64,000 nt of DNA from Telmatospirillum sp. GTDB lineage: Bacteria > Pseudomonadota > Alphaproteobacteria > Rhodospirillales > Magnetospirillaceae. The notes under the pieces were generated by a model that had not been told where the DNA came from, did no database searches, and worked only from the letters and a program-made list of their open reading frames with translations. This document shows, in pieces, positions 1 through 64,000 of this stretch; the first letter of the stretch is position 1; each line of letters opens with the position of its first letter. The stretch spans positions 78,390-142,389 of the forward strand of contig WASQ01000036.1 of assembly GCA_009712185.1 (NCBI GenBank), read 5' to 3'. The position numbers and the translations under genes are program-made.

Positions 1-699
1 AGGCTGGTCGCCATGGGGCATTGCTATATGACCGGAGGGGAGATTTCCGAGATGTCCGAGCGGCGGATCCTGGGGGGCAATCAGCATGCCCTGCCCGCCG
101 ATATTTTTCCAGAGGACGTGGCTTATGTCGCCCTCGGCCATCTGCATAAGGCGCAATCGGTCGGCGGCCGGCCCCATATGCGCTATTCCGGATCGCCTTT
201 GCCGCTGTCGGTATCCGAACGGGACTACCGGCATCAGGTCATGCTGGTTGAAATCGGCGACGGCCCGGTGTCGTTGACCCCGCTCATCGTCCCCAGAACC
301 ATTCCGGTCCTCAGGATCCCCGACCATGGAACGGCCTCTCCGGAGGAGGTGCTGGCGCGTGCCGCATCCCTCGACCTGCCTTTGCCGCCGTCCCCGGACC
401 TGATGCCCTATCTCGAAGTCGCGGTTGTGCTGTCCGCTCCGGCCCCCGGGTTGCGTCGGGAACTCGACGCCGCCCTGGACGGCAAGCCGGTCCGGCTGGC
501 ACGCCTGACCGTCTCGTCCGATCGGCGGCCGGGGCGCGATCCGGCGGTTCCGGTTCCCGATCTGGCCGATCTGCATCCCGAGGATGTGTTCCGTCGCTGC
601 TGGGCGGACCGTTATTCGGAACCGCCGCCCGGGGATGTTCTGGACAGTTTCCGGGGACTGCTGGAGGAGATTGATAGCGACGGGGAGGGTCGGGTATGA
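1..699 (+). CDS. sbcD: Exonuclease SbcD, C-terminal part (5' end outside window)
   Basis: Frame open from base 1; MGHCYMTGGEISEMSERRI...VALGHLHKAQ...YSGSPLPLS typical of SbcD; overlaps sbcC start (ATGA). Confidence 0.9.
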   Translation, partial: RLVAMGHCYMTGGEISEMSERRILGGNQHALPADIFPEDVAYVALGHLHKAQSVGGRPHMRYSGSPLPLSVSERDYRHQVMLVEIGDGPVSLTPLIVPRTIPVLRIPDHGTASPEEVLARAASLDLPLPPSPDLMPYLEVAVVLSAPAPGLRRELDAALDGKPVRLARLTVSSDRRPGRDPAVPVPDLADLHPEDVFRRCWADRYSEPPPGDVLDSFRGLLEEIDSDGEGRV

Positions 700-3600
700 G
701 GATCCTGGCTATCCGGGGCGCCAATCTGGCGAGCCTCGCCGGCCCTTTTGAGATCGACTTCGAGGCCCCGCCCCTGGCCGATGCCGGTCTGTTCGCCATC
801 ACCGGACCCACCGGGGCCGGCAAGAGCACGGTGCTCGACGCCCTGTCCCTGGCGCTTTATGACCGGTTGCCACGGCTTGCCAATGCGGCGCGCTCAACGA
901 TCGGCCAGGGCGACGAGGATGGCCTTCTTGTCAGCACCGATGTGCGGACCATTCTGAGGCACGGTGCCGGGCAAGGGTATGCGGAGGTGGATTTCGTCGG
1001 GTGCGATCTTTGCCGCTATCGCGCGCGATGGAGCGTGCAACGAGCCAGACGGCGGGCCGACGGGCGCATCCAGGCGCAGAGCCTGTCGCTGGCGGCTCTC
1101 GGCGATGGCACCCTTCTCGGGGGAACCAAGTTGGAAACCCTGGCCGCCATCCGTGAGAAGAGCGGCCTCGACTATGAGCAGTTCCGCCGGTCGGTTCTGC
1201 TGGCGCAGCAGGATTTCGACGCCTTTCTGAAGGCCAGTCCGACCCAGCGGGCGGCTCTCCTGGAGCTGATGACGGGAACGGACGTCTATTCGCGCCTGTC
1301 CATGGCCGCCTATGAAAGGACCCGCGACGCGAAGTCGACCCTGGACGCGCTGACGGTGGAGGCCGGACGTACGGCGTTGCTCCTGCCGGAGGAACGGGAC
1401 GCTGTCATGGCCGAGGCAAAGGCGGCCGAGGAGGAATTGGCGGCCAGTGTGCAGGAGATCGGCCGCCTGGGGACCGATATCGGATGGTATCGGCGACTGG
1501 CCCAGTTGCGGGAGGCGGTTCAGGCCGCGGAGGCCGGGCTGGAGGATGCGGTCGCGGCCGATCAGGCCATGGCTCCGGATCGCGAGCGGCTGGCGGGCTG
1601 GCGCCGTGCCCGGGACTGTGAGCGTGATCTGCGTGAGGTCGAGAGGACTGCCGCCCTGGTCCGGGAGTTGTCGGCCGCACGATCCAGGGCGGAGGCCGCC
1701 GCCACCGCCCTGGCTGGCGAAGCCGAGGAAGCCAGGAAGGATGCCGAGCGTTTCCGGGTCGCCGAAGAGGAGGCGGAGGCGAGGATCGCGTCCGCCGGCC
1801 CGGATCTGGATCGCGCGTCCGATCTGGACGCCGCGATCGAGGCCGCCGCGGTTCATCTTTCGCGCATGCGCGACCGCAAAACGACCGCAATGGCCGCCGT
1901 CGACGCCCAGCGGACGTCCGCCGTCCGGTTGGCCGGACAATGCGATGTGGCGGCGCGGGACCTGCGGACGCTGGAGGAGTGGCTGAGCGGTCATGCCGGT
2001 TTTTCCGATATCGCGCGGCAGATGGACCGGTGGCTGGATGGCATTGCCGCGCATGACAGGGCCAGCCGGGCGCTGAACGCCGCTGATGACCGTGCCACCA
2101 TGGCGGAGCGGGAACTGGCCGGGTTGGCGGACGGCGTCCGGACGGCCCGCGCCGTCATTACCGGGGGGGAGGATCGCCGGACCCGGTTACGGCAGTCCCT
2201 GGAGCGGGTGACGGCGGACCTGCGGGGGTTGGATGGCGACGAGATTGAGCGCCGCCGCGGCGACGGCGCCGCTCTGATGGCCGCGCTGTCCGACGCCGGC
2301 GCCGAACTCAGGGCCGCAGAGGCGTTGGCGCAGACGCTGGCGGACCTGCGCGGGCGGCGCCGTGACGCCCTGGCGGAGCGGGATCGTTGCGCGCGGGAAC
2401 GGGCGGAGCTTGATCAGGATCGGGTCAGAGCGGACGCCGGATTGGCCGACATGCGGAAAATGCTGGCTTTGGCGCAATCCGCCGCGGGGCGGCATGCGGC
2501 GGCGATGCGTCTGGATCTGGTGGCCGGAGAGCCTTGCCCGGTCTGCGGATCGAGGGAGCATCCGGGGGCGGAGGCGGAGGAGACCCTGGTCGCCCTGGTG
2601 GAGGCCCATCGCGAGCGGGTCGCCGCCGCAGAGGCGGAGATCCGCCGGATCGGGGACCGTCGTCAGGAACTGGTGGCCGGAGAGCGGTCGGCGGAGGTCA
2701 CGCTGGCCCGGGCGGACGCGGAGGAGCCCCGGCTGGCGGACGATGCCGCCGGCCGGGCCCGGCGTGTGGATGACACCCTGGCGCGTGCCGCCGCCGCTGC
2801 CGGCCGGGCCGGCATCCCTCTGCCCGATCTGAGGGGCGATGGCTGGGCGAACCGGATGGAGCCCGTGTCGGATCATGTCTCCGGGGTGGCCGAAAGCCTG
2901 CGCGCCGATGCCGAAAAGCTGGCCGCCTTGCGAAGCGAGCGCGACCGGTTGGTCGACGCCCTGGCCCGCGGCGACGAAGAGATCCGCGCGGCGGAACGGC
3001 GGCTGGCGGAGTTGGATACCGCGACGACGCGGCTGGACGCCCTGATCGGGGAAAGCGGACGGGATCGCGAGACGCAGAGGGCCGCCATGGCGTCTGTGGA
3101 GGCTGTTCTGGAGGCGCCGCTGGCCTGCCTGACCGATTGGCGGCGGGATTTGCGGTCGGCGCCGGACCGGCTTGCCGACCGCTGTCGGGCCGCGGCCGGA
3201 GAGTGGCGGCAGAAAGAGGAGCTGCTGGGTCGGCAGCGGCAAACCCTGGACCGGCTGGCCACCGACCGTGCGATCGCGGAGGCCGGCCTGGCGGATGCCG
3301 TCTCCCACGCGGCGGAGGCCGGGGCAATGGCGGCGGAGGCGGAGGCCGGCCATGAGAGGCTGGTGGCGGAGCGGGCCCCGTTGTTTGGCGGCCGTCCCAC
3401 GGCGGAGGTCCGCGCCAGGATGGAGGCCGGACGGGTTTCTGCACGCGACCGGCATCAGACCGCCCAAAGACGCTGGGCGACGGCAGTCGCGACGGCGGAA
3501 GGGGCCGCCGCGACCGCCAGGGCCACGATTGCGCAACTGGCGGAGGCCGGCCGTGCCCGCGACACGGCCATTCTGGAAAGGGACCGGCGCCTCGCCGAGC

Positions 3601-4448
3601 GGTCCCTGTCACTGGACGAGGCGCGCCACTTTCTGTCTCTGTCGCCAGAGGCGATGGTGTCATTGGAAAGACGTGCCGCCCAAATGGCTGAGGTGGCTGT
3701 TGCCGCCCATGCGGTTCTGGGCGAGCGTCGTGGCGCGCGCGAAGCCCATGAGGCCGCCCCCGGCCGCCCGATCCGTCCGGCCGAGGTTCTGGAAACCGCC
3801 CTCGCCGCCTGCGAGGCGCGCAGGACCACGGCGCAGGAGCGCCTCATCGGGACGCGCAACAGACTGGCGGAGGACGAGCGGCGGCGACAGGACGCGGCGG
3901 ACCTGGAAGAGCGGATCCGCATCCAACAGGGCTGCCACGACCATTGGAAAAGTATCTCGGATCTCATCGGATCCGCCGACGGCGCCCGTTTCCGGCGCTA
4001 TGCCCAGGGGCTGACCCTGGACCGGCTTCTGGTTGCCGCCAACATCCATCTCGCGGAACTGGCTCCCCGCTATATCGTTGAACGTCCTCCGGGCGGAGAA
4101 CTGGATCTTCAGGTAATCGACCGGGATATGGGCAATGAGATCCGTGGCGTCGCCAATCTTTCCGGCGGGGAGCGGTTTCTGGTGTCCCTGGCGCTGGCGC
4201 TGGGTCTGGCGAGCATGAGCGGACACCGGACCCTCGTGGAATCGCTGTTTATCGACGAGGGATTCGGCGCACTCGATGCCAACAGTCTCGATATCGCGCT
4301 GTCGGCTTTGGAATCCCTGCAGTCCTCCGGGCGCAAGGTCGGTGTGATTTCCCATGTGCAGGCCATGGTGGACCGTATCGGCGTGCAGATCCGCGTCGCA
4401 AAACGGGGGGGTGGGCGCAGTTCGGTGGAAACAATCGGTGTGGGATGA
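696..4448 (+). CDS. sbcC: Exonuclease SbcC (SMC-like ATPase)
   Basis: Walker A GPTGAGKST, zinc-hook GEPCPVCGSREHPG, C-terminal LSGGERFLVSLALALGLA and LFIDEGFGALD; next to sbcD. Confidence 0.96.
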   Translation: MRILAIRGANLASLAGPFEIDFEAPPLADAGLFAITGPTGAGKSTVLDALSLALYDRLPRLANAARSTIGQGDEDGLLVSTDVRTILRHGAGQGYAEVDFVGCDLCRYRARWSVQRARRRADGRIQAQSLSLAALGDGTLLGGTKLETLAAIREKSGLDYEQFRRSVLLAQQDFDAFLKASPTQRAALLELMTGTDVYSRLSMAAYERTRDAKSTLDALTVEAGRTALLLPEERDAVMAEAKAAEEELAASVQEIGRLGTDIGWYRRLAQLREAVQAAEAGLEDAVAADQAMAPDRERLAGWRRARDCERDLREVERTAALVRELSAARSRAEAAATALAGEAEEARKDAERFRVAEEEAEARIASAGPDLDRASDLDAAIEAAAVHLSRMRDRKTTAMAAVDAQRTSAVRLAGQCDVAARDLRTLEEWLSGHAGFSDIARQMDRWLDGIAAHDRASRALNAADDRATMAERELAGLADGVRTARAVITGGEDRRTRLRQSLERVTADLRGLDGDEIERRRGDGAALMAALSDAGAELRAAEALAQTLADLRGRRRDALAERDRCARERAELDQDRVRADAGLADMRKMLALAQSAAGRHAAAMRLDLVAGEPCPVCGSREHPGAEAEETLVALVEAHRERVAAAEAEIRRIGDRRQELVAGERSAEVTLARADAEEPRLADDAAGRARRVDDTLARAAAAAGRAGIPLPDLRGDGWANRMEPVSDHVSGVAESLRADAEKLAALRSERDRLVDALARGDEEIRAAERRLAELDTATTRLDALIGESGRDRETQRAAMASVEAVLEAPLACLTDWRRDLRSAPDRLADRCRAAAGEWRQKEELLGRQRQTLDRLATDRAIAEAGLADAVSHAAEAGAMAAEAEAGHERLVAERAPLFGGRPTAEVRARMEAGRVSARDRHQTAQRRWATAVATAEGAAATARATIAQLAEAGRARDTAILERDRRLAERSLSLDEARHFLSLSPEAMVSLERRAAQMAEVAVAAHAVLGERRGAREAHEAAPGRPIRPAEVLETALAACEARRTTAQERLIGTRNRLAEDERRRQDAADLEERIRIQQGCHDHWKSISDLIGSADGARFRRYAQGLTLDRLLVAANIHLAELAPRYIVERPPGGELDLQVIDRDMGNEIRGVANLSGGERFLVSLALALGLASMSGHRTLVESLFIDEGFGALDANSLDIALSALESLQSSGRKVGVISHVQAMVDRIGVQIRVAKRGGGRSSVETIGVG

Positions 4449-4803
4449 CCGCCGGTATCAGACGGTGCCGGATCGGGGGGCTGGACGACGGGGACCTCCT
4501 GCGGGTCCCGGTTGCCAGGCCCCCGGTCCCGGGAGAGAAGAGCGAGCGCAGTCAGGGGGAGAGCCCCCTGTCAGGCGGCATGCGGGCTGCTCTGATCGCT
4601 TCCGATCGGTGCGGGTTGGTGAAATTCCAGCCTGATGGGGCGCTCATTTCTCAATATGCCGACCGCGGAAGGAGGCCATGTCCCGGCGAGCGGATTTCTC
4701 CGGGACATGCTATACCCACCCGCTGAGCCGGCCTCAATGGCGCCGTGTGTTCTTTGGACCACCGTCGGCGATCCAGCCAGAGTGAACCTTTTTGGAGACA
4801 GCA

Positions 4804-5241
4804 ATGAGTTCGGAACCGTCCAGTTGGGACTTGAAATTTCTCGCTCTGGCGGAGTTCGTTGCCAGCTGGTCCAAGGATCCGAGCACGAGGGTCGGGGCTG
4901 TCGCCGTCGGCCGGACACCGAATCTCCTGTCGCTCGGCTATAACGGCTTTCCTCCGGGGATCGCCGATCAGCCGGAACGTCTTCTGGATCGCGACACCAA
5001 ATACCGGCTGGTCGTTCATGCCGAGATCAATGCCCTGATCAATGCCCAGTTTCAGCCGGTGGCGCTTTACATCACCCATCCCCCTTGTGTCCGCTGCACC
5101 GTCCAGATTCTGGCGTACCGCAGCGTCCGGCGCGTGGTCACTCGCCATCCTGATGAGGACATGCTGTCCCGTTGGGGCGCCGACTTCGCGGAAAGCAGGC
5201 ATTTGTTCGAGGAGGCCGGGGTCGCGTTGGACCTCTACTGA
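4804..5241 (+). CDS. Deoxycytidylate (dCMP) deaminase family protein
   Basis: MSSEPSSWDLKFLALAEFVASWSKDPSTRVGAV; zinc motifs VVHAEINAL and PPCVRCTVQI. Confidence 0.88.
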   Translation: MSSEPSSWDLKFLALAEFVASWSKDPSTRVGAVAVGRTPNLLSLGYNGFPPGIADQPERLLDRDTKYRLVVHAEINALINAQFQPVALYITHPPCVRCTVQILAYRSVRRVVTRHPDEDMLSRWGADFAESRHLFEEAGVALDLY

Positions 5242-5279
5242 GACGACGTGTGACGCCGGATCCCGGTGATCGGGTTCGA

Positions 5280-6257
5280 TCAGCGCGGGCTGGCATCAGC
5301 CCTGGTCGCGCCCTCGCTTCCAGGGTGTCCGCCGCAACTGATATCCGGAATCCTGTCGCGAACGAATGTGAATTTGTTGCGGATCACAGCGTCGGTTTCG
5401 AGGTCGATCATCTCCTTGATGCGGGCCACGGAAAACGTCCGGACCTGTCCATCATCGTGACAATAGGCCTGTAGAGACAGATCCCGCCACCCGGACGGTT
5501 CCGCCCCCAGGAGCGAGATATGCCTCCAGGAGGGCGATTCTCCCGGTGCCGCATAGGAAACGAGCAGGTCGGCCAACCCCGCCATCTGTCCGGGAAGGGA
5601 CACCGGGAGGGTGGACCCTTCCGGGGGGCGGCTGGCCGGTGCCTCCTCTTTTGTCAGTCCGGCCGCCATCCGGGCCTTGAGAAAGCCCATGGGGTTGGCG
5701 ACCGGCTGGTCGGTCTCAAGGTCGATCATTTCCTCGATCCGGCTCAGCCGGAAACTGCGTTCCCGGCCCAGGTGATGACAGAACGCGCGGAGTCTCATGT
5801 CCCGCGCCCCGAGTGGCGTCACGGAATGCACGCTGATCCGGCGCCAGCTCCGCTGTCCTTCGGCATCGACATAGGCGATGGACAGCTCCGCATGGGCGGC
5901 CGTTTTGCGGGATGGCGCTTTGTTGAGCAGACCGACGGGGACCCTGCGCCATCGCCGCTGCCAGAGGACCAGCAGATGGGCCAGCAGCAGTGAGAGGCCG
6001 GCCAGAATCATCACGAGTCCCGAGCGGATGTCGTCGCGCGCCAGAGTGCCCAGGCCCGCTATGATCAGAAGGCCGCCTATTCCCCCCGCTCCACCGGCCA
6101 GGACCCCTCCTCCCAGAAGAAGCCCCCATCCCCACGCCCGATCTCCCCAGATCACCATGGAAACGCCGAGAACAGCGACCATACCCCCCAGTTTGTTCAC
6201 CCATCCGACTCCTGAAACGGAGTTTTCTTGTCCTGCCCGCCAAGCCATGGCGGGCAT
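5280..6257 (-). CDS. Membrane protein with two tandem WYL-like domains
   Basis: N-terminal hydrophobic segments; two similar cytoplasmic repeats (RDMRLRAFCHHLGRERSFRLSRIEEMIDLETD / RDLSLQAYCHDDGQVRTFSVARIKEMIDLETD) resembling the WYL core. Confidence 0.7.
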   Translation of the reverse strand: MPAMAWRAGQENSVSGVGWVNKLGGMVAVLGVSMVIWGDRAWGWGLLLGGGVLAGGAGGIGGLLIIAGLGTLARDDIRSGLVMILAGLSLLLAHLLVLWQRRWRRVPVGLLNKAPSRKTAAHAELSIAYVDAEGQRSWRRISVHSVTPLGARDMRLRAFCHHLGRERSFRLSRIEEMIDLETDQPVANPMGFLKARMAAGLTKEEAPASRPPEGSTLPVSLPGQMAGLADLLVSYAAPGESPSWRHISLLGAEPSGWRDLSLQAYCHDDGQVRTFSVARIKEMIDLETDAVIRNKFTFVRDRIPDISCGGHPGSEGATRADASPR

Positions 6258-6540
6258 CGGGATAGCATACGACAGCGGATTATAATAGTGGGGGCGAATT
6301 CATTGCGACTGAACAAAGTTGATGGAACTAACGGAGCTATATCAACCAAAAGTCATTGTTGCGGCGCAAGGGGCCGATCGGACGGCAGCATTTCCGGTCA
6401 AGAGTTCACAGTGCGGATCATCGCTTCCAAAGGGCGCAGGAGTGATTTCCCGCGACGTCACCGAATATCCCCAAAAAGTGTGGATAACCCTGTGGAGACC
6501 CTGTCGAAAACAGCACCCATACGGCATAGACGCTGGAAAG

Positions 6541-6575
6541 GAAGCGCCCTGCCCAGTGTTTGGGCAGGGCGCTTC
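6541..6575. terminator. Perfect 14-bp inverted repeat, probable terminator of the hemerythrin gene
   Basis: gaagcgccctgccc-agtgttt-gggcagggcgcttc; lies downstream of the minus-strand gene at 6660. Confidence 0.55.
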
Positions 6576-6659
6576 GGCCTAGTCTTTTCTTGGGCATGGG
6601 ATTTTGTTACACGGATGTTTCACGGCGTGATTGGAAACAACCCATGCCTGCATTGGCGC

Positions 6660-7046
6660 CTATTCAACTTCCTTTTTCCTGCGCTCCATGAACTCGACGA
6701 AGCCCCGGTCCATCGTTTTGATGTGATCGACGAGCCAGCTTCGCAGCGTTCCCAGTTCCGCCTCGGTCATCGGCTGGTCGCCCTGCATGAAACAGTTCTG
6801 GATGGCCCGGACCTGTCCCAGCAGGGAATCGTGCGCCTTGGCGTGGACACCGGCCGCCGGATAGGCATGCTGCTGCATCAGGACCTCTTCGGACATGAAA
6901 TGCAGGTTGGTGAATTCGACCAGACGGTCGAGGACGATCAGCAATTCGTCCCTTGGCATGCCCTCCTTCATCTTTGTCTCGAACGTGTCCAGTAACCGCA
7001 TCTGCGCGGCATGTTCGCCATCCAGCAGTTCGTCGCCCAGTTCCAT
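6660..7046 (-). CDS. Bacteriohemerythrin
   Basis: LLDGEHAAQ...LVEFTNLHFMSEEVLMQQHAYP...HAKAHDSLL...WLVDHIKTMDRGFVEFM hemerythrin His/Glu pattern; exact start uncertain (a longer ORF exists). Confidence 0.85.
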   Translation of the reverse strand: MELGDELLDGEHAAQMRLLDTFETKMKEGMPRDELLIVLDRLVEFTNLHFMSEEVLMQQHAYPAAGVHAKAHDSLLGQVRAIQNCFMQGDQPMTEAELGTLRSWLVDHIKTMDRGFVEFMERRKKEVE

Positions 7047-7585
7047 TCCATGCTGCTCCACATCTCGGTCGCTCAGGGCCGGCGCCGCGCCATGGGCCCG
7101 CCGGGCCGCGTCGCGATAAAGGCCTCGTTGACGCGCGGGTTTTCCGTACCCACCACAGTCACTCAATTCGCGGGGGGGCGCAAGGTTCACCCGGGACGTC
7201 GAACGCGGGCCGCCGCGATACCGGCTCGATGTCGCGACGGCGGCACAGATCGGCGCACAACACCGATGGGAGCGCGAAATAAGCGCGGGCCTCGGCTGTG
7301 CCTCTCCTGACGCCCTTGCCGGCGCGCCGACCTGTGTTCTTTCCGACGCGCCCAGAGGCTTGGGATGCGGGGGGGATGAAATATAAAATTTTAGGTAAAT
7401 TCTGAATGAATTGTGTATATTGCGGAATGCCAACAATTGCCTGGAGCAGTTTCTGGGCGCAACCTCGGGGTAATTGTTAAAAGCAACCATGAACCGCATG
7501 ATTTTATTTACAGTGCGCGGTCTGGTTGCTGAAATTTCTTCCGTTCCCGGCTTTGACACGGTATTGTAATCCAAATGCAAACGGG

Positions 7586-8104
7586 ATGTTGCTCATGCTG
7601 CTCTTTGGTAAGTCGCAGGGAAAAAACAGCAAGGACGACCCGCAGGCGGAACTGCAACGCCAGGCCATCGAAAGGCAGAAGACCAGGATCCGCGAGCTGC
7701 TTGAGAAGATGCGGGATGCGTCGCCGGCCGATGCCGAGCGGTTTCATCAGATGATCAAAGATCTCTGCAAGGACAAGACGTTGCCGGTCGAGTTCAAACG
7801 CAAGGCCATGGACTATGCCCGTAGCTATGAATGCAATGCCAATATGCGCGGCACGGATTCGCTGCTGCGCGACGCGATGCGCCTTGCCGCTGCGGAGCAT
7901 ATGAAAGAACGGGGCCAGAAATTATCCGAGGCGCGCAAGCTTTACGGCAAGGCCTGTACGCTGGGGGCCGATCAGGATTTCCGCAAGGCGGCACAAAGAC
8001 TGATGGAGACCATCATGATGACCGGCGGCGTGCAGCGCCCCGGACCGAGCCGCGCCAAGCCGCTGGACACCGCCCCCAAGGCGCCCAATCGCGCGAAATG
8101 TTGA
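7586..8104 (+). CDS. Hypothetical protein, helical
   Basis: ORF MLLMLLFGKSQGKNSKDDPQAELQRQAIERQKTRI...; no family recognised. Confidence 0.6.
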   Translation: MLLMLLFGKSQGKNSKDDPQAELQRQAIERQKTRIRELLEKMRDASPADAERFHQMIKDLCKDKTLPVEFKRKAMDYARSYECNANMRGTDSLLRDAMRLAAAEHMKERGQKLSEARKLYGKACTLGADQDFRKAAQRLMETIMMTGGVQRPGPSRAKPLDTAPKAPNRAKC

Positions 8105-8283
8105 CGGGATCGCGGTAATTCGCTGCGGTCCGGTCTCCGCCTGACGGACGCCATCCCCGCTGACCGCACCGGCCGGTCGCCCGGCTTTGTGGGGACTGGC
8201 CCGCCTCGCCCCTACCGACTCACGCCGATTTCCTTTATGCTCCGGGTTGAACAAGGCCCTCGTGGGGAAAGGCTGGGTGCGGG

Positions 8284-9600
8284 ATGATTCATTTGGCCAA
8301 TATTTTGATCGCTGCGGACGATCCCTCGCTGGCGCAGGAACTGCTGCAAAAGATCCGGGGCCATGGCTATGAGGGGCGCGCGGTGACCAGCCTGGACGGA
8401 GCGCTGGCCACCGTTGAGCAGGAACAGCCTGATATCGTTTTTGCCACCTGGTCGCTGGAGGGCGGATCGGGCATCGATCTGGCACGCCGGCTCCGGCAGG
8501 TCCCCTGGGGGGCCGGCATTCCCATCTGCCTCGCCGCCACGGAGCGCAATCCCGGCGCGAAGCTGGCCGCGGTGGAGGCCGGCGCGGACGATGTGCTGAT
8601 GCCGCCGATCGAGGAAGGGAAACTGGTGGCGCGTCTGCGGCCGCTTGTGCGGCTTGCCATCATGCGGGCCGAGCTTCGGCAGCGGGCCCGGGCTGCGGCG
8701 CGCTTCGGGGTTTCCGTGCCCGCCGACCTGCCGGCGGCGCCGATGCCGACAGGATATCCCATTCTGCTGGTCGGCGACGATGGCGCGCCGCTTGCAGCGA
8801 TGCTGTCGGGGGCCGCTCCCAGTTTTGCCGCGGACCCCTTTATTGCCGACGAGATGCTGGGGCGGAGCAATTTTGACGCGGCGATCCTGGCGACCGGCGC
8901 AAATCCGGGCCCTTATCTCGATTTCTGCGCCCAGGCGCGCAACAATCCCAGGCTGTTCAATCTGCCCGTCCTCCTGGTCGCTGCGCCCGGAGTGATTTCC
9001 GAAGAGGACGCCTATCACCACGGCGCCAGCGGTCTTCTCACCACGCCGGTCGATCCGGCGGAGCTTCAGGCCGCCGTCACGACCCAGGTTCGCCGCCAGC
9101 GGACCCGGTGGGTGATCCGCGAACGCCTGGCCGAGACCTTGGCCGACGCCGACCGGGATCCTGAAACCGGTGTCTATTCCAACGCTTTCCTCGAGTCCTA
9201 TCTGGAGGACCGGGTTCGCTTTTCGACCACCCATGGACGATGTCTGTCGATGATGTTCGTCCGGGTCCCCGATATCGAGGGTGTCCGTGTGCATTTCGGC
9301 GAGGAACAGGCACACCATCTGCGCCGTCAGGTGGCCCAGTGGATCACCGGTCTGCTCCGGGCTGAGGATCTGACGGCGCGGTCCGGCGAGAACGAGTTCT
9401 GCCTCGTCCTGCCCGACACGCCCCGCGCCGAGGCCGAGGTGGTGCTGCACCGGATCGCCGGGGTCCTTGCCTATACCGATTTCGCGGTCAAGGAGGTGTA
9501 CCAGCCCGTCAAGATCTGGGCCCGCGTCGGCGCCGCCGACCTTCTGCCCGAGGATACCGATAAGACCCTTGTGGCACGGGCGCGGGCGAACATTCTTTAG
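8284..9600 (+). CDS. PleD/PopA-like protein: two receiver-like domains plus degenerate GGDEF domain with intact I-site
   Basis: REC-REC-GGDEF layout; GGDEF replaced by SGENEF; RAED (RxxD) I-site at the expected distance; phosphoacceptor Asp absent (PDIVFATWSLEGG). Confidence 0.8.
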   Translation: MIHLANILIAADDPSLAQELLQKIRGHGYEGRAVTSLDGALATVEQEQPDIVFATWSLEGGSGIDLARRLRQVPWGAGIPICLAATERNPGAKLAAVEAGADDVLMPPIEEGKLVARLRPLVRLAIMRAELRQRARAAARFGVSVPADLPAAPMPTGYPILLVGDDGAPLAAMLSGAAPSFAADPFIADEMLGRSNFDAAILATGANPGPYLDFCAQARNNPRLFNLPVLLVAAPGVISEEDAYHHGASGLLTTPVDPAELQAAVTTQVRRQRTRWVIRERLAETLADADRDPETGVYSNAFLESYLEDRVRFSTTHGRCLSMMFVRVPDIEGVRVHFGEEQAHHLRRQVAQWITGLLRAEDLTARSGENEFCLVLPDTPRAEAEVVLHRIAGVLAYTDFAVKEVYQPVKIWARVGAADLLPEDTDKTLVARARANIL

Positions 9601-9680
9601 GCGCCCTTTGACCGCGATCCCACATGCGCCGATAGGGCGGACCGGTCACCGGAAACGGCTGTCGCCAGAAAGCTTATGCC

Positions 9681-10328
9681 ATGCGGATTGATGTGATTTT
9701 CGATACGGTCTGTCCCTGGTGTTTCATCGGCAAGCGTCGTTTCGAGCGGGCGCTTGCGCTCCGGCCCGAGGTCCGGGCGGAAGTCCGCTGGCGTCCCTTC
9801 CTGCTCAACCCGGAAATGCCGCCCGGCGGCCTCGACCGTCAGGTTTATCTGGAACGGAAATTCGGCAGCAACTACCGGATTCAGCGGATTCACGGGACGG
9901 CGCAACAGGCTGGGGACAGCGAAAACATTACCTTCAACTTCGATCTGATCCGGCGGACCCCGTCCAGCATCAATTCCCACCGGCTGATCCATCTGGCGGC
10001 GTCTTCGACCCGGCAGGCGTCGATCGTCGAAGCAATTTTCCAGGCCTATTTCGTTAAAGGTCTCGATATCGGCGAGATCCCGGTTCTGCGCGCCATTGCG
10101 GAGGACTGCGGTCTTCCGGGGGACGAGGTGGAGGACTATCTCCAGGGCGACGCCGGCATCGGAGCGATCGAACTGGAGAATGCGCGGTTCCACCGTCTGG
10201 GGGTCAGCGGTGTCCCCTGCTACATCCTCGATGACCGTTATGCGGTGGCCGGCGCTCAGGAACCGGACATGCTGGCCCGGTTGCTGGATATCGCCCAGGG
10301 AACCGAACTGGAAACCGCTTCGCGATAG
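9681..10328 (+). CDS. DsbA-family oxidoreductase (FrnE-like / 2-hydroxychromene-2-carboxylate isomerase family)
   Basis: DVIFDTVCPWCFIGKRRFERAL with CPWC motif; C-terminal GVSGVPCYILDDRYAVAGAQ. Confidence 0.88.
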   Translation: MRIDVIFDTVCPWCFIGKRRFERALALRPEVRAEVRWRPFLLNPEMPPGGLDRQVYLERKFGSNYRIQRIHGTAQQAGDSENITFNFDLIRRTPSSINSHRLIHLAASSTRQASIVEAIFQAYFVKGLDIGEIPVLRAIAEDCGLPGDEVEDYLQGDAGIGAIELENARFHRLGVSGVPCYILDDRYAVAGAQEPDMLARLLDIAQGTELETASR

Positions 10329-10364
10329 GCCGTGCCCGCCGTCCTCCGGCCGTGGCCCCCCGTG

Positions 10365-10396
10365 CCACTCGGAGATGAGGCCACTCGGAGATGAGG
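10365..10396. repeat. Tandem duplication of a 16-bp unit (ccactcggagatgagg x2)
   Basis: Exact adjacent copies at 10365-10380 and 10381-10396. Confidence 0.95.
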
Positions 10397-10436
10397 TCCG
10401 CTCATCGCCGGTTGGTTGGCTGGTCCGATGGCGCTG

Positions 10437-13400
10437 TCAGCCGGCGGCCGCCAGTTTCGCCAGTTGCTCCATCATCATTTGCAGGCCTTTGATCCGGGCG
10501 GCGGGATCGTCCCAGGACCGCTGGATCACCAGCTTGTGGTCCGGGCGCAGCTTGACCGTGCCGAGCTGTCCGGTGATGAACTGCACCAGACCAGCCGGAT
10601 TGGCGAAGCTGTTGTTGCGAAAGCTGATCACCGCCCCCTTGGGGCCCGCATCGACCTTATCGACTCCGCCGGCTTTGCAAAGAACTTTGATTGCGACGAT
10701 TTCGAGAAGATTTTCAACTTCTTGCGGAAGTTTTCCAAAGCGATCGATGAGCTCCGCGGCCAGGGCTTCGATCTCGGCGCGGCTGCCGACAGCGCCGATG
10801 CGGCGGTATAGGGCCAGCCGAACGGGAAGGTCGGCGACATAGGTTTCCGGAATCAGCACCGGCATGCCCAGGGCGATCTGCGGCGACCAGTCCTCGGCGG
10901 CGGTCGCGTCCTCCTGCCCGCCCCGCGCGGCGGCGACCGCCTCCTCCACCAGTTGCTGGTAAAGTTCGACCCCGACCTCCTTGATATGGCCCGATTGTTC
11001 CTCGCCCAGCAGGTTACCGGCACCACGGATGTCGAGGTCGTGGCTGGCTAAGGTGAAGCCGGCGCCCAGACCATCCAGCGTCTGCATGACCTGAAGCCGC
11101 TTTTCGGCCGATTTCGACAGGACCTGATTGGGCGGAAGGGTCAGGTAGGCATATCCGCGCGCCTTGCCGCGTCCCACCCGGCCGCGCAACTGGTAAAGCT
11201 GGGAAAGGCCGAACATGTCGGCGCGGTGGATCACAATGGTGTTGACGCGCGGCATGTCGAGGCCGCTTTCGATGATGTTGGTCGACAGCAACAGGTCATA
11301 AGCGCCGTCGGCGAAGGCCGACATCACCTCCTCCAGATCGGCCGGGGTCATGCGGCCATGGGCCACGGCCACGCGGATTTCCGGCACCAGATGACGCAGC
11401 CGTTCGAGCACGCGGTCGATGTCGGCCAGCCGGGGACAGACGTAAAAGATCTGCCCGCCCCGATAGCGTTCGCGCAGGATCGCCTCCCGGATCACGACGC
11501 CGTCGAAGGGCAGGACGAATGTGCGGACCGCCAAGCGGTCGACCGGCGGTGTGGCGATGACGCTCATTTCGCGTACGCCGGTCAATGCCAGTTGCAGGGT
11601 GCGGGGAATCGGGGTGGCCGTCAGGGTCAGGACGTGGACGTCGGCGCGCAGGGATTTCAGCCGTTCCTTATGCGCGACGCCAAAATGCTGTTCCTCGTCG
11701 ATAATCAGAAGGCCCAGGTTCTTGAAAGACACGGACTTGGCCAGCAGGGCGTGCGTTCCGACGACGATGTCGAGCTGTCCCTCGGCCAGTTCCCGACGGT
11801 TGGCGGCGGCCGTTTTCGGGCTTACGAGGCGGGAAAGCTGGCCAACCCGGACCGGGAGGCCGGCGAAGCGCTCGGCGAAGGTCTTGTAATGCTGGCGCGC
11901 CAGCAGCGTCGTCGGCACCACCACGGCGACCTGCCGGCCGTCCATGGCGGCCACGAAGGCGGCACGCAGGGCAACCTCGGTTTTGCCGAAACCGACATCG
12001 CCACAGATCAGCCGGTCCATCGGACGGCCCGACCCCAGATCGCCGATACAGTCTCCGATCGCCCGGAGCTGATCCTCGGTCTCGGCATAGGGGAAACGGG
12101 TGCAGAACTCGTCATAGAGTCCTTCCGCCGGCGCCAGGCTGTCGGCGGAGCGCAATTGCCTCTGGGCCGCCACCGCAATCAACTGTTCCGCCATGTCCCG
12201 GATGCGCTTTTTGAGCTTGGCCTTGCGCGCCTGCCAGGCAATGCCGCCCAGCTTGTCGAGCTGGACGCCGGCCTGTTCCGAGCCGTAACGCGAAAGGACA
12301 TCGATGTTTTCGACGGGAACGAACAGTTTGTCCCCGCCGTCGTAAAGGACGCGCAGGCAATCATGGGGGGCGCCCAGCACATCGAGGGTGACGAGGCCGT
12401 CGTAACAGCCGATGCCATGGTCGACGTGAACGACCAGATCCCCGTCGGACAGGTCCGAGGTTTCGACCAGAAACTGTTCGGCGCGGCGGCGATGGCGGGT
12501 CGGGCGGACCAGCCGGTCACCCAGAATGTCCTGCTCGGAGATCAGCACCAGATCGCCGGCCGCGAAACCGTGCTCCAACGCCAGTCCAACCAGCCCCGGC
12601 TTCGTCCGGGGAAGCGCCATGGCCGTCGTCCAGTCATCAGTCGCCGTCAGGTCCTTAAGACCATGCTCCTTGAGGACGCCGGCCAGCCGGTCGCCCGAGC
12701 CCTTCGTCCATCCGGCGATGACGACGCGGCGTCCCGATTTTATTTCGCTTTCGATATATTCCCGCACGCCGTCATAGAGATTGACGCCGGGTTGGGCGCG
12801 CAGATCGCCGAAATCGCGGCCCTGACGGCCGCCGGCATCGACTGTCCGTGCGGCGTCGGCGCTCGCCGCGAAGGGCCAGAACTGGGCGACGGCGCGCGTG
12901 GCGAGAAGACGGTCCCATTCGTCACGTTCAAGATGCAGCATGGCCGGCGGCAGGGGATTGTAAACCGTTCCCGCCTCCACCAGACCCTGGTTCCGGATCG
13001 ACGTCCGCGCCTCGAAATATTCCCGGATCAGATCGAAACGCGCCTCCCGCGCTTCGTCGGTCTGGGGATCCAGTGTGACGATGGCGTCCGGCAGATAGGC
13101 GAACAGGCTGTCGAGGCCTTCATGGAACAACGGCAGCCAATGCTCCATGCCGCCGAACTTGACCCCCGACGAAACGGCGGCGTAAAGCGGATCGTCGTCG
13201 CTGACCGTGCCGAACAGTTCCCGATAATTGGCGCGGAACCGCTGGATCGATGCGTCGTCGAGCGCGATCTCGCTGGCCGGACGCAGGGAAAAGTCCTTGA
13301 GTTTTCCGGTGGAGCGCTGGCTCATCGGATCGAACTGGCGGATCTGCTCGACATCGTCGCCGAACAGGTCGAGCCGCAACGGCTCCGGGCTCCCCGGCGG

Positions 13401-13922
13401 GTAGAGGTCGATGATGCCGCCGCGGAAGGCGTATTCGCCGGGTTCCATGACCGTATCGGCGCGGTTGTAGCCGTTGCGGGCCAGGAACGCCTGCAGGGCC
13501 TCGATATCGAGGGTGTCGCCGACAGCGACCGAAAGGCAGGACTGCCGGAACATGTCGGCGCGGGGCACGCGCTGCAACACGGCACTGACGGTGGCGAGGA
13601 CGATCCGGGAGCGCGTCCGGCCACCCTGGGCGGACAAACGGGACAGGGTGTCGATCCGCCGGCCCACGATCTGAACATGCGGCGATACGCGGTCATAGGG
13701 AACGCAGTCCCAGGCCGGAAATTCCAGAAGCTCGACATCCGGCGCGAACAGGGCCAGAGCCTCCGAAAGCCGGGCCAGCCGGGCGTCGTCGCGGGCGATA
13801 TGAAGGATATCGGCGTTCCGCTTGGCCAAAGTCGCCAGAACCAGGGCGTCATAGCCCTCAGGCACCCCCGCCAGGGTTACGCGGCCGGGAGTGCGCAGAA
13901 CCGTGTCAAGAACGTCGCTCAC
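10437..13922 (-). CDS. mfd: Transcription-repair coupling factor Mfd
   Basis: 1161 aa; LICGDVGFGKTEVALRAAF, DEEQHFGVAHKERLK, TATPIPRTLQLAL, RGRVGRGKARGYAYL; CarD-like RID segment VHVDHGIGCYDGL. Confidence 0.98.
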   Translation of the reverse strand: MSDVLDTVLRTPGRVTLAGVPEGYDALVLATLAKRNADILHIARDDARLARLSEALALFAPDVELLEFPAWDCVPYDRVSPHVQIVGRRIDTLSRLSAQGGRTRSRIVLATVSAVLQRVPRADMFRQSCLSVAVGDTLDIEALQAFLARNGYNRADTVMEPGEYAFRGGIIDLYPPGSPEPLRLDLFGDDVEQIRQFDPMSQRSTGKLKDFSLRPASEIALDDASIQRFRANYRELFGTVSDDDPLYAAVSSGVKFGGMEHWLPLFHEGLDSLFAYLPDAIVTLDPQTDEAREARFDLIREYFEARTSIRNQGLVEAGTVYNPLPPAMLHLERDEWDRLLATRAVAQFWPFAASADAARTVDAGGRQGRDFGDLRAQPGVNLYDGVREYIESEIKSGRRVVIAGWTKGSGDRLAGVLKEHGLKDLTATDDWTTAMALPRTKPGLVGLALEHGFAAGDLVLISEQDILGDRLVRPTRHRRRAEQFLVETSDLSDGDLVVHVDHGIGCYDGLVTLDVLGAPHDCLRVLYDGGDKLFVPVENIDVLSRYGSEQAGVQLDKLGGIAWQARKAKLKKRIRDMAEQLIAVAAQRQLRSADSLAPAEGLYDEFCTRFPYAETEDQLRAIGDCIGDLGSGRPMDRLICGDVGFGKTEVALRAAFVAAMDGRQVAVVVPTTLLARQHYKTFAERFAGLPVRVGQLSRLVSPKTAAANRRELAEGQLDIVVGTHALLAKSVSFKNLGLLIIDEEQHFGVAHKERLKSLRADVHVLTLTATPIPRTLQLALTGVREMSVIATPPVDRLAVRTFVLPFDGVVIREAILRERYRGGQIFYVCPRLADIDRVLERLRHLVPEIRVAVAHGRMTPADLEEVMSAFADGAYDLLLSTNIIESGLDMPRVNTIVIHRADMFGLSQLYQLRGRVGRGKARGYAYLTLPPNQVLSKSAEKRLQVMQTLDGLGAGFTLASHDLDIRGAGNLLGEEQSGHIKEVGVELYQQLVEEAVAAARGGQEDATAAEDWSPQIALGMPVLIPETYVADLPVRLALYRRIGAVGSRAEIEALAAELIDRFGKLPQEVENLLEIVAIKVLCKAGGVDKVDAGPKGAVISFRNNSFANPAGLVQFITGQLGTVKLRPDHKLVIQRSWDDPAARIKGLQMMMEQLAKLAAAG

Positions 13923-14194
13923 TTGTCTTTCGTCTCTTTTTGCGGGCCGTGCAGTGTGAATGCCCGAAGCATCCGCATGACGTCGCTTTGGTAGGCTGCG
14001 GGAACCGGCTTTGCGCCGGTGACCCAGAGAAACAGATCCGGATCGTTCACGTCGAGCAGCGTCTCGAACTGACGCAACTGGTCTGTCGTCAACTCCGGCA
14101 GGGTCGCGGCCGCGAATTCACCGAAAAAAATGTCGTTCTCGTTGGTGCCCATATGCCGGGCCCGGAACAGCAATCGCTTGCGGTCGACGTCCAT
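13919..14194 (-). CDS. sdhE: FAD assembly factor SdhE
   Basis: MDVDRKRLLFRARHMGTNENDIFFGEFA...; 91 aa; RxxHRG-like motif, adjacent to mfd. Confidence 0.85.
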   Translation of the reverse strand: MDVDRKRLLFRARHMGTNENDIFFGEFAAATLPELTTDQLRQFETLLDVNDPDLFLWVTGAKPVPAAYQSDVMRMLRAFTLHGPQKETKDK

Positions 14195-14209
14195 CGTCCC
14201 CTGCCGCGT

Positions 14210-14250
14210 TCTGGAATGTTGGTTCACTCTGGAATGTTGTTGCACTCTGG
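14210..14250. repeat. 18-bp tandem duplication (tctggaatgttggttcac / tctggaatgttgttgcac)
   Basis: Two adjacent near-identical copies plus a partial third (tctgg), upstream of sdhE and recG. Confidence 0.85.
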
Positions 14251-14468
14251 CGATCCTCGCCTCGCCGGCGCGGCTCTGATGGTCCGCCCGGGGAGAGATA
14301 GGATATAAAGGGTTTGTTCCCGTCTGTCAGCCCGTCCGCGCGAAGGGTGTCGGCAGAAACCGGCGAGCCTGCCGGTTCGCCCCTCATTCATCCTTCATTC
14401 GGATCGGATCAGGCTGCCGTCATCCGCCTCTTGGCGGGGCGCCGGGGCGCAGGTAGTGTTCAGCGATC

Positions 14469-16550
14469 ATGCGTCCTGAATGTCTTTATCCGCTCTTCGC
14501 CCCCGTTTCCGCGCTCCCCGGCCTCGGGCCCAGGCTGGCTCCCCTCGTCGAAAAGATCACCGGCGCCCATGTCGTCGATCTTCTCTGGCATCTGCCCGTG
14601 GGCCTGGTGGACCGGCGCTTCATGCCGACGCTCGATCAGGCGCCGGCCGGCCGCGTCGTCACCCTGAAGGTCCATGTCGATCGGCATATGGCGCCGGGCG
14701 GGGCGCGCCGGCCCTACCGGGTGGTCTGCACCGATGGAACGGGCATCCTGACGCTGGTGTTTTTTCACGCCAAGGGGGACTGGCTTGAAAAAACACTGCC
14801 GGCCGGTTCCGAACGCGTGGTCAGTGGCGTGGCGGAGCGCTTCAACGACGACCTCCAGATGACCCATCCCGACCATATCGTGCCTGTGGACCGTCTGGAC
14901 GAGGTGATGACGGTTGAGGCGGTCTATCCCCTGACGGCGGGGTTGCCGGGCAAGGTGATGGTGAAGGCCGTCCGCGCGGCCCTTGAGCGCGCTCCGGACC
15001 TGCCGGAATGGGACGACCCGGAGTTTCTGCGCCGCAGGGGGTGGCCGTCCTGGCGCGAAGCCCTGGGGACCGTCCATGCGCCGCAGCGGGATTCCGACCT
15101 GATTCCGGCCACGACCGCGCGATCGCGGCTGGCCTATGACGAGCTGCTCGCCAACCAGCTCGCCCTGGGGCTGGTCCGCGCCCAGATGCGTAAGCTCTCG
15201 GGCCGCGTGATCGCCGGTGACGGCCGCCTGAGACGGCGGATCCTGGACAGCCTTCCCTTCCGGCTGACGGAGGCTCAGCTCCGCTCGCTGGCGGAGATCG
15301 ATGCCGATCTGGAGGCTCCCTTGCGGATGCTTCGCCTGTTGCAGGGGGATGTGGGGTCCGGAAAAACTGTTGTCGCGCTTCTTGCGATGGCGACCGCGGT
15401 CGAGAGCGGCTGTCAGGCCGCCCTGATGGCGCCGACGGAAATCCTGGCCCGCCAGCATCTGGCGACATTGCAGGGGCCGGCGGAGGCGGCGGGTATCCGG
15501 CTGGGACTGCTGACCGGCCGCGACAAGGGAAAGGCCCGCGAGAAAATTCTGGCCGATCTGGCATCGGGCGGGATCGACATCCTGATCGGGACACATGCGT
15601 TGTTTCAGGAGGGCGTGGTCTTTCGCGACCTCGCCTTTGCGGTGATCGATGAACAGCATCGCTTCGGCGTGCATCAGCGGCTGGATCTGGCGGCCAAGGG
15701 GCAGGCTGTCGACATGCTGGTCATGACCGCGACGCCCATTCCCAGGACGCTGATGCTGACGGCCTATGGCGACATGGATGTGTCGCGCCTCGACGGGAAA
15801 CCCCCGGGGCGAAAACCGATCGCGACCCGCGTGTTGCCCCTGGCCCGTCTGGATGACGTCGTGGAGGGCGTGCGCCGCGCGATCGCCGGCGGGGCGAAAG
15901 TGTATTGGATCTGCCCGCTGGTGGAAGAGTCGGAAAAGGTGGATCTCGCGGCCGCCGCCGATCGCCACGCCGAGCTGGTGGAGCGGCTGGGGCCCCGGGT
16001 CGGACTGGTGCATGGCAAGATGAAAGGCGCCGAAAAGGACCGTGCCATGGCGGCGTTCGCCGGGACGGACCTGGATCTGCTGGTGGCGACCACTGTCATC
16101 GAGGTGGGTGTGAATGTGCCCGAGGCCACGGTGATGGTGATCGAACATGCCGAACGGTTCGGTCTGGCACAGTTGCACCAGCTTCGCGGCCGGATCGGTC
16201 GGGGCGACCGCGCGTCGAGCTGCCTGCTGCTTTATGGCGGTCCTTTGTCCGAGAACGGCAAGGCCCGCCTCAATATTCTGCGTGAATCGGAGGATGGCTT
16301 CCTGATCGCCGAGGAGGACCTGCGTCTGCGCGGCGCGGGAGAGCTGTTGGGCACCCGCCAGAGCGGACTGCCGGAATTCCGGATGGCTGATCTTACGTCC
16401 CATTCCGACCTGCTGGCCATTGCACGGGACGATGCCCGTCTGATTTTGGAAACCGATCCGGAGTTGCAGGGGCCGCGCGGTCAGGCTCTCAGGACCCTGC
16501 TCTATCTGTTTGAACGCGACGGTGTGGTGAAAACGCTGAGATCAGGCTGA
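14469..16550 (+). CDS. recG: ATP-dependent DNA helicase RecG
   Basis: LLQGDVGSGKTVVALLAM, DEQHRFGVHQRL, TATPIPRTLMLTAYGDMDVS, QLHQLRGRIGRGDRASSCLLLY. Confidence 0.97.
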   Translation: MRPECLYPLFAPVSALPGLGPRLAPLVEKITGAHVVDLLWHLPVGLVDRRFMPTLDQAPAGRVVTLKVHVDRHMAPGGARRPYRVVCTDGTGILTLVFFHAKGDWLEKTLPAGSERVVSGVAERFNDDLQMTHPDHIVPVDRLDEVMTVEAVYPLTAGLPGKVMVKAVRAALERAPDLPEWDDPEFLRRRGWPSWREALGTVHAPQRDSDLIPATTARSRLAYDELLANQLALGLVRAQMRKLSGRVIAGDGRLRRRILDSLPFRLTEAQLRSLAEIDADLEAPLRMLRLLQGDVGSGKTVVALLAMATAVESGCQAALMAPTEILARQHLATLQGPAEAAGIRLGLLTGRDKGKAREKILADLASGGIDILIGTHALFQEGVVFRDLAFAVIDEQHRFGVHQRLDLAAKGQAVDMLVMTATPIPRTLMLTAYGDMDVSRLDGKPPGRKPIATRVLPLARLDDVVEGVRRAIAGGAKVYWICPLVEESEKVDLAAAADRHAELVERLGPRVGLVHGKMKGAEKDRAMAAFAGTDLDLLVATTVIEVGVNVPEATVMVIEHAERFGLAQLHQLRGRIGRGDRASSCLLLYGGPLSENGKARLNILRESEDGFLIAEEDLRLRGAGELLGTRQSGLPEFRMADLTSHSDLLAIARDDARLILETDPELQGPRGQALRTLLYLFERDGVVKTLRSG

Positions 16551-16580
16551 CCGCCGGGGCTGGCGGCCCGGGCGGACCGG

Positions 16581-17282
16581 TCAGGCGAGCGGAAGCGTCT
16601 CCCACTCCTTCGCGCCCTGATCCTCGGGTGGCGCCACGATCCCGCCGGAAATCACCAGCTTCAACCCGTCCTCGACAGTCATGGGCAGCCGGCGCACGTC
16701 GGTGGCCGGCAGAAACAGCAGAAAGCCGGAGGTGGGATTGGGGGTGGTCGGGACGAACACATTGATCAGTTCCTCCCCCGCCTGATCGCGGATCACGCCG
16801 GTCGTGCGGCCGGTGATGAAGGCGATGGTCCAGATGCCCCGCCTTGGATATTCGATCAGGGCGACTTCGCGGAAGGCCTGGGATTTCTGGGCCAGAACAG
16901 TTTCGAAGATCTGCTTGATCGCCGAATAGAGCCCGCGCAGAACCGGCGTGCGACGCATCACCGCCTCGGTCAGGCGGACCCAGATGCGCCCGACGAAACC
17001 GGCGGTGAGCGCGCCCACCAGTGTCAGAAACACCACCACCAGCAAAAGTCCGATACCGGGGATTCCTCTGACGCCCCAGAGTTTCGCGTCGATATCTGCC
17101 GGCAGCAGCGGCGTGACCTGACGGTCGACGAAGTCGATGAACATCCAGGCGATGTAGATGGTGATGGAGATCGGCGCGGTCAGAAGAATCCCGGCGAAGA
17201 AATAGGCCCTGAGACGGCCGGCCAGCGTGAGCCGGGGTGACGGGGCGTCGGTCCCGGACGCTTTGTTCTTTCGGTCGGACAT
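16581..17282 (-). CDS. DUF502 family membrane protein
   Basis: [23 protein letters not shown]...[30 protein letters not shown]...[22 protein letters not shown] typical of DUF502. Confidence 0.85.
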
Positions 17283-17380
17283 GGGCGTGGCTTTCTCATG
17301 AGGCGGATCGGAGCGGGGTCGGGCGACCAGGCGGACGGATCCGTCCGCGGGTCGTCCGATGGAGCCGGATCTTCATATCA

Positions 17381-17421
17381 TCCCCCTTCCGAAAGAGCGA
17401 TCCCCCCTTCCGAAAGAGTGA
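17381..17421. repeat. 20/21-bp tandem duplication (atcccccttccgaaagagcg / atccccccttccgaaagagtg)
   Basis: Adjacent near-identical copies upstream of the NUDIX gene. Confidence 0.9.
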
Positions 17422-17470
17422 GCTTTGTGAAATCGTTGAGGCGCCCCTCATTCGGATATCCGGTTTTTCC

Positions 17471-17965
17471 ATGACAGAGTCCCTCCCTCCCCGCCCGGTC
17501 ATCGGCGTTGGCGCCCTCGGCGGGATAGACGGCCGGTTTCTTTTGATCCGGCGCGGTCATCCGCCGCGCCAGGGATGCTGGAGCCTTCCCGGAGGCCGGC
17601 AGGAGGCCGGTGAAACCGTGGAACAGGCGGGCCGGCGCGAAATCAGGGAGGAGACGGGAGTCTCGATCCGGGTCGTCGACGTCCTGGCCGTTGTCGATCT
17701 GATGGGGGGAGAGGACGGCGCCGGTTATCACTATACGGTCATCGATCTTGAGGCCGAATGGACGGATGGCGAGGCTGTGGCCGGCGACGACGCGGCGGAT
17801 CTGGTGTGGGCCCATCCCGATCATTTGGAGTCTTTCGGATTGAGCCCGGCGCTTCTTGCGGTCATTGCCTCCTCGGTGGACCGGCGGCGTGGCGGCCCCG
17901 GGGCGCCGACACTTCTGTCGCTCTCGCCGGCCGCGGCATCGGGATCTGGTGGCGGCGGGCGATGA
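17471..17965 (+). CDS. NUDIX hydrolase
   Basis: [26 protein letters not shown] Nudix box. Confidence 0.92.
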
Positions 17966-18062
17966 CGCGGGAAGCCGGGTGTCGGGTCTTTAGCAGGGTT
18001 TTTCTGGAACCCGGACACCTGTCTCGCCTATGATATGTTTTTAACAGAGCCTTTATTTACCT

Positions 18063-19226
18063 TTGATCATGTGTGTTTCTTCCAACTGCCTTGCGATGAT
18101 TGAACGGCTTGTCGCCTTCGACACCACCAGTCATCGATCCAACCTTGACGCCGTCTCCTTCATCCGGGAAACGCTGGAAGGCCTTGGTGCGGTGTGCCGG
18201 CTGACCTATGACGACGATCGCCGCAAGGCCAATCTCTATGCGACCCTGGGTGCGACTGACCGGCCGGGAATTATGCTGTCAGGCCATACCGACGTGGTCC
18301 CGGTGGAGGGGCAGACCTGGCAGTCCGATCCTTTCCGGCTGACGATGCGAGACGGCGCCTGCTTCGGCCGCGGCGCGGCCGACATGAAATCCTTCATCGG
18401 CCTGTGCCTTGGATTGGCCCCCGAATTCATGGCGCGAGGTCTTGAGACACCGCTGCATTTTTCCTTTTCCTACGATGAGGAGATGGGATGCGTCGGCGTC
18501 AGACGGCTGATCGCCGATCTTGCCGGAATGCCGGTGCGTCCCCGGATCTGTATCGTCGGCGAACCCACGGGGATGCAGGTGATCGCCGGCCATAAGGGTA
18601 AGAAAAGCGTGCATTGCCATGTGCATGGCAAGGAAAGTCACTCCGCCCTGGCCCAGGGGGTCAATGCCGTCGAGGTCGCGGCCGAGGTGATCACCCATAT
18701 CCGGTCCCTGCAACGGCGGATCCGGCGGGACGGTCCGTTCGATCAGTCCTACGAGCCGCCATTTACGACCTTGCACACCGGAAAGGTGTCGGGCGGCCAT
18801 GCGCTGAACATCGTTCCCCGGGACTGCCTGTTCGATTTCGAGATCCGCGCCCTGCCCGGCCAGGATTCCAACGCCTTGCTGGACGAGATCCGAACCTTCG
18901 CGGCAACCAGTCTTGAGCCGGAGATGAAGTCCAGAGACCCCTCCACCGGGATCGACTTCACCGTCATGAACGATACCGCCGGCTTCGATCTGCCGGATGA
19001 CCACCCTGCGGTTCGTTTCGTGACCGCCCTGACCGGGGCCAATCAGACCGGGCGCGTCAGTTTCGGGACCGAGGCCGGTCTCTTCAACGAGGCGGGCGTT
19101 CCAACGGTCGTCTGCGGCCCGGGCTTTATCGAACAGGCTCACCGTCCGGACGAGTTTATTTCCCTGGATCAACTGGCTCAGGGCGAGGCGTTCCTGCGCC
19201 GCCTGATGGATCAGATCTGCCGCTGA
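18063..19226 (+). CDS. argE: Acetylornithine deacetylase / M20 family peptidase (ArgE-like)
   Basis: MLSGHTDVVPVEGQTW, FGRGAADMKSFIGL, FSYDEEMGCVG, GTEAGLFNEAGVPTVVCGPG. Confidence 0.88.
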   Translation: MIMCVSSNCLAMIERLVAFDTTSHRSNLDAVSFIRETLEGLGAVCRLTYDDDRRKANLYATLGATDRPGIMLSGHTDVVPVEGQTWQSDPFRLTMRDGACFGRGAADMKSFIGLCLGLAPEFMARGLETPLHFSFSYDEEMGCVGVRRLIADLAGMPVRPRICIVGEPTGMQVIAGHKGKKSVHCHVHGKESHSALAQGVNAVEVAAEVITHIRSLQRRIRRDGPFDQSYEPPFTTLHTGKVSGGHALNIVPRDCLFDFEIRALPGQDSNALLDEIRTFAATSLEPEMKSRDPSTGIDFTVMNDTAGFDLPDDHPAVRFVTALTGANQTGRVSFGTEAGLFNEAGVPTVVCGPGFIEQAHRPDEFISLDQLAQGEAFLRRLMDQICR

Positions 19227-19252
19227 GCGGCCCCGCCGCGGACGCTTTTTGG

Positions 19253-19288
19253 AAAAAGGCACGATGCCTGACCGCATCGTGCCTTTTT
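19253..19288. terminator. Bidirectional Rho-independent terminator
   Basis: aaaaaggcacgatgc-ctgacc-gcatcgtgccttttt, perfect 15-bp stem with A and T tracts, between convergent genes. Confidence 0.92.
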
Positions 19289-19307
19289 TAAATAGGTGAT
19301 TGTCCGG

Positions 19308-19538
19308 TCAGACCTTTTCAACATTGATGTCGTGCAGCCGTTTCCCGTAATGGTCGTCCCAGTCGGCCCCTTGCGGGATCAGGTTTTCGCAGCGGAAATA
19401 GGTGTGATGGTGTTCGAGAAGGCGACTCTGGTTCAACAGCAACCGATTGTAGGCATTGAATCCCGCACAGGTGAGCTGAATCCACCCGTTCCAAAGAGCC
19501 AATTGAAAAGAAAACAGGGATTCGAGTTGCGGTGTCAT
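19308..19538 (-). CDS. Small hypothetical protein
   Basis: 76-aa ORF MTPQLESLFSFQLALWNGWIQLTCAGFNAYNRLL... followed by the bidirectional terminator. Confidence 0.6.
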   Translation of the reverse strand: MTPQLESLFSFQLALWNGWIQLTCAGFNAYNRLLLNQSRLLEHHHTYFRCENLIPQGADWDDHYGKRLHDINVEKV

Positions 19539-19740
19539 GGCGATCTCCTCCCTCGTCTGACTGTTTGTTCCGTCTGAAAGATATCGATCGCTTACTTTAC
19601 CAGATTACCCGGGTCTTCATAGTCGGCTTCTCGCCAAAGGAGCGTGGCCTTAAGGCCTAATGGGGTCCCCCCGCGCCGCCGCGCTCCGACAGCAAAGATT
19701 GTCCGGCAGGGCAAGGAGTGGCAAACTCGGCTCATCGTTC

Positions 19741-20154
19741 ATGGTGGGTCTTAAGGTCATGGCAAACACAGATCGCAATCGCCTTCGCAAAATCGCGGGG
19801 AACCTGTCGGAGGACGAGCGCAAAAGCAAACTGAGCGCCGCCGCCGATATCCGTCGCGATATCGAAGAGGTTCTGGGAACCGATATCGTGAACCAGGAAA
19901 AGCTGGTTGCCCTGGCTGAGGGCATCTGGCTCGCGATTCCGGTCACGGCAAGGGCGCGTTTCACGGCCGAGGACTGGCAGCGGGCCATCCATGAGCGGTG
20001 CACCGCGGCCCTGGTCAGGGCCGAGCAGAAGCTTGAGGAAAACAAATATGACGACAAGATGTTTGCCGCGAAGGTGAAAATTCTGCGTCAGACCTTTGCA
20101 GCGCAGGTCGTTCGCGCGATGCAGTCCGTGGCCGATAAATATCGCCGGGGCTGA
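19741..20154 (+). CDS. Hypothetical protein
   Basis: ORF with MANTDRNRLRKIAGNLSEDERKSKLSAAADIRRDIEE...; start within the 19660 ORF uncertain. Confidence 0.6.
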   Translation: MVGLKVMANTDRNRLRKIAGNLSEDERKSKLSAAADIRRDIEEVLGTDIVNQEKLVALAEGIWLAIPVTARARFTAEDWQRAIHERCTAALVRAEQKLEENKYDDKMFAAKVKILRQTFAAQVVRAMQSVADKYRRG

Positions 20155-20238
20155 CCGATCCTTCCCCCTTTCCCTCCGTTCCCGTCTGTGGCGGGCAACT
20201 GGTGCGCGTGGCCTATCAGGCCGGCCGTTGGATGACCG

Positions 20239-20694
20239 ATGCCCGGGCAGGATGCCGATCTTTCCAAGCTGACGTTCCTGGTGGTCGAGGACCAGGAGCA
20301 TATCCGTTGCCTGATCGTGCAGTTGCTGGCGCGACTGGAGGTCGGCCGGGTGCTGGAGGAGGCTGACGGCGGGGCGGCGCTGCGCCTGATGTCGTCGGAG
20401 TCCCCGGATTTCATTCTTTGCGACGTCTGGATGGAGCCCGTTGACGGTCTCGCCTTCCTGCGCCGCCTGCGGTCCGGCGAGGTCGGCACGGAAAATGCGG
20501 CCGTTCCGGTCGTTTTTCTGACCGCGGATTCGGAACAGGGAACCGTCATGGCCGCGATAGAGGGGGACGTCGACGGTTATCTTGTGAAGCCCGTATCCCT
20601 GGCGGATCTGCGAACGAAGATCACCGCCATCCTCGACCGTCGCAGGTCCGGTCTGCGTCCCAAAGCGGTTCCCCAGCCCCGGCCGGTGTCCTGA
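20239..20694 (+). CDS. CheY-like response regulator receiver protein
   Basis: LTFLVVEDQEHIR, FILCDVWMEPVDGLAFL, VVFLTADS, DGYLVKPVSL; intact Asp/Thr/Lys. Confidence 0.92.
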   Translation: MPGQDADLSKLTFLVVEDQEHIRCLIVQLLARLEVGRVLEEADGGAALRLMSSESPDFILCDVWMEPVDGLAFLRRLRSGEVGTENAAVPVVFLTADSEQGTVMAAIEGDVDGYLVKPVSLADLRTKITAILDRRRSGLRPKAVPQPRPVS

Positions 20695-21216
20695 CCGGTC
20701 ATAGTGGTCCTCGCCGACCGGAACAGATCCTCATCAATCAGTTTTCCGGTGAAATGCCCCCGGAATTCCGTCGGCAGCAGGTTTTACCACCAGCCTGTGC
20801 GGATCGGAACCGATCAGCATAGACAGTCGGCCCTGAGGCAAGTTTCTCCGAAACTTTTGCGCCCCCGCCCGCTATTCACTCGCCGGTCCGGGGTGGGCCG
20901 GCCAACCGGCGATGAGTCATCCGCAGCGCCGGTTGGTATAAATTGCCACCTGAGAGTGATATATAATTACTCATTTGAATAAAAAATAGAAAATACAAAA
21001 AATTTTACGTAAAAACGGAAAAATTATCCGTCGAAAAGAGTCAAAGAGACGATTTTCGGGAAGGGAATTTTTACAATCGATGGTTTTTCTGATAGCGTTT
21101 TTAGTCACTTCTGCATGACGTCCGGTTGTGAGGGCATTGCGTGTTATAGATCAATTCTGATCGATATTTTTCTATCGGACGTTACGAAAAACGAATGATT
21201 CGGTGGATGGTGACTC

Positions 21217-22557
21217 GTGAAAATAATAACCGCTCTATTGACATTAATGTTGTGCGGATGTGCCACAACATTTCCCCCGTCTGTGGTCGATCTTCAAAAG
21301 CCGGTTTCGATTCAACCGACTGAAGGAATAGTCCTGATCGGAATGGGGATCGAGGATGTTGATCGTGATGCCAAATTGAACGGCAGCTTTATCCCGATCA
21401 ACGCGGTCTCAGGAACTCCGGTCAGAAATATGGAATATCCCATTGCTTTATATAACAGAGATATTCGTCGCAATGCGGAAAACGGTAAGTGGCCGGCTTA
21501 TTTTGCCTATCATCTTCCTGCGGGAACCTATGCTCTGGGATGGATGTCCAATTGGGAATCCGGAGACGATCATCGATTTTTCATGATCACACAGTTTCCT
21601 GGCAGCCTCCGTTCGGAAGATAAGGTGGGCCAGATCGATCATCACATGTCGATGACCGGGAAAGCGCAGCCCAATACTCCGACATTTACCGTCCAGGCGG
21701 GTCAGGTCAGCTATGTCGGCGACTTATTGTTCGACGTCACCGATCCATCGAAATTGCGCTGGTCCTTCGGGTTGAGCGAAAAAAGCGCGAAGGAGTCTTT
21801 GCTCAAATCCGGACTTCAGGACCGGATGGTGACGAAACCGATGACGCGCTTCGACAACGCACCGGCCACCGGAAAGGATGGCGTCGATGCGGTGCCACCC
21901 CCTAAGGAGTTGCCAAAGCAGGAGTCCATTACGTCTACCAATCATGCCGATAATCTTCAGCTCGGTGATGGTAATGCCGTCGTTATCATCGGTTTTCGCT
22001 TTCCGGCGCTTGTGCAGGATGAAGCCTTCGTCAGATCCGTTCATGGTGGATTTATTGCGATAGATCCGAATACGGGGAAAAGAATAAGCAGAAAAATAAT
22101 TGAAATATGGGTATCCTGCGCATCTTTATCGTCCGCAAACGAGTGTGATAAATATCAATACAAGGTCTACGTAATTCCCCCAGGAACCTATGCGTTGTCC
22201 TGGCTTTTGAGGACATCTCCGGGATTTTTAAACAGAAGCGATAATAGAGGTGTCTGGCAGTTCGATCGAAATTCCGATCTTGTTTTCAATATGTCGACTT
22301 ATGGGGCTGGCGTCTATGTCAGTAATTCCAAGGTGTCGGACTCAACGGTTGTAAATCTTGGATCTCCAACATTTTCGGTAAATGCCAATGAGGCTGTTTA
22401 TGTTGGCAATATCAATGCGGATGTCTGGAAACACGAACTGATATTGACCCACAATGAGGAGGATGCAAGGAAAGCCTTGTTCACTGCCCCCTATGCTCCC
22501 GATATGGTCTACCGGCAAATGATGCCCTTTATACCGCCGGGTGCCCCGAAGCAATAA
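21217..22557 (+). CDS. Putative lipoprotein with two tandem homologous domains
   Basis: Signal/lipobox MKIITALLTLMLCGC; two repeats sharing LPAGTYALGW / PPGTYALSW and TPTFTVQAGQVSYVGD / SPTFSVNANEAVYVGN; visibly lower GC than surroundings. Confidence 0.75.
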   Translation: MKIITALLTLMLCGCATTFPPSVVDLQKPVSIQPTEGIVLIGMGIEDVDRDAKLNGSFIPINAVSGTPVRNMEYPIALYNRDIRRNAENGKWPAYFAYHLPAGTYALGWMSNWESGDDHRFFMITQFPGSLRSEDKVGQIDHHMSMTGKAQPNTPTFTVQAGQVSYVGDLLFDVTDPSKLRWSFGLSEKSAKESLLKSGLQDRMVTKPMTRFDNAPATGKDGVDAVPPPKELPKQESITSTNHADNLQLGDGNAVVIIGFRFPALVQDEAFVRSVHGGFIAIDPNTGKRISRKIIEIWVSCASLSSANECDKYQYKVYVIPPGTYALSWLLRTSPGFLNRSDNRGVWQFDRNSDLVFNMSTYGAGVYVSNSKVSDSTVVNLGSPTFSVNANEAVYVGNINADVWKHELILTHNEEDARKALFTAPYAPDMVYRQMMPFIPPGAPKQ

Positions 22558-22592
22558 CCGGTCGATAAAGGGGAGCGCGCCGCTTGCCGCGT

Positions 22593-22624
22593 CCCGTTCA
22601 AGCGCCGTCTGGCGCTTGAACGGG
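22593..22624. terminator. Perfect 14-bp hairpin between convergent genes
   Basis: cccgttcaagcgcc-gtct-ggcgcttgaacggg; no clear T tract. Confidence 0.55.
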
Positions 22625-22644
22625 CCTGCCAGCGCGCCGGGGCG

Positions 22645-23412
22645 TCACCGCTGCATCAGCGCGAACACGCCCCACCCCAGATAGTCCCGCGTGTAGGTGG
22701 CGTAGCGTCCGGGCTCCGTGGTCAATTTGGTCCGGACTTCGTCCGCGAAGTCGTCATCGGGATTGGCGTCAAGCCAGCGACGCATGGTCAACCATTTTGC
22801 CGCCTCATATCGGTCCCAGCCGTCCTGGTCCGCCAGAACCATTTCAACGACATCACAGCCAAGGCGACCAAAAGACGCGATCAGGTCCGGCAGGACGAAA
22901 AAATCGGAGCCCGCGCCGGCAAGACACCCCCTGGCACCCTCTTCCGTCGGGGGACGTTGCCGCCAGTAGGGTTCGCCGATGAGGATGATTCCGCCGTCTC
23001 GCAGGCTCCGCGCCAGAAGCCCGAGCGTGCCGGCGACTCCGCCGCCGATCCAGGTGGCGCCAACACAGGCGGCCACGTCGACCATCTCTTCGGAAACATA
23101 GCCGGCGGCATCGCCATGGATAAAGGTGACACGGTCTGCGACGCCGAGCTCGGCTGCGCGGATCTTCGCCTGCTCGGTGAACAACCGGCTCATGTCGACG
23201 CCCGTACCGACGATGCCGTGGTCGCGGGCCCAGGTACACAGCATCTCTCCCGAACCACTGCCAAGGTCTAGTACCCGGGCCCGCGGCTCCAGCCGCAGCG
23301 CCGCGCCGAGAGTGGCGAGCTTTTCAGGGGTGATCGGATTATGGATGCGGTGGGCGCTTTCCGTGATCGTAAAGATCCGTGGGATATCCAAAGCGGAAGA
23401 CCTTTTTGGCAA
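22645..23412 (-). CDS. SAM-dependent methyltransferase
   Basis: ARVLDLGSGSGEMLCTWARDHGIVGTGVDMS motif I. Confidence 0.85.
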   Translation of the reverse strand: MPKRSSALDIPRIFTITESAHRIHNPITPEKLATLGAALRLEPRARVLDLGSGSGEMLCTWARDHGIVGTGVDMSRLFTEQAKIRAAELGVADRVTFIHGDAAGYVSEEMVDVAACVGATWIGGGVAGTLGLLARSLRDGGIILIGEPYWRQRPPTEEGARGCLAGAGSDFFVLPDLIASFGRLGCDVVEMVLADQDGWDRYEAAKWLTMRRWLDANPDDDFADEVRTKLTTEPGRYATYTRDYLGWGVFALMQR

Positions 23413-23685
23413 ATTGGCGGGACGCGGTCATACGACGCCGGGGAAAGCCGGCGTCCGAAGCCGGAGGATGGAGACGACGACCGAGTGGAGTCTGGAAGAA
23501 TACCCCCCGTGGCCAGGTCGCGCCACCGTGTCGCATCGGTGGCCCGGACGGTTCGAAGAAACCCGGCTCAAGGGCTTGCGGCGACGGGGCGGCCCTGGAG
23601 CGATCCGCCGGATGGTGGGCCTGAGAAGCGCGGATATGCTGCTCATTTCCAGCCCGACGGGACCGCATTTCGCAGTGGAGGCTCT

Positions 23686-24438
23686 CTATCTCTGTTCTGA
23701 CGGCCCCAATCGTTCCGGCCCCCGTCGTTCCGATCCCTGCGGTTTCCTGGTCGTCTCGGCTTCTTCTTGCGAGGCTGCAAGGCCGGCCAGCACGAAACGG
23801 TGAAGGTGTCCGACCATAAAGTCGACGTCCGTGGGTCTTGCCGCAACATTGGGAAACAGGTGCGAGAAGACTCCGCGATCGGCGATCAGCATCATGACGC
23901 AAGGCGCGACCGTGGTGACGATGCCCCGGGTGACAGCCGGATGGGATTCGGGAAGCGACATCAGTTCGGCCACGATCTGACGGACATGGCCGATCTTTGG
24001 CATGACCTCGCGCACCCGGAGTGTCTCGAACATGGGGGTCGGCATCACGATTTCGCGCCCCAGGATTCGAAACGCCCCGGACGACGCCGTCGTCCCCATG
24101 GCGGCGCGCACGAACAGTTCGATGCCCGATCTCAATTTTTCGGGAGCGGCCATCCGCGAGGACGCAAGGGCGGACAATGAGTCTTCCGTCACCAGATGCC
24201 GGTGCGCCTCGATCAGAACCGCCAGATACAAATCCTCCATGCCCCCGAAATGGTAATTGATCGCCGCCGGGTTGACGGAGGCCCGGTCACAGATCGCCCG
24301 GCCGGTGGCGCGATCGAAACCGTATTCCGCGAAAACAGATCTGGCGGCCTCCAGAAGAAGTGTTCTGGTGCTTCCATCATCTGCCGAATGGGCGCGAGGT
24401 TTCCGCCGATAAGGCCTAAAAGTAGGGGAATTATCCAT
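23686..24438 (-). CDS. TetR family regulator, PltH/PltZ-like (copy 1)
   Basis: TLLLEAARSVFAEYGFDRATGRAICDRASVNPAAINYHFGGMEDLYLAVL HTH, CecR-like C-terminal domain; divergent from the efflux operon; paralogous to 53660..54361. Confidence 0.88.
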   Translation of the reverse strand: MDNSPTFRPYRRKPRAHSADDGSTRTLLLEAARSVFAEYGFDRATGRAICDRASVNPAAINYHFGGMEDLYLAVLIEAHRHLVTEDSLSALASSRMAAPEKLRSGIELFVRAAMGTTASSGAFRILGREIVMPTPMFETLRVREVMPKIGHVRQIVAELMSLPESHPAVTRGIVTTVAPCVMMLIADRGVFSHLFPNVAARPTDVDFMVGHLHRFVLAGLAASQEEAETTRKPQGSERRGPERLGPSEQR

Positions 24439-24469
24439 AGTTGTTATACTAACGGTTCTGTCTGTTCAG

Positions 24470-24505
24470 TCAAATTCAAAATGCAAATTTCAAATTCACA
24501 TTTGA
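24470..24505. promoter_or_regulatory. Candidate TetR operators between copy-1 tetR and the efflux operon
   Basis: tcaaattcaaaatgca (24470-24485, 12/16) and tcaaattcacatttga (24490-24505, 14/16 to TCAAATTTAAATTTGA). Confidence 0.6.
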
Positions 24506-24538
24506 CATTAAAATGAGTTGGGTCTAATCTCAACCATC

Positions 24539-25564
24539 ATGAAACGCGCTATCCCAATGATCCTGATCCCCACCCTGGCTGCGTTGGCTGGCGGCTATTG
24601 GTGGCAATCCCAACGGGCCGAAAAGCCGGCCGATTTCGCGCTTTATGGCAATATCGATCTGCGTCAGGTCTCTCTCGCGTTCAATGGTGATGCCCGGATT
24701 GTCACGCTCTCCGTCCAGGAGGGCGATCACGTTCATCCAGGACAGGTTCTGGGCAACCTCGATGCGGATCGCCTGACGCACCAGCTTGCCGAGGCGACAG
24801 CACAATTGGAGGCACAACGTCAACTTGTCCTCAGGGCGCATAACGGCAGCCGGCCCGAGGAAATCGCTCAAGCCAGGGCCTCGGTCGCGGCCTCTGAGGC
24901 CGATGCGGCCTATGCCCGCAACCAGTTGGACAGACTTCAAAAGGTGGCCTCCACGTCAAGTGGGGAAGCGGTCAGCCGCCAGGACCTCGACAACGCCAAG
25001 TCCGCCCTCGACGCCGCCAATGCCAGGCTTGAGAACGCGCGCAAAGCTCTTGAACTCGCAGTCCTGGGACCGCGCAAGGAGGATGTCGCGCAGGCCGAGG
25101 CCCTGCAAAAGGCGGCTGAGGCGAAGGTGGCCTATTTGCGTCGTCTCCTGGCCGACACCACCCTGATTGCGCCCGCCAATGCGGTCGTGCGCAATCGCCT
25201 TCTGGAGCCGGGCGACATGGCGTCGCCCGAAAAACCGGTTTATTCACTCGCCATCGTCGATCCGAAATGGGTCCGGGCGTTCGTTTCCGAAACCGACCTG
25301 GGCCGGCTTCGCCCCGGCATGGCCGCGAAAGTCTCCGCCGACAGTTTTCCCGGCCGCCAGTTCGACGGATGGATCGGGTTCATATCGCCGGTGGCCGAGT
25401 TCACTCCGAAATCCGTCCAGACGGAAGAATTGCGGCCAAGTCTGGCTTATGAGGTGCGGGTCTTCGTCAAGGATCAGAATGACGAATTGAGGCTCGGCAT
25501 GCCCGCGACCGTGCGGCTGGTCCCGGCCGGCGGAGACCAGCAACATCCGGCGTCGTCATCATGA
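24539..25564 (+). CDS. pltI: HlyD-family membrane fusion protein of ABC exporter (PltI-like)
   Basis: N-terminal anchor, VQEGDHVHPGQVLGNLDADRL biotinyl-lipoyl-like motif, coiled coil, operon position. Symbol assigned by synteny with the Pseudomonas plt transporter. Confidence 0.85.
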   Translation: MKRAIPMILIPTLAALAGGYWWQSQRAEKPADFALYGNIDLRQVSLAFNGDARIVTLSVQEGDHVHPGQVLGNLDADRLTHQLAEATAQLEAQRQLVLRAHNGSRPEEIAQARASVAASEADAAYARNQLDRLQKVASTSSGEAVSRQDLDNAKSALDAANARLENARKALELAVLGPRKEDVAQAEALQKAAEAKVAYLRRLLADTTLIAPANAVVRNRLLEPGDMASPEKPVYSLAIVDPKWVRAFVSETDLGRLRPGMAAKVSADSFPGRQFDGWIGFISPVAEFTPKSVQTEELRPSLAYEVRVFVKDQNDELRLGMPATVRLVPAGGDQQHPASSS

Positions 25565-27363
25565 TCGCCGGCGGGGCGGATAAAACCGCCGCGCCGCCGA
25601 AAGTGGTGTCGATCAGGGGTGTCGGCAAGACCTTCCGGCGGGGCGGCGCGCGGATCAGGGCGTTGGACAACGTGTCGCTCGACGCCGACGCCGGCAGTCT
25701 GGTCGCCCTGGTCGGCCCCGATGGTGCCGGCAAGACGACGCTGCTCCGGATGATCGCGGGGTTGGTATCGATCGACACCGGCAGCGTCGCGGTGCTCGGT
25801 TTCGACGCAGCGCGCGATCCGCAGTCCATTCAGTCGCGGATCGGATACATGCCCCAGCGGTTCGGCCTCTACGAGGACCTCAGCGTTCAGGAGAACATGG
25901 ACCTCTACGCCGACCTCAATGGCGTGACGGCGGCGGAACGCAGGGAGAGGTATCCGCGCCTGATGGAGATGACCGATCTTGGACGTTTCCTCGATCGTCC
26001 GGCCGGAAAACTGTCCGGAGGCATGAAACAGAAGCTTGGCCTGGCCTGTACATTGGTGCGCCCCCCCAGACTGTTGCTTCTCGATGAGCCGACGGTGGGC
26101 GTCGACCCCCTCTCCCGCCGGGAATTGTGGGAGATCATTCTTCATCTGGTTCGCGACGACAAGCTGACCGCCATCGTCAGCACCGCGGCCCTTGACGAAG
26201 CCGAGCGTTGTGACCGTGCGCTTTTGATGCATCTGGGCAAGGTGCTGTCGGAAGGCAGTCCCGAAGCGATTGCCGGCCGCGCGGAAGGCCGCGTCTTCCT
26301 GGCCGATCCCGGCCCGGACGAACCGGCCCGGCGCCTTCAGTCCCGCTTGCTCGATGACGATGCGGTTCTGGACGCTGTCCCGGAAGGCGGACAGGTTCAT
26401 CTTGTCATGCGCCAGGGCTGCGGTCCTGCGGCCGTGGGGCTGTCGCCGGAGCCGGCCCTCCCCCGTTTCGAAGACGGCTTCATGACCCTGTTGCATGAGG
26501 CCGGCGCGGGTGGCCATGCGGCCGGCGGCGCGATGACCCTGGCCCGGCCGCCGGAGAAAGGGGCGGATGATGTGGCGATCGAGGTCAGCGATCTCGTCAA
26601 GACATTCGGCGATTTTGTCGCGGTCGACCATGTCAGTTTCCGGGTTCGCAGGGGGGAGATCTTCGGGTTGCTGGGGCCGAACGGCGCTGGCAAAACGACG
26701 ACCTTCCGGATGTTGTGCGGTCTTCTGGCCGCCAGCGGCGGGACTTTGCGCGTGGCGGGAGAGGATCTCAGGGTCGCCGGCGCGTCAGCACGCCAGAAGG
26801 TGGGATATGTCGCGCAAAAATTCGCGCTCTATTCCCAGCTTTCGGTCCGGGAAAATCTGGATTTCTACGCCAGTGCCTACGGCCTCAGCGGACGCGCACG
26901 GCGTGACAGAATTGAATGGGCGATGACCCAGTTCGAATTGACGGAGCTGGCCCGGGTTGTCAGCGGTCAGCTTCCGGGTGGTTTCAAGCAGCGCCTGTCC
27001 ATGGCGGCGGCCTTGATGCACGGGCCGGAAATCCTGTTCCTCGATGAACCGACCAGTGGTGCCGATCCGTTGGCCCGCCGCGAGTTCTGGCGGCGGATCA
27101 CCGCCCTGTCGGATCAGGGCGTGACGGTCATCGTCACCACCCATTTCATGGAAGAGGCCGAATACTGCGACCATGCCGTCATTCAGGATGCCGGCCGCAT
27201 TCTCGCCAAAGGGACGCCGGCGGAAATCCGTGCGCGGGCCAGGGCGCAACCGGGCGGGCGGCCAACCATGGAGGACGCCTTCATTGCCATTGTCGAAGAA
27301 GCCCGCGCCAGGCCCCACGAAAAGCCGGTTGACAAATCCGGGGTCAGGGGAGGTCCATCATGA
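25561..27363 (+). CDS. pltJ: ABC transporter ATP-binding protein with two fused nucleotide-binding domains (PltJ/YbhF-like)
   Basis: Two Walker A motifs (GPDGAGKTTLL, GPNGAGKTTTF) and two signatures (LSGGMKQKLGLA, LPGGFKQRLSMA). Confidence 0.92.
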   Translation: MIAGGADKTAAPPKVVSIRGVGKTFRRGGARIRALDNVSLDADAGSLVALVGPDGAGKTTLLRMIAGLVSIDTGSVAVLGFDAARDPQSIQSRIGYMPQRFGLYEDLSVQENMDLYADLNGVTAAERRERYPRLMEMTDLGRFLDRPAGKLSGGMKQKLGLACTLVRPPRLLLLDEPTVGVDPLSRRELWEIILHLVRDDKLTAIVSTAALDEAERCDRALLMHLGKVLSEGSPEAIAGRAEGRVFLADPGPDEPARRLQSRLLDDDAVLDAVPEGGQVHLVMRQGCGPAAVGLSPEPALPRFEDGFMTLLHEAGAGGHAAGGAMTLARPPEKGADDVAIEVSDLVKTFGDFVAVDHVSFRVRRGEIFGLLGPNGAGKTTTFRMLCGLLAASGGTLRVAGEDLRVAGASARQKVGYVAQKFALYSQLSVRENLDFYASAYGLSGRARRDRIEWAMTQFELTELARVVSGQLPGGFKQRLSMAAALMHGPEILFLDEPTSGADPLARREFWRRITALSDQGVTVIVTTHFMEEAEYCDHAVIQDAGRILAKGTPAEIRARARAQPGGRPTMEDAFIAIVEEARARPHEKPVDKSGVRGGPS

Positions 27364-28610
27364 CGGCTGCCGACGATACCGGTTCCCCCCGCGCGCGCAT
27401 GCGCCGGGTTGCCGCGCTGGTGCGTAAGGAAAGCCGGCAGATTCGCAGGGATCCCAGCAGCATCACGATCGGCGTGTTGTTGCCGGTCCTGCTGATTCTT
27501 CTGTTCGGTTACGGACTGTCGCTGGATGTGAAGGATGTTCCGGTCGCGGTGGTCCTGGAGGATACCTCTCCCGCCGCCCTGGAACTGGCCGCGGGTTTCC
27601 GCCTGTCGCCCTACTTCAAGTCGGTCGAAGGCGTCAGCATGGCTGACGCCCATGAGGCGATGCTGCAACGGAAAGTGGATGCGGTGATCCGGATCCGCGA
27701 GGATTTTTCCCGCAAACTGACCAACGGCGGTGCGACGGTCGAAGTCCTGCTGCACGGTATCGACGCCAACCGCGCCCGCATTATCCAGGGCTATGCCGAG
27801 GGCGCCATTCAGATGTTCAACGCCCGTTACACCGATCATGAACGGTCGGCGGCCGGCCGTCGGGGGGCGCCGCCCCCGGGGGGGGGAGGGCGGAGGGGGG
27901 GGTGCGGCGCCGCCCGTTACACCGATCATGACCGGGCGGCGGCCGGTCGTCTGGCGGCGCCGCCGCCGGTGGATGCACGTCTCAGGAAGTGGTTCAACGA
28001 GGCCGATGACAGCCATTATTTCCTCGTTCCCGGCCTGATCGTGCTGGTGATGACGCTGATCGGCGCAATTCTGACCGCTCTGGTGATGGCCAGGGAATGG
28101 GAACAGGGCACTCTCGAAGCCCTGTTCGTGTCGCCTGTCCGGGTTCCGGAGATCCTGCTCGGCAAAACAATCCCCTACTTCGGTCTGGGCCTGATCGGAC
28201 TGGTGCTCTGCATTCTGTCGTCCAGCATTCTGTTCCATGTTCCCTTCCGGGGATCGGTACTGGTGCTTTGCGGCGCCTCGATGCTCTATCTGCTGGTGTC
28301 GCTGGGGCTTGGCCTGCTGATTTCCTCCGCGGTGAAAAACCAGTTTCTGGCAAGCCAGTTCGCAGTTCTTCTGACCTTTCTGCCTGCCCTGATGCTGTCG
28401 GGGTTCCTGTTCGATCTGCGGAGCATTCCCGCCGTCGTGCGCGCCATTACCCATGTGGTTCCCGCCCGCTATTACGTCGAACTCCTTCAGACGATCTTTC
28501 TCGCCGGCGACGTCTGGCCGGTCATTCTGCCCGATATCGCAATCCTCACCGGGATCATGCTGTTGCTGCTGGCGCTTGCCCGCAAGGCGACCCGGAAAAG
28601 AGTGGGGTAA
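27360..28610 (+). CDS. pltK: ABC-2 type permease (PltK/YbhS-like) with 30-residue in-frame duplication
   Basis: ABC-2 membrane topology; EWEQGTLEALFVSPVRVPEILLGK; overlaps upstream ORF by ATGA. Confidence 0.9.
   Translation: MTAADDTGSPRARMRRVAALVRKESRQIRRDPSSITIGVLLPVLLILLFGYGLSLDVKDVPVAVVLEDTSPAALELAAGFRLSPYFKSVEGVSMADAHEAMLQRKVDAVIRIREDFSRKLTNGGATVEVLLHGIDANRARIIQGYAEGAIQMFNARYTDHERSAAGRRGAPPPGGGGRRGGCGAARYTDHDRAAAGRLAAPPPVDARLRKWFNEADDSHYFLVPGLIVLVMTLIGAILTALVMAREWEQGTLEALFVSPVRVPEILLGKTIPYFGLGLIGLVLCILSSSILFHVPFRGSVLVLCGASMLYLLVSLGLGLLISSAVKNQFLASQFAVLLTFLPALMLSGFLFDLRSIPAVVRAITHVVPARYYVELLQTIFLAGDVWPVILPDIAILTGIMLLLLALARKATRKRVG
27821..27976 (+). repeat. Direct repeat, 90-bp period, inside the permease gene
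   Basis: cgcccgttacaccgatcatga at 27821 and 27911, followed by diverged ggtcggcggccgg.../gggcggcggccgg... copies; G9 (27878-27886) and G8 (27895-27902) tracts in between. Confidence 0.9.
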
Positions 28611-28613
28611 ACC

Positions 28614-29732
28614 ATGCTTGCCTCCCTGTTACGCATTCTGGCTCTGACCCGCAAGGAGCTGCTGGCGGTTCTCAAGGAGAAACGCAGCCGGGTTAGCCTG
28701 TTCGCCCCGCCGATCGTTCAGTGTCTGTTGTTCGGCTATGCGGCGACCTATGACATTTCCTACGTGCCCTATGCCGTCATCGACCGGGATCACAGCGCCG
28801 CGTCGCGGGAATTCCTGGCGCGGCTCGATGGATCCGGCGTCTTTGAGCGCATTGCCGAGCCGGCGCGGATCGACGATCTGAAGACGGCGATCGATACCCG
28901 GAAAGTGCTGGTCGCGATCATCATCGACGGCGACTTCGAACGCCGCCTCTCGCTGGGAGAGCCGGCGGCCGTTCAGGTCATCGCCGATTCGCGCAATTCC
29001 AACACGGCCGGAACCGCGTCGCGCTACGTCAACGAAATCGTCGCCGGATTCGGGGAAACTTGGGCTGCGGGCCACGGAGCCCGGCCACGGCCGGTCCGAT
29101 CGGAGGTGCACGCCTGGTACAATCCCAATTTTGAAAGTCGCTGGCAGTTCATTCCGGGAATGATCGCCACGCTGACCATGTTGCAGACACTGTTGCTGAC
29201 ATCGATGTCGGTGGCGCGTGAGCGCGAACAGGGCACGTTCGACCAGCTTCTGGTGACGCCCTTCAGACCGCTGGAGATCATGGCCGGAAAGGCGATCCCC
29301 CCGATTCTGATCGGCATCGTTCAGGCGACCCTGGTGATGCTGGTCGGCCGCTTCTGGTTCAATGTGCCGTTCTCCGGTTCGGTCATGACGCTTTACACCG
29401 GTCTGGGTCTGTTCCTTCTGGCCTCCATCGGGATCGGCCTTCTGGTGTCGTCCCTGGTGTCCACCATGCAGCAGGCCATGTTATTCACGTTCGTCCTGCT
29501 GATGCCGTTCGTCCTGTTGTCCGGCCTGACCACCCCGATCGCCAATATGCCCTACGCGCTGCAACAACTGACGTTCGGCAATCCCCTGCGCTACGCCGTC
29601 GAAATCGTCCAGCGGATCTTTCTGGAAGGCGTCGGTCTCGACCGCCTGCTGCCGGATCTCTGGCCGCTCGCGGTCATGGGGGTGCTGTCGCTTGCGGCGG
29701 CGTCGTGGCTGTTCCGTCATCGCTTCGAATAG
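28614..29732 (+). CDS. pltN: ABC-2 type permease (PltN/YbhR-like)
   Basis: ABC-2 permease; EREQGTFDQLLVTPFRPLEIMAGKAIPP; operon position. Confidence 0.9.
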   Translation: MLASLLRILALTRKELLAVLKEKRSRVSLFAPPIVQCLLFGYAATYDISYVPYAVIDRDHSAASREFLARLDGSGVFERIAEPARIDDLKTAIDTRKVLVAIIIDGDFERRLSLGEPAAVQVIADSRNSNTAGTASRYVNEIVAGFGETWAAGHGARPRPVRSEVHAWYNPNFESRWQFIPGMIATLTMLQTLLLTSMSVAREREQGTFDQLLVTPFRPLEIMAGKAIPPILIGIVQATLVMLVGRFWFNVPFSGSVMTLYTGLGLFLLASIGIGLLVSSLVSTMQQAMLFTFVLLMPFVLLSGLTTPIANMPYALQQLTFGNPLRYAVEIVQRIFLEGVGLDRLLPDLWPLAVMGVLSLAAASWLFRHRFE

Positions 29733-29747
29733 AGGAAGGACCCGATC

Positions 29748-31256
29748 ATGTCCGGATTGCGCACGTTCCATCTCGCCGGTCTCGGCCTTGGCGTCCTTCT
29801 TGCCGGTTGCCAGGTCGGTCCGGACTTCCAGAGCCCGGACGCAAAGGCGCCTGATGTCTGGCGGGTCGGACCGCCCGCCGCCACGGATATCAAAAGCCAT
29901 GTCGTTTCCGACACTATCGATGCCTCCTGGTGGGGCGCCTTCGGCGATCCGCTGCTGAACGACCTCGAACAGCGGGCCGGGCAGTCCAATCTTTCGATCG
30001 CCGCATCGGCCCAGCGGATCGTTCAAAGCCGGGCCATCCGCGCCGTCGCCGGTGCCGATGCCGTGCCTTCGCTCGACGCCAATGCCTCTTATGAGCGGCA
30101 GCGCCTCAGCGCCAACGGCCAACTGGCTTCGATCGCCAAAGGAAGCGGCCGGTCGATCAGAAGCGGCGATATCTGGCAGTTCGGCTTCGACGCTTCGTGG
30201 GAGTTGGATCTTTGGGGCCGCGTGGCCCGGAACATAGAGGCGTCGGACGCCTCACTGGAAGCCTCGCTCCAGGATCACCGTGATGTGGTGCTGGCGGTCA
30301 GGGCCGAGATCGCCCGCAATTACGTCGACCTGCGTCGCATCCAGGCCACCCTTGCCCTTAACCGCGAACTTGCGGGGACGGCCTCCCACATCCTGAAACT
30401 GGTTGCAAACCGTTCGACCGGCGGTACCGCGACCGGGATCGATGTCGCCAACGCCCGCTCTCTTCTCGAACGGATCGATGCCGACAATCCACGGCTGGAG
30501 CAGGAGCAGGAGCAGGCAATCAATGCCATCGATCTGCTGCTGGGAGAGCAGCCGGGGACCCTGCGTCCCACGCTGATTGAGACCGGGCCTGTTCCGCCGG
30601 TGCCGTCCCAGGTGCCGATCGGGCTTCCGTCCGATCTGGCCCGCCGGCGGCCCGACATCCGGCGCGCAGAGGCGCAATTGCATGCCGCCACGGCGGAAAT
30701 CGGCGTCGCGGAAGGAGCTTTCTATCCCCGCATCACCTTGTCCGGCGATGCTTCCTTGCAGGCCATGCAGTTCCGTGATCTCGGCAACTGGTCGTCGCGC
30801 CAGTTCGGGATCGGTCCCGGCGTGTCTCTTCCGATTTTCCAGGGGGGCCGGCTCACGGGAAATCTCGAATTCAGCAAGGCTCGGGAAAGAGAGGCCGCCA
30901 TCGCCTATCACGCCGCTGTTCTCGACGCCTGGAGAGAGGTGGATGACAAATTGGCCGCCTATCACGGCGAACAGCAGCGCAACGCCCGGCTGGCCCGGAC
31001 GGTGGAGGCCGACCGGCGCGCCCTGTCCCTTGCCCATGACCGGTTCGACGGAGGGGTGGCGGATTTCGTCTCCGTCCTGGAAGCCCGTCGGACGATGCTG
31101 AGCAGCCAACAGGCCCTGGTCGAGAGCCAGGGCACCCTGGCGACCGATCTGATCGGCTTATACAAGGCCCTGGGCGGAGGATGGGACGACACCGTGGTCA
31201 CAGTCCTGGAGGAAAAACTGTCTCAGGTCACCGGCTCTTCTGGCAAGAATCCGTAA
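29748..31256 (+). CDS. pltO: RND-type outer membrane efflux lipoprotein, NodT family (PltO-like)
   Basis: Lipobox LLAGC, NARSLLERIDADNPRLEQEQEQAINAIDLLLG, RRPDIRRAEAQLHAATAEIGVAEGAFYPRITLSG. Confidence 0.9.
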   Translation: MSGLRTFHLAGLGLGVLLAGCQVGPDFQSPDAKAPDVWRVGPPAATDIKSHVVSDTIDASWWGAFGDPLLNDLEQRAGQSNLSIAASAQRIVQSRAIRAVAGADAVPSLDANASYERQRLSANGQLASIAKGSGRSIRSGDIWQFGFDASWELDLWGRVARNIEASDASLEASLQDHRDVVLAVRAEIARNYVDLRRIQATLALNRELAGTASHILKLVANRSTGGTATGIDVANARSLLERIDADNPRLEQEQEQAINAIDLLLGEQPGTLRPTLIETGPVPPVPSQVPIGLPSDLARRRPDIRRAEAQLHAATAEIGVAEGAFYPRITLSGDASLQAMQFRDLGNWSSRQFGIGPGVSLPIFQGGRLTGNLEFSKAREREAAIAYHAAVLDAWREVDDKLAAYHGEQQRNARLARTVEADRRALSLAHDRFDGGVADFVSVLEARRTMLSSQQALVESQGTLATDLIGLYKALGGGWDDTVVTVLEEKLSQVTGSSGKNP

Positions 31257-31275
31257 GCAGAGCTCCCGGGCGAAT

Positions 31276-31378
31276 GGCGGAACGTCCCCCACGTTCCGCC
31301 GGTCGGGATACCGATGCCCGGTCGAGCGCGTTGACATCAGGGGACGCACATCCCCGTCCCCGGCGTCCCCTGGTGTCA
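31276..31378. terminator. Two inverted repeats between the convergent efflux and biosynthetic operons
   Basis: ggcggaacgt-ccccc-acgttccgcc (31276-31300) and tgacatcaggggacgc...gcgtcccctggtgtca (31332-31347/31363-31378, one mismatch). Confidence 0.5.
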
Positions 31379-31476
31379 CGCTGATTCCCCTGTCGAAGGC
31401 AGGACAGGAAGGCTGGCGGCGCGTCCCGCAACCAGGTCCCGAGCCTCCTCCTCCTTGGCCCGCCGGCTGGACGCGC

Positions 31477-32313
31477 CTAACGCGCCTCCGCCTCCGTTTG
31501 CCGCGACGCCGGACGCGCGAGAACGGACCGGATGGCAGCATGAACCGGACCGGCCGCGTCGGTGAGAAAAAAGTGACCGCCGTCGAACAGCCGTTCGGTG
31601 ACCCCGGAACTGCCGTAGCGGCGCCACTGGCTCACATCCTCCGGCGGCGCCAGGGGATCGTCGCGGCCGCCCAGGCAAAGGATCGGACGGGCGATCGGAG
31701 GTCCTCCATCCCGGGGCCGCGACCGGACCAGGGCAATGTCCGCCTGGATCACCGGCAGCATCATGTCCATCAGATCGGGTTCCTCTAGAATGATGCGCGG
31801 GGTGCCGCCCATGGCTGCCAGGGTCCGGATCGCGTCCTCCCGGTCCATCTGATGGAGGGGCGGAACGCGATGCGGCACATGGGGGGGCGCCATGCCGGAA
31901 AGGACGAGATGGCGGGGAAGCGTTACCCCCGTCTCCTGGAAGCGGCGCGCCACCTCATAGGCCAGGAGGGCGCCCATGCTGTGCCCGAAGAAGACCACGG
32001 GCGCCCCCTCCATAACCGGCGCCAGGGCGCGGGCCAGGGCCGGAACCGCGTGTGCCATGTCGCGCCAGGGTGTCTCTTCCCGACGCCCTTCCCGACCGGG
32101 CAACTGGACCGCGCACAGTTCGGCGATGTCGCCCAGGGGCGACAGCCACTGGTGGACGGCGGCGGCTCCTCCGCCGGCATAGGGGAAGGCCACGAGGCGC
32201 GGCCTTCCCGGTGCCGGACGGCGATAGGGCAGCCAGGTTGCGAGCGCGGCCATGACGGATACGGCCCCGCTCGCCTCCACCTGTCCAGCGCCGATCTGGA
32301 AAGAGCCGGTCAT
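31477..32313 (-). CDS. pltG: Type II thioesterase (PltG-like)
   Basis: LVAFPYAGGGAAAVHQW, VVFFGHSMGALLAYEVARR, FDGGHFFL; start inferred at ATG 32311-32313 adjacent to pltF stop. Confidence 0.9.
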   Translation of the reverse strand: MTGSFQIGAGQVEASGAVSVMAALATWLPYRRPAPGRPRLVAFPYAGGGAAAVHQWLSPLGDIAELCAVQLPGREGRREETPWRDMAHAVPALARALAPVMEGAPVVFFGHSMGALLAYEVARRFQETGVTLPRHLVLSGMAPPHVPHRVPPLHQMDREDAIRTLAAMGGTPRIILEEPDLMDMMLPVIQADIALVRSRPRDGGPPIARPILCLGGRDDPLAPPEDVSQWRRYGSSGVTERLFDGGHFFLTDAAGPVHAAIRSVLARPASRQTEAEAR

Positions 32314-32314
32314 G

Positions 32315-33829
32315 TCATCCCTCCCCGACCAGATCGGTGGCCAGCGCCTCAAGAGCGAAGCGATCGGTTTTGCCGTTCCGGTTCAACGGCAGGCGGTCCA
32401 GAAACCGTACCGCGTCAACGATCATGGATCGCGGCAGCCGCTCCGCGCAGTGACGCTTGATGTCGAGCAATGTCGGTGGCCGGTCTCCGGCCGGGACGAG
32501 AAAGGCCCAGAGCGCGCTGTCCATCCCCGAACCGACCGCGATCACGGCCGCCTCGCGAATGCCCGGGTGGTCCAGAAGGGCTGCCTCGACTTCGCCCCGC
32601 TCAATCCGGAACCCGCGAACCTTCAGCATGTCATCGCGTCGCCCGATGTAGACATAGTCGCCTCCCGGCAGTTGCCGCACGACGTCGCCGGTCCGGTAGG
32701 GGGCGCCGCCCTGGGGATCCCGTCCGAAATAGCCCAGCATCACCGTCGGGCCCTCCACGACCAGTTCCCCCTCTTCCCCCTCGCCGCAGATCGTCCCCTC
32801 GGCGTTGACGGCGTACACGCGGTCGCCCGACACGGCGCTGCCGATCGGAACGGGGAGCAGGCGGTCCGGTTCGATCGTCCCGACCTCATAGGCGGTGCAG
32901 ACATTGGTTTCGGTCGGACCGTAAAGGTTGGCCATGCGGACCGCCGGCCACGCCTCCCGGAGGTCGCGGAGATGCTTGATGGGAAAGGGTTCGCCCGCGA
33001 ACAGAAGGACTCTGAGGTCACCCGGCCCGGCCTCCAGCAGCGCGCCCTGACGCATCATCATGATCAGGACGGACGGGACGGAATACCAGACGGTGATTTT
33101 GCGCTCGTGCAGGAAATCGACCAGCGATGACGGTGAGAATGAGGTTCCCTCGGGGACGATATGGACCGACGCGCCCGTGAGAAAGGCGCAATAAAGATCG
33201 AGAACCGACAGATCGAAATGAAACGGCGCGTGATTGGAAAGGCGGTCACGATCCGTCATGGCAAAGGCGACGGCCGCCCATTCCACAAAAGCCATGGCGT
33301 TGCGATGGCTGATCGAAACGCCTTTCGGAACGCCGGTGGAGCCGGAGGTGTAAAGAATGTAGGCAAGATCATCGAGATCGCGCTCGACAGGCGCGAGACC
33401 AGCCGGGCGATCGGTCGGGCGGCGCCAGAACTGCGGATGGTCCTCGTCGTCGAGGACGATCAGGGCCAGCCGGTCCAATCCGTTCGCGGCAAGACCGTCC
33501 GCGCGTTGGGCGGTCGTGACGATGGCGGTTGCCCGCGAATCTGTGGCGATCTTGGCGAGGCGGCTGTGCGGACTCATCGGGTCGACCGGGACGTAAACCG
33601 CGCCGATCCTCAATGCCGCCTGCATGGCCGCGACAACCACGGTCGACTTTTCCGCCCACAACAGGATCCGGTCGCCGATCCCGACCCCGTCGGCGACCAG
33701 CAGGGCCGCCAGCAGATCGGCGTCCGCGTCAAGGTCCGCATAGGTCCGTCGACCGTCGGGGCCTTCCACCGCCACGGCGGACGGGCGGGTCCGTGCCTGC
33801 TCCGCCACCAGATGATGCAGCGCCTTCAT
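32315..33829 (-). CDS. pltF: Stand-alone adenylation enzyme, L-prolyl-PCP ligase-like (PltF-like)
   Basis: A-domain cores LAYILYTSGSTGVPKGVSISH, NLYGPTETNVCTAYE, YRTGDVVR, GRRDDMLKVRGFRIE, NRNGKTDR; neighbours pltE/pltL. Confidence 0.88.
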   Translation of the reverse strand: MKALHHLVAEQARTRPSAVAVEGPDGRRTYADLDADADLLAALLVADGVGIGDRILLWAEKSTVVVAAMQAALRIGAVYVPVDPMSPHSRLAKIATDSRATAIVTTAQRADGLAANGLDRLALIVLDDEDHPQFWRRPTDRPAGLAPVERDLDDLAYILYTSGSTGVPKGVSISHRNAMAFVEWAAVAFAMTDRDRLSNHAPFHFDLSVLDLYCAFLTGASVHIVPEGTSFSPSSLVDFLHERKITVWYSVPSVLIMMMRQGALLEAGPGDLRVLLFAGEPFPIKHLRDLREAWPAVRMANLYGPTETNVCTAYEVGTIEPDRLLPVPIGSAVSGDRVYAVNAEGTICGEGEEGELVVEGPTVMLGYFGRDPQGGAPYRTGDVVRQLPGGDYVYIGRRDDMLKVRGFRIERGEVEAALLDHPGIREAAVIAVGSGMDSALWAFLVPAGDRPPTLLDIKRHCAERLPRSMIVDAVRFLDRLPLNRNGKTDRFALEALATDLVGEG

Positions 33830-34965
33830 AGCCCCAACTCCCTGGCGACGATTTCACGCTGCATTTCCGACGTACCGGAGAAAATCACCGACCCCAGGGA
33901 ATCCCGCAGCATCAGCTCGATCCCAGACTCCTCGAGGCAACCCCAGCCGCCGAAGATCCGGACAGCGTCGATGCTGGATTGCACGGCACCCTCGCTGACC
34001 GCCAGTTTCGAAAGTGCGATGTCGATCTGACCGTCGTCGCCCCGATCCATCCCCCAGCAGGCGCGGTAGAGCAGGAGCCGCGCCGATTCGAGTCGCAGTT
34101 TCATTTCGGTGATCCTGTGAGAGACCGCCTGGTAGCTGCCGATCGGCTTACCGAACTGGCGGCGATCGCGGGCATGGCTCACCACACGGTCGATCTGGCG
34201 TTCCATCATGCCGAGAAAGGCGGCGAACAGGCAGCTCCGTTCCCAGCCCATCGAGCGCTGGAAGATCTGACGCCCCTGCCCCTCTTCGCCCATCCGGTTG
34301 GCTTCGGGAACCAGGCAGCCCTCGAACCGGATGCCGCTGGCCGGGCAACTGGCAAGGCCCGTCTTGATCAAAGGCTCCGTGGTCGTCAGCCCGCCGTTCG
34401 CGGTTTCGACCACAAAGCCCGTTACACCCAGCGACCCGAAGGACGGCTCCGTTGTCGCGTAGGTCACGATCACGTCGGCCACAGGCGCGTTGCCGGCGAA
34501 GCTTTTGAAGCCGTCGATGCGGTAATATCCGTCGCCGGTCGGCACCGCGACGGTCTTCAACGCCGCGGAATCGGATCCCGCGTCGGGCTCCGTAATGGCG
34601 TTCGATCCGATCCATTGGCCGGAGGCCAACCTGGGCAGAACCCTCCGTTTTACCTCGCCGCCGGCGAATTCCACGATCGGCATGACGCAGGCGAAAAGAT
34701 GGGCGCAGGTGGCGAACACCAGTCCCATGTCCGGGCAATGGCGGCCGAAAGCCTGCATCGCGACCGCGCTGGAGAGGGCGCCGTAGCCGCCGCCGCCATA
34801 GACGGTCGGCACCGAAAGGCCCAGGAGCCCCGCCTTGCCGCAGCTTTCCCATTGCTCGCGGGTAAAGTAGCGCGTGCCCTTCGGTCGTTCGGGAAGACCG
34901 GTCTCGCAGAAACGGGCGATCGACTTGGAGAGCTGTTTCTGCTCGTCATCCAGTTCGAAGTTCAT
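33826..34965 (-). CDS. pltE: Acyl-CoA dehydrogenase-like flavoprotein, prolyl-S-PCP dehydrogenase-like (PltE-like)
   Basis: MNFELDDEQKQLSKSIARFCETGLPE...; acyl-CoA dehydrogenase motifs (AITEPDAGSDSAALKT, RIFGGWGCLEES); operon context. Confidence 0.88.
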   Translation of the reverse strand: MNFELDDEQKQLSKSIARFCETGLPERPKGTRYFTREQWESCGKAGLLGLSVPTVYGGGGYGALSSAVAMQAFGRHCPDMGLVFATCAHLFACVMPIVEFAGGEVKRRVLPRLASGQWIGSNAITEPDAGSDSAALKTVAVPTGDGYYRIDGFKSFAGNAPVADVIVTYATTEPSFGSLGVTGFVVETANGGLTTTEPLIKTGLASCPASGIRFEGCLVPEANRMGEEGQGRQIFQRSMGWERSCLFAAFLGMMERQIDRVVSHARDRRQFGKPIGSYQAVSHRITEMKLRLESARLLLYRACWGMDRGDDGQIDIALSKLAVSEGAVQSSIDAVRIFGGWGCLEESGIELMLRDSLGSVIFSGTSEMQREIVARELGL

Positions 34966-34966
34966 A

Positions 34967-36652
34967 TCAGAGACCTTTCCGGGACAGGGGTTGCTCATCA
35001 AGCGCCTGAGCCACCGGGCCGGACGCCAGTTTGCGGAACGAGCGATAGAAAATCAGCCGTCCAACCCCATCGGGGGCCTGCGTGAGGCTCCACCACAGCG
35101 CCTTGAGCTTGCGGGCCGGCGTCAAGTGGTAGATCCGCGCTTTCGGATCGGCAAAATCGAAGATGGGCGGAAGCGATGTGACGGCGGCCAGCGCATCGAA
35201 CACCCTTTGCGCCGCCGTGACCGGAGGCAGACGTCCGTCATCGACCGCGGACAGGCTGTCCAGAGTTTGGTCCAGCAACCGTTTGTAGCCTTCGTAGACC
35301 GGCATCCAGAATCCGTCCTCAACCGGACGATCCAGGCTTTCGAGGACCGTCTGATCGCGGCTTTTGACAAAGGCGTCGTGGACCTTGCGGGTCGTCACCG
35401 TGCAGGCGATCGACTGCATCAGCCAGACCCGGGCGAAAGCGTTCCACAGGTCGGGGTGACGCATTGCGATCTGGGCGCCGGCCGCGATCCGGTCGGCCAA
35501 CAACTGGACGCCCTCCTGGATTCGTCCGAAGTCGCGCAGTTCCTTCTTCTGATAGTCGCCGGTCCGGGCCGCGGCGATCAGGCGGTGGCCCAGGGCATGG
35601 ACCAGTTCGACAGTGTTGGAGAGCTTGCGCGAGAACAGCAGATCGTTGCCGCCGGCCGATTCGTCGAACAGCAGATAACGTCCGCCCAGCGCGTCCTTGC
35701 AGGAATATTGCGCCGGCGCCTCCACATCCCACTCCCGAACCCGGCGTGCACCGCCAAGGTGCGGGTTTAATGATGGGAAGCGGTCGATCAATCCGGCGAG
35801 GAGGTCGTCGCCGGACCGGGCCGCTTCGGCGGGATCGGTGACGGAGATCACCACGGAGCACAGCGGATTGGTCGAATTTTTGTGATTGTCGAAGGGAATG
35901 ATGCCGATCCAGCCGCCATCGAAAACGTGATGCAGAGTCCCGTCGTGCCACCGGCCCGGCAGCCGATGATGGACGCAATGGTCATAAGGCGTGACATCGA
36001 CCATGTGGGTGGTGAAGGTGACCGACCGGGCGCGACGGTTTCCCGGCTCCAGCCTTAGTCCGAATTTGGCGGCCAGAGGAGAGGAACGACCGCAATCGTC
36101 GACGACATAGTCGGCCGACAGGGCCTCGCCATAGCCGTCCTGGATGGTGGCGCCGTTCCGTCCGACCTCCATGGCGCCGTTGCGCGACCATGGCCGGTAG
36201 ACCGCTCCGCGACGGATCGCGGCATGGAGCAGATAAGCGTCGATGTCCTGGCGGAACAGATGGTTTTCGCCATGTTCCGACGGCACGTTGAACTGCAGGA
36301 TCCGCGTCGGGTCCTGGGTTTTCCCTTTTTCATGATAGAGAAATCCCAGGTTCCGCTTTACACCCGATGAGGGCATGACATGGCGCGCGATCAGACCGGA
36401 TCGCGCGATATTTCTGATTTCCGGCATGTCATAGCGATCGGCGATCAGTTCCAGGATCATCGACGTATAGGGAATCGTGGCTTCGCCCGACTGGTATCGG
36501 GGATGGGGATCGTCGTCGAGAATGACGACCCTGACACCGTGACGGGCCAGTATTCCGGCCAGCAGAATGCCTCCCAGCCTGGTTCCCAGGATGGCGATAT
36601 CGAAATGATCCGGTTTCGCAGCCGGACCCGGCGATTTTTCCGGTTCGCTCAT
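34967..36652 (-). CDS. PltD/PrnC-family flavoprotein with degenerate halogenase motifs (second PltD-like copy, here pltD')
   Basis: Homologous to 36786..38426 (GEATIPYTSMILELIADRYDMPEIRNI; GTLHHVFDGGWIGIIPFDNHKNS). FAD motif reads LGTRLGG and the WxWxIP position reads WIGIIP. Confidence 0.82.
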   Translation of the reverse strand: MSEPEKSPGPAAKPDHFDIAILGTRLGGILLAGILARHGVRVVILDDDPHPRYQSGEATIPYTSMILELIADRYDMPEIRNIARSGLIARHVMPSSGVKRNLGFLYHEKGKTQDPTRILQFNVPSEHGENHLFRQDIDAYLLHAAIRRGAVYRPWSRNGAMEVGRNGATIQDGYGEALSADYVVDDCGRSSPLAAKFGLRLEPGNRRARSVTFTTHMVDVTPYDHCVHHRLPGRWHDGTLHHVFDGGWIGIIPFDNHKNSTNPLCSVVISVTDPAEAARSGDDLLAGLIDRFPSLNPHLGGARRVREWDVEAPAQYSCKDALGGRYLLFDESAGGNDLLFSRKLSNTVELVHALGHRLIAAARTGDYQKKELRDFGRIQEGVQLLADRIAAGAQIAMRHPDLWNAFARVWLMQSIACTVTTRKVHDAFVKSRDQTVLESLDRPVEDGFWMPVYEGYKRLLDQTLDSLSAVDDGRLPPVTAAQRVFDALAAVTSLPPIFDFADPKARIYHLTPARKLKALWWSLTQAPDGVGRLIFYRSFRKLASGPVAQALDEQPLSRKGL

Positions 36653-36785
36653 GGTCTTGTTCTCCCGGTTGAGTGGCCCTGCGGTATCCACCACGAAGGA
36701 CTATTAATATTTATCAATGACTTATATTATTTTCTTTTCGAGGCATCTGAGCCCTGCGCAAAGGCCCCGAAGGGTCCCGGAGCGG

Positions 36786-38426
36786 TCATCCGACGCCCAG
36801 CAGGCGTCGGGCAGCGAACCCGCGCAGCGCCTTGCGGACCATGGCTCCCACTTCGACATCGGCCCTGGTTTTGGACCAGATCATGGTCTTCAACATCCTG
36901 GGCGGTGTCGGGTGGAAGAACCGGACCGAGGGATCGGTCAGTCCGAAAGCGGGAGGCACGATGGTGCTTTGCGACAGGCGCTGGAAGGTAAGCCGGGCCG
37001 CCTCCTCCACATCGAGGGACCCCTTTTCCACCAGTTCGCAATCGGCGACCAGACTGTCCAGCAGATCGTCATAAGCGCTGCTGGTGGGAATGGCGGCTCC
37101 ATAATGGGGGCCCAGCTCCATGGCGTCGAAAACCTTGACATCGCCGGTTTTCTGGTAAGCCTTCAGGACATTCTGCGCCTGGAAGGCCCCCAGGAAGGCG
37201 CCCAGCGCCCAGACGCGGACCGCCGCGTTCCAGAGCCGGTAGTCGCGGAAGCCGACGAAGGCCGCATAAACCACCCGGTCGTGCCGTCGAACCATGGACA
37301 GAGCCACCTTCTCCACCGGCAGGAAGCGTTCGCGGCTGAAATCGTTGTCCTTGCAGGCGGAGATCAGCCGTCCGGCCAGCAGATTGATGGTGTTCATGGT
37401 GATCGCGAGGCCCTGGGAATAAAGGGCGTCGACGAAGCCGGCGGCATGGGCGGTCAGGCAGATGCGGTCAAGCACCATCGCCGACGACGAATATTGGATC
37501 CTGCCCGACGATACCCACGGGCGGACGGTGCGCGCGTTCGCAAACTGACGCTTCATGTCGGGATAGCGATCGACAATGGCCCGGAATTCCCGTTCCGGAT
37601 TTCCCTCCCATTTCGGGTAGCGCCGGGGATCGAGGAGGAAGCCCACGCTGACGAGACTGTTGCGGGCCAACGGATGATTATCGAAAGGAATAACCCACAT
37701 CCAGCCGCCATCGAACAGATGGTGCAATGTTCCCTGGCTCCACCGGCGGGGAGCGCCGGCCCGGCGCGAGGGGTCGACGCAGTCCTCGAACGGTGGCACG
37801 CCGGTCATGTGGGTGAACAGGCCGCGCGACTGATGCTTGAGAGAGCACGGTTCCTCGCGCAGGCCGTATTTTTTCGCGACGGGCGACGCATATCCGCTGG
37901 CGTCGGCGAGATAGCGACCCCGGAATGCCCCTTTCGTGGTTTCCAGCGTGACCCCGGCGTCGTCCTGGTGGACGTCGGTGACGCGGACCCCCTGGAAGCT
38001 GTCGCACCCATAGCGGATCGCCACGGTCAGCATGTAGGCGTCGACGTCCTGACGGAACAGGTGATGTTCGACATCAAGAAGTTTCGGAATGACCACCTGA
38101 TTGGTTTCCTCGGGCCTGACCGGCTCGCCCGGACGGTGATAAACGAATCCGAAATTTGTCTTGATGCCGTTGCTGGCCGATACCTTGCGATCCATCAGGG
38201 AAAAGCTGGTGAGATTGCGCAGTTCGGGCAGGTCATAGCGCCCGGCCAGCAGCCGCAACAGCGCACTGGTATAGGGAATGGTCGATTCTCCGATCGCCAT
38301 ACGCGGATGGGTTCCGCCGTCGATCAAAGCGACGCTGACACCGTGGCGGGCCAGGATAGCCCCCAGAATGGTACCCGCGATGCCGGATCCCAGGATCAGA
38401 ACGTCATAGGTCCGCCGTTGTTCCAT
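36786..38426 (-). CDS. pltD: PltD/PrnC-family FAD-dependent halogenase-like protein
   Basis: GSGIAGTILGAILARHGVSV, GESTIPYTSALLRLLAGRYDLPELRNL, GGWMWVIPFDNH (intact WxWxIP). Confidence 0.85.
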   Translation of the reverse strand: MEQRRTYDVLILGSGIAGTILGAILARHGVSVALIDGGTHPRMAIGESTIPYTSALLRLLAGRYDLPELRNLTSFSLMDRKVSASNGIKTNFGFVYHRPGEPVRPEETNQVVIPKLLDVEHHLFRQDVDAYMLTVAIRYGCDSFQGVRVTDVHQDDAGVTLETTKGAFRGRYLADASGYASPVAKKYGLREEPCSLKHQSRGLFTHMTGVPPFEDCVDPSRRAGAPRRWSQGTLHHLFDGGWMWVIPFDNHPLARNSLVSVGFLLDPRRYPKWEGNPEREFRAIVDRYPDMKRQFANARTVRPWVSSGRIQYSSSAMVLDRICLTAHAAGFVDALYSQGLAITMNTINLLAGRLISACKDNDFSRERFLPVEKVALSMVRRHDRVVYAAFVGFRDYRLWNAAVRVWALGAFLGAFQAQNVLKAYQKTGDVKVFDAMELGPHYGAAIPTSSAYDDLLDSLVADCELVEKGSLDVEEAARLTFQRLSQSTIVPPAFGLTDPSVRFFHPTPPRMLKTMIWSKTRADVEVGAMVRKALRGFAARRLLGVG

Positions 38427-38511
38427 GGTGTTCTCCTCGAAAGCCGCGCCGGTCGGGGCGCCGTTGGGTTATGACGGGAGGGACCGGACACCGGCCCCGT
38501 CCCGCAGGGGG

Positions 38512-41500
38512 TCACTGCGCCGCGACCAGATCGGCCGCTCCATGCTGTTCGGTGATTGCCGCCACCAGGAAATCCGGCCATTGCAGACCGGGGCAGTTGA
38601 TGAAGTCGCGCGCCTTGATTTCGAGACGGAGGTCTTTGCGGCAGCGCGAGACCATCTCCATGACCAGCAGCGAATTGAGGCCGAAGTCCATCAGGCTGCC
38701 GCCGTCCTCCAGCTTGGCCTTGATCTTTCCAACGTCCACGCCAAGGAGATTGGCGTACTGTTCCCATACATAGCCGTCGATGATCCGGAGAAGGTCGTCC
38801 GGACCTGCGCCCTCCAGGCGGGAGAGGATATCCGAACCGGTGTAGGGCTCGGGCCCGACCTTGGACCTGACCGCGATCGCCTCCAGAAGCGGGCGCGGGC
38901 CGCGGGCTTCCAGGAGCGGCTTGAACCGGTGCCAGTCGGCCCCGGCGACGACCATCTGGGTTTCTTTCCCGGCCAGGAGGCGCATCAGGGCTCCGATGTT
39001 GCGTTCCGACGCCATCCGCTTCAGGCCGACCGACTTCAGGAATTTCAGAACCTCTTCGTCGAACAGGTGGCTGCCCCCCGCCCACAAGCCCCAGTTGACC
39101 ACGAGCGCCGGCAGTCCCAGGGCGCGGCGATGGTGAGCCAGACTGTCCAGGAACTGGTTGGCCGCGGCATAGCTCGCCACATGCTGGGATCCCCAGACGC
39201 AGGCGATCGTGGAAAACAGGGCGAAGATGTCGAGATCGAGGTCGCGGGTCCGTTCGTGCAACAGCCAGGCGCCCTCCACCTTGGGGCGCATGACCTCGGC
39301 GAAGGTGGCCGCGTCGGCAACGATCAGATCCTGCGGCTTCGACAACCCCGCCGCATGGAAGATGCCTTTCAGTCCACCGGAAGATGCGGACAGAGTGCCG
39401 ATCACACCGTCCATATCCGTGGCGGAGCAGACGTCGGCTGCGAAATAGCGGATTTCCGCCCCCGACTGCCTCAGTTTATGCACCGCCTGGACCTTGCTGT
39501 CGGTCTCCGATCCCGGTCCCTCGGCGAGCGCGCTGCGACCGGTGATGGCAATGTGAGACGCCCCCGCATCGATCAGCCAGCGCGCGATGGACAGGCCAAT
39601 TCCGCCCAATCCACCGGTAATCAGATACCAGCCGGAGGCCGACGGGCGGATCGGGCGGGACGGAAGGCGCGCCGGATCCCACCGATTGAGCCGCTGCACA
39701 TAACGCCTGCCATCCCGGAAGGCGACGAGGTCCTCGATGTCCGGACGCAGGACCTCGTCAACCAGCGCAAGATGACTGTCGGGATCACCCGGATCGAGAT
39801 CGACGAGGCCGCCCCAGATCTCCGCATGTTCCAGTGCGATCGCCTTGCCCAGTCCCCAAAGCGGCGCCGCCGTCACCTGGAGCGGCCGCGCGGCCGGGCC
39901 GGCGGGTTGCGCCCCCTCGGTCGCGATCCAGAGACGGACGGACGGTGGTGTCGGCAGGGACGCCAGCGCCTGGACAATGGCGACCGCCGGTTCGGTTCCC
40001 GACGACCGTCCCTCGGCCAGGGCGGCCATGGTCGTTGCGCCCGCTGCCGCCAGATCGAGACCCGGAAGAAAGAACAGGTGCGTCGGCTGATCTCCGTCGG
40101 GGGCATAGGCTTCCGCCAGCGCCGCCGCGATATCGGCCGGATCGGCCGACGGAGCGCCATCATCCGTGTCAACGCCGGGCCAGATCCGGGCTTTCCAGCC
40201 CCTTGCGGTCAATGTATCGGCAAGGGCGCGGGCGATACCTCGCCGGTCGGGGTAGATCAGTGCCCGGCCGGGACGGTCCGCCGGATCGGCTTTTCGGGGC
40301 CGTTCCTCCCAGTCGAGGCTGTAAAAGATGTCGGGCAGCGGCAGTTCGTCGGCCAGACGCAGAACAGATGGCGGTTCCGTGAGCGCTATTCCCTCCAGCG
40401 CCAGAGCCGGTTGCCCCTGACGATCGTAAAGCGTGGCGCCACAAGCGGGAATCTCTCCCCACCGCCATGGCTGCCCCCGGACAACAACCTGACGGATCGC
40501 CGGCATCGGGGACCGGCCGGCCAGGGCGGCAACGCGCGAGAGCGTCACCGTCTGGGGCGGTGCCAGCGCGGCGGACAGCGCGATATCGAGTGCCGCTGCG
40601 GCCGGTACCGGATCCGCGAACTCGACCAGGGTGTCGGTTCCGTTGCGCCGGATGGCACCGATGCCGAGGCCCGTCAGTGTGTCTGGCACCTCCTGGGATT
40701 CCTGATCGCTGACGGTGGGCAACGGGTCCGCCACGACGGTCAGACCGGGGACCAGTCGGGCGTCCAGAACCGCCTGCCATCCCTCTCCCGTCCGCGCGCC
40801 GGCCCGGCTGAGGGCATGGCTGCGCAATCGCCAGCCGCCCTCATCGAGGGTGGTCAGAACGGTGTGCAGGGAAAGCTCGTCGTCGCGGTTGAGGGCAAGG
40901 ACCGGCGCCACGCTGTCGATCGTGATCCCTATTCCGGTTTCGGAAATTGCCGCGGCGGCGGCCGTTGGCAGCAGACCCAGTGCGTAGCCCGGCAGGACGA
41001 CCAGCCCGTCCTCCTCGCGGCCGCCCAGCGCCAGAAGATCGTCGGCGTCGAGGGTGGTCGTGAAAACCGGATCGGGAGCCTCGACCCGCCGGCCGGGAAG
41101 CACGGGACCGGCCTCCCCTCCGTCATGATCCGAGAACCCGGCGCCCGACCGTTTGGGCAGATCGAACCAGAAGCGGTCATGCTGGAAGGCGTAGGTTGGA
41201 ATGGCGATTCTCTGGGCGCCATCGCCGTCGTGGATGCGGGCCCAATCGAGATCGATCCCCGCCACGAACAGTTTCGCGGCGGCCATGCGGATATCCCGGC
41301 ATCCCGGATCCTCCCTGGTCTGCGAGGCGATGACCGTTTTACCGGCGATCGCTTCATGGCGGCCGACCATGGGCAACAGGACCGAATCGGCCCCCACCTC
41401 CAGGAAGACCTCGATCCCCGATTCGATCAGGGTGGCGACGCCATCGTTGAACCGTACCGCCTGGCGGGTATGGCGGCACCAGTAGTCGGGATCGCCCAGG

Positions 41501-43923
41501 CTGTCGGCCGTGTGAAAGCGCCCGGTGACGCTGGCCACGATGGGCAGGCGGGGCTGGCGGAATGTCAGAGAGGCCACCACCTCGCGGAATGCTCCCAGCA
41601 TCGGCTCGGTCGTCCGGGTATGGAAAGCGTGCGAGATCGCCAGATACTTGACCCTGACGCCACGGCTGGAGAACGCCTCGGAGACCGCCGTCACTTCTCC
41701 GTCGTCACCGGCGATCACGATGTCCTCGGGGCTGTTGACCGCCGCAATTTCGACACTGGAGGCGTCCAGATCCCGGATCTGCTCCAGAACCTCCGTCTCC
41801 GAGGCGTTGATGGCGAACATCTTGCCGCCGGCGGGAAGCAGCGCCTGTGCCAGCCGCCCTCTTGCCTCGACCAGACGGATGGCGTCGGCAAGGTCCAGCG
41901 CGTCGGCGAAGCATGCCGCCGCCACTTCGCCGAAACTGTGGCCCAACAAGGCCGCCGGACGGACGTCCCAATGGCGCCACAGCTCCGAGAGGCCGTATTC
42001 GACCGCGAAAATCGCGGGCTGGGTGTAGTGGGTCTGGGCGAGCTGCGCCTCGGCCTCGCGTCCCTCCGCAAAGATCAGATCGCGAAGCGACCGTCCGATC
42101 ATCGGATCAAGAATATCGGCGCATCTGTCGAGCGCGGCACGGAAGACGGGCTCCGTGGCGTAAAGCTCGCGCCCCATACCGGCATATTGCGATCCCTGGC
42201 CGGGAAACAGCAGTGCCAGAGGAGGCGTCACGCCAGGCTTCACAATCCCCTCGACCGCATTGGCGGGAAGTTTCCGGGCGGCGTAGGAGGCCAGTTGCGC
42301 CCGCAAGCTGTCCGGACGATCGGTCACCGCGGCGAACCGATGCTCCAAACGGGCCCGCCCGGTATTCGCGGTCAGGCAGATGTCAGCCAGCGGAATATCC
42401 GGGTTTTCAGCGATGAAGCGTTCGTAGCGCCCCGCGATCTGGCGGCGGGGGGCCTCTCCCCGGCCCGAAATGGTGATGACCTGCCAGGGTCTGGCAACCG
42501 TCGCGGCGGGCCGCGGTCGTGGCGGGGCCTCGCCGACCACCGCATGGGCGTTGGTGCCGGTGACACCGAAGGAATTGATCCCGGCGAACCGGGGCTTTTC
42601 CCCGGCCGGCCAGGGTGTCACCGCGGTCGGCACGTCGATGGTGAAACTGTCCCACTCGATCTTGGGATTGCGCCGCGTCAGATTGATGTGCGGGGGGACT
42701 TCGCCATGCTGGAGTGACAGAACCAGCTTGGTAAGGCCGGCGGCCCCGGCAACCGGTTCCAGATGACCGATATTGGTTTTGACCGATCCGACCAGCAGGG
42801 GCCGATCCCGGCCGGAACCGGTGCCGACCACGGTGTCCAGGGCCTTGAGCTCGATCGGATCGCCAAGATCTGTGCCGGTACCGTGAGCCTCGACATAGTC
42901 GATCTGGTCCGGGGACACCCGACCATCGGCCAGCGCCCGGGTGATGACATCCTGCTGGGCGTAGATGTTGGGGACCGTGATCCCGCTGCTGGGACCGTCG
43001 TGATTGATGGCGGTCCCCTGAATGACCGCCAGGATCGGATCCTGATCGCGGATCGCGTCCGCCAGACGCTTCAGGGTCAGGACCACGCACCCCTCCCCCC
43101 GTCCGTAGCCATTGGCGCCGGCATCGAAGGCCTTGCAGCGGCCATCCGGTGAGACCGCCCGCAGTTTGCTGACGAGAATGAAACCGTAGGGGGATAAAAT
43201 CAGACTGACGCCTCCGGCGAGGGCGAGATCGCTTTCGCCCTCACGCAGGCTCCGGCACGCCTGGTGAATGGCCACCAGCGACGAGGAGCAGGAGGTGTCG
43301 ATCAGGGCTGCCGGACCGTGGGTCCCCAGGGTGTAGGCGATGCGACCCGGAATAAAACTGATTTCGCCGAAGAACTGATAGGCATCGACGGTCGCCGGAT
43401 CGCAAAATTGCTGGCGCAGTCGCACATAGTCATTCGTGCTGGCGCCCATGAAGACTCCAAGACGGCTTCCTTTCAGGCTGTCGGGGGCGATGGCCGCGTT
43501 TTCCAGCGCCTCCCACGCCGTCTCCAGCGCGATGCGTTGTTGCGGATCCATGCCGGCGGCTTCCCGCGGGGAAAGGCCGAACAGTCCGGGATCGAACAGA
43601 TCCGGATCGTCGATGAACCCGCCCCGCATGACATAGGCCTTGCCGGGCTTGTCGGGGTCCGGATCGAAATAATCGGTACCGTAAAGGCGGTCGCGCGGCA
43701 TGTCGGTGATCGCATCCCCACCGGTGCGCAAAAGTCTCCAGAACCGCTTCGGGTTGTCGGCGCCGCCGGGAAGCCGGCATCCGATTCCCAGCACGGCAAT
43801 CGGCTGGTGTTTGTCGCCTGTCTCGATTCTGGCCTTCAGCTGGCGGATGGTGTCGACCGCCCGGGCAAGCCCGCGCCGCAATTCCTCCGTCGCCGAGGCT
43901 GTTTCCTGGGCATTTCCGTTCAT
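38512..43923 (-). CDS. pltC: Type I PKS, KS-AT-(DH-like)-KR-ACP (PltC-like)
   Basis: 1803 aa; KS DTSCSSS/HGTGT/TNIGH; AT GHSFG with HAFH; KR GGLGGIG and SYAAANQFLDSLA; ACP FGLNSLLV. Confidence 0.92.
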   Translation of the reverse strand: MNGNAQETASATEELRRGLARAVDTIRQLKARIETGDKHQPIAVLGIGCRLPGGADNPKRFWRLLRTGGDAITDMPRDRLYGTDYFDPDPDKPGKAYVMRGGFIDDPDLFDPGLFGLSPREAAGMDPQQRIALETAWEALENAAIAPDSLKGSRLGVFMGASTNDYVRLRQQFCDPATVDAYQFFGEISFIPGRIAYTLGTHGPAALIDTSCSSSLVAIHQACRSLREGESDLALAGGVSLILSPYGFILVSKLRAVSPDGRCKAFDAGANGYGRGEGCVVLTLKRLADAIRDQDPILAVIQGTAINHDGPSSGITVPNIYAQQDVITRALADGRVSPDQIDYVEAHGTGTDLGDPIELKALDTVVGTGSGRDRPLLVGSVKTNIGHLEPVAGAAGLTKLVLSLQHGEVPPHINLTRRNPKIEWDSFTIDVPTAVTPWPAGEKPRFAGINSFGVTGTNAHAVVGEAPPRPRPAATVARPWQVITISGRGEAPRRQIAGRYERFIAENPDIPLADICLTANTGRARLEHRFAAVTDRPDSLRAQLASYAARKLPANAVEGIVKPGVTPPLALLFPGQGSQYAGMGRELYATEPVFRAALDRCADILDPMIGRSLRDLIFAEGREAEAQLAQTHYTQPAIFAVEYGLSELWRHWDVRPAALLGHSFGEVAAACFADALDLADAIRLVEARGRLAQALLPAGGKMFAINASETEVLEQIRDLDASSVEIAAVNSPEDIVIAGDDGEVTAVSEAFSSRGVRVKYLAISHAFHTRTTEPMLGAFREVVASLTFRQPRLPIVASVTGRFHTADSLGDPDYWCRHTRQAVRFNDGVATLIESGIEVFLEVGADSVLLPMVGRHEAIAGKTVIASQTREDPGCRDIRMAAAKLFVAGIDLDWARIHDGDGAQRIAIPTYAFQHDRFWFDLPKRSGAGFSDHDGGEAGPVLPGRRVEAPDPVFTTTLDADDLLALGGREEDGLVVLPGYALGLLPTAAAAAISETGIGITIDSVAPVLALNRDDELSLHTVLTTLDEGGWRLRSHALSRAGARTGEGWQAVLDARLVPGLTVVADPLPTVSDQESQEVPDTLTGLGIGAIRRNGTDTLVEFADPVPAAAALDIALSAALAPPQTVTLSRVAALAGRSPMPAIRQVVVRGQPWRWGEIPACGATLYDRQGQPALALEGIALTEPPSVLRLADELPLPDIFYSLDWEERPRKADPADRPGRALIYPDRRGIARALADTLTARGWKARIWPGVDTDDGAPSADPADIAAALAEAYAPDGDQPTHLFFLPGLDLAAAGATTMAALAEGRSSGTEPAVAIVQALASLPTPPSVRLWIATEGAQPAGPAARPLQVTAAPLWGLGKAIALEHAEIWGGLVDLDPGDPDSHLALVDEVLRPDIEDLVAFRDGRRYVQRLNRWDPARLPSRPIRPSASGWYLITGGLGGIGLSIARWLIDAGASHIAITGRSALAEGPGSETDSKVQAVHKLRQSGAEIRYFAADVCSATDMDGVIGTLSASSGGLKGIFHAAGLSKPQDLIVADAATFAEVMRPKVEGAWLLHERTRDLDLDIFALFSTIACVWGSQHVASYAAANQFLDSLAHHRRALGLPALVVNWGLWAGGSHLFDEEVLKFLKSVGLKRMASERNIGALMRLLAGKETQMVVAGADWHRFKPLLEARGPRPLLEAIAVRSKVGPEPYTGSDILSRLEGAGPDDLLRIIDGYVWEQYANLLGVDVGKIKAKLEDGGSLMDFGLNSLLVMEMVSRCRKDLRLEIKARDFINCPGLQWPDFLVAAITEQHGAADLVAAQ

Positions 43924-43953
43924 TGCGTCCTCCTGTTCTTCGGCGCGCCAGGC

Positions 43954-46900
43954 TCAGACCCCGACCCCGTCCAGGTCCTGGAGTTCCCGGCTCAATGCAT
44001 CCAATAATTGATCGTCCGTCATGTCGCCGGCCGTTCCGGCGTTCCGGTCCTGGTCTTGAACCGGCCGTTCCACGATCCGGCTTCCCGCGGTGGGGCCGGC
44101 ATCCGTCGTGAAGGTGAAGCCGTCCTCGATCAACGCCGTCACCACGGCCTCGATCGATGTCCGTTCGAAGGCGAAGGTGCTGGGCAGCGACAATCCACTC
44201 AGCCGTTCCAACCGGGATCGCAGGTCCACGGCCATCATTGAGGTCATCCCCATGTCGAAGAATCCCCGCCGAACGTCGAGTTCGTCCGGCGCGTCGTAAC
44301 CGAAGACGTCGGCGATCACCTTGCGGACATGGTTCATCAGGCGGTGGCGGCGCAGCTCAGGGCTTAAGGCCTCGAGTTCCCGGCGCAGGCTTCCCTCGCC
44401 GGTGCCACCGTCCGGCCGTTGCCCCACCTGATCGAGAACCGGCCAGGGAAGGACGGCCTGATAGAGCGGCCTTAAGACGGCCCAGTCGACGGCTGCGATC
44501 CCGGCGCGTGCGGGCCCGTTCCAGACCAGCCGGTCGAGGCAGGCCAGGGCGGTCTCATCCTTCAGCGGGTCGAGGCCGCTCTGGCGCATCAGGCGCAGGT
44601 CGTCAGGCCGGTTGCGAACAGCGCGGTCCCACTGTGTCCAGGCGATGGACACCGAAGGACGGCCGGATCCACGGCGGGTCTCGGCCAGGGCATCGGCGAA
44701 GGCATCCACGGCGGCGGCACGCCCCATGCCCATACCGCCCCACAGCGCGGCGGCACTGCCGAAGGTTGCGAAAAGGCGGATGGGATCGGATCGCGTCAGG
44801 CGGTGCAAAGCCACGACAACGCCCGCACGGCGCTTCAGCGTCTCCGCCATGGCCGTTTCGGACATCGACGCCAGAGGTGTCATGGTCCAGTCATGCCCAC
44901 CGTGAATGACGCCGACGATGGGCCCTCCCGCCCTGAGACGGGCGATTTCACCCGCCAGCGCCTCCCGATCATCAGGACTGATCTCAAGTCTTTCGATCAG
45001 AGGACCGCCCGCATCCGCGCTGGCAACAGACGGATCCCCCCCGAGCAGCGCGACCCGTCCGACGCCGGTCCCGGCCAGCCATTGCAGGATCGGCGGGGCA
45101 AGGTCCGGCGCCGCATCATGAAGGATGACACACCCGTCCTTCGGCAGGGTGTCGTGGCGCGGCGGCGGGGCAACCTGTTCCACCACCTGGGCCGCCCGAA
45201 GGGTGCCGTCGCGTAACAAAAGATGATCATGTGGCAGGTCGGCAGCCAGCAGATCGGCCAGAAGCCGAAGATTGCGGCCATCGCTCAGATCGATGTCGGC
45301 GACGCCACGCCACCAGGCCGGATGTTCAAGACCGAAGCAGCGGACAAGCCCCCAGATCGATGCCGCCGCCGGCCGGCTGGCCGGACCATCCGCCTCAACG
45401 GCCTGTTCGGTCAGAAACAGGATCGGCTTCCCGCTGTCGCGGATGGCCGACGCCGCGCGGGACAGAGCCAGAATATCGGCGATCCGCGGCAACAGTCCGC
45501 CGGTCGGATCATCGGGCAGCCCGTCGGGCAGGCCGAGGCCGGCGGCGTGCAGGACGCCCTGGCATCTGGGATCCATGGCCTGTTCGCGCAGGAGACGTTG
45601 CAGACGCCGATCGGCTGCCGGGTCCCAATGGCCGTCCGGCGTTCCCTGCGACCGTTCTTCCGCCACGGTCCGGATCATGACGCCCCGGGTCGCCGCGGCC
45701 GCCACCAGCGGTCGTGCGAGGTCCTCGCGGTCACCGATCAACAGCCAGAATCCCGCTGGTGTCGCCGGTGGGACCGGCTGGTCCAGGTCCCACCATGCCA
45801 GGGTATAAGTCCGCGCCTCCGGTCCCGCGGCGTCCGTGCCCGTGCCGGTAATCGTGCCGGTAATCGTCTCCGTAGTGGTGTCCGCGCATGAGGGACTGCC
45901 GGCATGCGCGGACAGACCGGACAGGACCAACAGGATCGTCCCGTCGCCGGCCTCGACGGCCAGAGTGCCGTCCCGCCGGTGGCGAACCGCGAGGGCGCCA
46001 TCGGGGACGCCATTCCCGACGGTCAGGCCGGAGCAGACGCCCCCATTCCGGTTGAAATCGGCGGCCAGCAGATCCACCGAGGCTTCGATGAGAGCGATCC
46101 GCCGTTCCCGCGCCGTCAGGCCGTCGGGAATGGCGATGGTGCCGTCATGGTGGCCGGGATCCCCTGGATGGTCGTGATCCCTCTGCTCGCCGAAGTCCCG
46201 GGGCGTCACGGCGTCCACCTGAGCGATCAGGCAGGGCTGCCATCCGCTGTCCGGAAGGCTGCGGTCAATACGGATCGCGACCGGCCGATCGTCCTTCAGC
46301 TCCAGACGCAGATGCAGCGCGAGCCGGTCGGTCAGGCCGATATCCGGTCCGGGAGAAATCCACAGCTCCAGCATCTGCCGCTGCAATGTTCCGCAAGCTT
46401 TTGCCATCGCGGCAAGGGCCAGTTCGGCCAGCGCCGCCGGTCGCAACCGACGGCCGGTTCCCGAGAGGCTGAACAACTGGGAATCATCGCCGCAGGGTCC
46501 GGTCCAGCCGATACCGTCGCCATCCGTCAGCGGCGGCTCCCGCAGGAGAGGGCATGACCGGCCGGTGTCCCGCGATTCTCCGGTCCCGGCGACCAATACC
46601 GGGGTTGCCGGGGCGATCCAATAGGATTGCGGTTCCCACGGATTGGTGGGGAGATCCGCAACCGGGCCCGGCAGGGGCCAAAGCTCGCGCCAGTCCACCT
46701 CCATTCCGGCGAGAAAGCGGCCCACCAGGGCGGCCGTCCGCCCCGTCCTGCCGTTTTCGGGTATCGGGCGACCGTCCAGCCAATTCTCCAGCGCTGCCGC
46801 CAGGTCATCCGGACGGGATCCCCAGACAGCCAGCCGTTGAGGGAGCTGGGCGCGCCCTCTTGCCGCGGTCCGGCAGACCGCGCCGGCATCCGGCTGCGTC

Positions 46901-49900
46901 TCGCGCAGCCATCGGGCGATTTGAAGCGCGTGAGTTCTAAGGGCCGTCGGAGTCCTGGCCGACAACACCAGAGGCAGATCGGCCCCGGCCGTCTCAGGAA
47001 AGGACGCTGCGGACAAGGACGACGAAGCGGCGCCGTCATCATGTCCCGCGATCACCACATGAACATTGGTCCCGGTGAATCCGAATGCGCTGATTCCGGC
47101 CAGGCGTTCCGCCGGCTGCCCGGCCCAGGGTTCGACGGTCGTCGGGACGCGAACCTTGAGCGCGGTCCAGTCCACGCGGCGATTGGGCGTTTCGAAAGCC
47201 GGATGGGGTGGCAGAACGCCTTTCTGGACACAGAGGCAGGCCTTGATGAAAGCGGCGATGCCGGCCGCGGCTTCCAGATGGCCGATATTGCTTTTCAGGG
47301 CGCCGATCCGCAGGGGATTGCGCGGATCTCGTCCCGTTCCATAAACCGCGTCCATGGCCTGGATTTCGATCGGATCCCCGAGCACGGTGCCAGTGCCATG
47401 CGACTCGACATAGCCGATCTCGGCCGGTTTGCGGTTGGCGGCGGCAAGGCTGTCGCGGATCAGAGCCTGCTGCGCCGGTCCGTTGGGAACGGTCAGGCCG
47501 GCGCTGGGGCCGTCATGATTGACGGCCGATCCCAGGATGGTGGCGATGATCCGATCCCCGTCGGCAATCGCCCGTGCCAGAGGTTTCAGCACAACGACGC
47601 CGCAGCCTTCGCCCCGCCCGTAACCGTCCGCACTGTCATCGAATGTTTTGCACCGTCCGTCGGGGGCCAGAGCCCCCGCATCGCCCATGGATCGGAAAAT
47701 AGCGGGGGATGCGATCACATTGACGCCGCCTGCCATCGCGAGATCGCATTCGCCCTTGAGGAGGGACTGGCAGGCCAGGTGAATGGCCGTCAAGGAGGAG
47801 GAGCATGCGGTGTCCACCGTCAGGCTGGGGCCCTGAAGCCCGAGACTGTGGGAAAGGCGGCCGGAGACCGCCGAAAAGGAGGTCCCTGTTCCCCAGTAGG
47901 CATCGATCCGGCCGGGATCGGCCGCGATCCGGAGATCATAGTCGTGTGAGTTGACGCCGGCGAAAACCCCCGTTCGGCTGCCCTGAAGCCGGTCGGGGGC
48001 GATGCCCGCGCGTTCCAGCGCCTCCCAGGCGACGGTCAGAAACAGACGCTGCTGCGGGTCGAGCCGGAGCGCCTCCTTCGGTGAAATCTGGAAAAAGTCC
48101 GCGTCGAAAGCCCCCGGATCGTCGAGGAAACCGGCATGGTCCGGGAAGCGCCCGTTTCCCGCCTCCGGGTAGTCCGCATCCGCCCAACGTCCACCCGGGA
48201 TGGAGCGAACCGCGATCCGACCCTGCTCAAGAAGGGACCAGAAGGCGTCCGGGGTGTCGGCCTCCGGAAAACGGCAGCCAATGCCGATCACAGCCACGAC
48301 AGGGTCGGGCGCCAAGGTGTCCCGGCGCCCGTCGGCGCCCGTTGCAACCGTGACCGGAGGGGATTCGGCCCCCTGTTCCGGGGTTGAAAGAGCCAGTTTT
48401 TCCGCGATGAACGCCGCCAGCCGATGCACCGTCGGGAAATCGAACCCGATCGTGGCCGGCAGGCCGCAGCCGAACCGGGCCTGGAGAGCCTGCCGCAATT
48501 CCACCAGCATGATGGAGGTCAGGCCCAGTTCAAAAAAGCCGCGTCCCCTGTCCACCGGCATCGCCTCGTCGAGGCCGAGAAGGTCCCGCAGCACCGTGTC
48601 GATCGCCGCTTCGATGGCGTCGACCGTGACAGGTGCCGCAGCCGGCCTGGCCGGTCCATCCCGCATGGGCGCGGGGCGCGGGGTGCCGGCCGTGGGGGTT
48701 ATGCCGCCAGCCTCCGCAAGAACCCGGCCGGTGCGGTCAAGGATCCGCACCTCGGCGACGAGTTGCGACAGGTCCATCGCGGCGGGCGCGCGGTCCGGCG
48801 CGTCGAACCAGAAACGGCGATGCTGCCAGGGATAGGACGGCAGGCCGGTCAGCCGGCCGGCCGGATGGACGGCATTCCAGTCGATGTGTGCGCCGCCGGC
48901 ATGAAGACCCGCCAGGGCGGCGGCAACCGTTTCCAACCCCGCCCTCCCCCTGACCAGGGCGCTGGCGACATGGCCGTTCAGGGCCTTTTCCTGCAGGCAT
49001 TGCGTGACCGGTGGCGCCAGAACCGCATGGGGACCGATTTCCAGGAACAGCCGGTGGCCTTTGGCCGTCAGCCGGTCGATCGCGTCGCGGAAGCGGACGG
49101 GCTGGCGGATGTTGTCGGCCCAATAGGCGGCGTCGCCAACAGGCGTGCCGTCCGGACCGTGGCAACTCGATATCCAGGAAATCTCCGCCCCGGAGGGGGA
49201 AAGTCCCTTCAGGCGTTCGATCAGGGGCGCCCGATAGGGCTCCATCTGGCGGCTGTGAAAGGCGTAGGCACCGGGAAGCAGCAACGCGAAAACGGTCTGG
49301 CGGGTCAGGTCGGCCGCCAGGGCCGTGAGAGTCTCCTCCGGTCCGGCAAGAACCACCGAGGCCGGACTGTTGAACGCCGCGACATCAAGGTCGGGATAGC
49401 GGGACAGCACCTCGGCAAGGGCGTCTCCCGCCAGGGCGGTGGCGAGCATCCGCCCGCTGCCGGCGCTGTCGCGCATCACATCCGCGCGGTGGAAGATCAC
49501 TCTGACGCCGGTCTCGAGGTCCAGCACGCCCGCGCACCAGGCCGCCGCGACCTCGCCCATCGAGTGGCCGACGACCGCCGCCGGTGTGACGCCCCAGGCG
49601 CGGAACCGCTCTGTCAGCGCGGCCTGGAGGGCGAAGATGACCGGTTGGGCGATTTCGGTCCGGGACAGGCGGGAACTGTCGGCAGGGCGGCGTAATTCCT
49701 CCTCGATCCGCCAGTCGGTCAGCTTGGCCATTTCCGCGTCGCATCGACGGATGGTGGCCGCGAAGACCGGATCCTGGTCCAGAAGGTCGACAGCAACACC
49801 CGCCCATTGCGCCCCCTGCCCGGTAAAAACGAACACGGGGCGCAGTTCCTCGTCATCGTCCGGGGTTTCCGCTGCCCTCGGCGCGGCCTCGGCGATTTTC

Positions 49901-51474
49901 CGCAGATCCGCGGCAAGCGAGGCGCTATCGCGGCCGATCGCGACGGCGCGATAGGACCAGTGGTCCCGTCGGCAGGCCGCAGTATGCAAAATGTCGGGAA
50001 GATCCTCCGCTGGCGCCGATTCGATCCGGTCGGCATAGCGAAGGGCCTGGGCGCGCAGTGCCTCGACGGATCGCGCCGAGACAGGAACCATGGCCGGCCA
50101 GGGTGTCCGCGCCGGCAACAGTCCGGCCTGCTCGCCGGAAGGGGGGGGCGCCGACGCCGGGGGCGCGGACAGGATCACGTGAACATTGGTGCCGCTGAGG
50201 CCGAACGCGCTGATTCCGGCCATCCGGACTGACACGCGGTCGGGCGCGCGGTCAGGCCAGGGGCGCAGTTCGCGGGTCACGGCGATGGGCGCCTTGTCCC
50301 AATCGATGGCGGGCGTCTGCCGGTGCAGATGGATCTGCGGCGGGATTTCGCCATGGCGTATCGCGGCAACGAGCTTGATCAGTCCCGCCACTCCGGCTGC
50401 GGCGTCCATATGGCCGAAATTGGCCTTCAGCGACCCCACCAGCAGTTTCTCGTCACGTCCCCGGAAGACCTGGCACAACGCATCCAGTTCGATGGGATCG
50501 CCAAGCGGCGTGCCGGTTCCGTGCGCCTCGACATAATCGATGTCGCGGGGCTGCACATGAGCCGCGGCCAGGGCGGCGCGGATGACGGCAACCTGCGCAT
50601 TTCCGTTGGGGACAGTCTGGCCGGCGCTGGCGCCGTCGTGATTGACGGCGGATCCCCGAATGACGGCACGGATTTCATCGCCATCGGCCAGCGCATCGCA
50701 GAGACGCTTCAGAACGACAATGCCGCAGCCCTCTCCGCGAACGATGCCATCGGCCCCGGCGTCAAAAACATGGCAGCGGCCGGTTGGCGAGATGGCCCGG
50801 ACCTGGCTCATGAAGACGGTCAGATCGGGGGCGAGCATCAGATTGACGCCGCCGGCCAGGGCAAGATCGGACTCGCGCGCCGCCAGAGACCGGCAGGCCA
50901 GATGAAGTGCCACCAGCGACGAGGAGCAGGCCGTCGAGACGGTCAGTGCCGGGCCGTGTGCCCCCAGATGGTAGGACAGACGTCCGGCGCCAAAGCTGAA
51001 TTCCTTACCCGTCGCATAATAGGGGTTGATGCCGTCGACGCCGGCTTGACGGGAATGCAGCGCCAGATAGTCCATGCTCAACATACCGGTGAAGACGCCG
51101 GTTCTGCTGCCGCGAAGGCTCTGGACCGGAAGGCCCGCGTCCGCGAGGCTTTCCCAGGCCACTTCGAGAAGCAGCCGCTGTTGCGGATCCAGTTCCTTCG
51201 CTTCGCTTGGAGAGAAGCCGAAGAAGGCGGCGTCAAAGCCGTCGATGCGGTCCAGAAAAGCGCCTTCCCGGCAATAGGTCGTCCCGGGACGGCCGGCTTC
51301 GGCATCATAAATGGCGTCCGCGTCCCAGCGGTCGGCGGGAACTGCGCCGACCGCGTCAACACCGTCGCGCAGGAGCCGCCACAGATCCTCTCCCGTCCCC
51401 GCTCCCTTTGGGAAACGGCATCCGGTGCCGATGATGGCGATCGGTTCGTATGGCAGGGGCAGGCTCGCATCCAT
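43954..51474 (-). CDS. pltB: Type I PKS, KS-AT-ACP-KS-(no AT)-(degenerate KR)-ACP (PltB-like)
   Basis: 2506 aa; two KS (both TACSSS/HGTGT/NxGH), one AT (GHSMG), ACPs LGLTSIM and MGMTSMM; second module lacks AT. Confidence 0.92.
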   Translation of the reverse strand: MDASLPLPYEPIAIIGTGCRFPKGAGTGEDLWRLLRDGVDAVGAVPADRWDADAIYDAEAGRPGTTYCREGAFLDRIDGFDAAFFGFSPSEAKELDPQQRLLLEVAWESLADAGLPVQSLRGSRTGVFTGMLSMDYLALHSRQAGVDGINPYYATGKEFSFGAGRLSYHLGAHGPALTVSTACSSSLVALHLACRSLAARESDLALAGGVNLMLAPDLTVFMSQVRAISPTGRCHVFDAGADGIVRGEGCGIVVLKRLCDALADGDEIRAVIRGSAVNHDGASAGQTVPNGNAQVAVIRAALAAAHVQPRDIDYVEAHGTGTPLGDPIELDALCQVFRGRDEKLLVGSLKANFGHMDAAAGVAGLIKLVAAIRHGEIPPQIHLHRQTPAIDWDKAPIAVTRELRPWPDRAPDRVSVRMAGISAFGLSGTNVHVILSAPPASAPPPSGEQAGLLPARTPWPAMVPVSARSVEALRAQALRYADRIESAPAEDLPDILHTAACRRDHWSYRAVAIGRDSASLAADLRKIAEAAPRAAETPDDDEELRPVFVFTGQGAQWAGVAVDLLDQDPVFAATIRRCDAEMAKLTDWRIEEELRRPADSSRLSRTEIAQPVIFALQAALTERFRAWGVTPAAVVGHSMGEVAAAWCAGVLDLETGVRVIFHRADVMRDSAGSGRMLATALAGDALAEVLSRYPDLDVAAFNSPASVVLAGPEETLTALAADLTRQTVFALLLPGAYAFHSRQMEPYRAPLIERLKGLSPSGAEISWISSCHGPDGTPVGDAAYWADNIRQPVRFRDAIDRLTAKGHRLFLEIGPHAVLAPPVTQCLQEKALNGHVASALVRGRAGLETVAAALAGLHAGGAHIDWNAVHPAGRLTGLPSYPWQHRRFWFDAPDRAPAAMDLSQLVAEVRILDRTGRVLAEAGGITPTAGTPRPAPMRDGPARPAAAPVTVDAIEAAIDTVLRDLLGLDEAMPVDRGRGFFELGLTSIMLVELRQALQARFGCGLPATIGFDFPTVHRLAAFIAEKLALSTPEQGAESPPVTVATGADGRRDTLAPDPVVAVIGIGCRFPEADTPDAFWSLLEQGRIAVRSIPGGRWADADYPEAGNGRFPDHAGFLDDPGAFDADFFQISPKEALRLDPQQRLFLTVAWEALERAGIAPDRLQGSRTGVFAGVNSHDYDLRIAADPGRIDAYWGTGTSFSAVSGRLSHSLGLQGPSLTVDTACSSSLTAIHLACQSLLKGECDLAMAGGVNVIASPAIFRSMGDAGALAPDGRCKTFDDSADGYGRGEGCGVVVLKPLARAIADGDRIIATILGSAVNHDGPSAGLTVPNGPAQQALIRDSLAAANRKPAEIGYVESHGTGTVLGDPIEIQAMDAVYGTGRDPRNPLRIGALKSNIGHLEAAAGIAAFIKACLCVQKGVLPPHPAFETPNRRVDWTALKVRVPTTVEPWAGQPAERLAGISAFGFTGTNVHVVIAGHDDGAASSSLSAASFPETAGADLPLVLSARTPTALRTHALQIARWLRETQPDAGAVCRTAARGRAQLPQRLAVWGSRPDDLAAALENWLDGRPIPENGRTGRTAALVGRFLAGMEVDWRELWPLPGPVADLPTNPWEPQSYWIAPATPVLVAGTGESRDTGRSCPLLREPPLTDGDGIGWTGPCGDDSQLFSLSGTGRRLRPAALAELALAAMAKACGTLQRQMLELWISPGPDIGLTDRLALHLRLELKDDRPVAIRIDRSLPDSGWQPCLIAQVDAVTPRDFGEQRDHDHPGDPGHHDGTIAIPDGLTARERRIALIEASVDLLAADFNRNGGVCSGLTVGNGVPDGALAVRHRRDGTLAVEAGDGTILLVLSGLSAHAGSPSCADTTTETITGTITGTGTDAAGPEARTYTLAWWDLDQPVPPATPAGFWLLIGDREDLARPLVAAAATRGVMIRTVAEERSQGTPDGHWDPAADRRLQRLLREQAMDPRCQGVLHAAGLGLPDGLPDDPTGGLLPRIADILALSRAASAIRDSGKPILFLTEQAVEADGPASRPAAASIWGLVRCFGLEHPAWWRGVADIDLSDGRNLRLLADLLAADLPHDHLLLRDGTLRAAQVVEQVAPPPRHDTLPKDGCVILHDAAPDLAPPILQWLAGTGVGRVALLGGDPSVASADAGGPLIERLEISPDDREALAGEIARLRAGGPIVGVIHGGHDWTMTPLASMSETAMAETLKRRAGVVVALHRLTRSDPIRLFATFGSAAALWGGMGMGRAAAVDAFADALAETRRGSGRPSVSIAWTQWDRAVRNRPDDLRLMRQSGLDPLKDETALACLDRLVWNGPARAGIAAVDWAVLRPLYQAVLPWPVLDQVGQRPDGGTGEGSLRRELEALSPELRRHRLMNHVRKVIADVFGYDAPDELDVRRGFFDMGMTSMMAVDLRSRLERLSGLSLPSTFAFERTSIEAVVTALIEDGFTFTTDAGPTAGSRIVERPVQDQDRNAGTAGDMTDDQLLDALSRELQDLDGVGV

Positions 51475-51528
51475 GGCGGTTCTCCGCTGGTTCTTGACGG
51501 TGCCTTAGAGGGAACGGTCCGGTCCGGC

Positions 51529-52878
51529 TCAGGCCACCGGCTCGGGTGCCTTGACGGTCATGTCGCCCAGATAGCGATGCCACAGATGATCGGGATCGCT
51601 CTCAACCGCCGTGACGATCTCGCGCATCCGGTCCAAGACCTCGAAGCGCTCTGCGCGGTAAACATCGCCTTGAAGAAGCTGCAAAATATCAAGGCGATAG
51701 CGGGGATCCTGAACAAACGCAGTGAACAGGATGTTGAGGCGGTAATAGAGCGTGATGAATTCGTACCAGTTCTTGACGCCGTTGCGGATCATCTCCTTGT
51801 AGTGAGAGAAGCGTTCGGCGCGGAAATCGTTGGCCTTGACCGCCGGTACGATATCCATGCTGGCGATTCTGGCGCTGTTCAACGCGACGCTGACGCCACT
51901 TGAGAAAATGGGGTCGACGAAGCGGGCGGCGTCGCCGATCAGCACGAAGCCGTCGCCGCAAACTTCCTTCATGCTGTAGCTGTAGTCGGCCTCGGACTTC
52001 AGTGGGCGGAGTTGCTTCGACGCTTTGAGGGCATCATGGATATTGGGGCGGGTCTTCAGCGTCTCCCAGAAGAACTCTTCCAGCGATGACTTGGAATTGA
52101 CGTAGTTCTTTTTCTGAGTGACGACGCCGATGCTGGTGATGGTATCGGTAATGGGAATCTGCCAGACCCAGGTGTTTGTCACCGGCAGGAAGTGAATGAA
52201 AATGTAGTCCAGTTTCTTCGGGTTTTCGGTTGCGGCCCGGCGGTCGTAACCGTCAAACCAGGTATGGATGGCGAACTGATTGAAAACCGGATCGGTTTCG
52301 CGCAGGTCGAACTGCCGTCCCAGCATGGTGTGGCGGCCACTGGCATCCACGACCATCTTCGTCTTCAGCTCAACGGTCTGGTTGCCCAGCTTGACATGCA
52401 GCCGGACGTCTCCCGGAGCCTTGATGTCCACATTGCGAACCGTTACGCCCTGATAGGCCTGCGCGCCCAGCTCAACGGCATGTTCGAGGAGGATCCGGTC
52501 GAATTTGCCGCGATCGACATGGAAGGTATAATCCCGGTCCACGCCGGTCTGGGACCGTTCGTTGAACATGATCTCGGCGGACCGGAAATCATGGTCCAGT
52601 CCCTGGAATCCCATTTTGTCGACCGGCCCGGATTCTGCCGAGGTCCAGGCGGCGCCGAACTTTCTGGGAAATCCAGCGGCCTCGATTTTTTCCATTGCTC
52701 CGATTTCAAGCAGCACCGGTGTGGTGGCCGGGACCAGCGATTCGCCCACATGGGCCCTTTCGAAAATTTCCCGCTCGAAAATGGCGCAGCTCACCCCCGC
52801 CTTGGCGAGGTAGGACGCCATGGTGGATCCGGCCGGTCCGCCGCCGATGATGCCGACATCAAAATCATAGTCAGTCAT
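51529..52878 (-). CDS. pltA: FAD-dependent pyrrolyl-PCP halogenase (PltA-like)
   Basis: 449 aa; GIIGGGPAGSTMASYLAKAG, GESLVPATTPVLLEIG, NTWVWQIPITD (WxWxIP), GDAARFVDPIFSSGVSVALNS. Confidence 0.92.
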   Translation of the reverse strand: MTDYDFDVGIIGGGPAGSTMASYLAKAGVSCAIFEREIFERAHVGESLVPATTPVLLEIGAMEKIEAAGFPRKFGAAWTSAESGPVDKMGFQGLDHDFRSAEIMFNERSQTGVDRDYTFHVDRGKFDRILLEHAVELGAQAYQGVTVRNVDIKAPGDVRLHVKLGNQTVELKTKMVVDASGRHTMLGRQFDLRETDPVFNQFAIHTWFDGYDRRAATENPKKLDYIFIHFLPVTNTWVWQIPITDTITSIGVVTQKKNYVNSKSSLEEFFWETLKTRPNIHDALKASKQLRPLKSEADYSYSMKEVCGDGFVLIGDAARFVDPIFSSGVSVALNSARIASMDIVPAVKANDFRAERFSHYKEMIRNGVKNWYEFITLYYRLNILFTAFVQDPRYRLDILQLLQGDVYRAERFEVLDRMREIVTAVESDPDHLWHRYLGDMTVKAPEPVA

Positions 52879-53044
52879 GATGCAATCTCCGGTTGTATTT
52901 TGGCGTGCAACCCTTCCACTCGCTCCGGCTTGGTCCGGCCGGGAAGGTCACCGCGCCCTGGTCAGGAACAGACAACGGGATTCAGGCGGATGGTCGTTGA
53001 GGCCATTCGTCAGAGTCTCGTTTCGGGATGGTTCGGAGTGGGGC

Positions 53045-53296
53045 CTACGCTTGCAACGAACGGACAAGGGCGACAATCGAGGAAAGATCCTTGAAGTGCT
53101 TTCCTGTAATCGCCGAGGGTGGAATCGTAATTCCAACCTCTTCACGGACAAAAACCATCAGCTTGGCAATGTTCATTGAATTGAGCACGCCCCATTCCAG
53201 CAACGGAGTATCGGGCTTCAGATCTGAATTTGCCGACTGAAGCAGGTCATTGACGATGTAGGTCTGAATTTTGTTTTGCAGGATTTCAGTTTCCAT
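53045..53296 (-). CDS. pltL: Peptidyl carrier protein (PltL-like)
   Basis: 83 aa; DTPLLEWGVLNSMNIAKLMVFVREEVGITIPPSAITGKHFKDL carrier motif with Ser in LNSMNI. Confidence 0.9.
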   Translation of the reverse strand: METEILQNKIQTYIVNDLLQSANSDLKPDTPLLEWGVLNSMNIAKLMVFVREEVGITIPPSAITGKHFKDLSSIVALVRSLQA

Positions 53297-53602
53297 GATG
53301 AATACCCTTTCACGAAGTCTGTTGTCGTCAGCCGTTTACCGATGGCGCTCCGTACCGGACCTTTTTCAGGTCCGTTTCACGCCCGGATCCCGGCTCCTCC
53401 CCGCCGGTTGGTCCGCGGCGGGAAAGGTTGGCGTCCCCTTCCCTGGTCATCGGCTTTGGTTTCGATGGCCTGAAGGGAAATGCGAATGAAAACGGATTTA
53501 ATTCACTGTTTTGTAATGTAATTTTTTATATGAACCTAAAAACGATCTGGAAATAGAAGTTTTAAAATTTACAACACCACTCTACCGTTAATAACCACTT
53601 TG

Positions 53603-53637
53603 TCAAATTAGAATTTAAAATTAGTATTTAAAATTGA
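53603..53637. promoter_or_regulatory. Candidate TetR operators between pltL and copy-2 tetR
   Basis: tcaaattagaatttaa (53603-53618, 13/16) and tagtatttaaaattga (53622-53637, 12/16) to TCAAATTTAAATTTGA. Confidence 0.55.
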
Positions 53638-53659
53638 CTGCCAGGACAAAAGCGATAGT

Positions 53660-54361
53660 ATGAAGGGCATGTCGACCAAATCCCTTCCTTCTCAACCGCT
53701 TCGCCGTCACCGCCGTTCCCGCGCGATGGACGAAGGCGGCACCCGGACCCTTCTCCTGGAGGCGGCCGGAACGGTTTTCGCGGAATGCGGTTTCGACCGC
53801 GCCACCGGGCGGGCCATCTGTGACCGGGCCTCGGTGAACCCGGCCGCGATCAACTACCATTTCGGCGGAATGGAGGAACTTTATCTCGCCGTTCTGATAG
53901 AGGCGCACCAACGGCTGGTGACCGAGGAAACGCTGTCGGAAGTGGCCGCAGCCGCCTTTCCTCCGACCGACAAGCTGCGCATCGTGATCAGTTATTTCGT
54001 GCGAGCCGCCTTCGGCGCCGGGGACAACGCATGGGCGTTCCGGGTCCTCGGCCGGGAGATCATCATGCCGACCCCGATGTTCGAGGCATTGCGCGTGCGC
54101 GAGATCATGCCGAAGATCGGACATGTCCGTCAGATCGTCGCCCAGCTCATGGAGCTCCCCGAGGACCATCCCGCGGTGACGCGTAGCTTTGTCAGCACGA
54201 TGGCCCCCTGCATGATGATGCTGATTGCCGATCATGAGATTTTCGGGAATCTGTTTCCCCGGATCGCGGGGGGAGCCGGAGACGGGCTGGATCCGCTGAT
54301 CGATCACCTCCTGCGGTTCGCACTTGCCGGTCTGGAGGTCGCGAAACGGGCGGCGATGTGA
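53660..54361 (+). CDS. TetR family regulator, PltH/PltZ-like (copy 2)
   Basis: Same HTH stretch as copy 1 (FDRATGRAICDRASVNPAAINYHFGGME) and similar ligand domain (GREIIMPTPMFEALRVREIMPKIGHVRQIVA). Confidence 0.88.
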   Translation: MKGMSTKSLPSQPLRRHRRSRAMDEGGTRTLLLEAAGTVFAECGFDRATGRAICDRASVNPAAINYHFGGMEELYLAVLIEAHQRLVTEETLSEVAAAAFPPTDKLRIVISYFVRAAFGAGDNAWAFRVLGREIIMPTPMFEALRVREIMPKIGHVRQIVAQLMELPEDHPAVTRSFVSTMAPCMMMLIADHEIFGNLFPRIAGGAGDGLDPLIDHLLRFALAGLEVAKRAAM

Positions 54362-54459
54362 CCGCTGCCTCCGGTCCCGGCCCGGTTTCTCCGGTGGCTC
54401 TTGCGGGGTGATCAAGGGGTTTCCGCCCGGAATGCGGAAGCGGACGGTTTTGAGGAGCA

Positions 54460-55713
54460 TCATGCGTCCTCCGGAATGGATTTACCGTACCCCTTGACCA
54501 GCAGCATCCGGGTCAGCGGCATGGCGAGCGCCGTGGTGACCAGGGCCATCGCGATCAGCACGGAAAACATGGCATTTGAGATCAATCCGGCGGCCAGGAA
54601 GATGGACAGGACGGCCAGTTCCATCATCCCCTTGGCCTGCATAACCGCGCCAAGGGCCAGGCTGTCGCGCCAGGACATCCCGATCCGCCGGGCCGGGAGG
54701 GTCGTTCCGGCAAATTTTCCGGCAATCGCGGCGACCGTCGTGACGACGAAGATATCCCCGAACCCCGGTGCCGAAAAATCAAGAGAGACCTTGAGGCCGA
54801 CGGAAATGAAAAAGAAGGGGGTCAGCAGCAACACGGTGACATGCTCGATCCGGTCCAGAACCGCCGCGCGGACGTGATCCGGCAAGATTGCGCCGGCGAC
54901 GAAAGCACCCAGCAGGTAGTGCAATCCAAGGAATTCGGTGGCACCGGCCGAAGCCAGTGCAAAGGCCACGACGCCGACCAGAATGCCATTGCGGCTGGTC
55001 TCGTCGTCGCGGTCGGGAAACAGGCGCCGCAACAGCGGTCGCGCGCCGCAGAACATCGTTACAAGGTAGAGCGCGCCGAACAGCAGAATGACGAGCGGGG
55101 AGTTGCTGGCTCCCTCACGACTGCCGGTTCCGGCCAGGGCGCCGCTGACCAGCAGCCAAAGCACGGCATCGTTGATCGCGGCCAACCCGAGACTCCACTG
55201 ACCGACGGGGAGGCGGATCAGATCAAGTTCCCGGAGAATGGCCCCCAGGACAGGCAAGGCGGTGACGCTTAACGCCACAGCCGTGCAGAGAACAAAGCGC
55301 GCCTGCCCTCCCCCGCCTTGCGCGGCGAGCGGATGAACCTCGCAGATCCACAGAGCCGCCGCGGTCCCGAAGCAGAAAGGCACGAGAACGCTGCACACCC
55401 CGATCAGTGCAAGTCCGCTGTGAGCTCCCCGGTAATGTCCGAGATCGAGATGCAGTCCGGTGATCAGGGCGAAAAAGAAAATCGAGAACGACGACAGATG
55501 CGCGATCTGATCCCGGATCGGAGTGGGAAGCAGATGTTCCTGAAGTTCGGGGAGGACGAAACCCAGGCCGGAAGGGCCCAGGATAATTCCCAGCAGGATC
55601 TGGACGACAGCGCAGGGGATGGCGCTCTTCAACCGGCCCAGATGCCAGATCGCATAAGGCAGAACCACGATGCAGAACAGATTGAAGAGGGACAAAAGAT
55701 CATGCGACATCAA
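54460..55713 (-). CDS. CPA2-type cation/proton antiporter (Kef/NhaS-like)
   Basis: Multi-TM; GIILGPSGLG, ALSVTALPVLGAILREL, AAINDAVLWLLVS, LGAFVAGAILPD, FISVGLKV. Confidence 0.85.
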   Translation of the reverse strand: MMSHDLLSLFNLFCIVVLPYAIWHLGRLKSAIPCAVVQILLGIILGPSGLGFVLPELQEHLLPTPIRDQIAHLSSFSIFFFALITGLHLDLGHYRGAHSGLALIGVCSVLVPFCFGTAAALWICEVHPLAAQGGGGQARFVLCTAVALSVTALPVLGAILRELDLIRLPVGQWSLGLAAINDAVLWLLVSGALAGTGSREGASNSPLVILLFGALYLVTMFCGARPLLRRLFPDRDDETSRNGILVGVVAFALASAGATEFLGLHYLLGAFVAGAILPDHVRAAVLDRIEHVTVLLLTPFFFISVGLKVSLDFSAPGFGDIFVVTTVAAIAGKFAGTTLPARRIGMSWRDSLALGAVMQAKGMMELAVLSIFLAAGLISNAMFSVLIAMALVTTALAMPLTRMLLVKGYGKSIPEDA

Positions 55714-55935
55714 TGAACCTCATCTCAATCGGGGGTGCCGGTCGGAAGATCTGCCCGAACTTAGTCTGTTCGGGATCGGCGTTTGATATCAGGCTGTCTC
55801 TTGCATCGGTCGTTCCTGAAAAAGCTTGATTCAGGCCACAAATAGCGCGATTTGCCGTTTACCAGGGGGAACCGCGAGGACCCTGGAGCCACGGGATAAC
55901 CTGTATGGCGGTATATATTGCCGGTTGCAAACGAG

Positions 55936-55951
55936 TCAAATTTAAATTTGA
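55936..55951. promoter_or_regulatory. Perfect 16-bp palindrome tcaaatttaaatttga, candidate TetR operator
   Basis: Self-complementary sequence; near-identical to sites at 24490 and 53603; about 220 bp upstream of the antiporter ORF. Confidence 0.6.
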
Positions 55952-56236
55952 AATACAACTTTTATTCATAGCGGGGCGACATCGTTATGACCGCGCACAT
56001 ATGCCCTAGGTCCCGACAGGTCGCAGGGGATGGGAGCAGCGGTCCAATGGTCCTAGGCCCATTGCCGGAAACCGGAGAAAATTGCGAAAGGGAACGGGGG
56101 ATGTCTGATCGCGTTCCAAATGAAAAATGCCGCATATTTTTAGCGGCTTATCCGGCCGGCTCCGGCTGATCCAGGGCTGGTGGATCCTCCCTCACGAACC
56201 TGTTGACCGCCCCGTTGATGTTTCCACCATGTTCTC

Positions 56237-56458
56237 ATGGTGTGCCGATGGAAACATGGTCGCCCGCTATCCCGAGCCGGTTTCGTCAAGGTGGACGAAA
56301 CGGAAATTGCATACCGCGCCAAGGACGATCCGGTGGACGGTGGGCAAGGCCGCGGCCATACCGGCAAGTTGCTGGTGACAGGGGCCATGAGCTTTCCGAC
56401 GACGGGCACACCCCCGCTCTGTCCGTATCCGTCACGCTTCATGTCAGGACTTTATTGA
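56237..56458 (+). pseudogene. IS1595-like (ISXO2-type) transposase remnant
   Basis: GFVKVDETEIAYRAKDDPVDGGQGRGHTGKLLVTGAMSF resembles the IS1595 DDE core (VEVDET...KDDP..GGQGR.H.GK.LV.GA); no full-length ORF. Confidence 0.6.
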
Positions 56459-56515
56459 CTTACATGCGTGAAGGGATGCCGTTAGTCCTTCCCTTTGAGG
56501 GTGAGCACGGGGCAT

Positions 56516-56815
56516 ATGACGAAGCAACTCTGGCTGTTTCCGATCCTTTGCACCGGGCTTTTTGGGTGCGGCACGTCCATCTATTCCGACCCGATCGGCC
56601 CAGGCGAATTCAGCATTAGGGGAATTTCTCCCGGTGGCATGTGAGGCGAATTCGTCGACACAACGCCATCGTCAGAGGCGGCGAAGGAGGAAGCAGAAAA
56701 TCGCTGCCCCGCCGGGTATGACAAGACGGACGAGATGTCAGGGGCTTTCTTTGAAGGCAAATTCATCGAGTGGCGCATCCGATGCCGCGTCCAATATCTG
56801 GGCCACATTCACTAG
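56516..56815 (+). pseudogene. Small lipoprotein ORF interrupted by one in-frame TGA (56642-56644)
   Basis: MTKQLWLFPILCTGLFGCGTSIYSDPIGPGEFSIRGISPGGM*GEFVDTTPSSEAAKEEAENRCPAGYDKTDEMSGAFFEGKFIEWRIRCRVQYLGHIH*. Confidence 0.6.
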
Positions 56816-57554
56816 CTAAGAAGCGGTCTGAGCCTCATCTGACTTGGAGCGCTCCATTTTGAAATACCAGAACCAAGGAGATAAACCACTATTTACATAA
56901 TAAAAAAGATTGAAATTTATCTATGTTATGATGAAAAATATTCTTAATTTAATATTAATATTATAAAATTTCCAAAAAATGTATGATTAAATTGTATCAA
57001 GCTATTTTTTGTCAACAATATTATAATATTTATGTATAATTGTCCGATGGCCGTTCGTAAAAATTCTCATAATATCGTGATGTTTCGGGCTGGACCGGTC
57101 TTTCAGTTCTGAATTGGTCTGTTGCCGTCCTGGTTTGTATTCTCGATTGAGGGTTCTATGTCCGGTATCGCACCTTGGGCGCCGTAACGCGGTGTTCGGA
57201 CGCGGGGCGGCTGTCCTTTTTTCCGGTCGGACGATCGAAGTGGGTCCCCGTTCCCAGCCTGCGATGCCCGTTCTACCCAGAGTTCCAGAAACCGGTTTTC
57301 CAAGAGTTCCAGGCCTATAACCCCAGGTCGAATAGTGTTTGTTCCGCAAGGAATGGCGCCGGGACAGGCTTCATCCGGCCTAATCCAACCCAAAGAAGTT
57401 GGCGTACTTACGCTAAACCATCTATGGGATGGAATTGCGCCCATAGGTAGATATTGCCTAGTAGAAAAAGTATTGTGCGTAACCAATTTTAAAGACTTTC
57501 GGCGTCATGATGCGCCTCAGTTGATCGTAATATGAGCCCAGAACGGGGGGTCGT

Positions 57555-58379
57555 ATGCCAGTTATCTCGACGAATAACGCAGCTAACTCTGCGTTGAATT
57601 ATCTGAATCAGAACTCCTCGCACGAGACCAATCTCCTGTCCAAACTGGCATCGGGATCACGGATCGTGCAGGCGTCGGACGACGCTGCCGGACTTGCCAT
57701 CGGCACGCAGTTGACCGCCAGCGCCGTGGTCTATGAGCAGGATCAGACCAACGTGCAACAGGGCACGGCCATCCTGCAGTCGACCGACGGTGCCCTGGCG
57801 CAGATCAGCAATGTGCTGCAGCGCATGATGGCGCTGGCGACCGAGGCCGCGTCCGGTCAGGTCACCAACAGCCAGCGCAGCCAGGACATCAATACGGAAT
57901 ACACGCAGCTCAAGAGCGAGATCACCAGCATCGTCGGCAGCACGACTTATGCCGGTCAGACCCTGTTGTCAGGCTCGTTCCTGTCCAATGTGAAGTTCCT
58001 GGTCGGCACCCTGTCCACCAACTTCATCACCATTTCGGTGGCCTCCATCTCCGTGAGCACCCTGCTGGGGACATCCTCCACGGTCAGCACGGCCGCCACC
58101 GCGCTTACTGCGATCAACAAGATCAATTCGGCCATCAATACGGTGACCCAGAGCCGCGCCAAGATCGGCGCCTACGAATCGCAGTTCAGTTTCAGCAGCC
58201 AGGATATCTCCACCAACATCCAGAACATCACCTCGGCCGCCTCGGTGATCATGGATGCCGACGTTGCGCAGGTGAAGTCGACCCTGTCGGCCACGGACGT
58301 GAAGACCCAGGCATCGGTCGCCGCCTTGACGCAGGCATCCCAGTTGCCACAGGAACTGCTCCGGCTGCTGCAGTCGTAA
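57555..58379 (+). CDS. Flagellin (short, 274 aa)
   Basis: NNAANSALNYLNQNSSHETNLLSKLASGSRIVQASDDAAGLAIGTQL flagellin N-domain and C-terminal helices. Confidence 0.93.
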   Translation: MPVISTNNAANSALNYLNQNSSHETNLLSKLASGSRIVQASDDAAGLAIGTQLTASAVVYEQDQTNVQQGTAILQSTDGALAQISNVLQRMMALATEAASGQVTNSQRSQDINTEYTQLKSEITSIVGSTTYAGQTLLSGSFLSNVKFLVGTLSTNFITISVASISVSTLLGTSSTVSTAATALTAINKINSAINTVTQSRAKIGAYESQFSFSSQDISTNIQNITSAASVIMDADVAQVKSTLSATDVKTQASVAALTQASQLPQELLRLLQS

Positions 58380-58428
58380 CGGGGCGGGTCGGCCTTCCCC
58401 CCCCCGCCGACCGCCTGAGCCATTTCAG

Positions 58429-58460
58429 CGGCCCGTCCCTCGACGGGCCGTCTTTCTTTT
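58429..58460 (+). terminator. Rho-independent terminator downstream of flagellin
   Basis: cggcccgtc-cctc-gacgggccg followed by tctttctttt. Confidence 0.9.
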
Positions 58461-58551
58461 ACCAACTGGTATGAAATCGTTTACCGCCGGGCGTCCGGCC
58501 GGATGAGGGATGCGCTGACCGGCTCCGATCTGCACGGGTTAACGCGCGCCC

Positions 58552-59307
58552 CTAAAAAAGTCCCCGGCCATCCCATAGCAGCTTGAGGCCGACAGCGATC
58601 AACAGCACATAGATCAGGGTGAAAAAGCGTTCGGCCGGAACCTTGCGGACAAGAATGACGCCGGCCCAGGTCGACGCAATGGCCAGGGGAAAGAGGGCGA
58701 ATGACGTCATCAGGCTGCCACGGTCAAGCTGGCCCAGAGCAATGAAAAAGGGAAGCTTGACCCAGTTCATGATGGCGAAGAACAGGATACCGGTGCCGAC
58801 AAACAGCTCCTTCGGCAGTCGCTGGGGGATCACATAAACCTGAAACGGAGGGGCGCCGGCGTTGGCGATCATGCTGGTAAATCCCGATATCCCGCCCCAC
58901 AGCAAACCGGCGGGAATGCCGGCGCGTACCGCCGTGCGCCCCCCTCCCCGGCGTTCGATCAGAAGCCGGCGTCCGCCGAACGTGACAGAGATCACCCCGA
59001 CGGCAAAGGCGATGGCGGCATCCGAGACCCTGGCCGCGAACACATATCCCAAAACGATTCCGATTATCGCCCCGGGCAAGAGAATCGCCATGTTCCGGCG
59101 ATCCCATTCCCGACGGTAGACCCAGACACCGACGGCATCCTGGACGATCAGGATGGGGAGAATGATGGACGCGCCATGGATCGGCGGAATCACCAAGGCC
59201 AAAAGCGGCATGGAGAGCATGCCAAATCCGGTAAATCCGCCTTTTGACAGTCCTAACAGGATCACCGCCGGAACGGCGACAGCATAAAACATCGGATCGG
59301 AAATCAT
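58552..59307 (-). CDS. Sulfite exporter TauE/SafE family permease
   Basis: LLGLSKGGFTGFGMLSMPLLAL, GGISGFTSMIANAGAPPFQVYVIPQRLPKELFVGT. Confidence 0.9.
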   Translation of the reverse strand: MISDPMFYAVAVPAVILLGLSKGGFTGFGMLSMPLLALVIPPIHGASIILPILIVQDAVGVWVYRREWDRRNMAILLPGAIIGIVLGYVFAARVSDAAIAFAVGVISVTFGGRRLLIERRGGGRTAVRAGIPAGLLWGGISGFTSMIANAGAPPFQVYVIPQRLPKELFVGTGILFFAIMNWVKLPFFIALGQLDRGSLMTSFALFPLAIASTWAGVILVRKVPAERFFTLIYVLLIAVGLKLLWDGRGLF

Positions 59308-59327
59308 GGGGTGGTCCCTGAAAGGTC

Positions 59328-61709
59328 TTAGGAAACCTCAACCGGAATGGAATCCCGGATAAACCGGACAAGTTCATCGGCAGGCAGCGGACGTGCGAAA
59401 AGAAAGCCTTGAGCCTGTTTACAGTTTTCATGGCGGAGGAAACGCAACTGTCGGATATCTTCCACGCCTTCGGCCACGGTTTCGAGGCCGAAACTGCGTG
59501 CGAGCTGGATGATCGCGCGAACGATGGCCGCGTCCTCCGTGTCCATATGCAGATTGCGCACGAAGGACTGGTCGATTTTCAATTTGTCGACGTGGAAACG
59601 TTTCAGATAGGCGAGATTGGCATATCCGGTCCCGAAATCGTCAATGGTGAATCTCACCCCCCTGGCGCGCAGCTTCTCGACCGTTGACATGACGGCCTGG
59701 GCATTCTCGATCAGCATGGTTTCGGTCAGTTCCAGCTCCAGCCGGTCCGGTGTCAGGCCCGCGGCATCAAGAGCATCGAGAACCGTCTCCTCCAGATTGC
59801 CGCGGCGAAACTGCATCGCGGACAGATTGACGGTCATCGAAATCTGTGGAAGACCTGCGACCTGCCAGCTTTTTGCCTGCAAACAGGCCTCCCGCAGGAC
59901 CCACGCGCCCATGGGCACGATCAGACCGGTGTTTTCCGCCACCGGGATGAAGGTGGACGGTCCGACCAGACCATGCCCGGGGCGGCGCCAGCGGACCAGG
60001 GCCTCGACGCCGACCAGCCCGCCTGTCCCAAGGTCGATCTGCGGCTGGTAATGCAGCTCGAATTCATGGCGATCGAGAGCGTGACGCAGGGCAGAGCGGA
60101 GGCCGAACTGAACGACGGTTTCGATGTTCATCTGCTCCGAAAAGAAGCGATGCGCATTCCGGCCCGATTCCTTGGCGTGGTACATGGCCGTGTCGGCCTT
60201 CTTCAACAGCTCCTCGAAGCCCATGCCGTCATCGGGGCTCACCGCAATCCCGATCGATGCCGAGATAAAGATCTCGTGACCCTCCACCATCACCGGGCGA
60301 GACAGGGATTCCAGGATTTTTTCCGCCACGGCAATGATCGCCTGGCTGTCCCGGACCTCGGATAGAACCACCAGGAATTCATCCCCGCCATGGCGGCTGA
60401 CACTGTCGGTGTCGCGCACAGAGGTGAGCAGACGTCCGGCGACTTCCCGCAGAACACTGTCGCCGGCCGAATGTCCGAGCGAATCGTTGACGGCCTTGAA
60501 ATGATCCAGATCGACGAACAGCAGAGCCGTCTTGGTGCGCGAACGCGTGGCGCGCGCCACCGATTGCAGCAGCCGGTCCTCCACCAGAAGCCGGTTGGGC
60601 AGCCCTGTCAGAAGATCGTGATGCGCGAGAAATTCGATGTGCGCCGCTGTGCGCCGCCGCTCGGTGATATCGACGATCACGCCCACCAATCCCAGGGGCT
60701 CGCCCTCTCCCCCCGTCAGTTGTCGTCCGCTGAGATGCCCCCAGAACTCGCTGCCGTCGGCCCTGACATACCGGCGTTCCGTACTGATGACCGGCGTCCG
60801 TCCGTGGATCAGGGACAGCATATGATCGCGGCTGACGGCCCGTTCGGAAACATGCACCAGTTCGGGGTAGTCAATGCCCGCCAGGGCGTCCGGCGAGCGG
60901 CCGAACATGTCCGCCATGCTCCGGTTAGCCTGGGTGATCACGCCGTCGAGATTGACAAAAAAGATCGCGGCATGGGTGGTGTCGAAGATAAGGCGCAACT
61001 CGGCTTCCCGCCCCCGCAGCTCCGAGGTTCGGGCGACCACTGTCCGGCTCAAGGTCTCGGCGACGGCCTCACCATCCAGGGACAGGACCGAAATGGCAAG
61101 CGCGATATCCGCACCAGCCCAGAGAAGATAATAGGAGGCCTGCCAGAAAACGCTGGTCGTCAAATAGGCGTCCTGTTGCGTGTAGTAAAGCGCGGCGACG
61201 GTCCTGGCCAGCAGCATGGCGCCGCAGCACCAGGCGATGATCTCGAGAATCGCCAGTCCCCGCGACGGATGCCCTCGCCTCGTTCGCCTGATGGCAAACG
61301 CCGCGTCGAGGTAGATCGGGACCCGCAGGGCCGCGATGAAGGAGATCCGTTCATTCAGACTGTAATCAAATTGGAAAAAGGAGATGTAACAGGATATCAG
61401 CAGGAGAATAGCCGCGACATAAAGCGGGACAGGCGGCTGGCGGCCGCTCAGCCGGCAGCAGCCAAGGTGCAGCCCGATCGCGGAATGCAGCATCAGAAGA
61501 TTTCCGACCACCGTCGCCCCGGGCTGGCGGTCGACAGCCCCCATCAGGGCGATGATCTGGCCGCGGCCGGCGCAACCGGCAGCCGCCGCGAACAGCCAGG
61601 AACGCCCCCGGCTTCCGTCGGACGGGCCGTGACTGGCAATGATGAGCGCACTGGTCAGCGATGCAACCGCCGCGGAGAACGCCAATGTGCCGATATCGAT
61701 CCGGAGCAT
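59328..61709 (-). CDS. Membrane PAS-GGDEF-EAL protein (diguanylate cyclase/phosphodiesterase)
   Basis: N-terminal TM segments, PAS domain, SRHGGDEFLVVLSE, GVEALVRWRRP (EAL), DDFGTGYANLAYLK. Confidence 0.93.
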   Translation of the reverse strand: MLRIDIGTLAFSAAVASLTSALIIASHGPSDGSRGRSWLFAAAAGCAGRGQIIALMGAVDRQPGATVVGNLLMLHSAIGLHLGCCRLSGRQPPVPLYVAAILLLISCYISFFQFDYSLNERISFIAALRVPIYLDAAFAIRRTRRGHPSRGLAILEIIAWCCGAMLLARTVAALYYTQQDAYLTTSVFWQASYYLLWAGADIALAISVLSLDGEAVAETLSRTVVARTSELRGREAELRLIFDTTHAAIFFVNLDGVITQANRSMADMFGRSPDALAGIDYPELVHVSERAVSRDHMLSLIHGRTPVISTERRYVRADGSEFWGHLSGRQLTGGEGEPLGLVGVIVDITERRRTAAHIEFLAHHDLLTGLPNRLLVEDRLLQSVARATRSRTKTALLFVDLDHFKAVNDSLGHSAGDSVLREVAGRLLTSVRDTDSVSRHGGDEFLVVLSEVRDSQAIIAVAEKILESLSRPVMVEGHEIFISASIGIAVSPDDGMGFEELLKKADTAMYHAKESGRNAHRFFSEQMNIETVVQFGLRSALRHALDRHEFELHYQPQIDLGTGGLVGVEALVRWRRPGHGLVGPSTFIPVAENTGLIVPMGAWVLREACLQAKSWQVAGLPQISMTVNLSAMQFRRGNLEETVLDALDAAGLTPDRLELELTETMLIENAQAVMSTVEKLRARGVRFTIDDFGTGYANLAYLKRFHVDKLKIDQSFVRNLHMDTEDAAIVRAIIQLARSFGLETVAEGVEDIRQLRFLRHENCKQAQGFLFARPLPADELVRFIRDSIPVEVS

Positions 61710-61976
61710 GTCACCTTGCAGGGAGGGGAGTTCCCGGAAAAGCCTGGGGGGCGCTCCCGCCTTCCTTCTGGACTGTGCCGATTTCTATTATGAATACAAC
61801 AAATTTCTTTTAGAGATGTTTGTTATCTACTGCATCTGTCGGGCGTTCTTCGATCAGATTGTGCCGCCAATTGCAACATTTGTAACATGGTTTCCGTGCC
61901 TCCAAAAAACGACGTCCGATCCCGGCCCTCGCCGATCGGAACCGATCCGGTCCCGCCCGGCGAGGGACAAAAAGAT

Positions 61977-62016
61977 CCTCTTGCACTGACTCATCTGAAT
62001 GAGTCAGTGCAAGAGG
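61977..62016. repeat. Perfect 18-bp inverted repeat with 4-nt loop
   Basis: cctcttgcactgactcat-ctga-atgagtcagtgcaagagg between divergent genes. Confidence 0.97.
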
Positions 62017-62131
62017 CGAAGTTTCTCCGATTGCATCTTGTGCCGACAGCCTATCCCGGGTGGCGTGAAGCGGTATATGATGATTGAATAGCAACAAAGC
62101 AATTTACCCTAAGGTTGACCACGGAGCGGCC

Positions 62132-62482
62132 ATGGCGTTCGATCGCGACATCTCCGACGTGAAGAATTGGATGAACATGTTCCGGTGGATGGTCAAGCTG
62201 ATCCGGGACGACTACGGGATCGCCGAGGAAAAATTGACACGCCATGCCCATATCGAGACTGACATCGGTCTCGGATTGGAGCAGACGGAGGAGGTTCTGG
62301 AGATCGTTTCGTCCTCCTTTTCTATCCGCTTCCCCCCAGGGACTCTCGATGAACTCGTCAAGTTCGAGGAAATGTGCATGCTGGCGGCCTGGCTGCACGG
62401 ACTCTACAAACAGCCGGAATTTCTGGGGGCGGATTATGTCGAGAAAGCGATGGCTTTGAACCCGCGCGCTCAGAAGGATTGA
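62132..62482 (+). CDS. Hypothetical protein, possibly acyl-carrier-like (DUF1493-like)
   Basis: MAFDRDISDVKNWMNMFRWMVKLIRDDYGIAEEKLTRHAHIETDIGLGLEQTEEVLEIVSSSFSIRFPPGTLDELVKF...; family assignment tentative. Confidence 0.6.
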   Translation: MAFDRDISDVKNWMNMFRWMVKLIRDDYGIAEEKLTRHAHIETDIGLGLEQTEEVLEIVSSSFSIRFPPGTLDELVKFEEMCMLAAWLHGLYKQPEFLGADYVEKAMALNPRAQKD

Positions 62483-62512
62483 ATATCCGGAAGGGCCGCC
62501 GGCTCCCCGGTC

Positions 62513-62809
62513 TCAGCGCAGGTAGGTCGACACCAGGGCGCTGAGACGGTCGTGAACTTTTTCATAGCAGGTCGCGCGGGCATTGACGTCCGGCAGAGCC
62601 TTGCAATTTGCCCATTCTTTTTCCGTGTCGGCGTAGGCGGTTTGCGCCTTGCCCTTAAGTTGCGCTATTCCAGCCTGACCGGCGGGAGAGGCCGCGATCG
62701 TCTTCAGCTTTTCGACCAGATCCTGAGGCTGTTGCTGGGCTGTGGACGGGCTGCTCGTGGCGAGGGCAGCGAGGACAGGGGCCAGAATAAGGCCTGAAGA
62801 GATGCGCAT
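62513..62809 (-). CDS. Small secreted hypothetical protein
   Basis: 98 aa with signal peptide MRISSGLILAPVLAALATSSPSTAQ. Confidence 0.65.
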   Translation of the reverse strand: MRISSGLILAPVLAALATSSPSTAQQQPQDLVEKLKTIAASPAGQAGIAQLKGKAQTAYADTEKEWANCKALPDVNARATCYEKVHDRLSALVSTYLR

Positions 62810-62834
62810 AACGTCACTCCGTGCTTGAGCGGTC

Positions 62835-63056
62835 TCAGCGGCCCGACGCCAAAGCAAGCGCCTGGGCGAGATTGAGAAGCTGATCGGTGGACAAAAGCTT
62901 GCCGTCGACCTGATGGGCGCGGCCGGCGGCATAGACCTGATGGCCGAGCCGCCGCAAGAGACGCACCGCCTCGAACACAGTCTGCTCCTCGGCCCGCGAA
63001 CGGCGATGCCGTTGCCTGGGGGTCTCGAACAGAGCCAATTGGTTGTCGTCCCTCAT
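62835..63056 (-). CDS. Small hypothetical protein
   Basis: 73-aa ORF MRDDNQLALFETPRQRHRRSRAEEQTVFEAVRLLRRLGHQVYAAGRAHQVDGKLLSTDQLLNL. Confidence 0.55.
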   Translation of the reverse strand: MRDDNQLALFETPRQRHRRSRAEEQTVFEAVRLLRRLGHQVYAAGRAHQVDGKLLSTDQLLNLAQALALASGR

Positions 63057-63530
63057 GCTGTGCTGACGTTCCCTGCATCAAATCTGGCTGCCATCCGGTG
63101 ATCCGGAGCCGGGATAGTGATACCCCATGATGGCAGAATTGAGAAGCAAAGGCAGGATGCAACTCAGGGCAATCGTCTTCCTCCGGCTTCTCCGATTCTC
63201 GGAATGCCCTCGGGCTGCGGGACGGGCGGAAATCCCGGACATGGGTGCTTTGCACTCGGACCTTGTATGGTAGCATGGTATTCTAAGGCGGGGCCGTGAG
63301 TGGGCATAACGTGAGCGAAAATGTTGTGGGGGGTATAAGGGATCGCACCGGTTTTCCGGTCCCGCACGAACGACGGCCACCCCTCGTCCCCCAGCCAGGA
63401 AAAGGATTCCCACCTTTCATTTCATCAAAAGCGGGATGCCGACGATTTCCCTGAAAAACAGATCCATACTGTTGCCTGTGTCTCGCCCGGCATTGCTTTT
63501 TTTGACCAAAACATTGTGGAGGAAACACTG

Positions 63531-64000
63531 ATGCACTGTACTCGTAAAATTCTCTTGTCGACGCTGGCAGGCGCGCTCTTTGTCGCGGCCCATGCCCAGG
63601 CGCGTGAGTTCCGGTCATCCGACGTTCAGCCGGAGGATTACCCGACCGTCCAGGCGCAGAAGTTCATGAGCGACGAGCTCGGCAAGCTGTCCAACGGGAA
63701 ATATTCGATCAAGGTGTTCCACAGCGGCCAGTTGGGCAGCGAGAAGGACACGATCGAGCAGGTCAAGCTGGGCGCCATCGATTTCCTGCGGGTGAACACC
63801 GGGGCACTGAACACTGTTTGCAAGGCGACGGTCGTTCCCGTGATGCCCTTCGTGTTCAAGAGCAAGGAGCATATGCGCGCCGTTCTCGACGGCCCGATCG
63901 GCGAGGACATCCTGAAGGACTGTGAGAAGGAAGGCCTGATCGGGCTTGCCTATTACGATTCCGGATCGCGCTCCTTCTATACGAAGAAGCCGATCAATTC
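63531..64000 (+). CDS. TRAP transporter substrate-binding protein, DctP family (3' end outside window)
   Basis: Signal peptide, REFRSSDVQPEDYPTVQAQKFMSDELGKLSNGKYSIKVFHSGQLGSEKDTIEQVKLGAIDFLRV. Confidence 0.9.
   Translation, partial: MHCTRKILLSTLAGALFVAAHAQAREFRSSDVQPEDYPTVQAQKFMSDELGKLSNGKYSIKVFHSGQLGSEKDTIEQVKLGAIDFLRVNTGALNTVCKATVVPVMPFVFKSKEHMRAVLDGPIGEDILKDCEKEGLIGLAYYDSGSRSFYTKKPIN

Follow-up and report, generated by a model that had tools for sequence, protein, structure and literature searches.

The 64,000-nucleotide stretch of Telmatospirillum sp. DNA analysed here (contig WASQ01000036.1; hereafter the window) carries two genes for homologous flavoproteins side by side within a pyoluteorin-type gene cluster. 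What are these two genes, and what would each contribute to the product? An earlier note on this DNA read them as duplicated PltD-family halogenase genes, one fresh and active, the other eroded in its FAD and halogenase motifs.

A complete plt-type cluster with one additional gene

Annotation of the window yielded the following features, with percentages giving identity to the Pseudomonas protegens counterparts.

20626..57505: island with the whole cluster, about 37 kb; about 0.2 kb in its place in the congener G001 (L138)
23686..24438, minus strand: TetR-family regulator, PltZ-like (36% to the TetR at the same place)
24518..31256, plus strand: export genes, namely membrane fusion protein, ABC transporter parts and outer membrane factor (33-57%)
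31477..32352, minus strand: PltG thioesterase (46%; Pfam)
32315..33829, minus strand: PltF prolyl-AMP ligase (58%; Pfam)
33826..35001, minus strand: PltE prolyl-carrier-protein dehydrogenase (67%; Pfam)
34967..36652, minus strand: PltD orthologue, 561 aa (P0001), predicted non-redox aromatizing dehydratase (54% to PltD of strain FD6; tree, motifs)
36786..38426, minus strand: predicted extra flavin-dependent phenolic halogenase of functional type, 546 aa (P0002; halogenase motifs, CtcP fold, actinobacterial halogenase clade)
38512..43923, minus strand: PltC-like type I PKS, 1803 aa, KS-AT-KR-ACP (52%; Pfam; KR NADP motif intact)
43954..51474, minus strand: PltB-like type I PKS, 2506 aa, KS-AT-ACP-KS-KR-ACP (43%; Pfam; Met222 of the first KS kept, KR without NADP motif)
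51529..52878, minus strand: PltA pyrrolyl-carrier-protein halogenase, 449 aa (77%)
53045..53296, minus strand: PltL peptidyl carrier protein, 83 aa (54%; Pfam PP-binding)
53660..54361, plus strand: second TetR-family regulator, divergent from pltL

With pltL, A, B, C, D, E, F and G all found, gene content and gene order give a complete pltLABC-hal-DEFG cluster, which has pltLABC, DEFG, a TetR regulator and export genes in common with the plt cluster of P. protegens. The two differ in that P. protegens FD6 has no gene between pltC and pltD, where the extra halogenase gene lies here, and in that the present host is an alphaproteobacterium. The NADP motif is kept in the KR of PltC and not in that of PltB in P. 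protegens as well, a pattern that points to a single reduction, and Met222 of the PltB KS has been reported to act as a gatekeeper for dichloropyrroles. Because of this KR pattern and the retained Met222, we expect a pyoluteorin-type resorcinol, which follows established pyoluteorin pathway logic.

Genome-wide, the halogenase homologues number three (PltD, the extra gene and PltA), and none of them is PltM. Among the genes of the cluster, none was recognised as a LysR-type PltR. The TetR regulators at its two ends (53660-54361 and 23686-24438) each share 35-37% identity with one and the same TetR of Pseudomonas. In P. protegens FD6, a halogenase-like gene at G456:C1:2513-4080 matched only in pieces, in different frames and with internal stops in some of them, which suggests either a broken prnC-type gene or an assembly error close to the start of the record.

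Because the flanks are collinear in the congener, with the short segment replacing 20626..57505, we place the cluster on an island. tRNA genes were not found anywhere in the window; the genome has the alphaproteobacterial tmRNA family. In codon usage, 34967..36652 and 36786..38426 agree with pltB and pltC (r 0.93 and 0.95), so the extra halogenase gene does not look like a later arrival. A complete pltLABC-hal-DEFG cluster on an island in an alphaproteobacterium is new here. Elsewhere in the window, the protein encoded by 59328..61709 gave about 70 matches in the genome (G000), mostly to its C-terminal half; this is an unusually large family, and its members look like signalling proteins.

The two genes belong to separate clades

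Both genes are open, complete reading frames on the minus strand, adjacent as described in the earlier note, and their products are homologous, with 36% identity over 526 aligned positions (E=4e-110). The motif status that the note had assigned to each copy was also borne out. The upstream protein (36786..38426) keeps GSGIAG (in ILGSGIAG) and WMWVIP (W242-M-W-V-I-P247), whereas the downstream protein (34967..36652) has LGTRLGG (in ILGTRLGG) for GxGxxG, with R25 replacing the second Gly, and WIGIIP (W248-I-G-I-I-P253) for WxWxIP, with G250 replacing Trp. The GESTIPYT/GEATIPYT block and the lysine region, GIK(89)TNFGFVYH upstream and GVK(99)RNLGFLYH downstream, are kept in both. The note had missed a further halogenase motif, the third, which is lost downstream only: the tunnel motif FxxPxxSxG, as defined in PMC12871659. 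It reads FVDALYSQG in the upstream protein, where Ala takes the place of Pro, as it does in many functional-type relatives, and GNDLLFSRK in the downstream protein, with F, P and G lost. The Pfam family Trp_halogenase is still detected in the upstream protein but no longer in the downstream one.

In a midpoint-rooted maximum-likelihood tree of 44 representatives, the downstream protein is sister to P. protegens PltD (support 100/100) and lies in a 12-member clade of motif-poor proteins only (100/100). The upstream protein falls in a separate 14-member clade of functional-type halogenases that includes actinobacterial enzymes (99/97). Because the tree is midpoint-rooted and PltM sits on a long branch, its deepest order is unsure, which leaves the separation of the two window proteins unaffected. 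Forcing these two together cost 213 log-likelihood units (AU p=8.08e-5).

That pltD was duplicated recently and that one copy is now decaying into a scaffold would fit two adjacent and homologous genes, but this view conflicts with the 36% identity, with the two deeply separated clades and with the rejection of a joint tree at p=8.08e-5. Moreover, the motif-poor copy shares gained conserved residues with PltD of Pseudomonas and actinobacteria, and we regard such a duplication as next to impossible. The copies are diverged members of separate families, an outcome that the earlier note had itself named as speaking against duplication, and its wording has to be turned around: the motif-poor copy is the PltD, and the intact copy is not.

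Structures were predicted for both window proteins from inputs that excluded one row taken from an annotated plasmid record. Both models agree well with CtcP and PltM, so the overall fold cannot separate the copies.

The motif-poor gene as a PltD orthologue

In a profile-guided scan of 84,980 genomes, the product of 34967..36652 was 53-54% identical to three Pseudomonas PltD proteins and at most 41% identical to all other relatives among the 80 best; its identity to PltM is 26-29%. The gene lies within a pyrrole-starter type I PKS cluster and is directly followed by pltE, with the D-E-F-G order of P. protegens. PltD of P. protegens has lost the same motifs and has the same place before pltE, although the residues that replace the lost motifs differ (ILGTRLGG here, LAGNSISV there). 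Judged from sequence, tree position and gene order, the motif-poor gene is a true PltD orthologue. A scan of the genome contigs with a single protein gave no matches; these came from the alignment-based scan. Neither 60 other related genomes nor about 400 genomes across the phylum yielded a PltD, the weak matches there being generic flavoproteins.

Because PltD is described, in the account of Yi et al. 2022 (ACS Chem Biol) given in PMC12670696, as a protein without the conserved FDH motifs that acts as an aromatizing dehydratase, the "eroded" copy, the central oddity of this locus, is on that account already explained. By analogy with the Pseudomonas protein, to which the published activity belongs, 34967..36652 is predicted to dehydrate dihydrophloroglucinol without redox activity.

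This assignment also bears on a reading of the two genes as a pair like Mpy10/Mpy11 of marinopyrrole, that is, as halogenase-derived flavoproteins coupling two pyrrole-polyketide units into a dimer. According to PMC12942903, Mpy10/Mpy11 are FADH2-dependent halogenases responsible for the homocoupling, and their cluster is related to plt, but the downstream gene here is assigned to PltD, for which the account above reports a different function. We consider coupling of this kind very unlikely.

A conserved signature in the PltD clade

Most members of the PltD clade no longer have the second Gly of GxGxxG, and none has the second Trp of WxWxI. All 27 PltD-like proteins compared lack both WxWxI and the tunnel motif. 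The stretch QFNxPxEHxE, which reads QFNVPSEHGE in the window protein, is present in 27/27 of them and in 0/103 functional-type halogenases, many of these sequences being closely related, so that the 130 observations are not independent. Within the 12-member clade, N122, E126, L411, Y508 and L516 are each found in 12/12 members, and position 343, Gly in halogenases, is acidic or basic (D in 10, K in 2). QFNxPxEHxE meets the alignment column of PltM L111, a residue that lines the substrate cavity of PltM.

The column of the catalytic Lys87 of PltM, which is needed for catalysis, is kept in both window proteins (K99 in PltD, K89 in the extra halogenase). The PltD-like proteins of three actinobacterial loci (L032, L062 and L076) have Gln or His at this position, so the lysine is not needed across the whole PltD clade.

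The QFNxPxEHxE signature is new here. From the residues that it conserves, the PltD clade is best described as re-tooled under constraint, not decaying, and we infer that E126 and H127 of PltD are the acid-base pair of the dehydratase. The abstract by Yi et al. from 2022 reportedly mentions a mutational analysis of the PltD active site, so part of this reading may already be known.

The suggestion of an active halogenase beside a scaffold or non-halogenating paralogue therefore stands in part, with one functional-type halogenase and one putative non-halogenating protein. A scaffold role is unlikely, because the motif-poor protein groups with PltD of P. protegens, an aromatizing dehydratase in the account cited above, and because the PltD clade keeps invariant residues of its own.

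The additional gene as a functional-type halogenase

The AlphaFold2 model of the 36786..38426 product (pLDDT 90.4) matches CtcP with a TM of 0.93-0.95. CtcP (PDB 7xgb, 7v0b) is its best solved relative, at 44-45% identity in the structure alignment, and identity to halogenases of actinobacteria reaches 53%. CtcP, the tetracycline 7-halogenase, works in a type II polyketide pathway, unlike the setting here. On motifs, modelled fold and clade, the gene is assigned as a functional-type phenolic halogenase and not as PltD, and halogenation of a phenol is predicted for it. Some halogenases of its clade come from clusters that have no close relative of pltA. Because the protein sits on a long branch of its own and its exact sister is not fixed, the tree does not indicate its substrate.

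Within the cluster, none of the genes was identified as a flavin reductase, and a promoter and terminator scan of 36500..38700, which spans the halogenase gene and both flanking gaps, gave nothing above chance. An open frame of 585 codons runs antisense over the entire gene (36717-38474, plus strand) and probably results from the high G+C content. A plasmid of Streptomyces sp. NBC_00490 carries a type II polyketide cluster with a protein of 1127 residues (L004, 16135-19518) in which a CtcP-like halogenase is attached to the C-terminal end of an aromatic FAD monooxygenase.

PltM (PDB 6bza) has the same fold and a different genomic setting. We rejected orthology to PltM: identity to it is 34-38%, as against 44-53% to CtcP and the actinobacterial enzymes, and the gene lies within the operon between pltC and pltD, not beside pltR. 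The enzyme could nevertheless stand in for PltM by chlorinating a small phenol such as phloroglucinol as a cluster-activating signal, in which case the final product would be plain pyoluteorin. PltM falls in the same broad clade, and in P. protegens it makes chlorinated phloroglucinol signals and is itself required for production. Against such a role, the enzyme is much closer to CtcP, its gene has biosynthetic neighbours, the local regulators recognised are of the TetR type, and the search of the genome turned up no type III PKS (PhlD type), which leaves phloroglucinol without an apparent source. We consider a signalling role unlikely.

A target other than the free resorcinol ring, either the pyrrole or a carrier-bound intermediate, would suit a cluster built on carrier-bound intermediates (PltL and the carrier domains of PltB and PltC). 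However, PltA, at 77% identity, is already present for the pyrrole, and the CtcP/PrnC/PltM group, of which the extra enzyme is a member, acts on free substrates. This alternative, too, seems improbable to us.

Halogenase-PltD pairs in other clusters

A functional-type halogenase gene directly followed by a PltD-like gene near a PltB/C-like PKS was found at no fewer than nine actinobacterial loci, that is, at least L032, L033, L045, L059, L060, L074, L075, L076 and L083. A PltA relative at 61-65% is present in each of the nine genomes and in two more pyrrole clusters, mostly visible on the same contig. Because nine paired loci come with PltA relatives, the pairing of halogenase and PltD is recurrent and probably old.

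A pyrrolomycin-type cluster of Micromonospora sp. RB23, in which McsG, described as a protein of the PltD kind, lies beside the phenol halogenases McsD, E and F (PMC12670696), likewise combines functional-type halogenases, a PltD-like protein and a pyrrole-starter type I PKS. It differs in having several phenol halogenases and a predicted phenol, as against one halogenase and a predicted resorcinol here, and the export genes and DEFG order of the present cluster are as in Pseudomonas, unlike those of Micromonospora.

We tentatively suggest, as a possibility that we hold with less than even confidence, that the halogenase-PltD pair is an old pyrrole-polyketide module that was lost in Pseudomonas and kept here, where it would lead to a ring-halogenated pyoluteorin. 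The PltD clade would then have abandoned the halogenase tunnel and, next to the former substrate cavity, gained a new acid-base site (QFNxPxEHxE, E126/H127).

Discussion

The reading that we favour, with a probability of roughly two in three, is that of an imported plt-type cluster in which aromatization of the ring falls to PltD and halogenation of the resorcinol to the extra enzyme. The pltLABC-hal-DEFG genes and export genes would have been acquired horizontally. PltF, PltE, PltL and PltA would make the dichloropyrrolyl starter, and PltB and PltC would add three malonyl extensions with one ketoreduction to give an alicyclic dihydrophloroglucinol. PltD, a former halogenase presumably incapable of flavin chemistry, would dehydrate and aromatize this ring to the resorcinol. 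The FADH2-dependent extra halogenase would most likely then add one or two halogens, yielding a tri- or tetrahalogenated pyoluteorin; we infer both this substrate and this timing.

The extra halogenase suggests a product more halogenated than pyoluteorin, with a phenol ring that may bear further chlorine or bromine. The expectation of an extra halogen, voiced in the earlier note, is plausible.

The shared ancestry of PltD-type dehydratases and halogenases invites a common "halogenase" label in databases, and QFNxPxEHxE offers a simple rule by which PltD-type dehydratases may be separated there from real halogenases. The signature also points to residues for mutation. The pyoluteorin pathway now extends outside Pseudomonas to an alphaproteobacterium, in which the extra gene predicts a new, more halogenated analogue.
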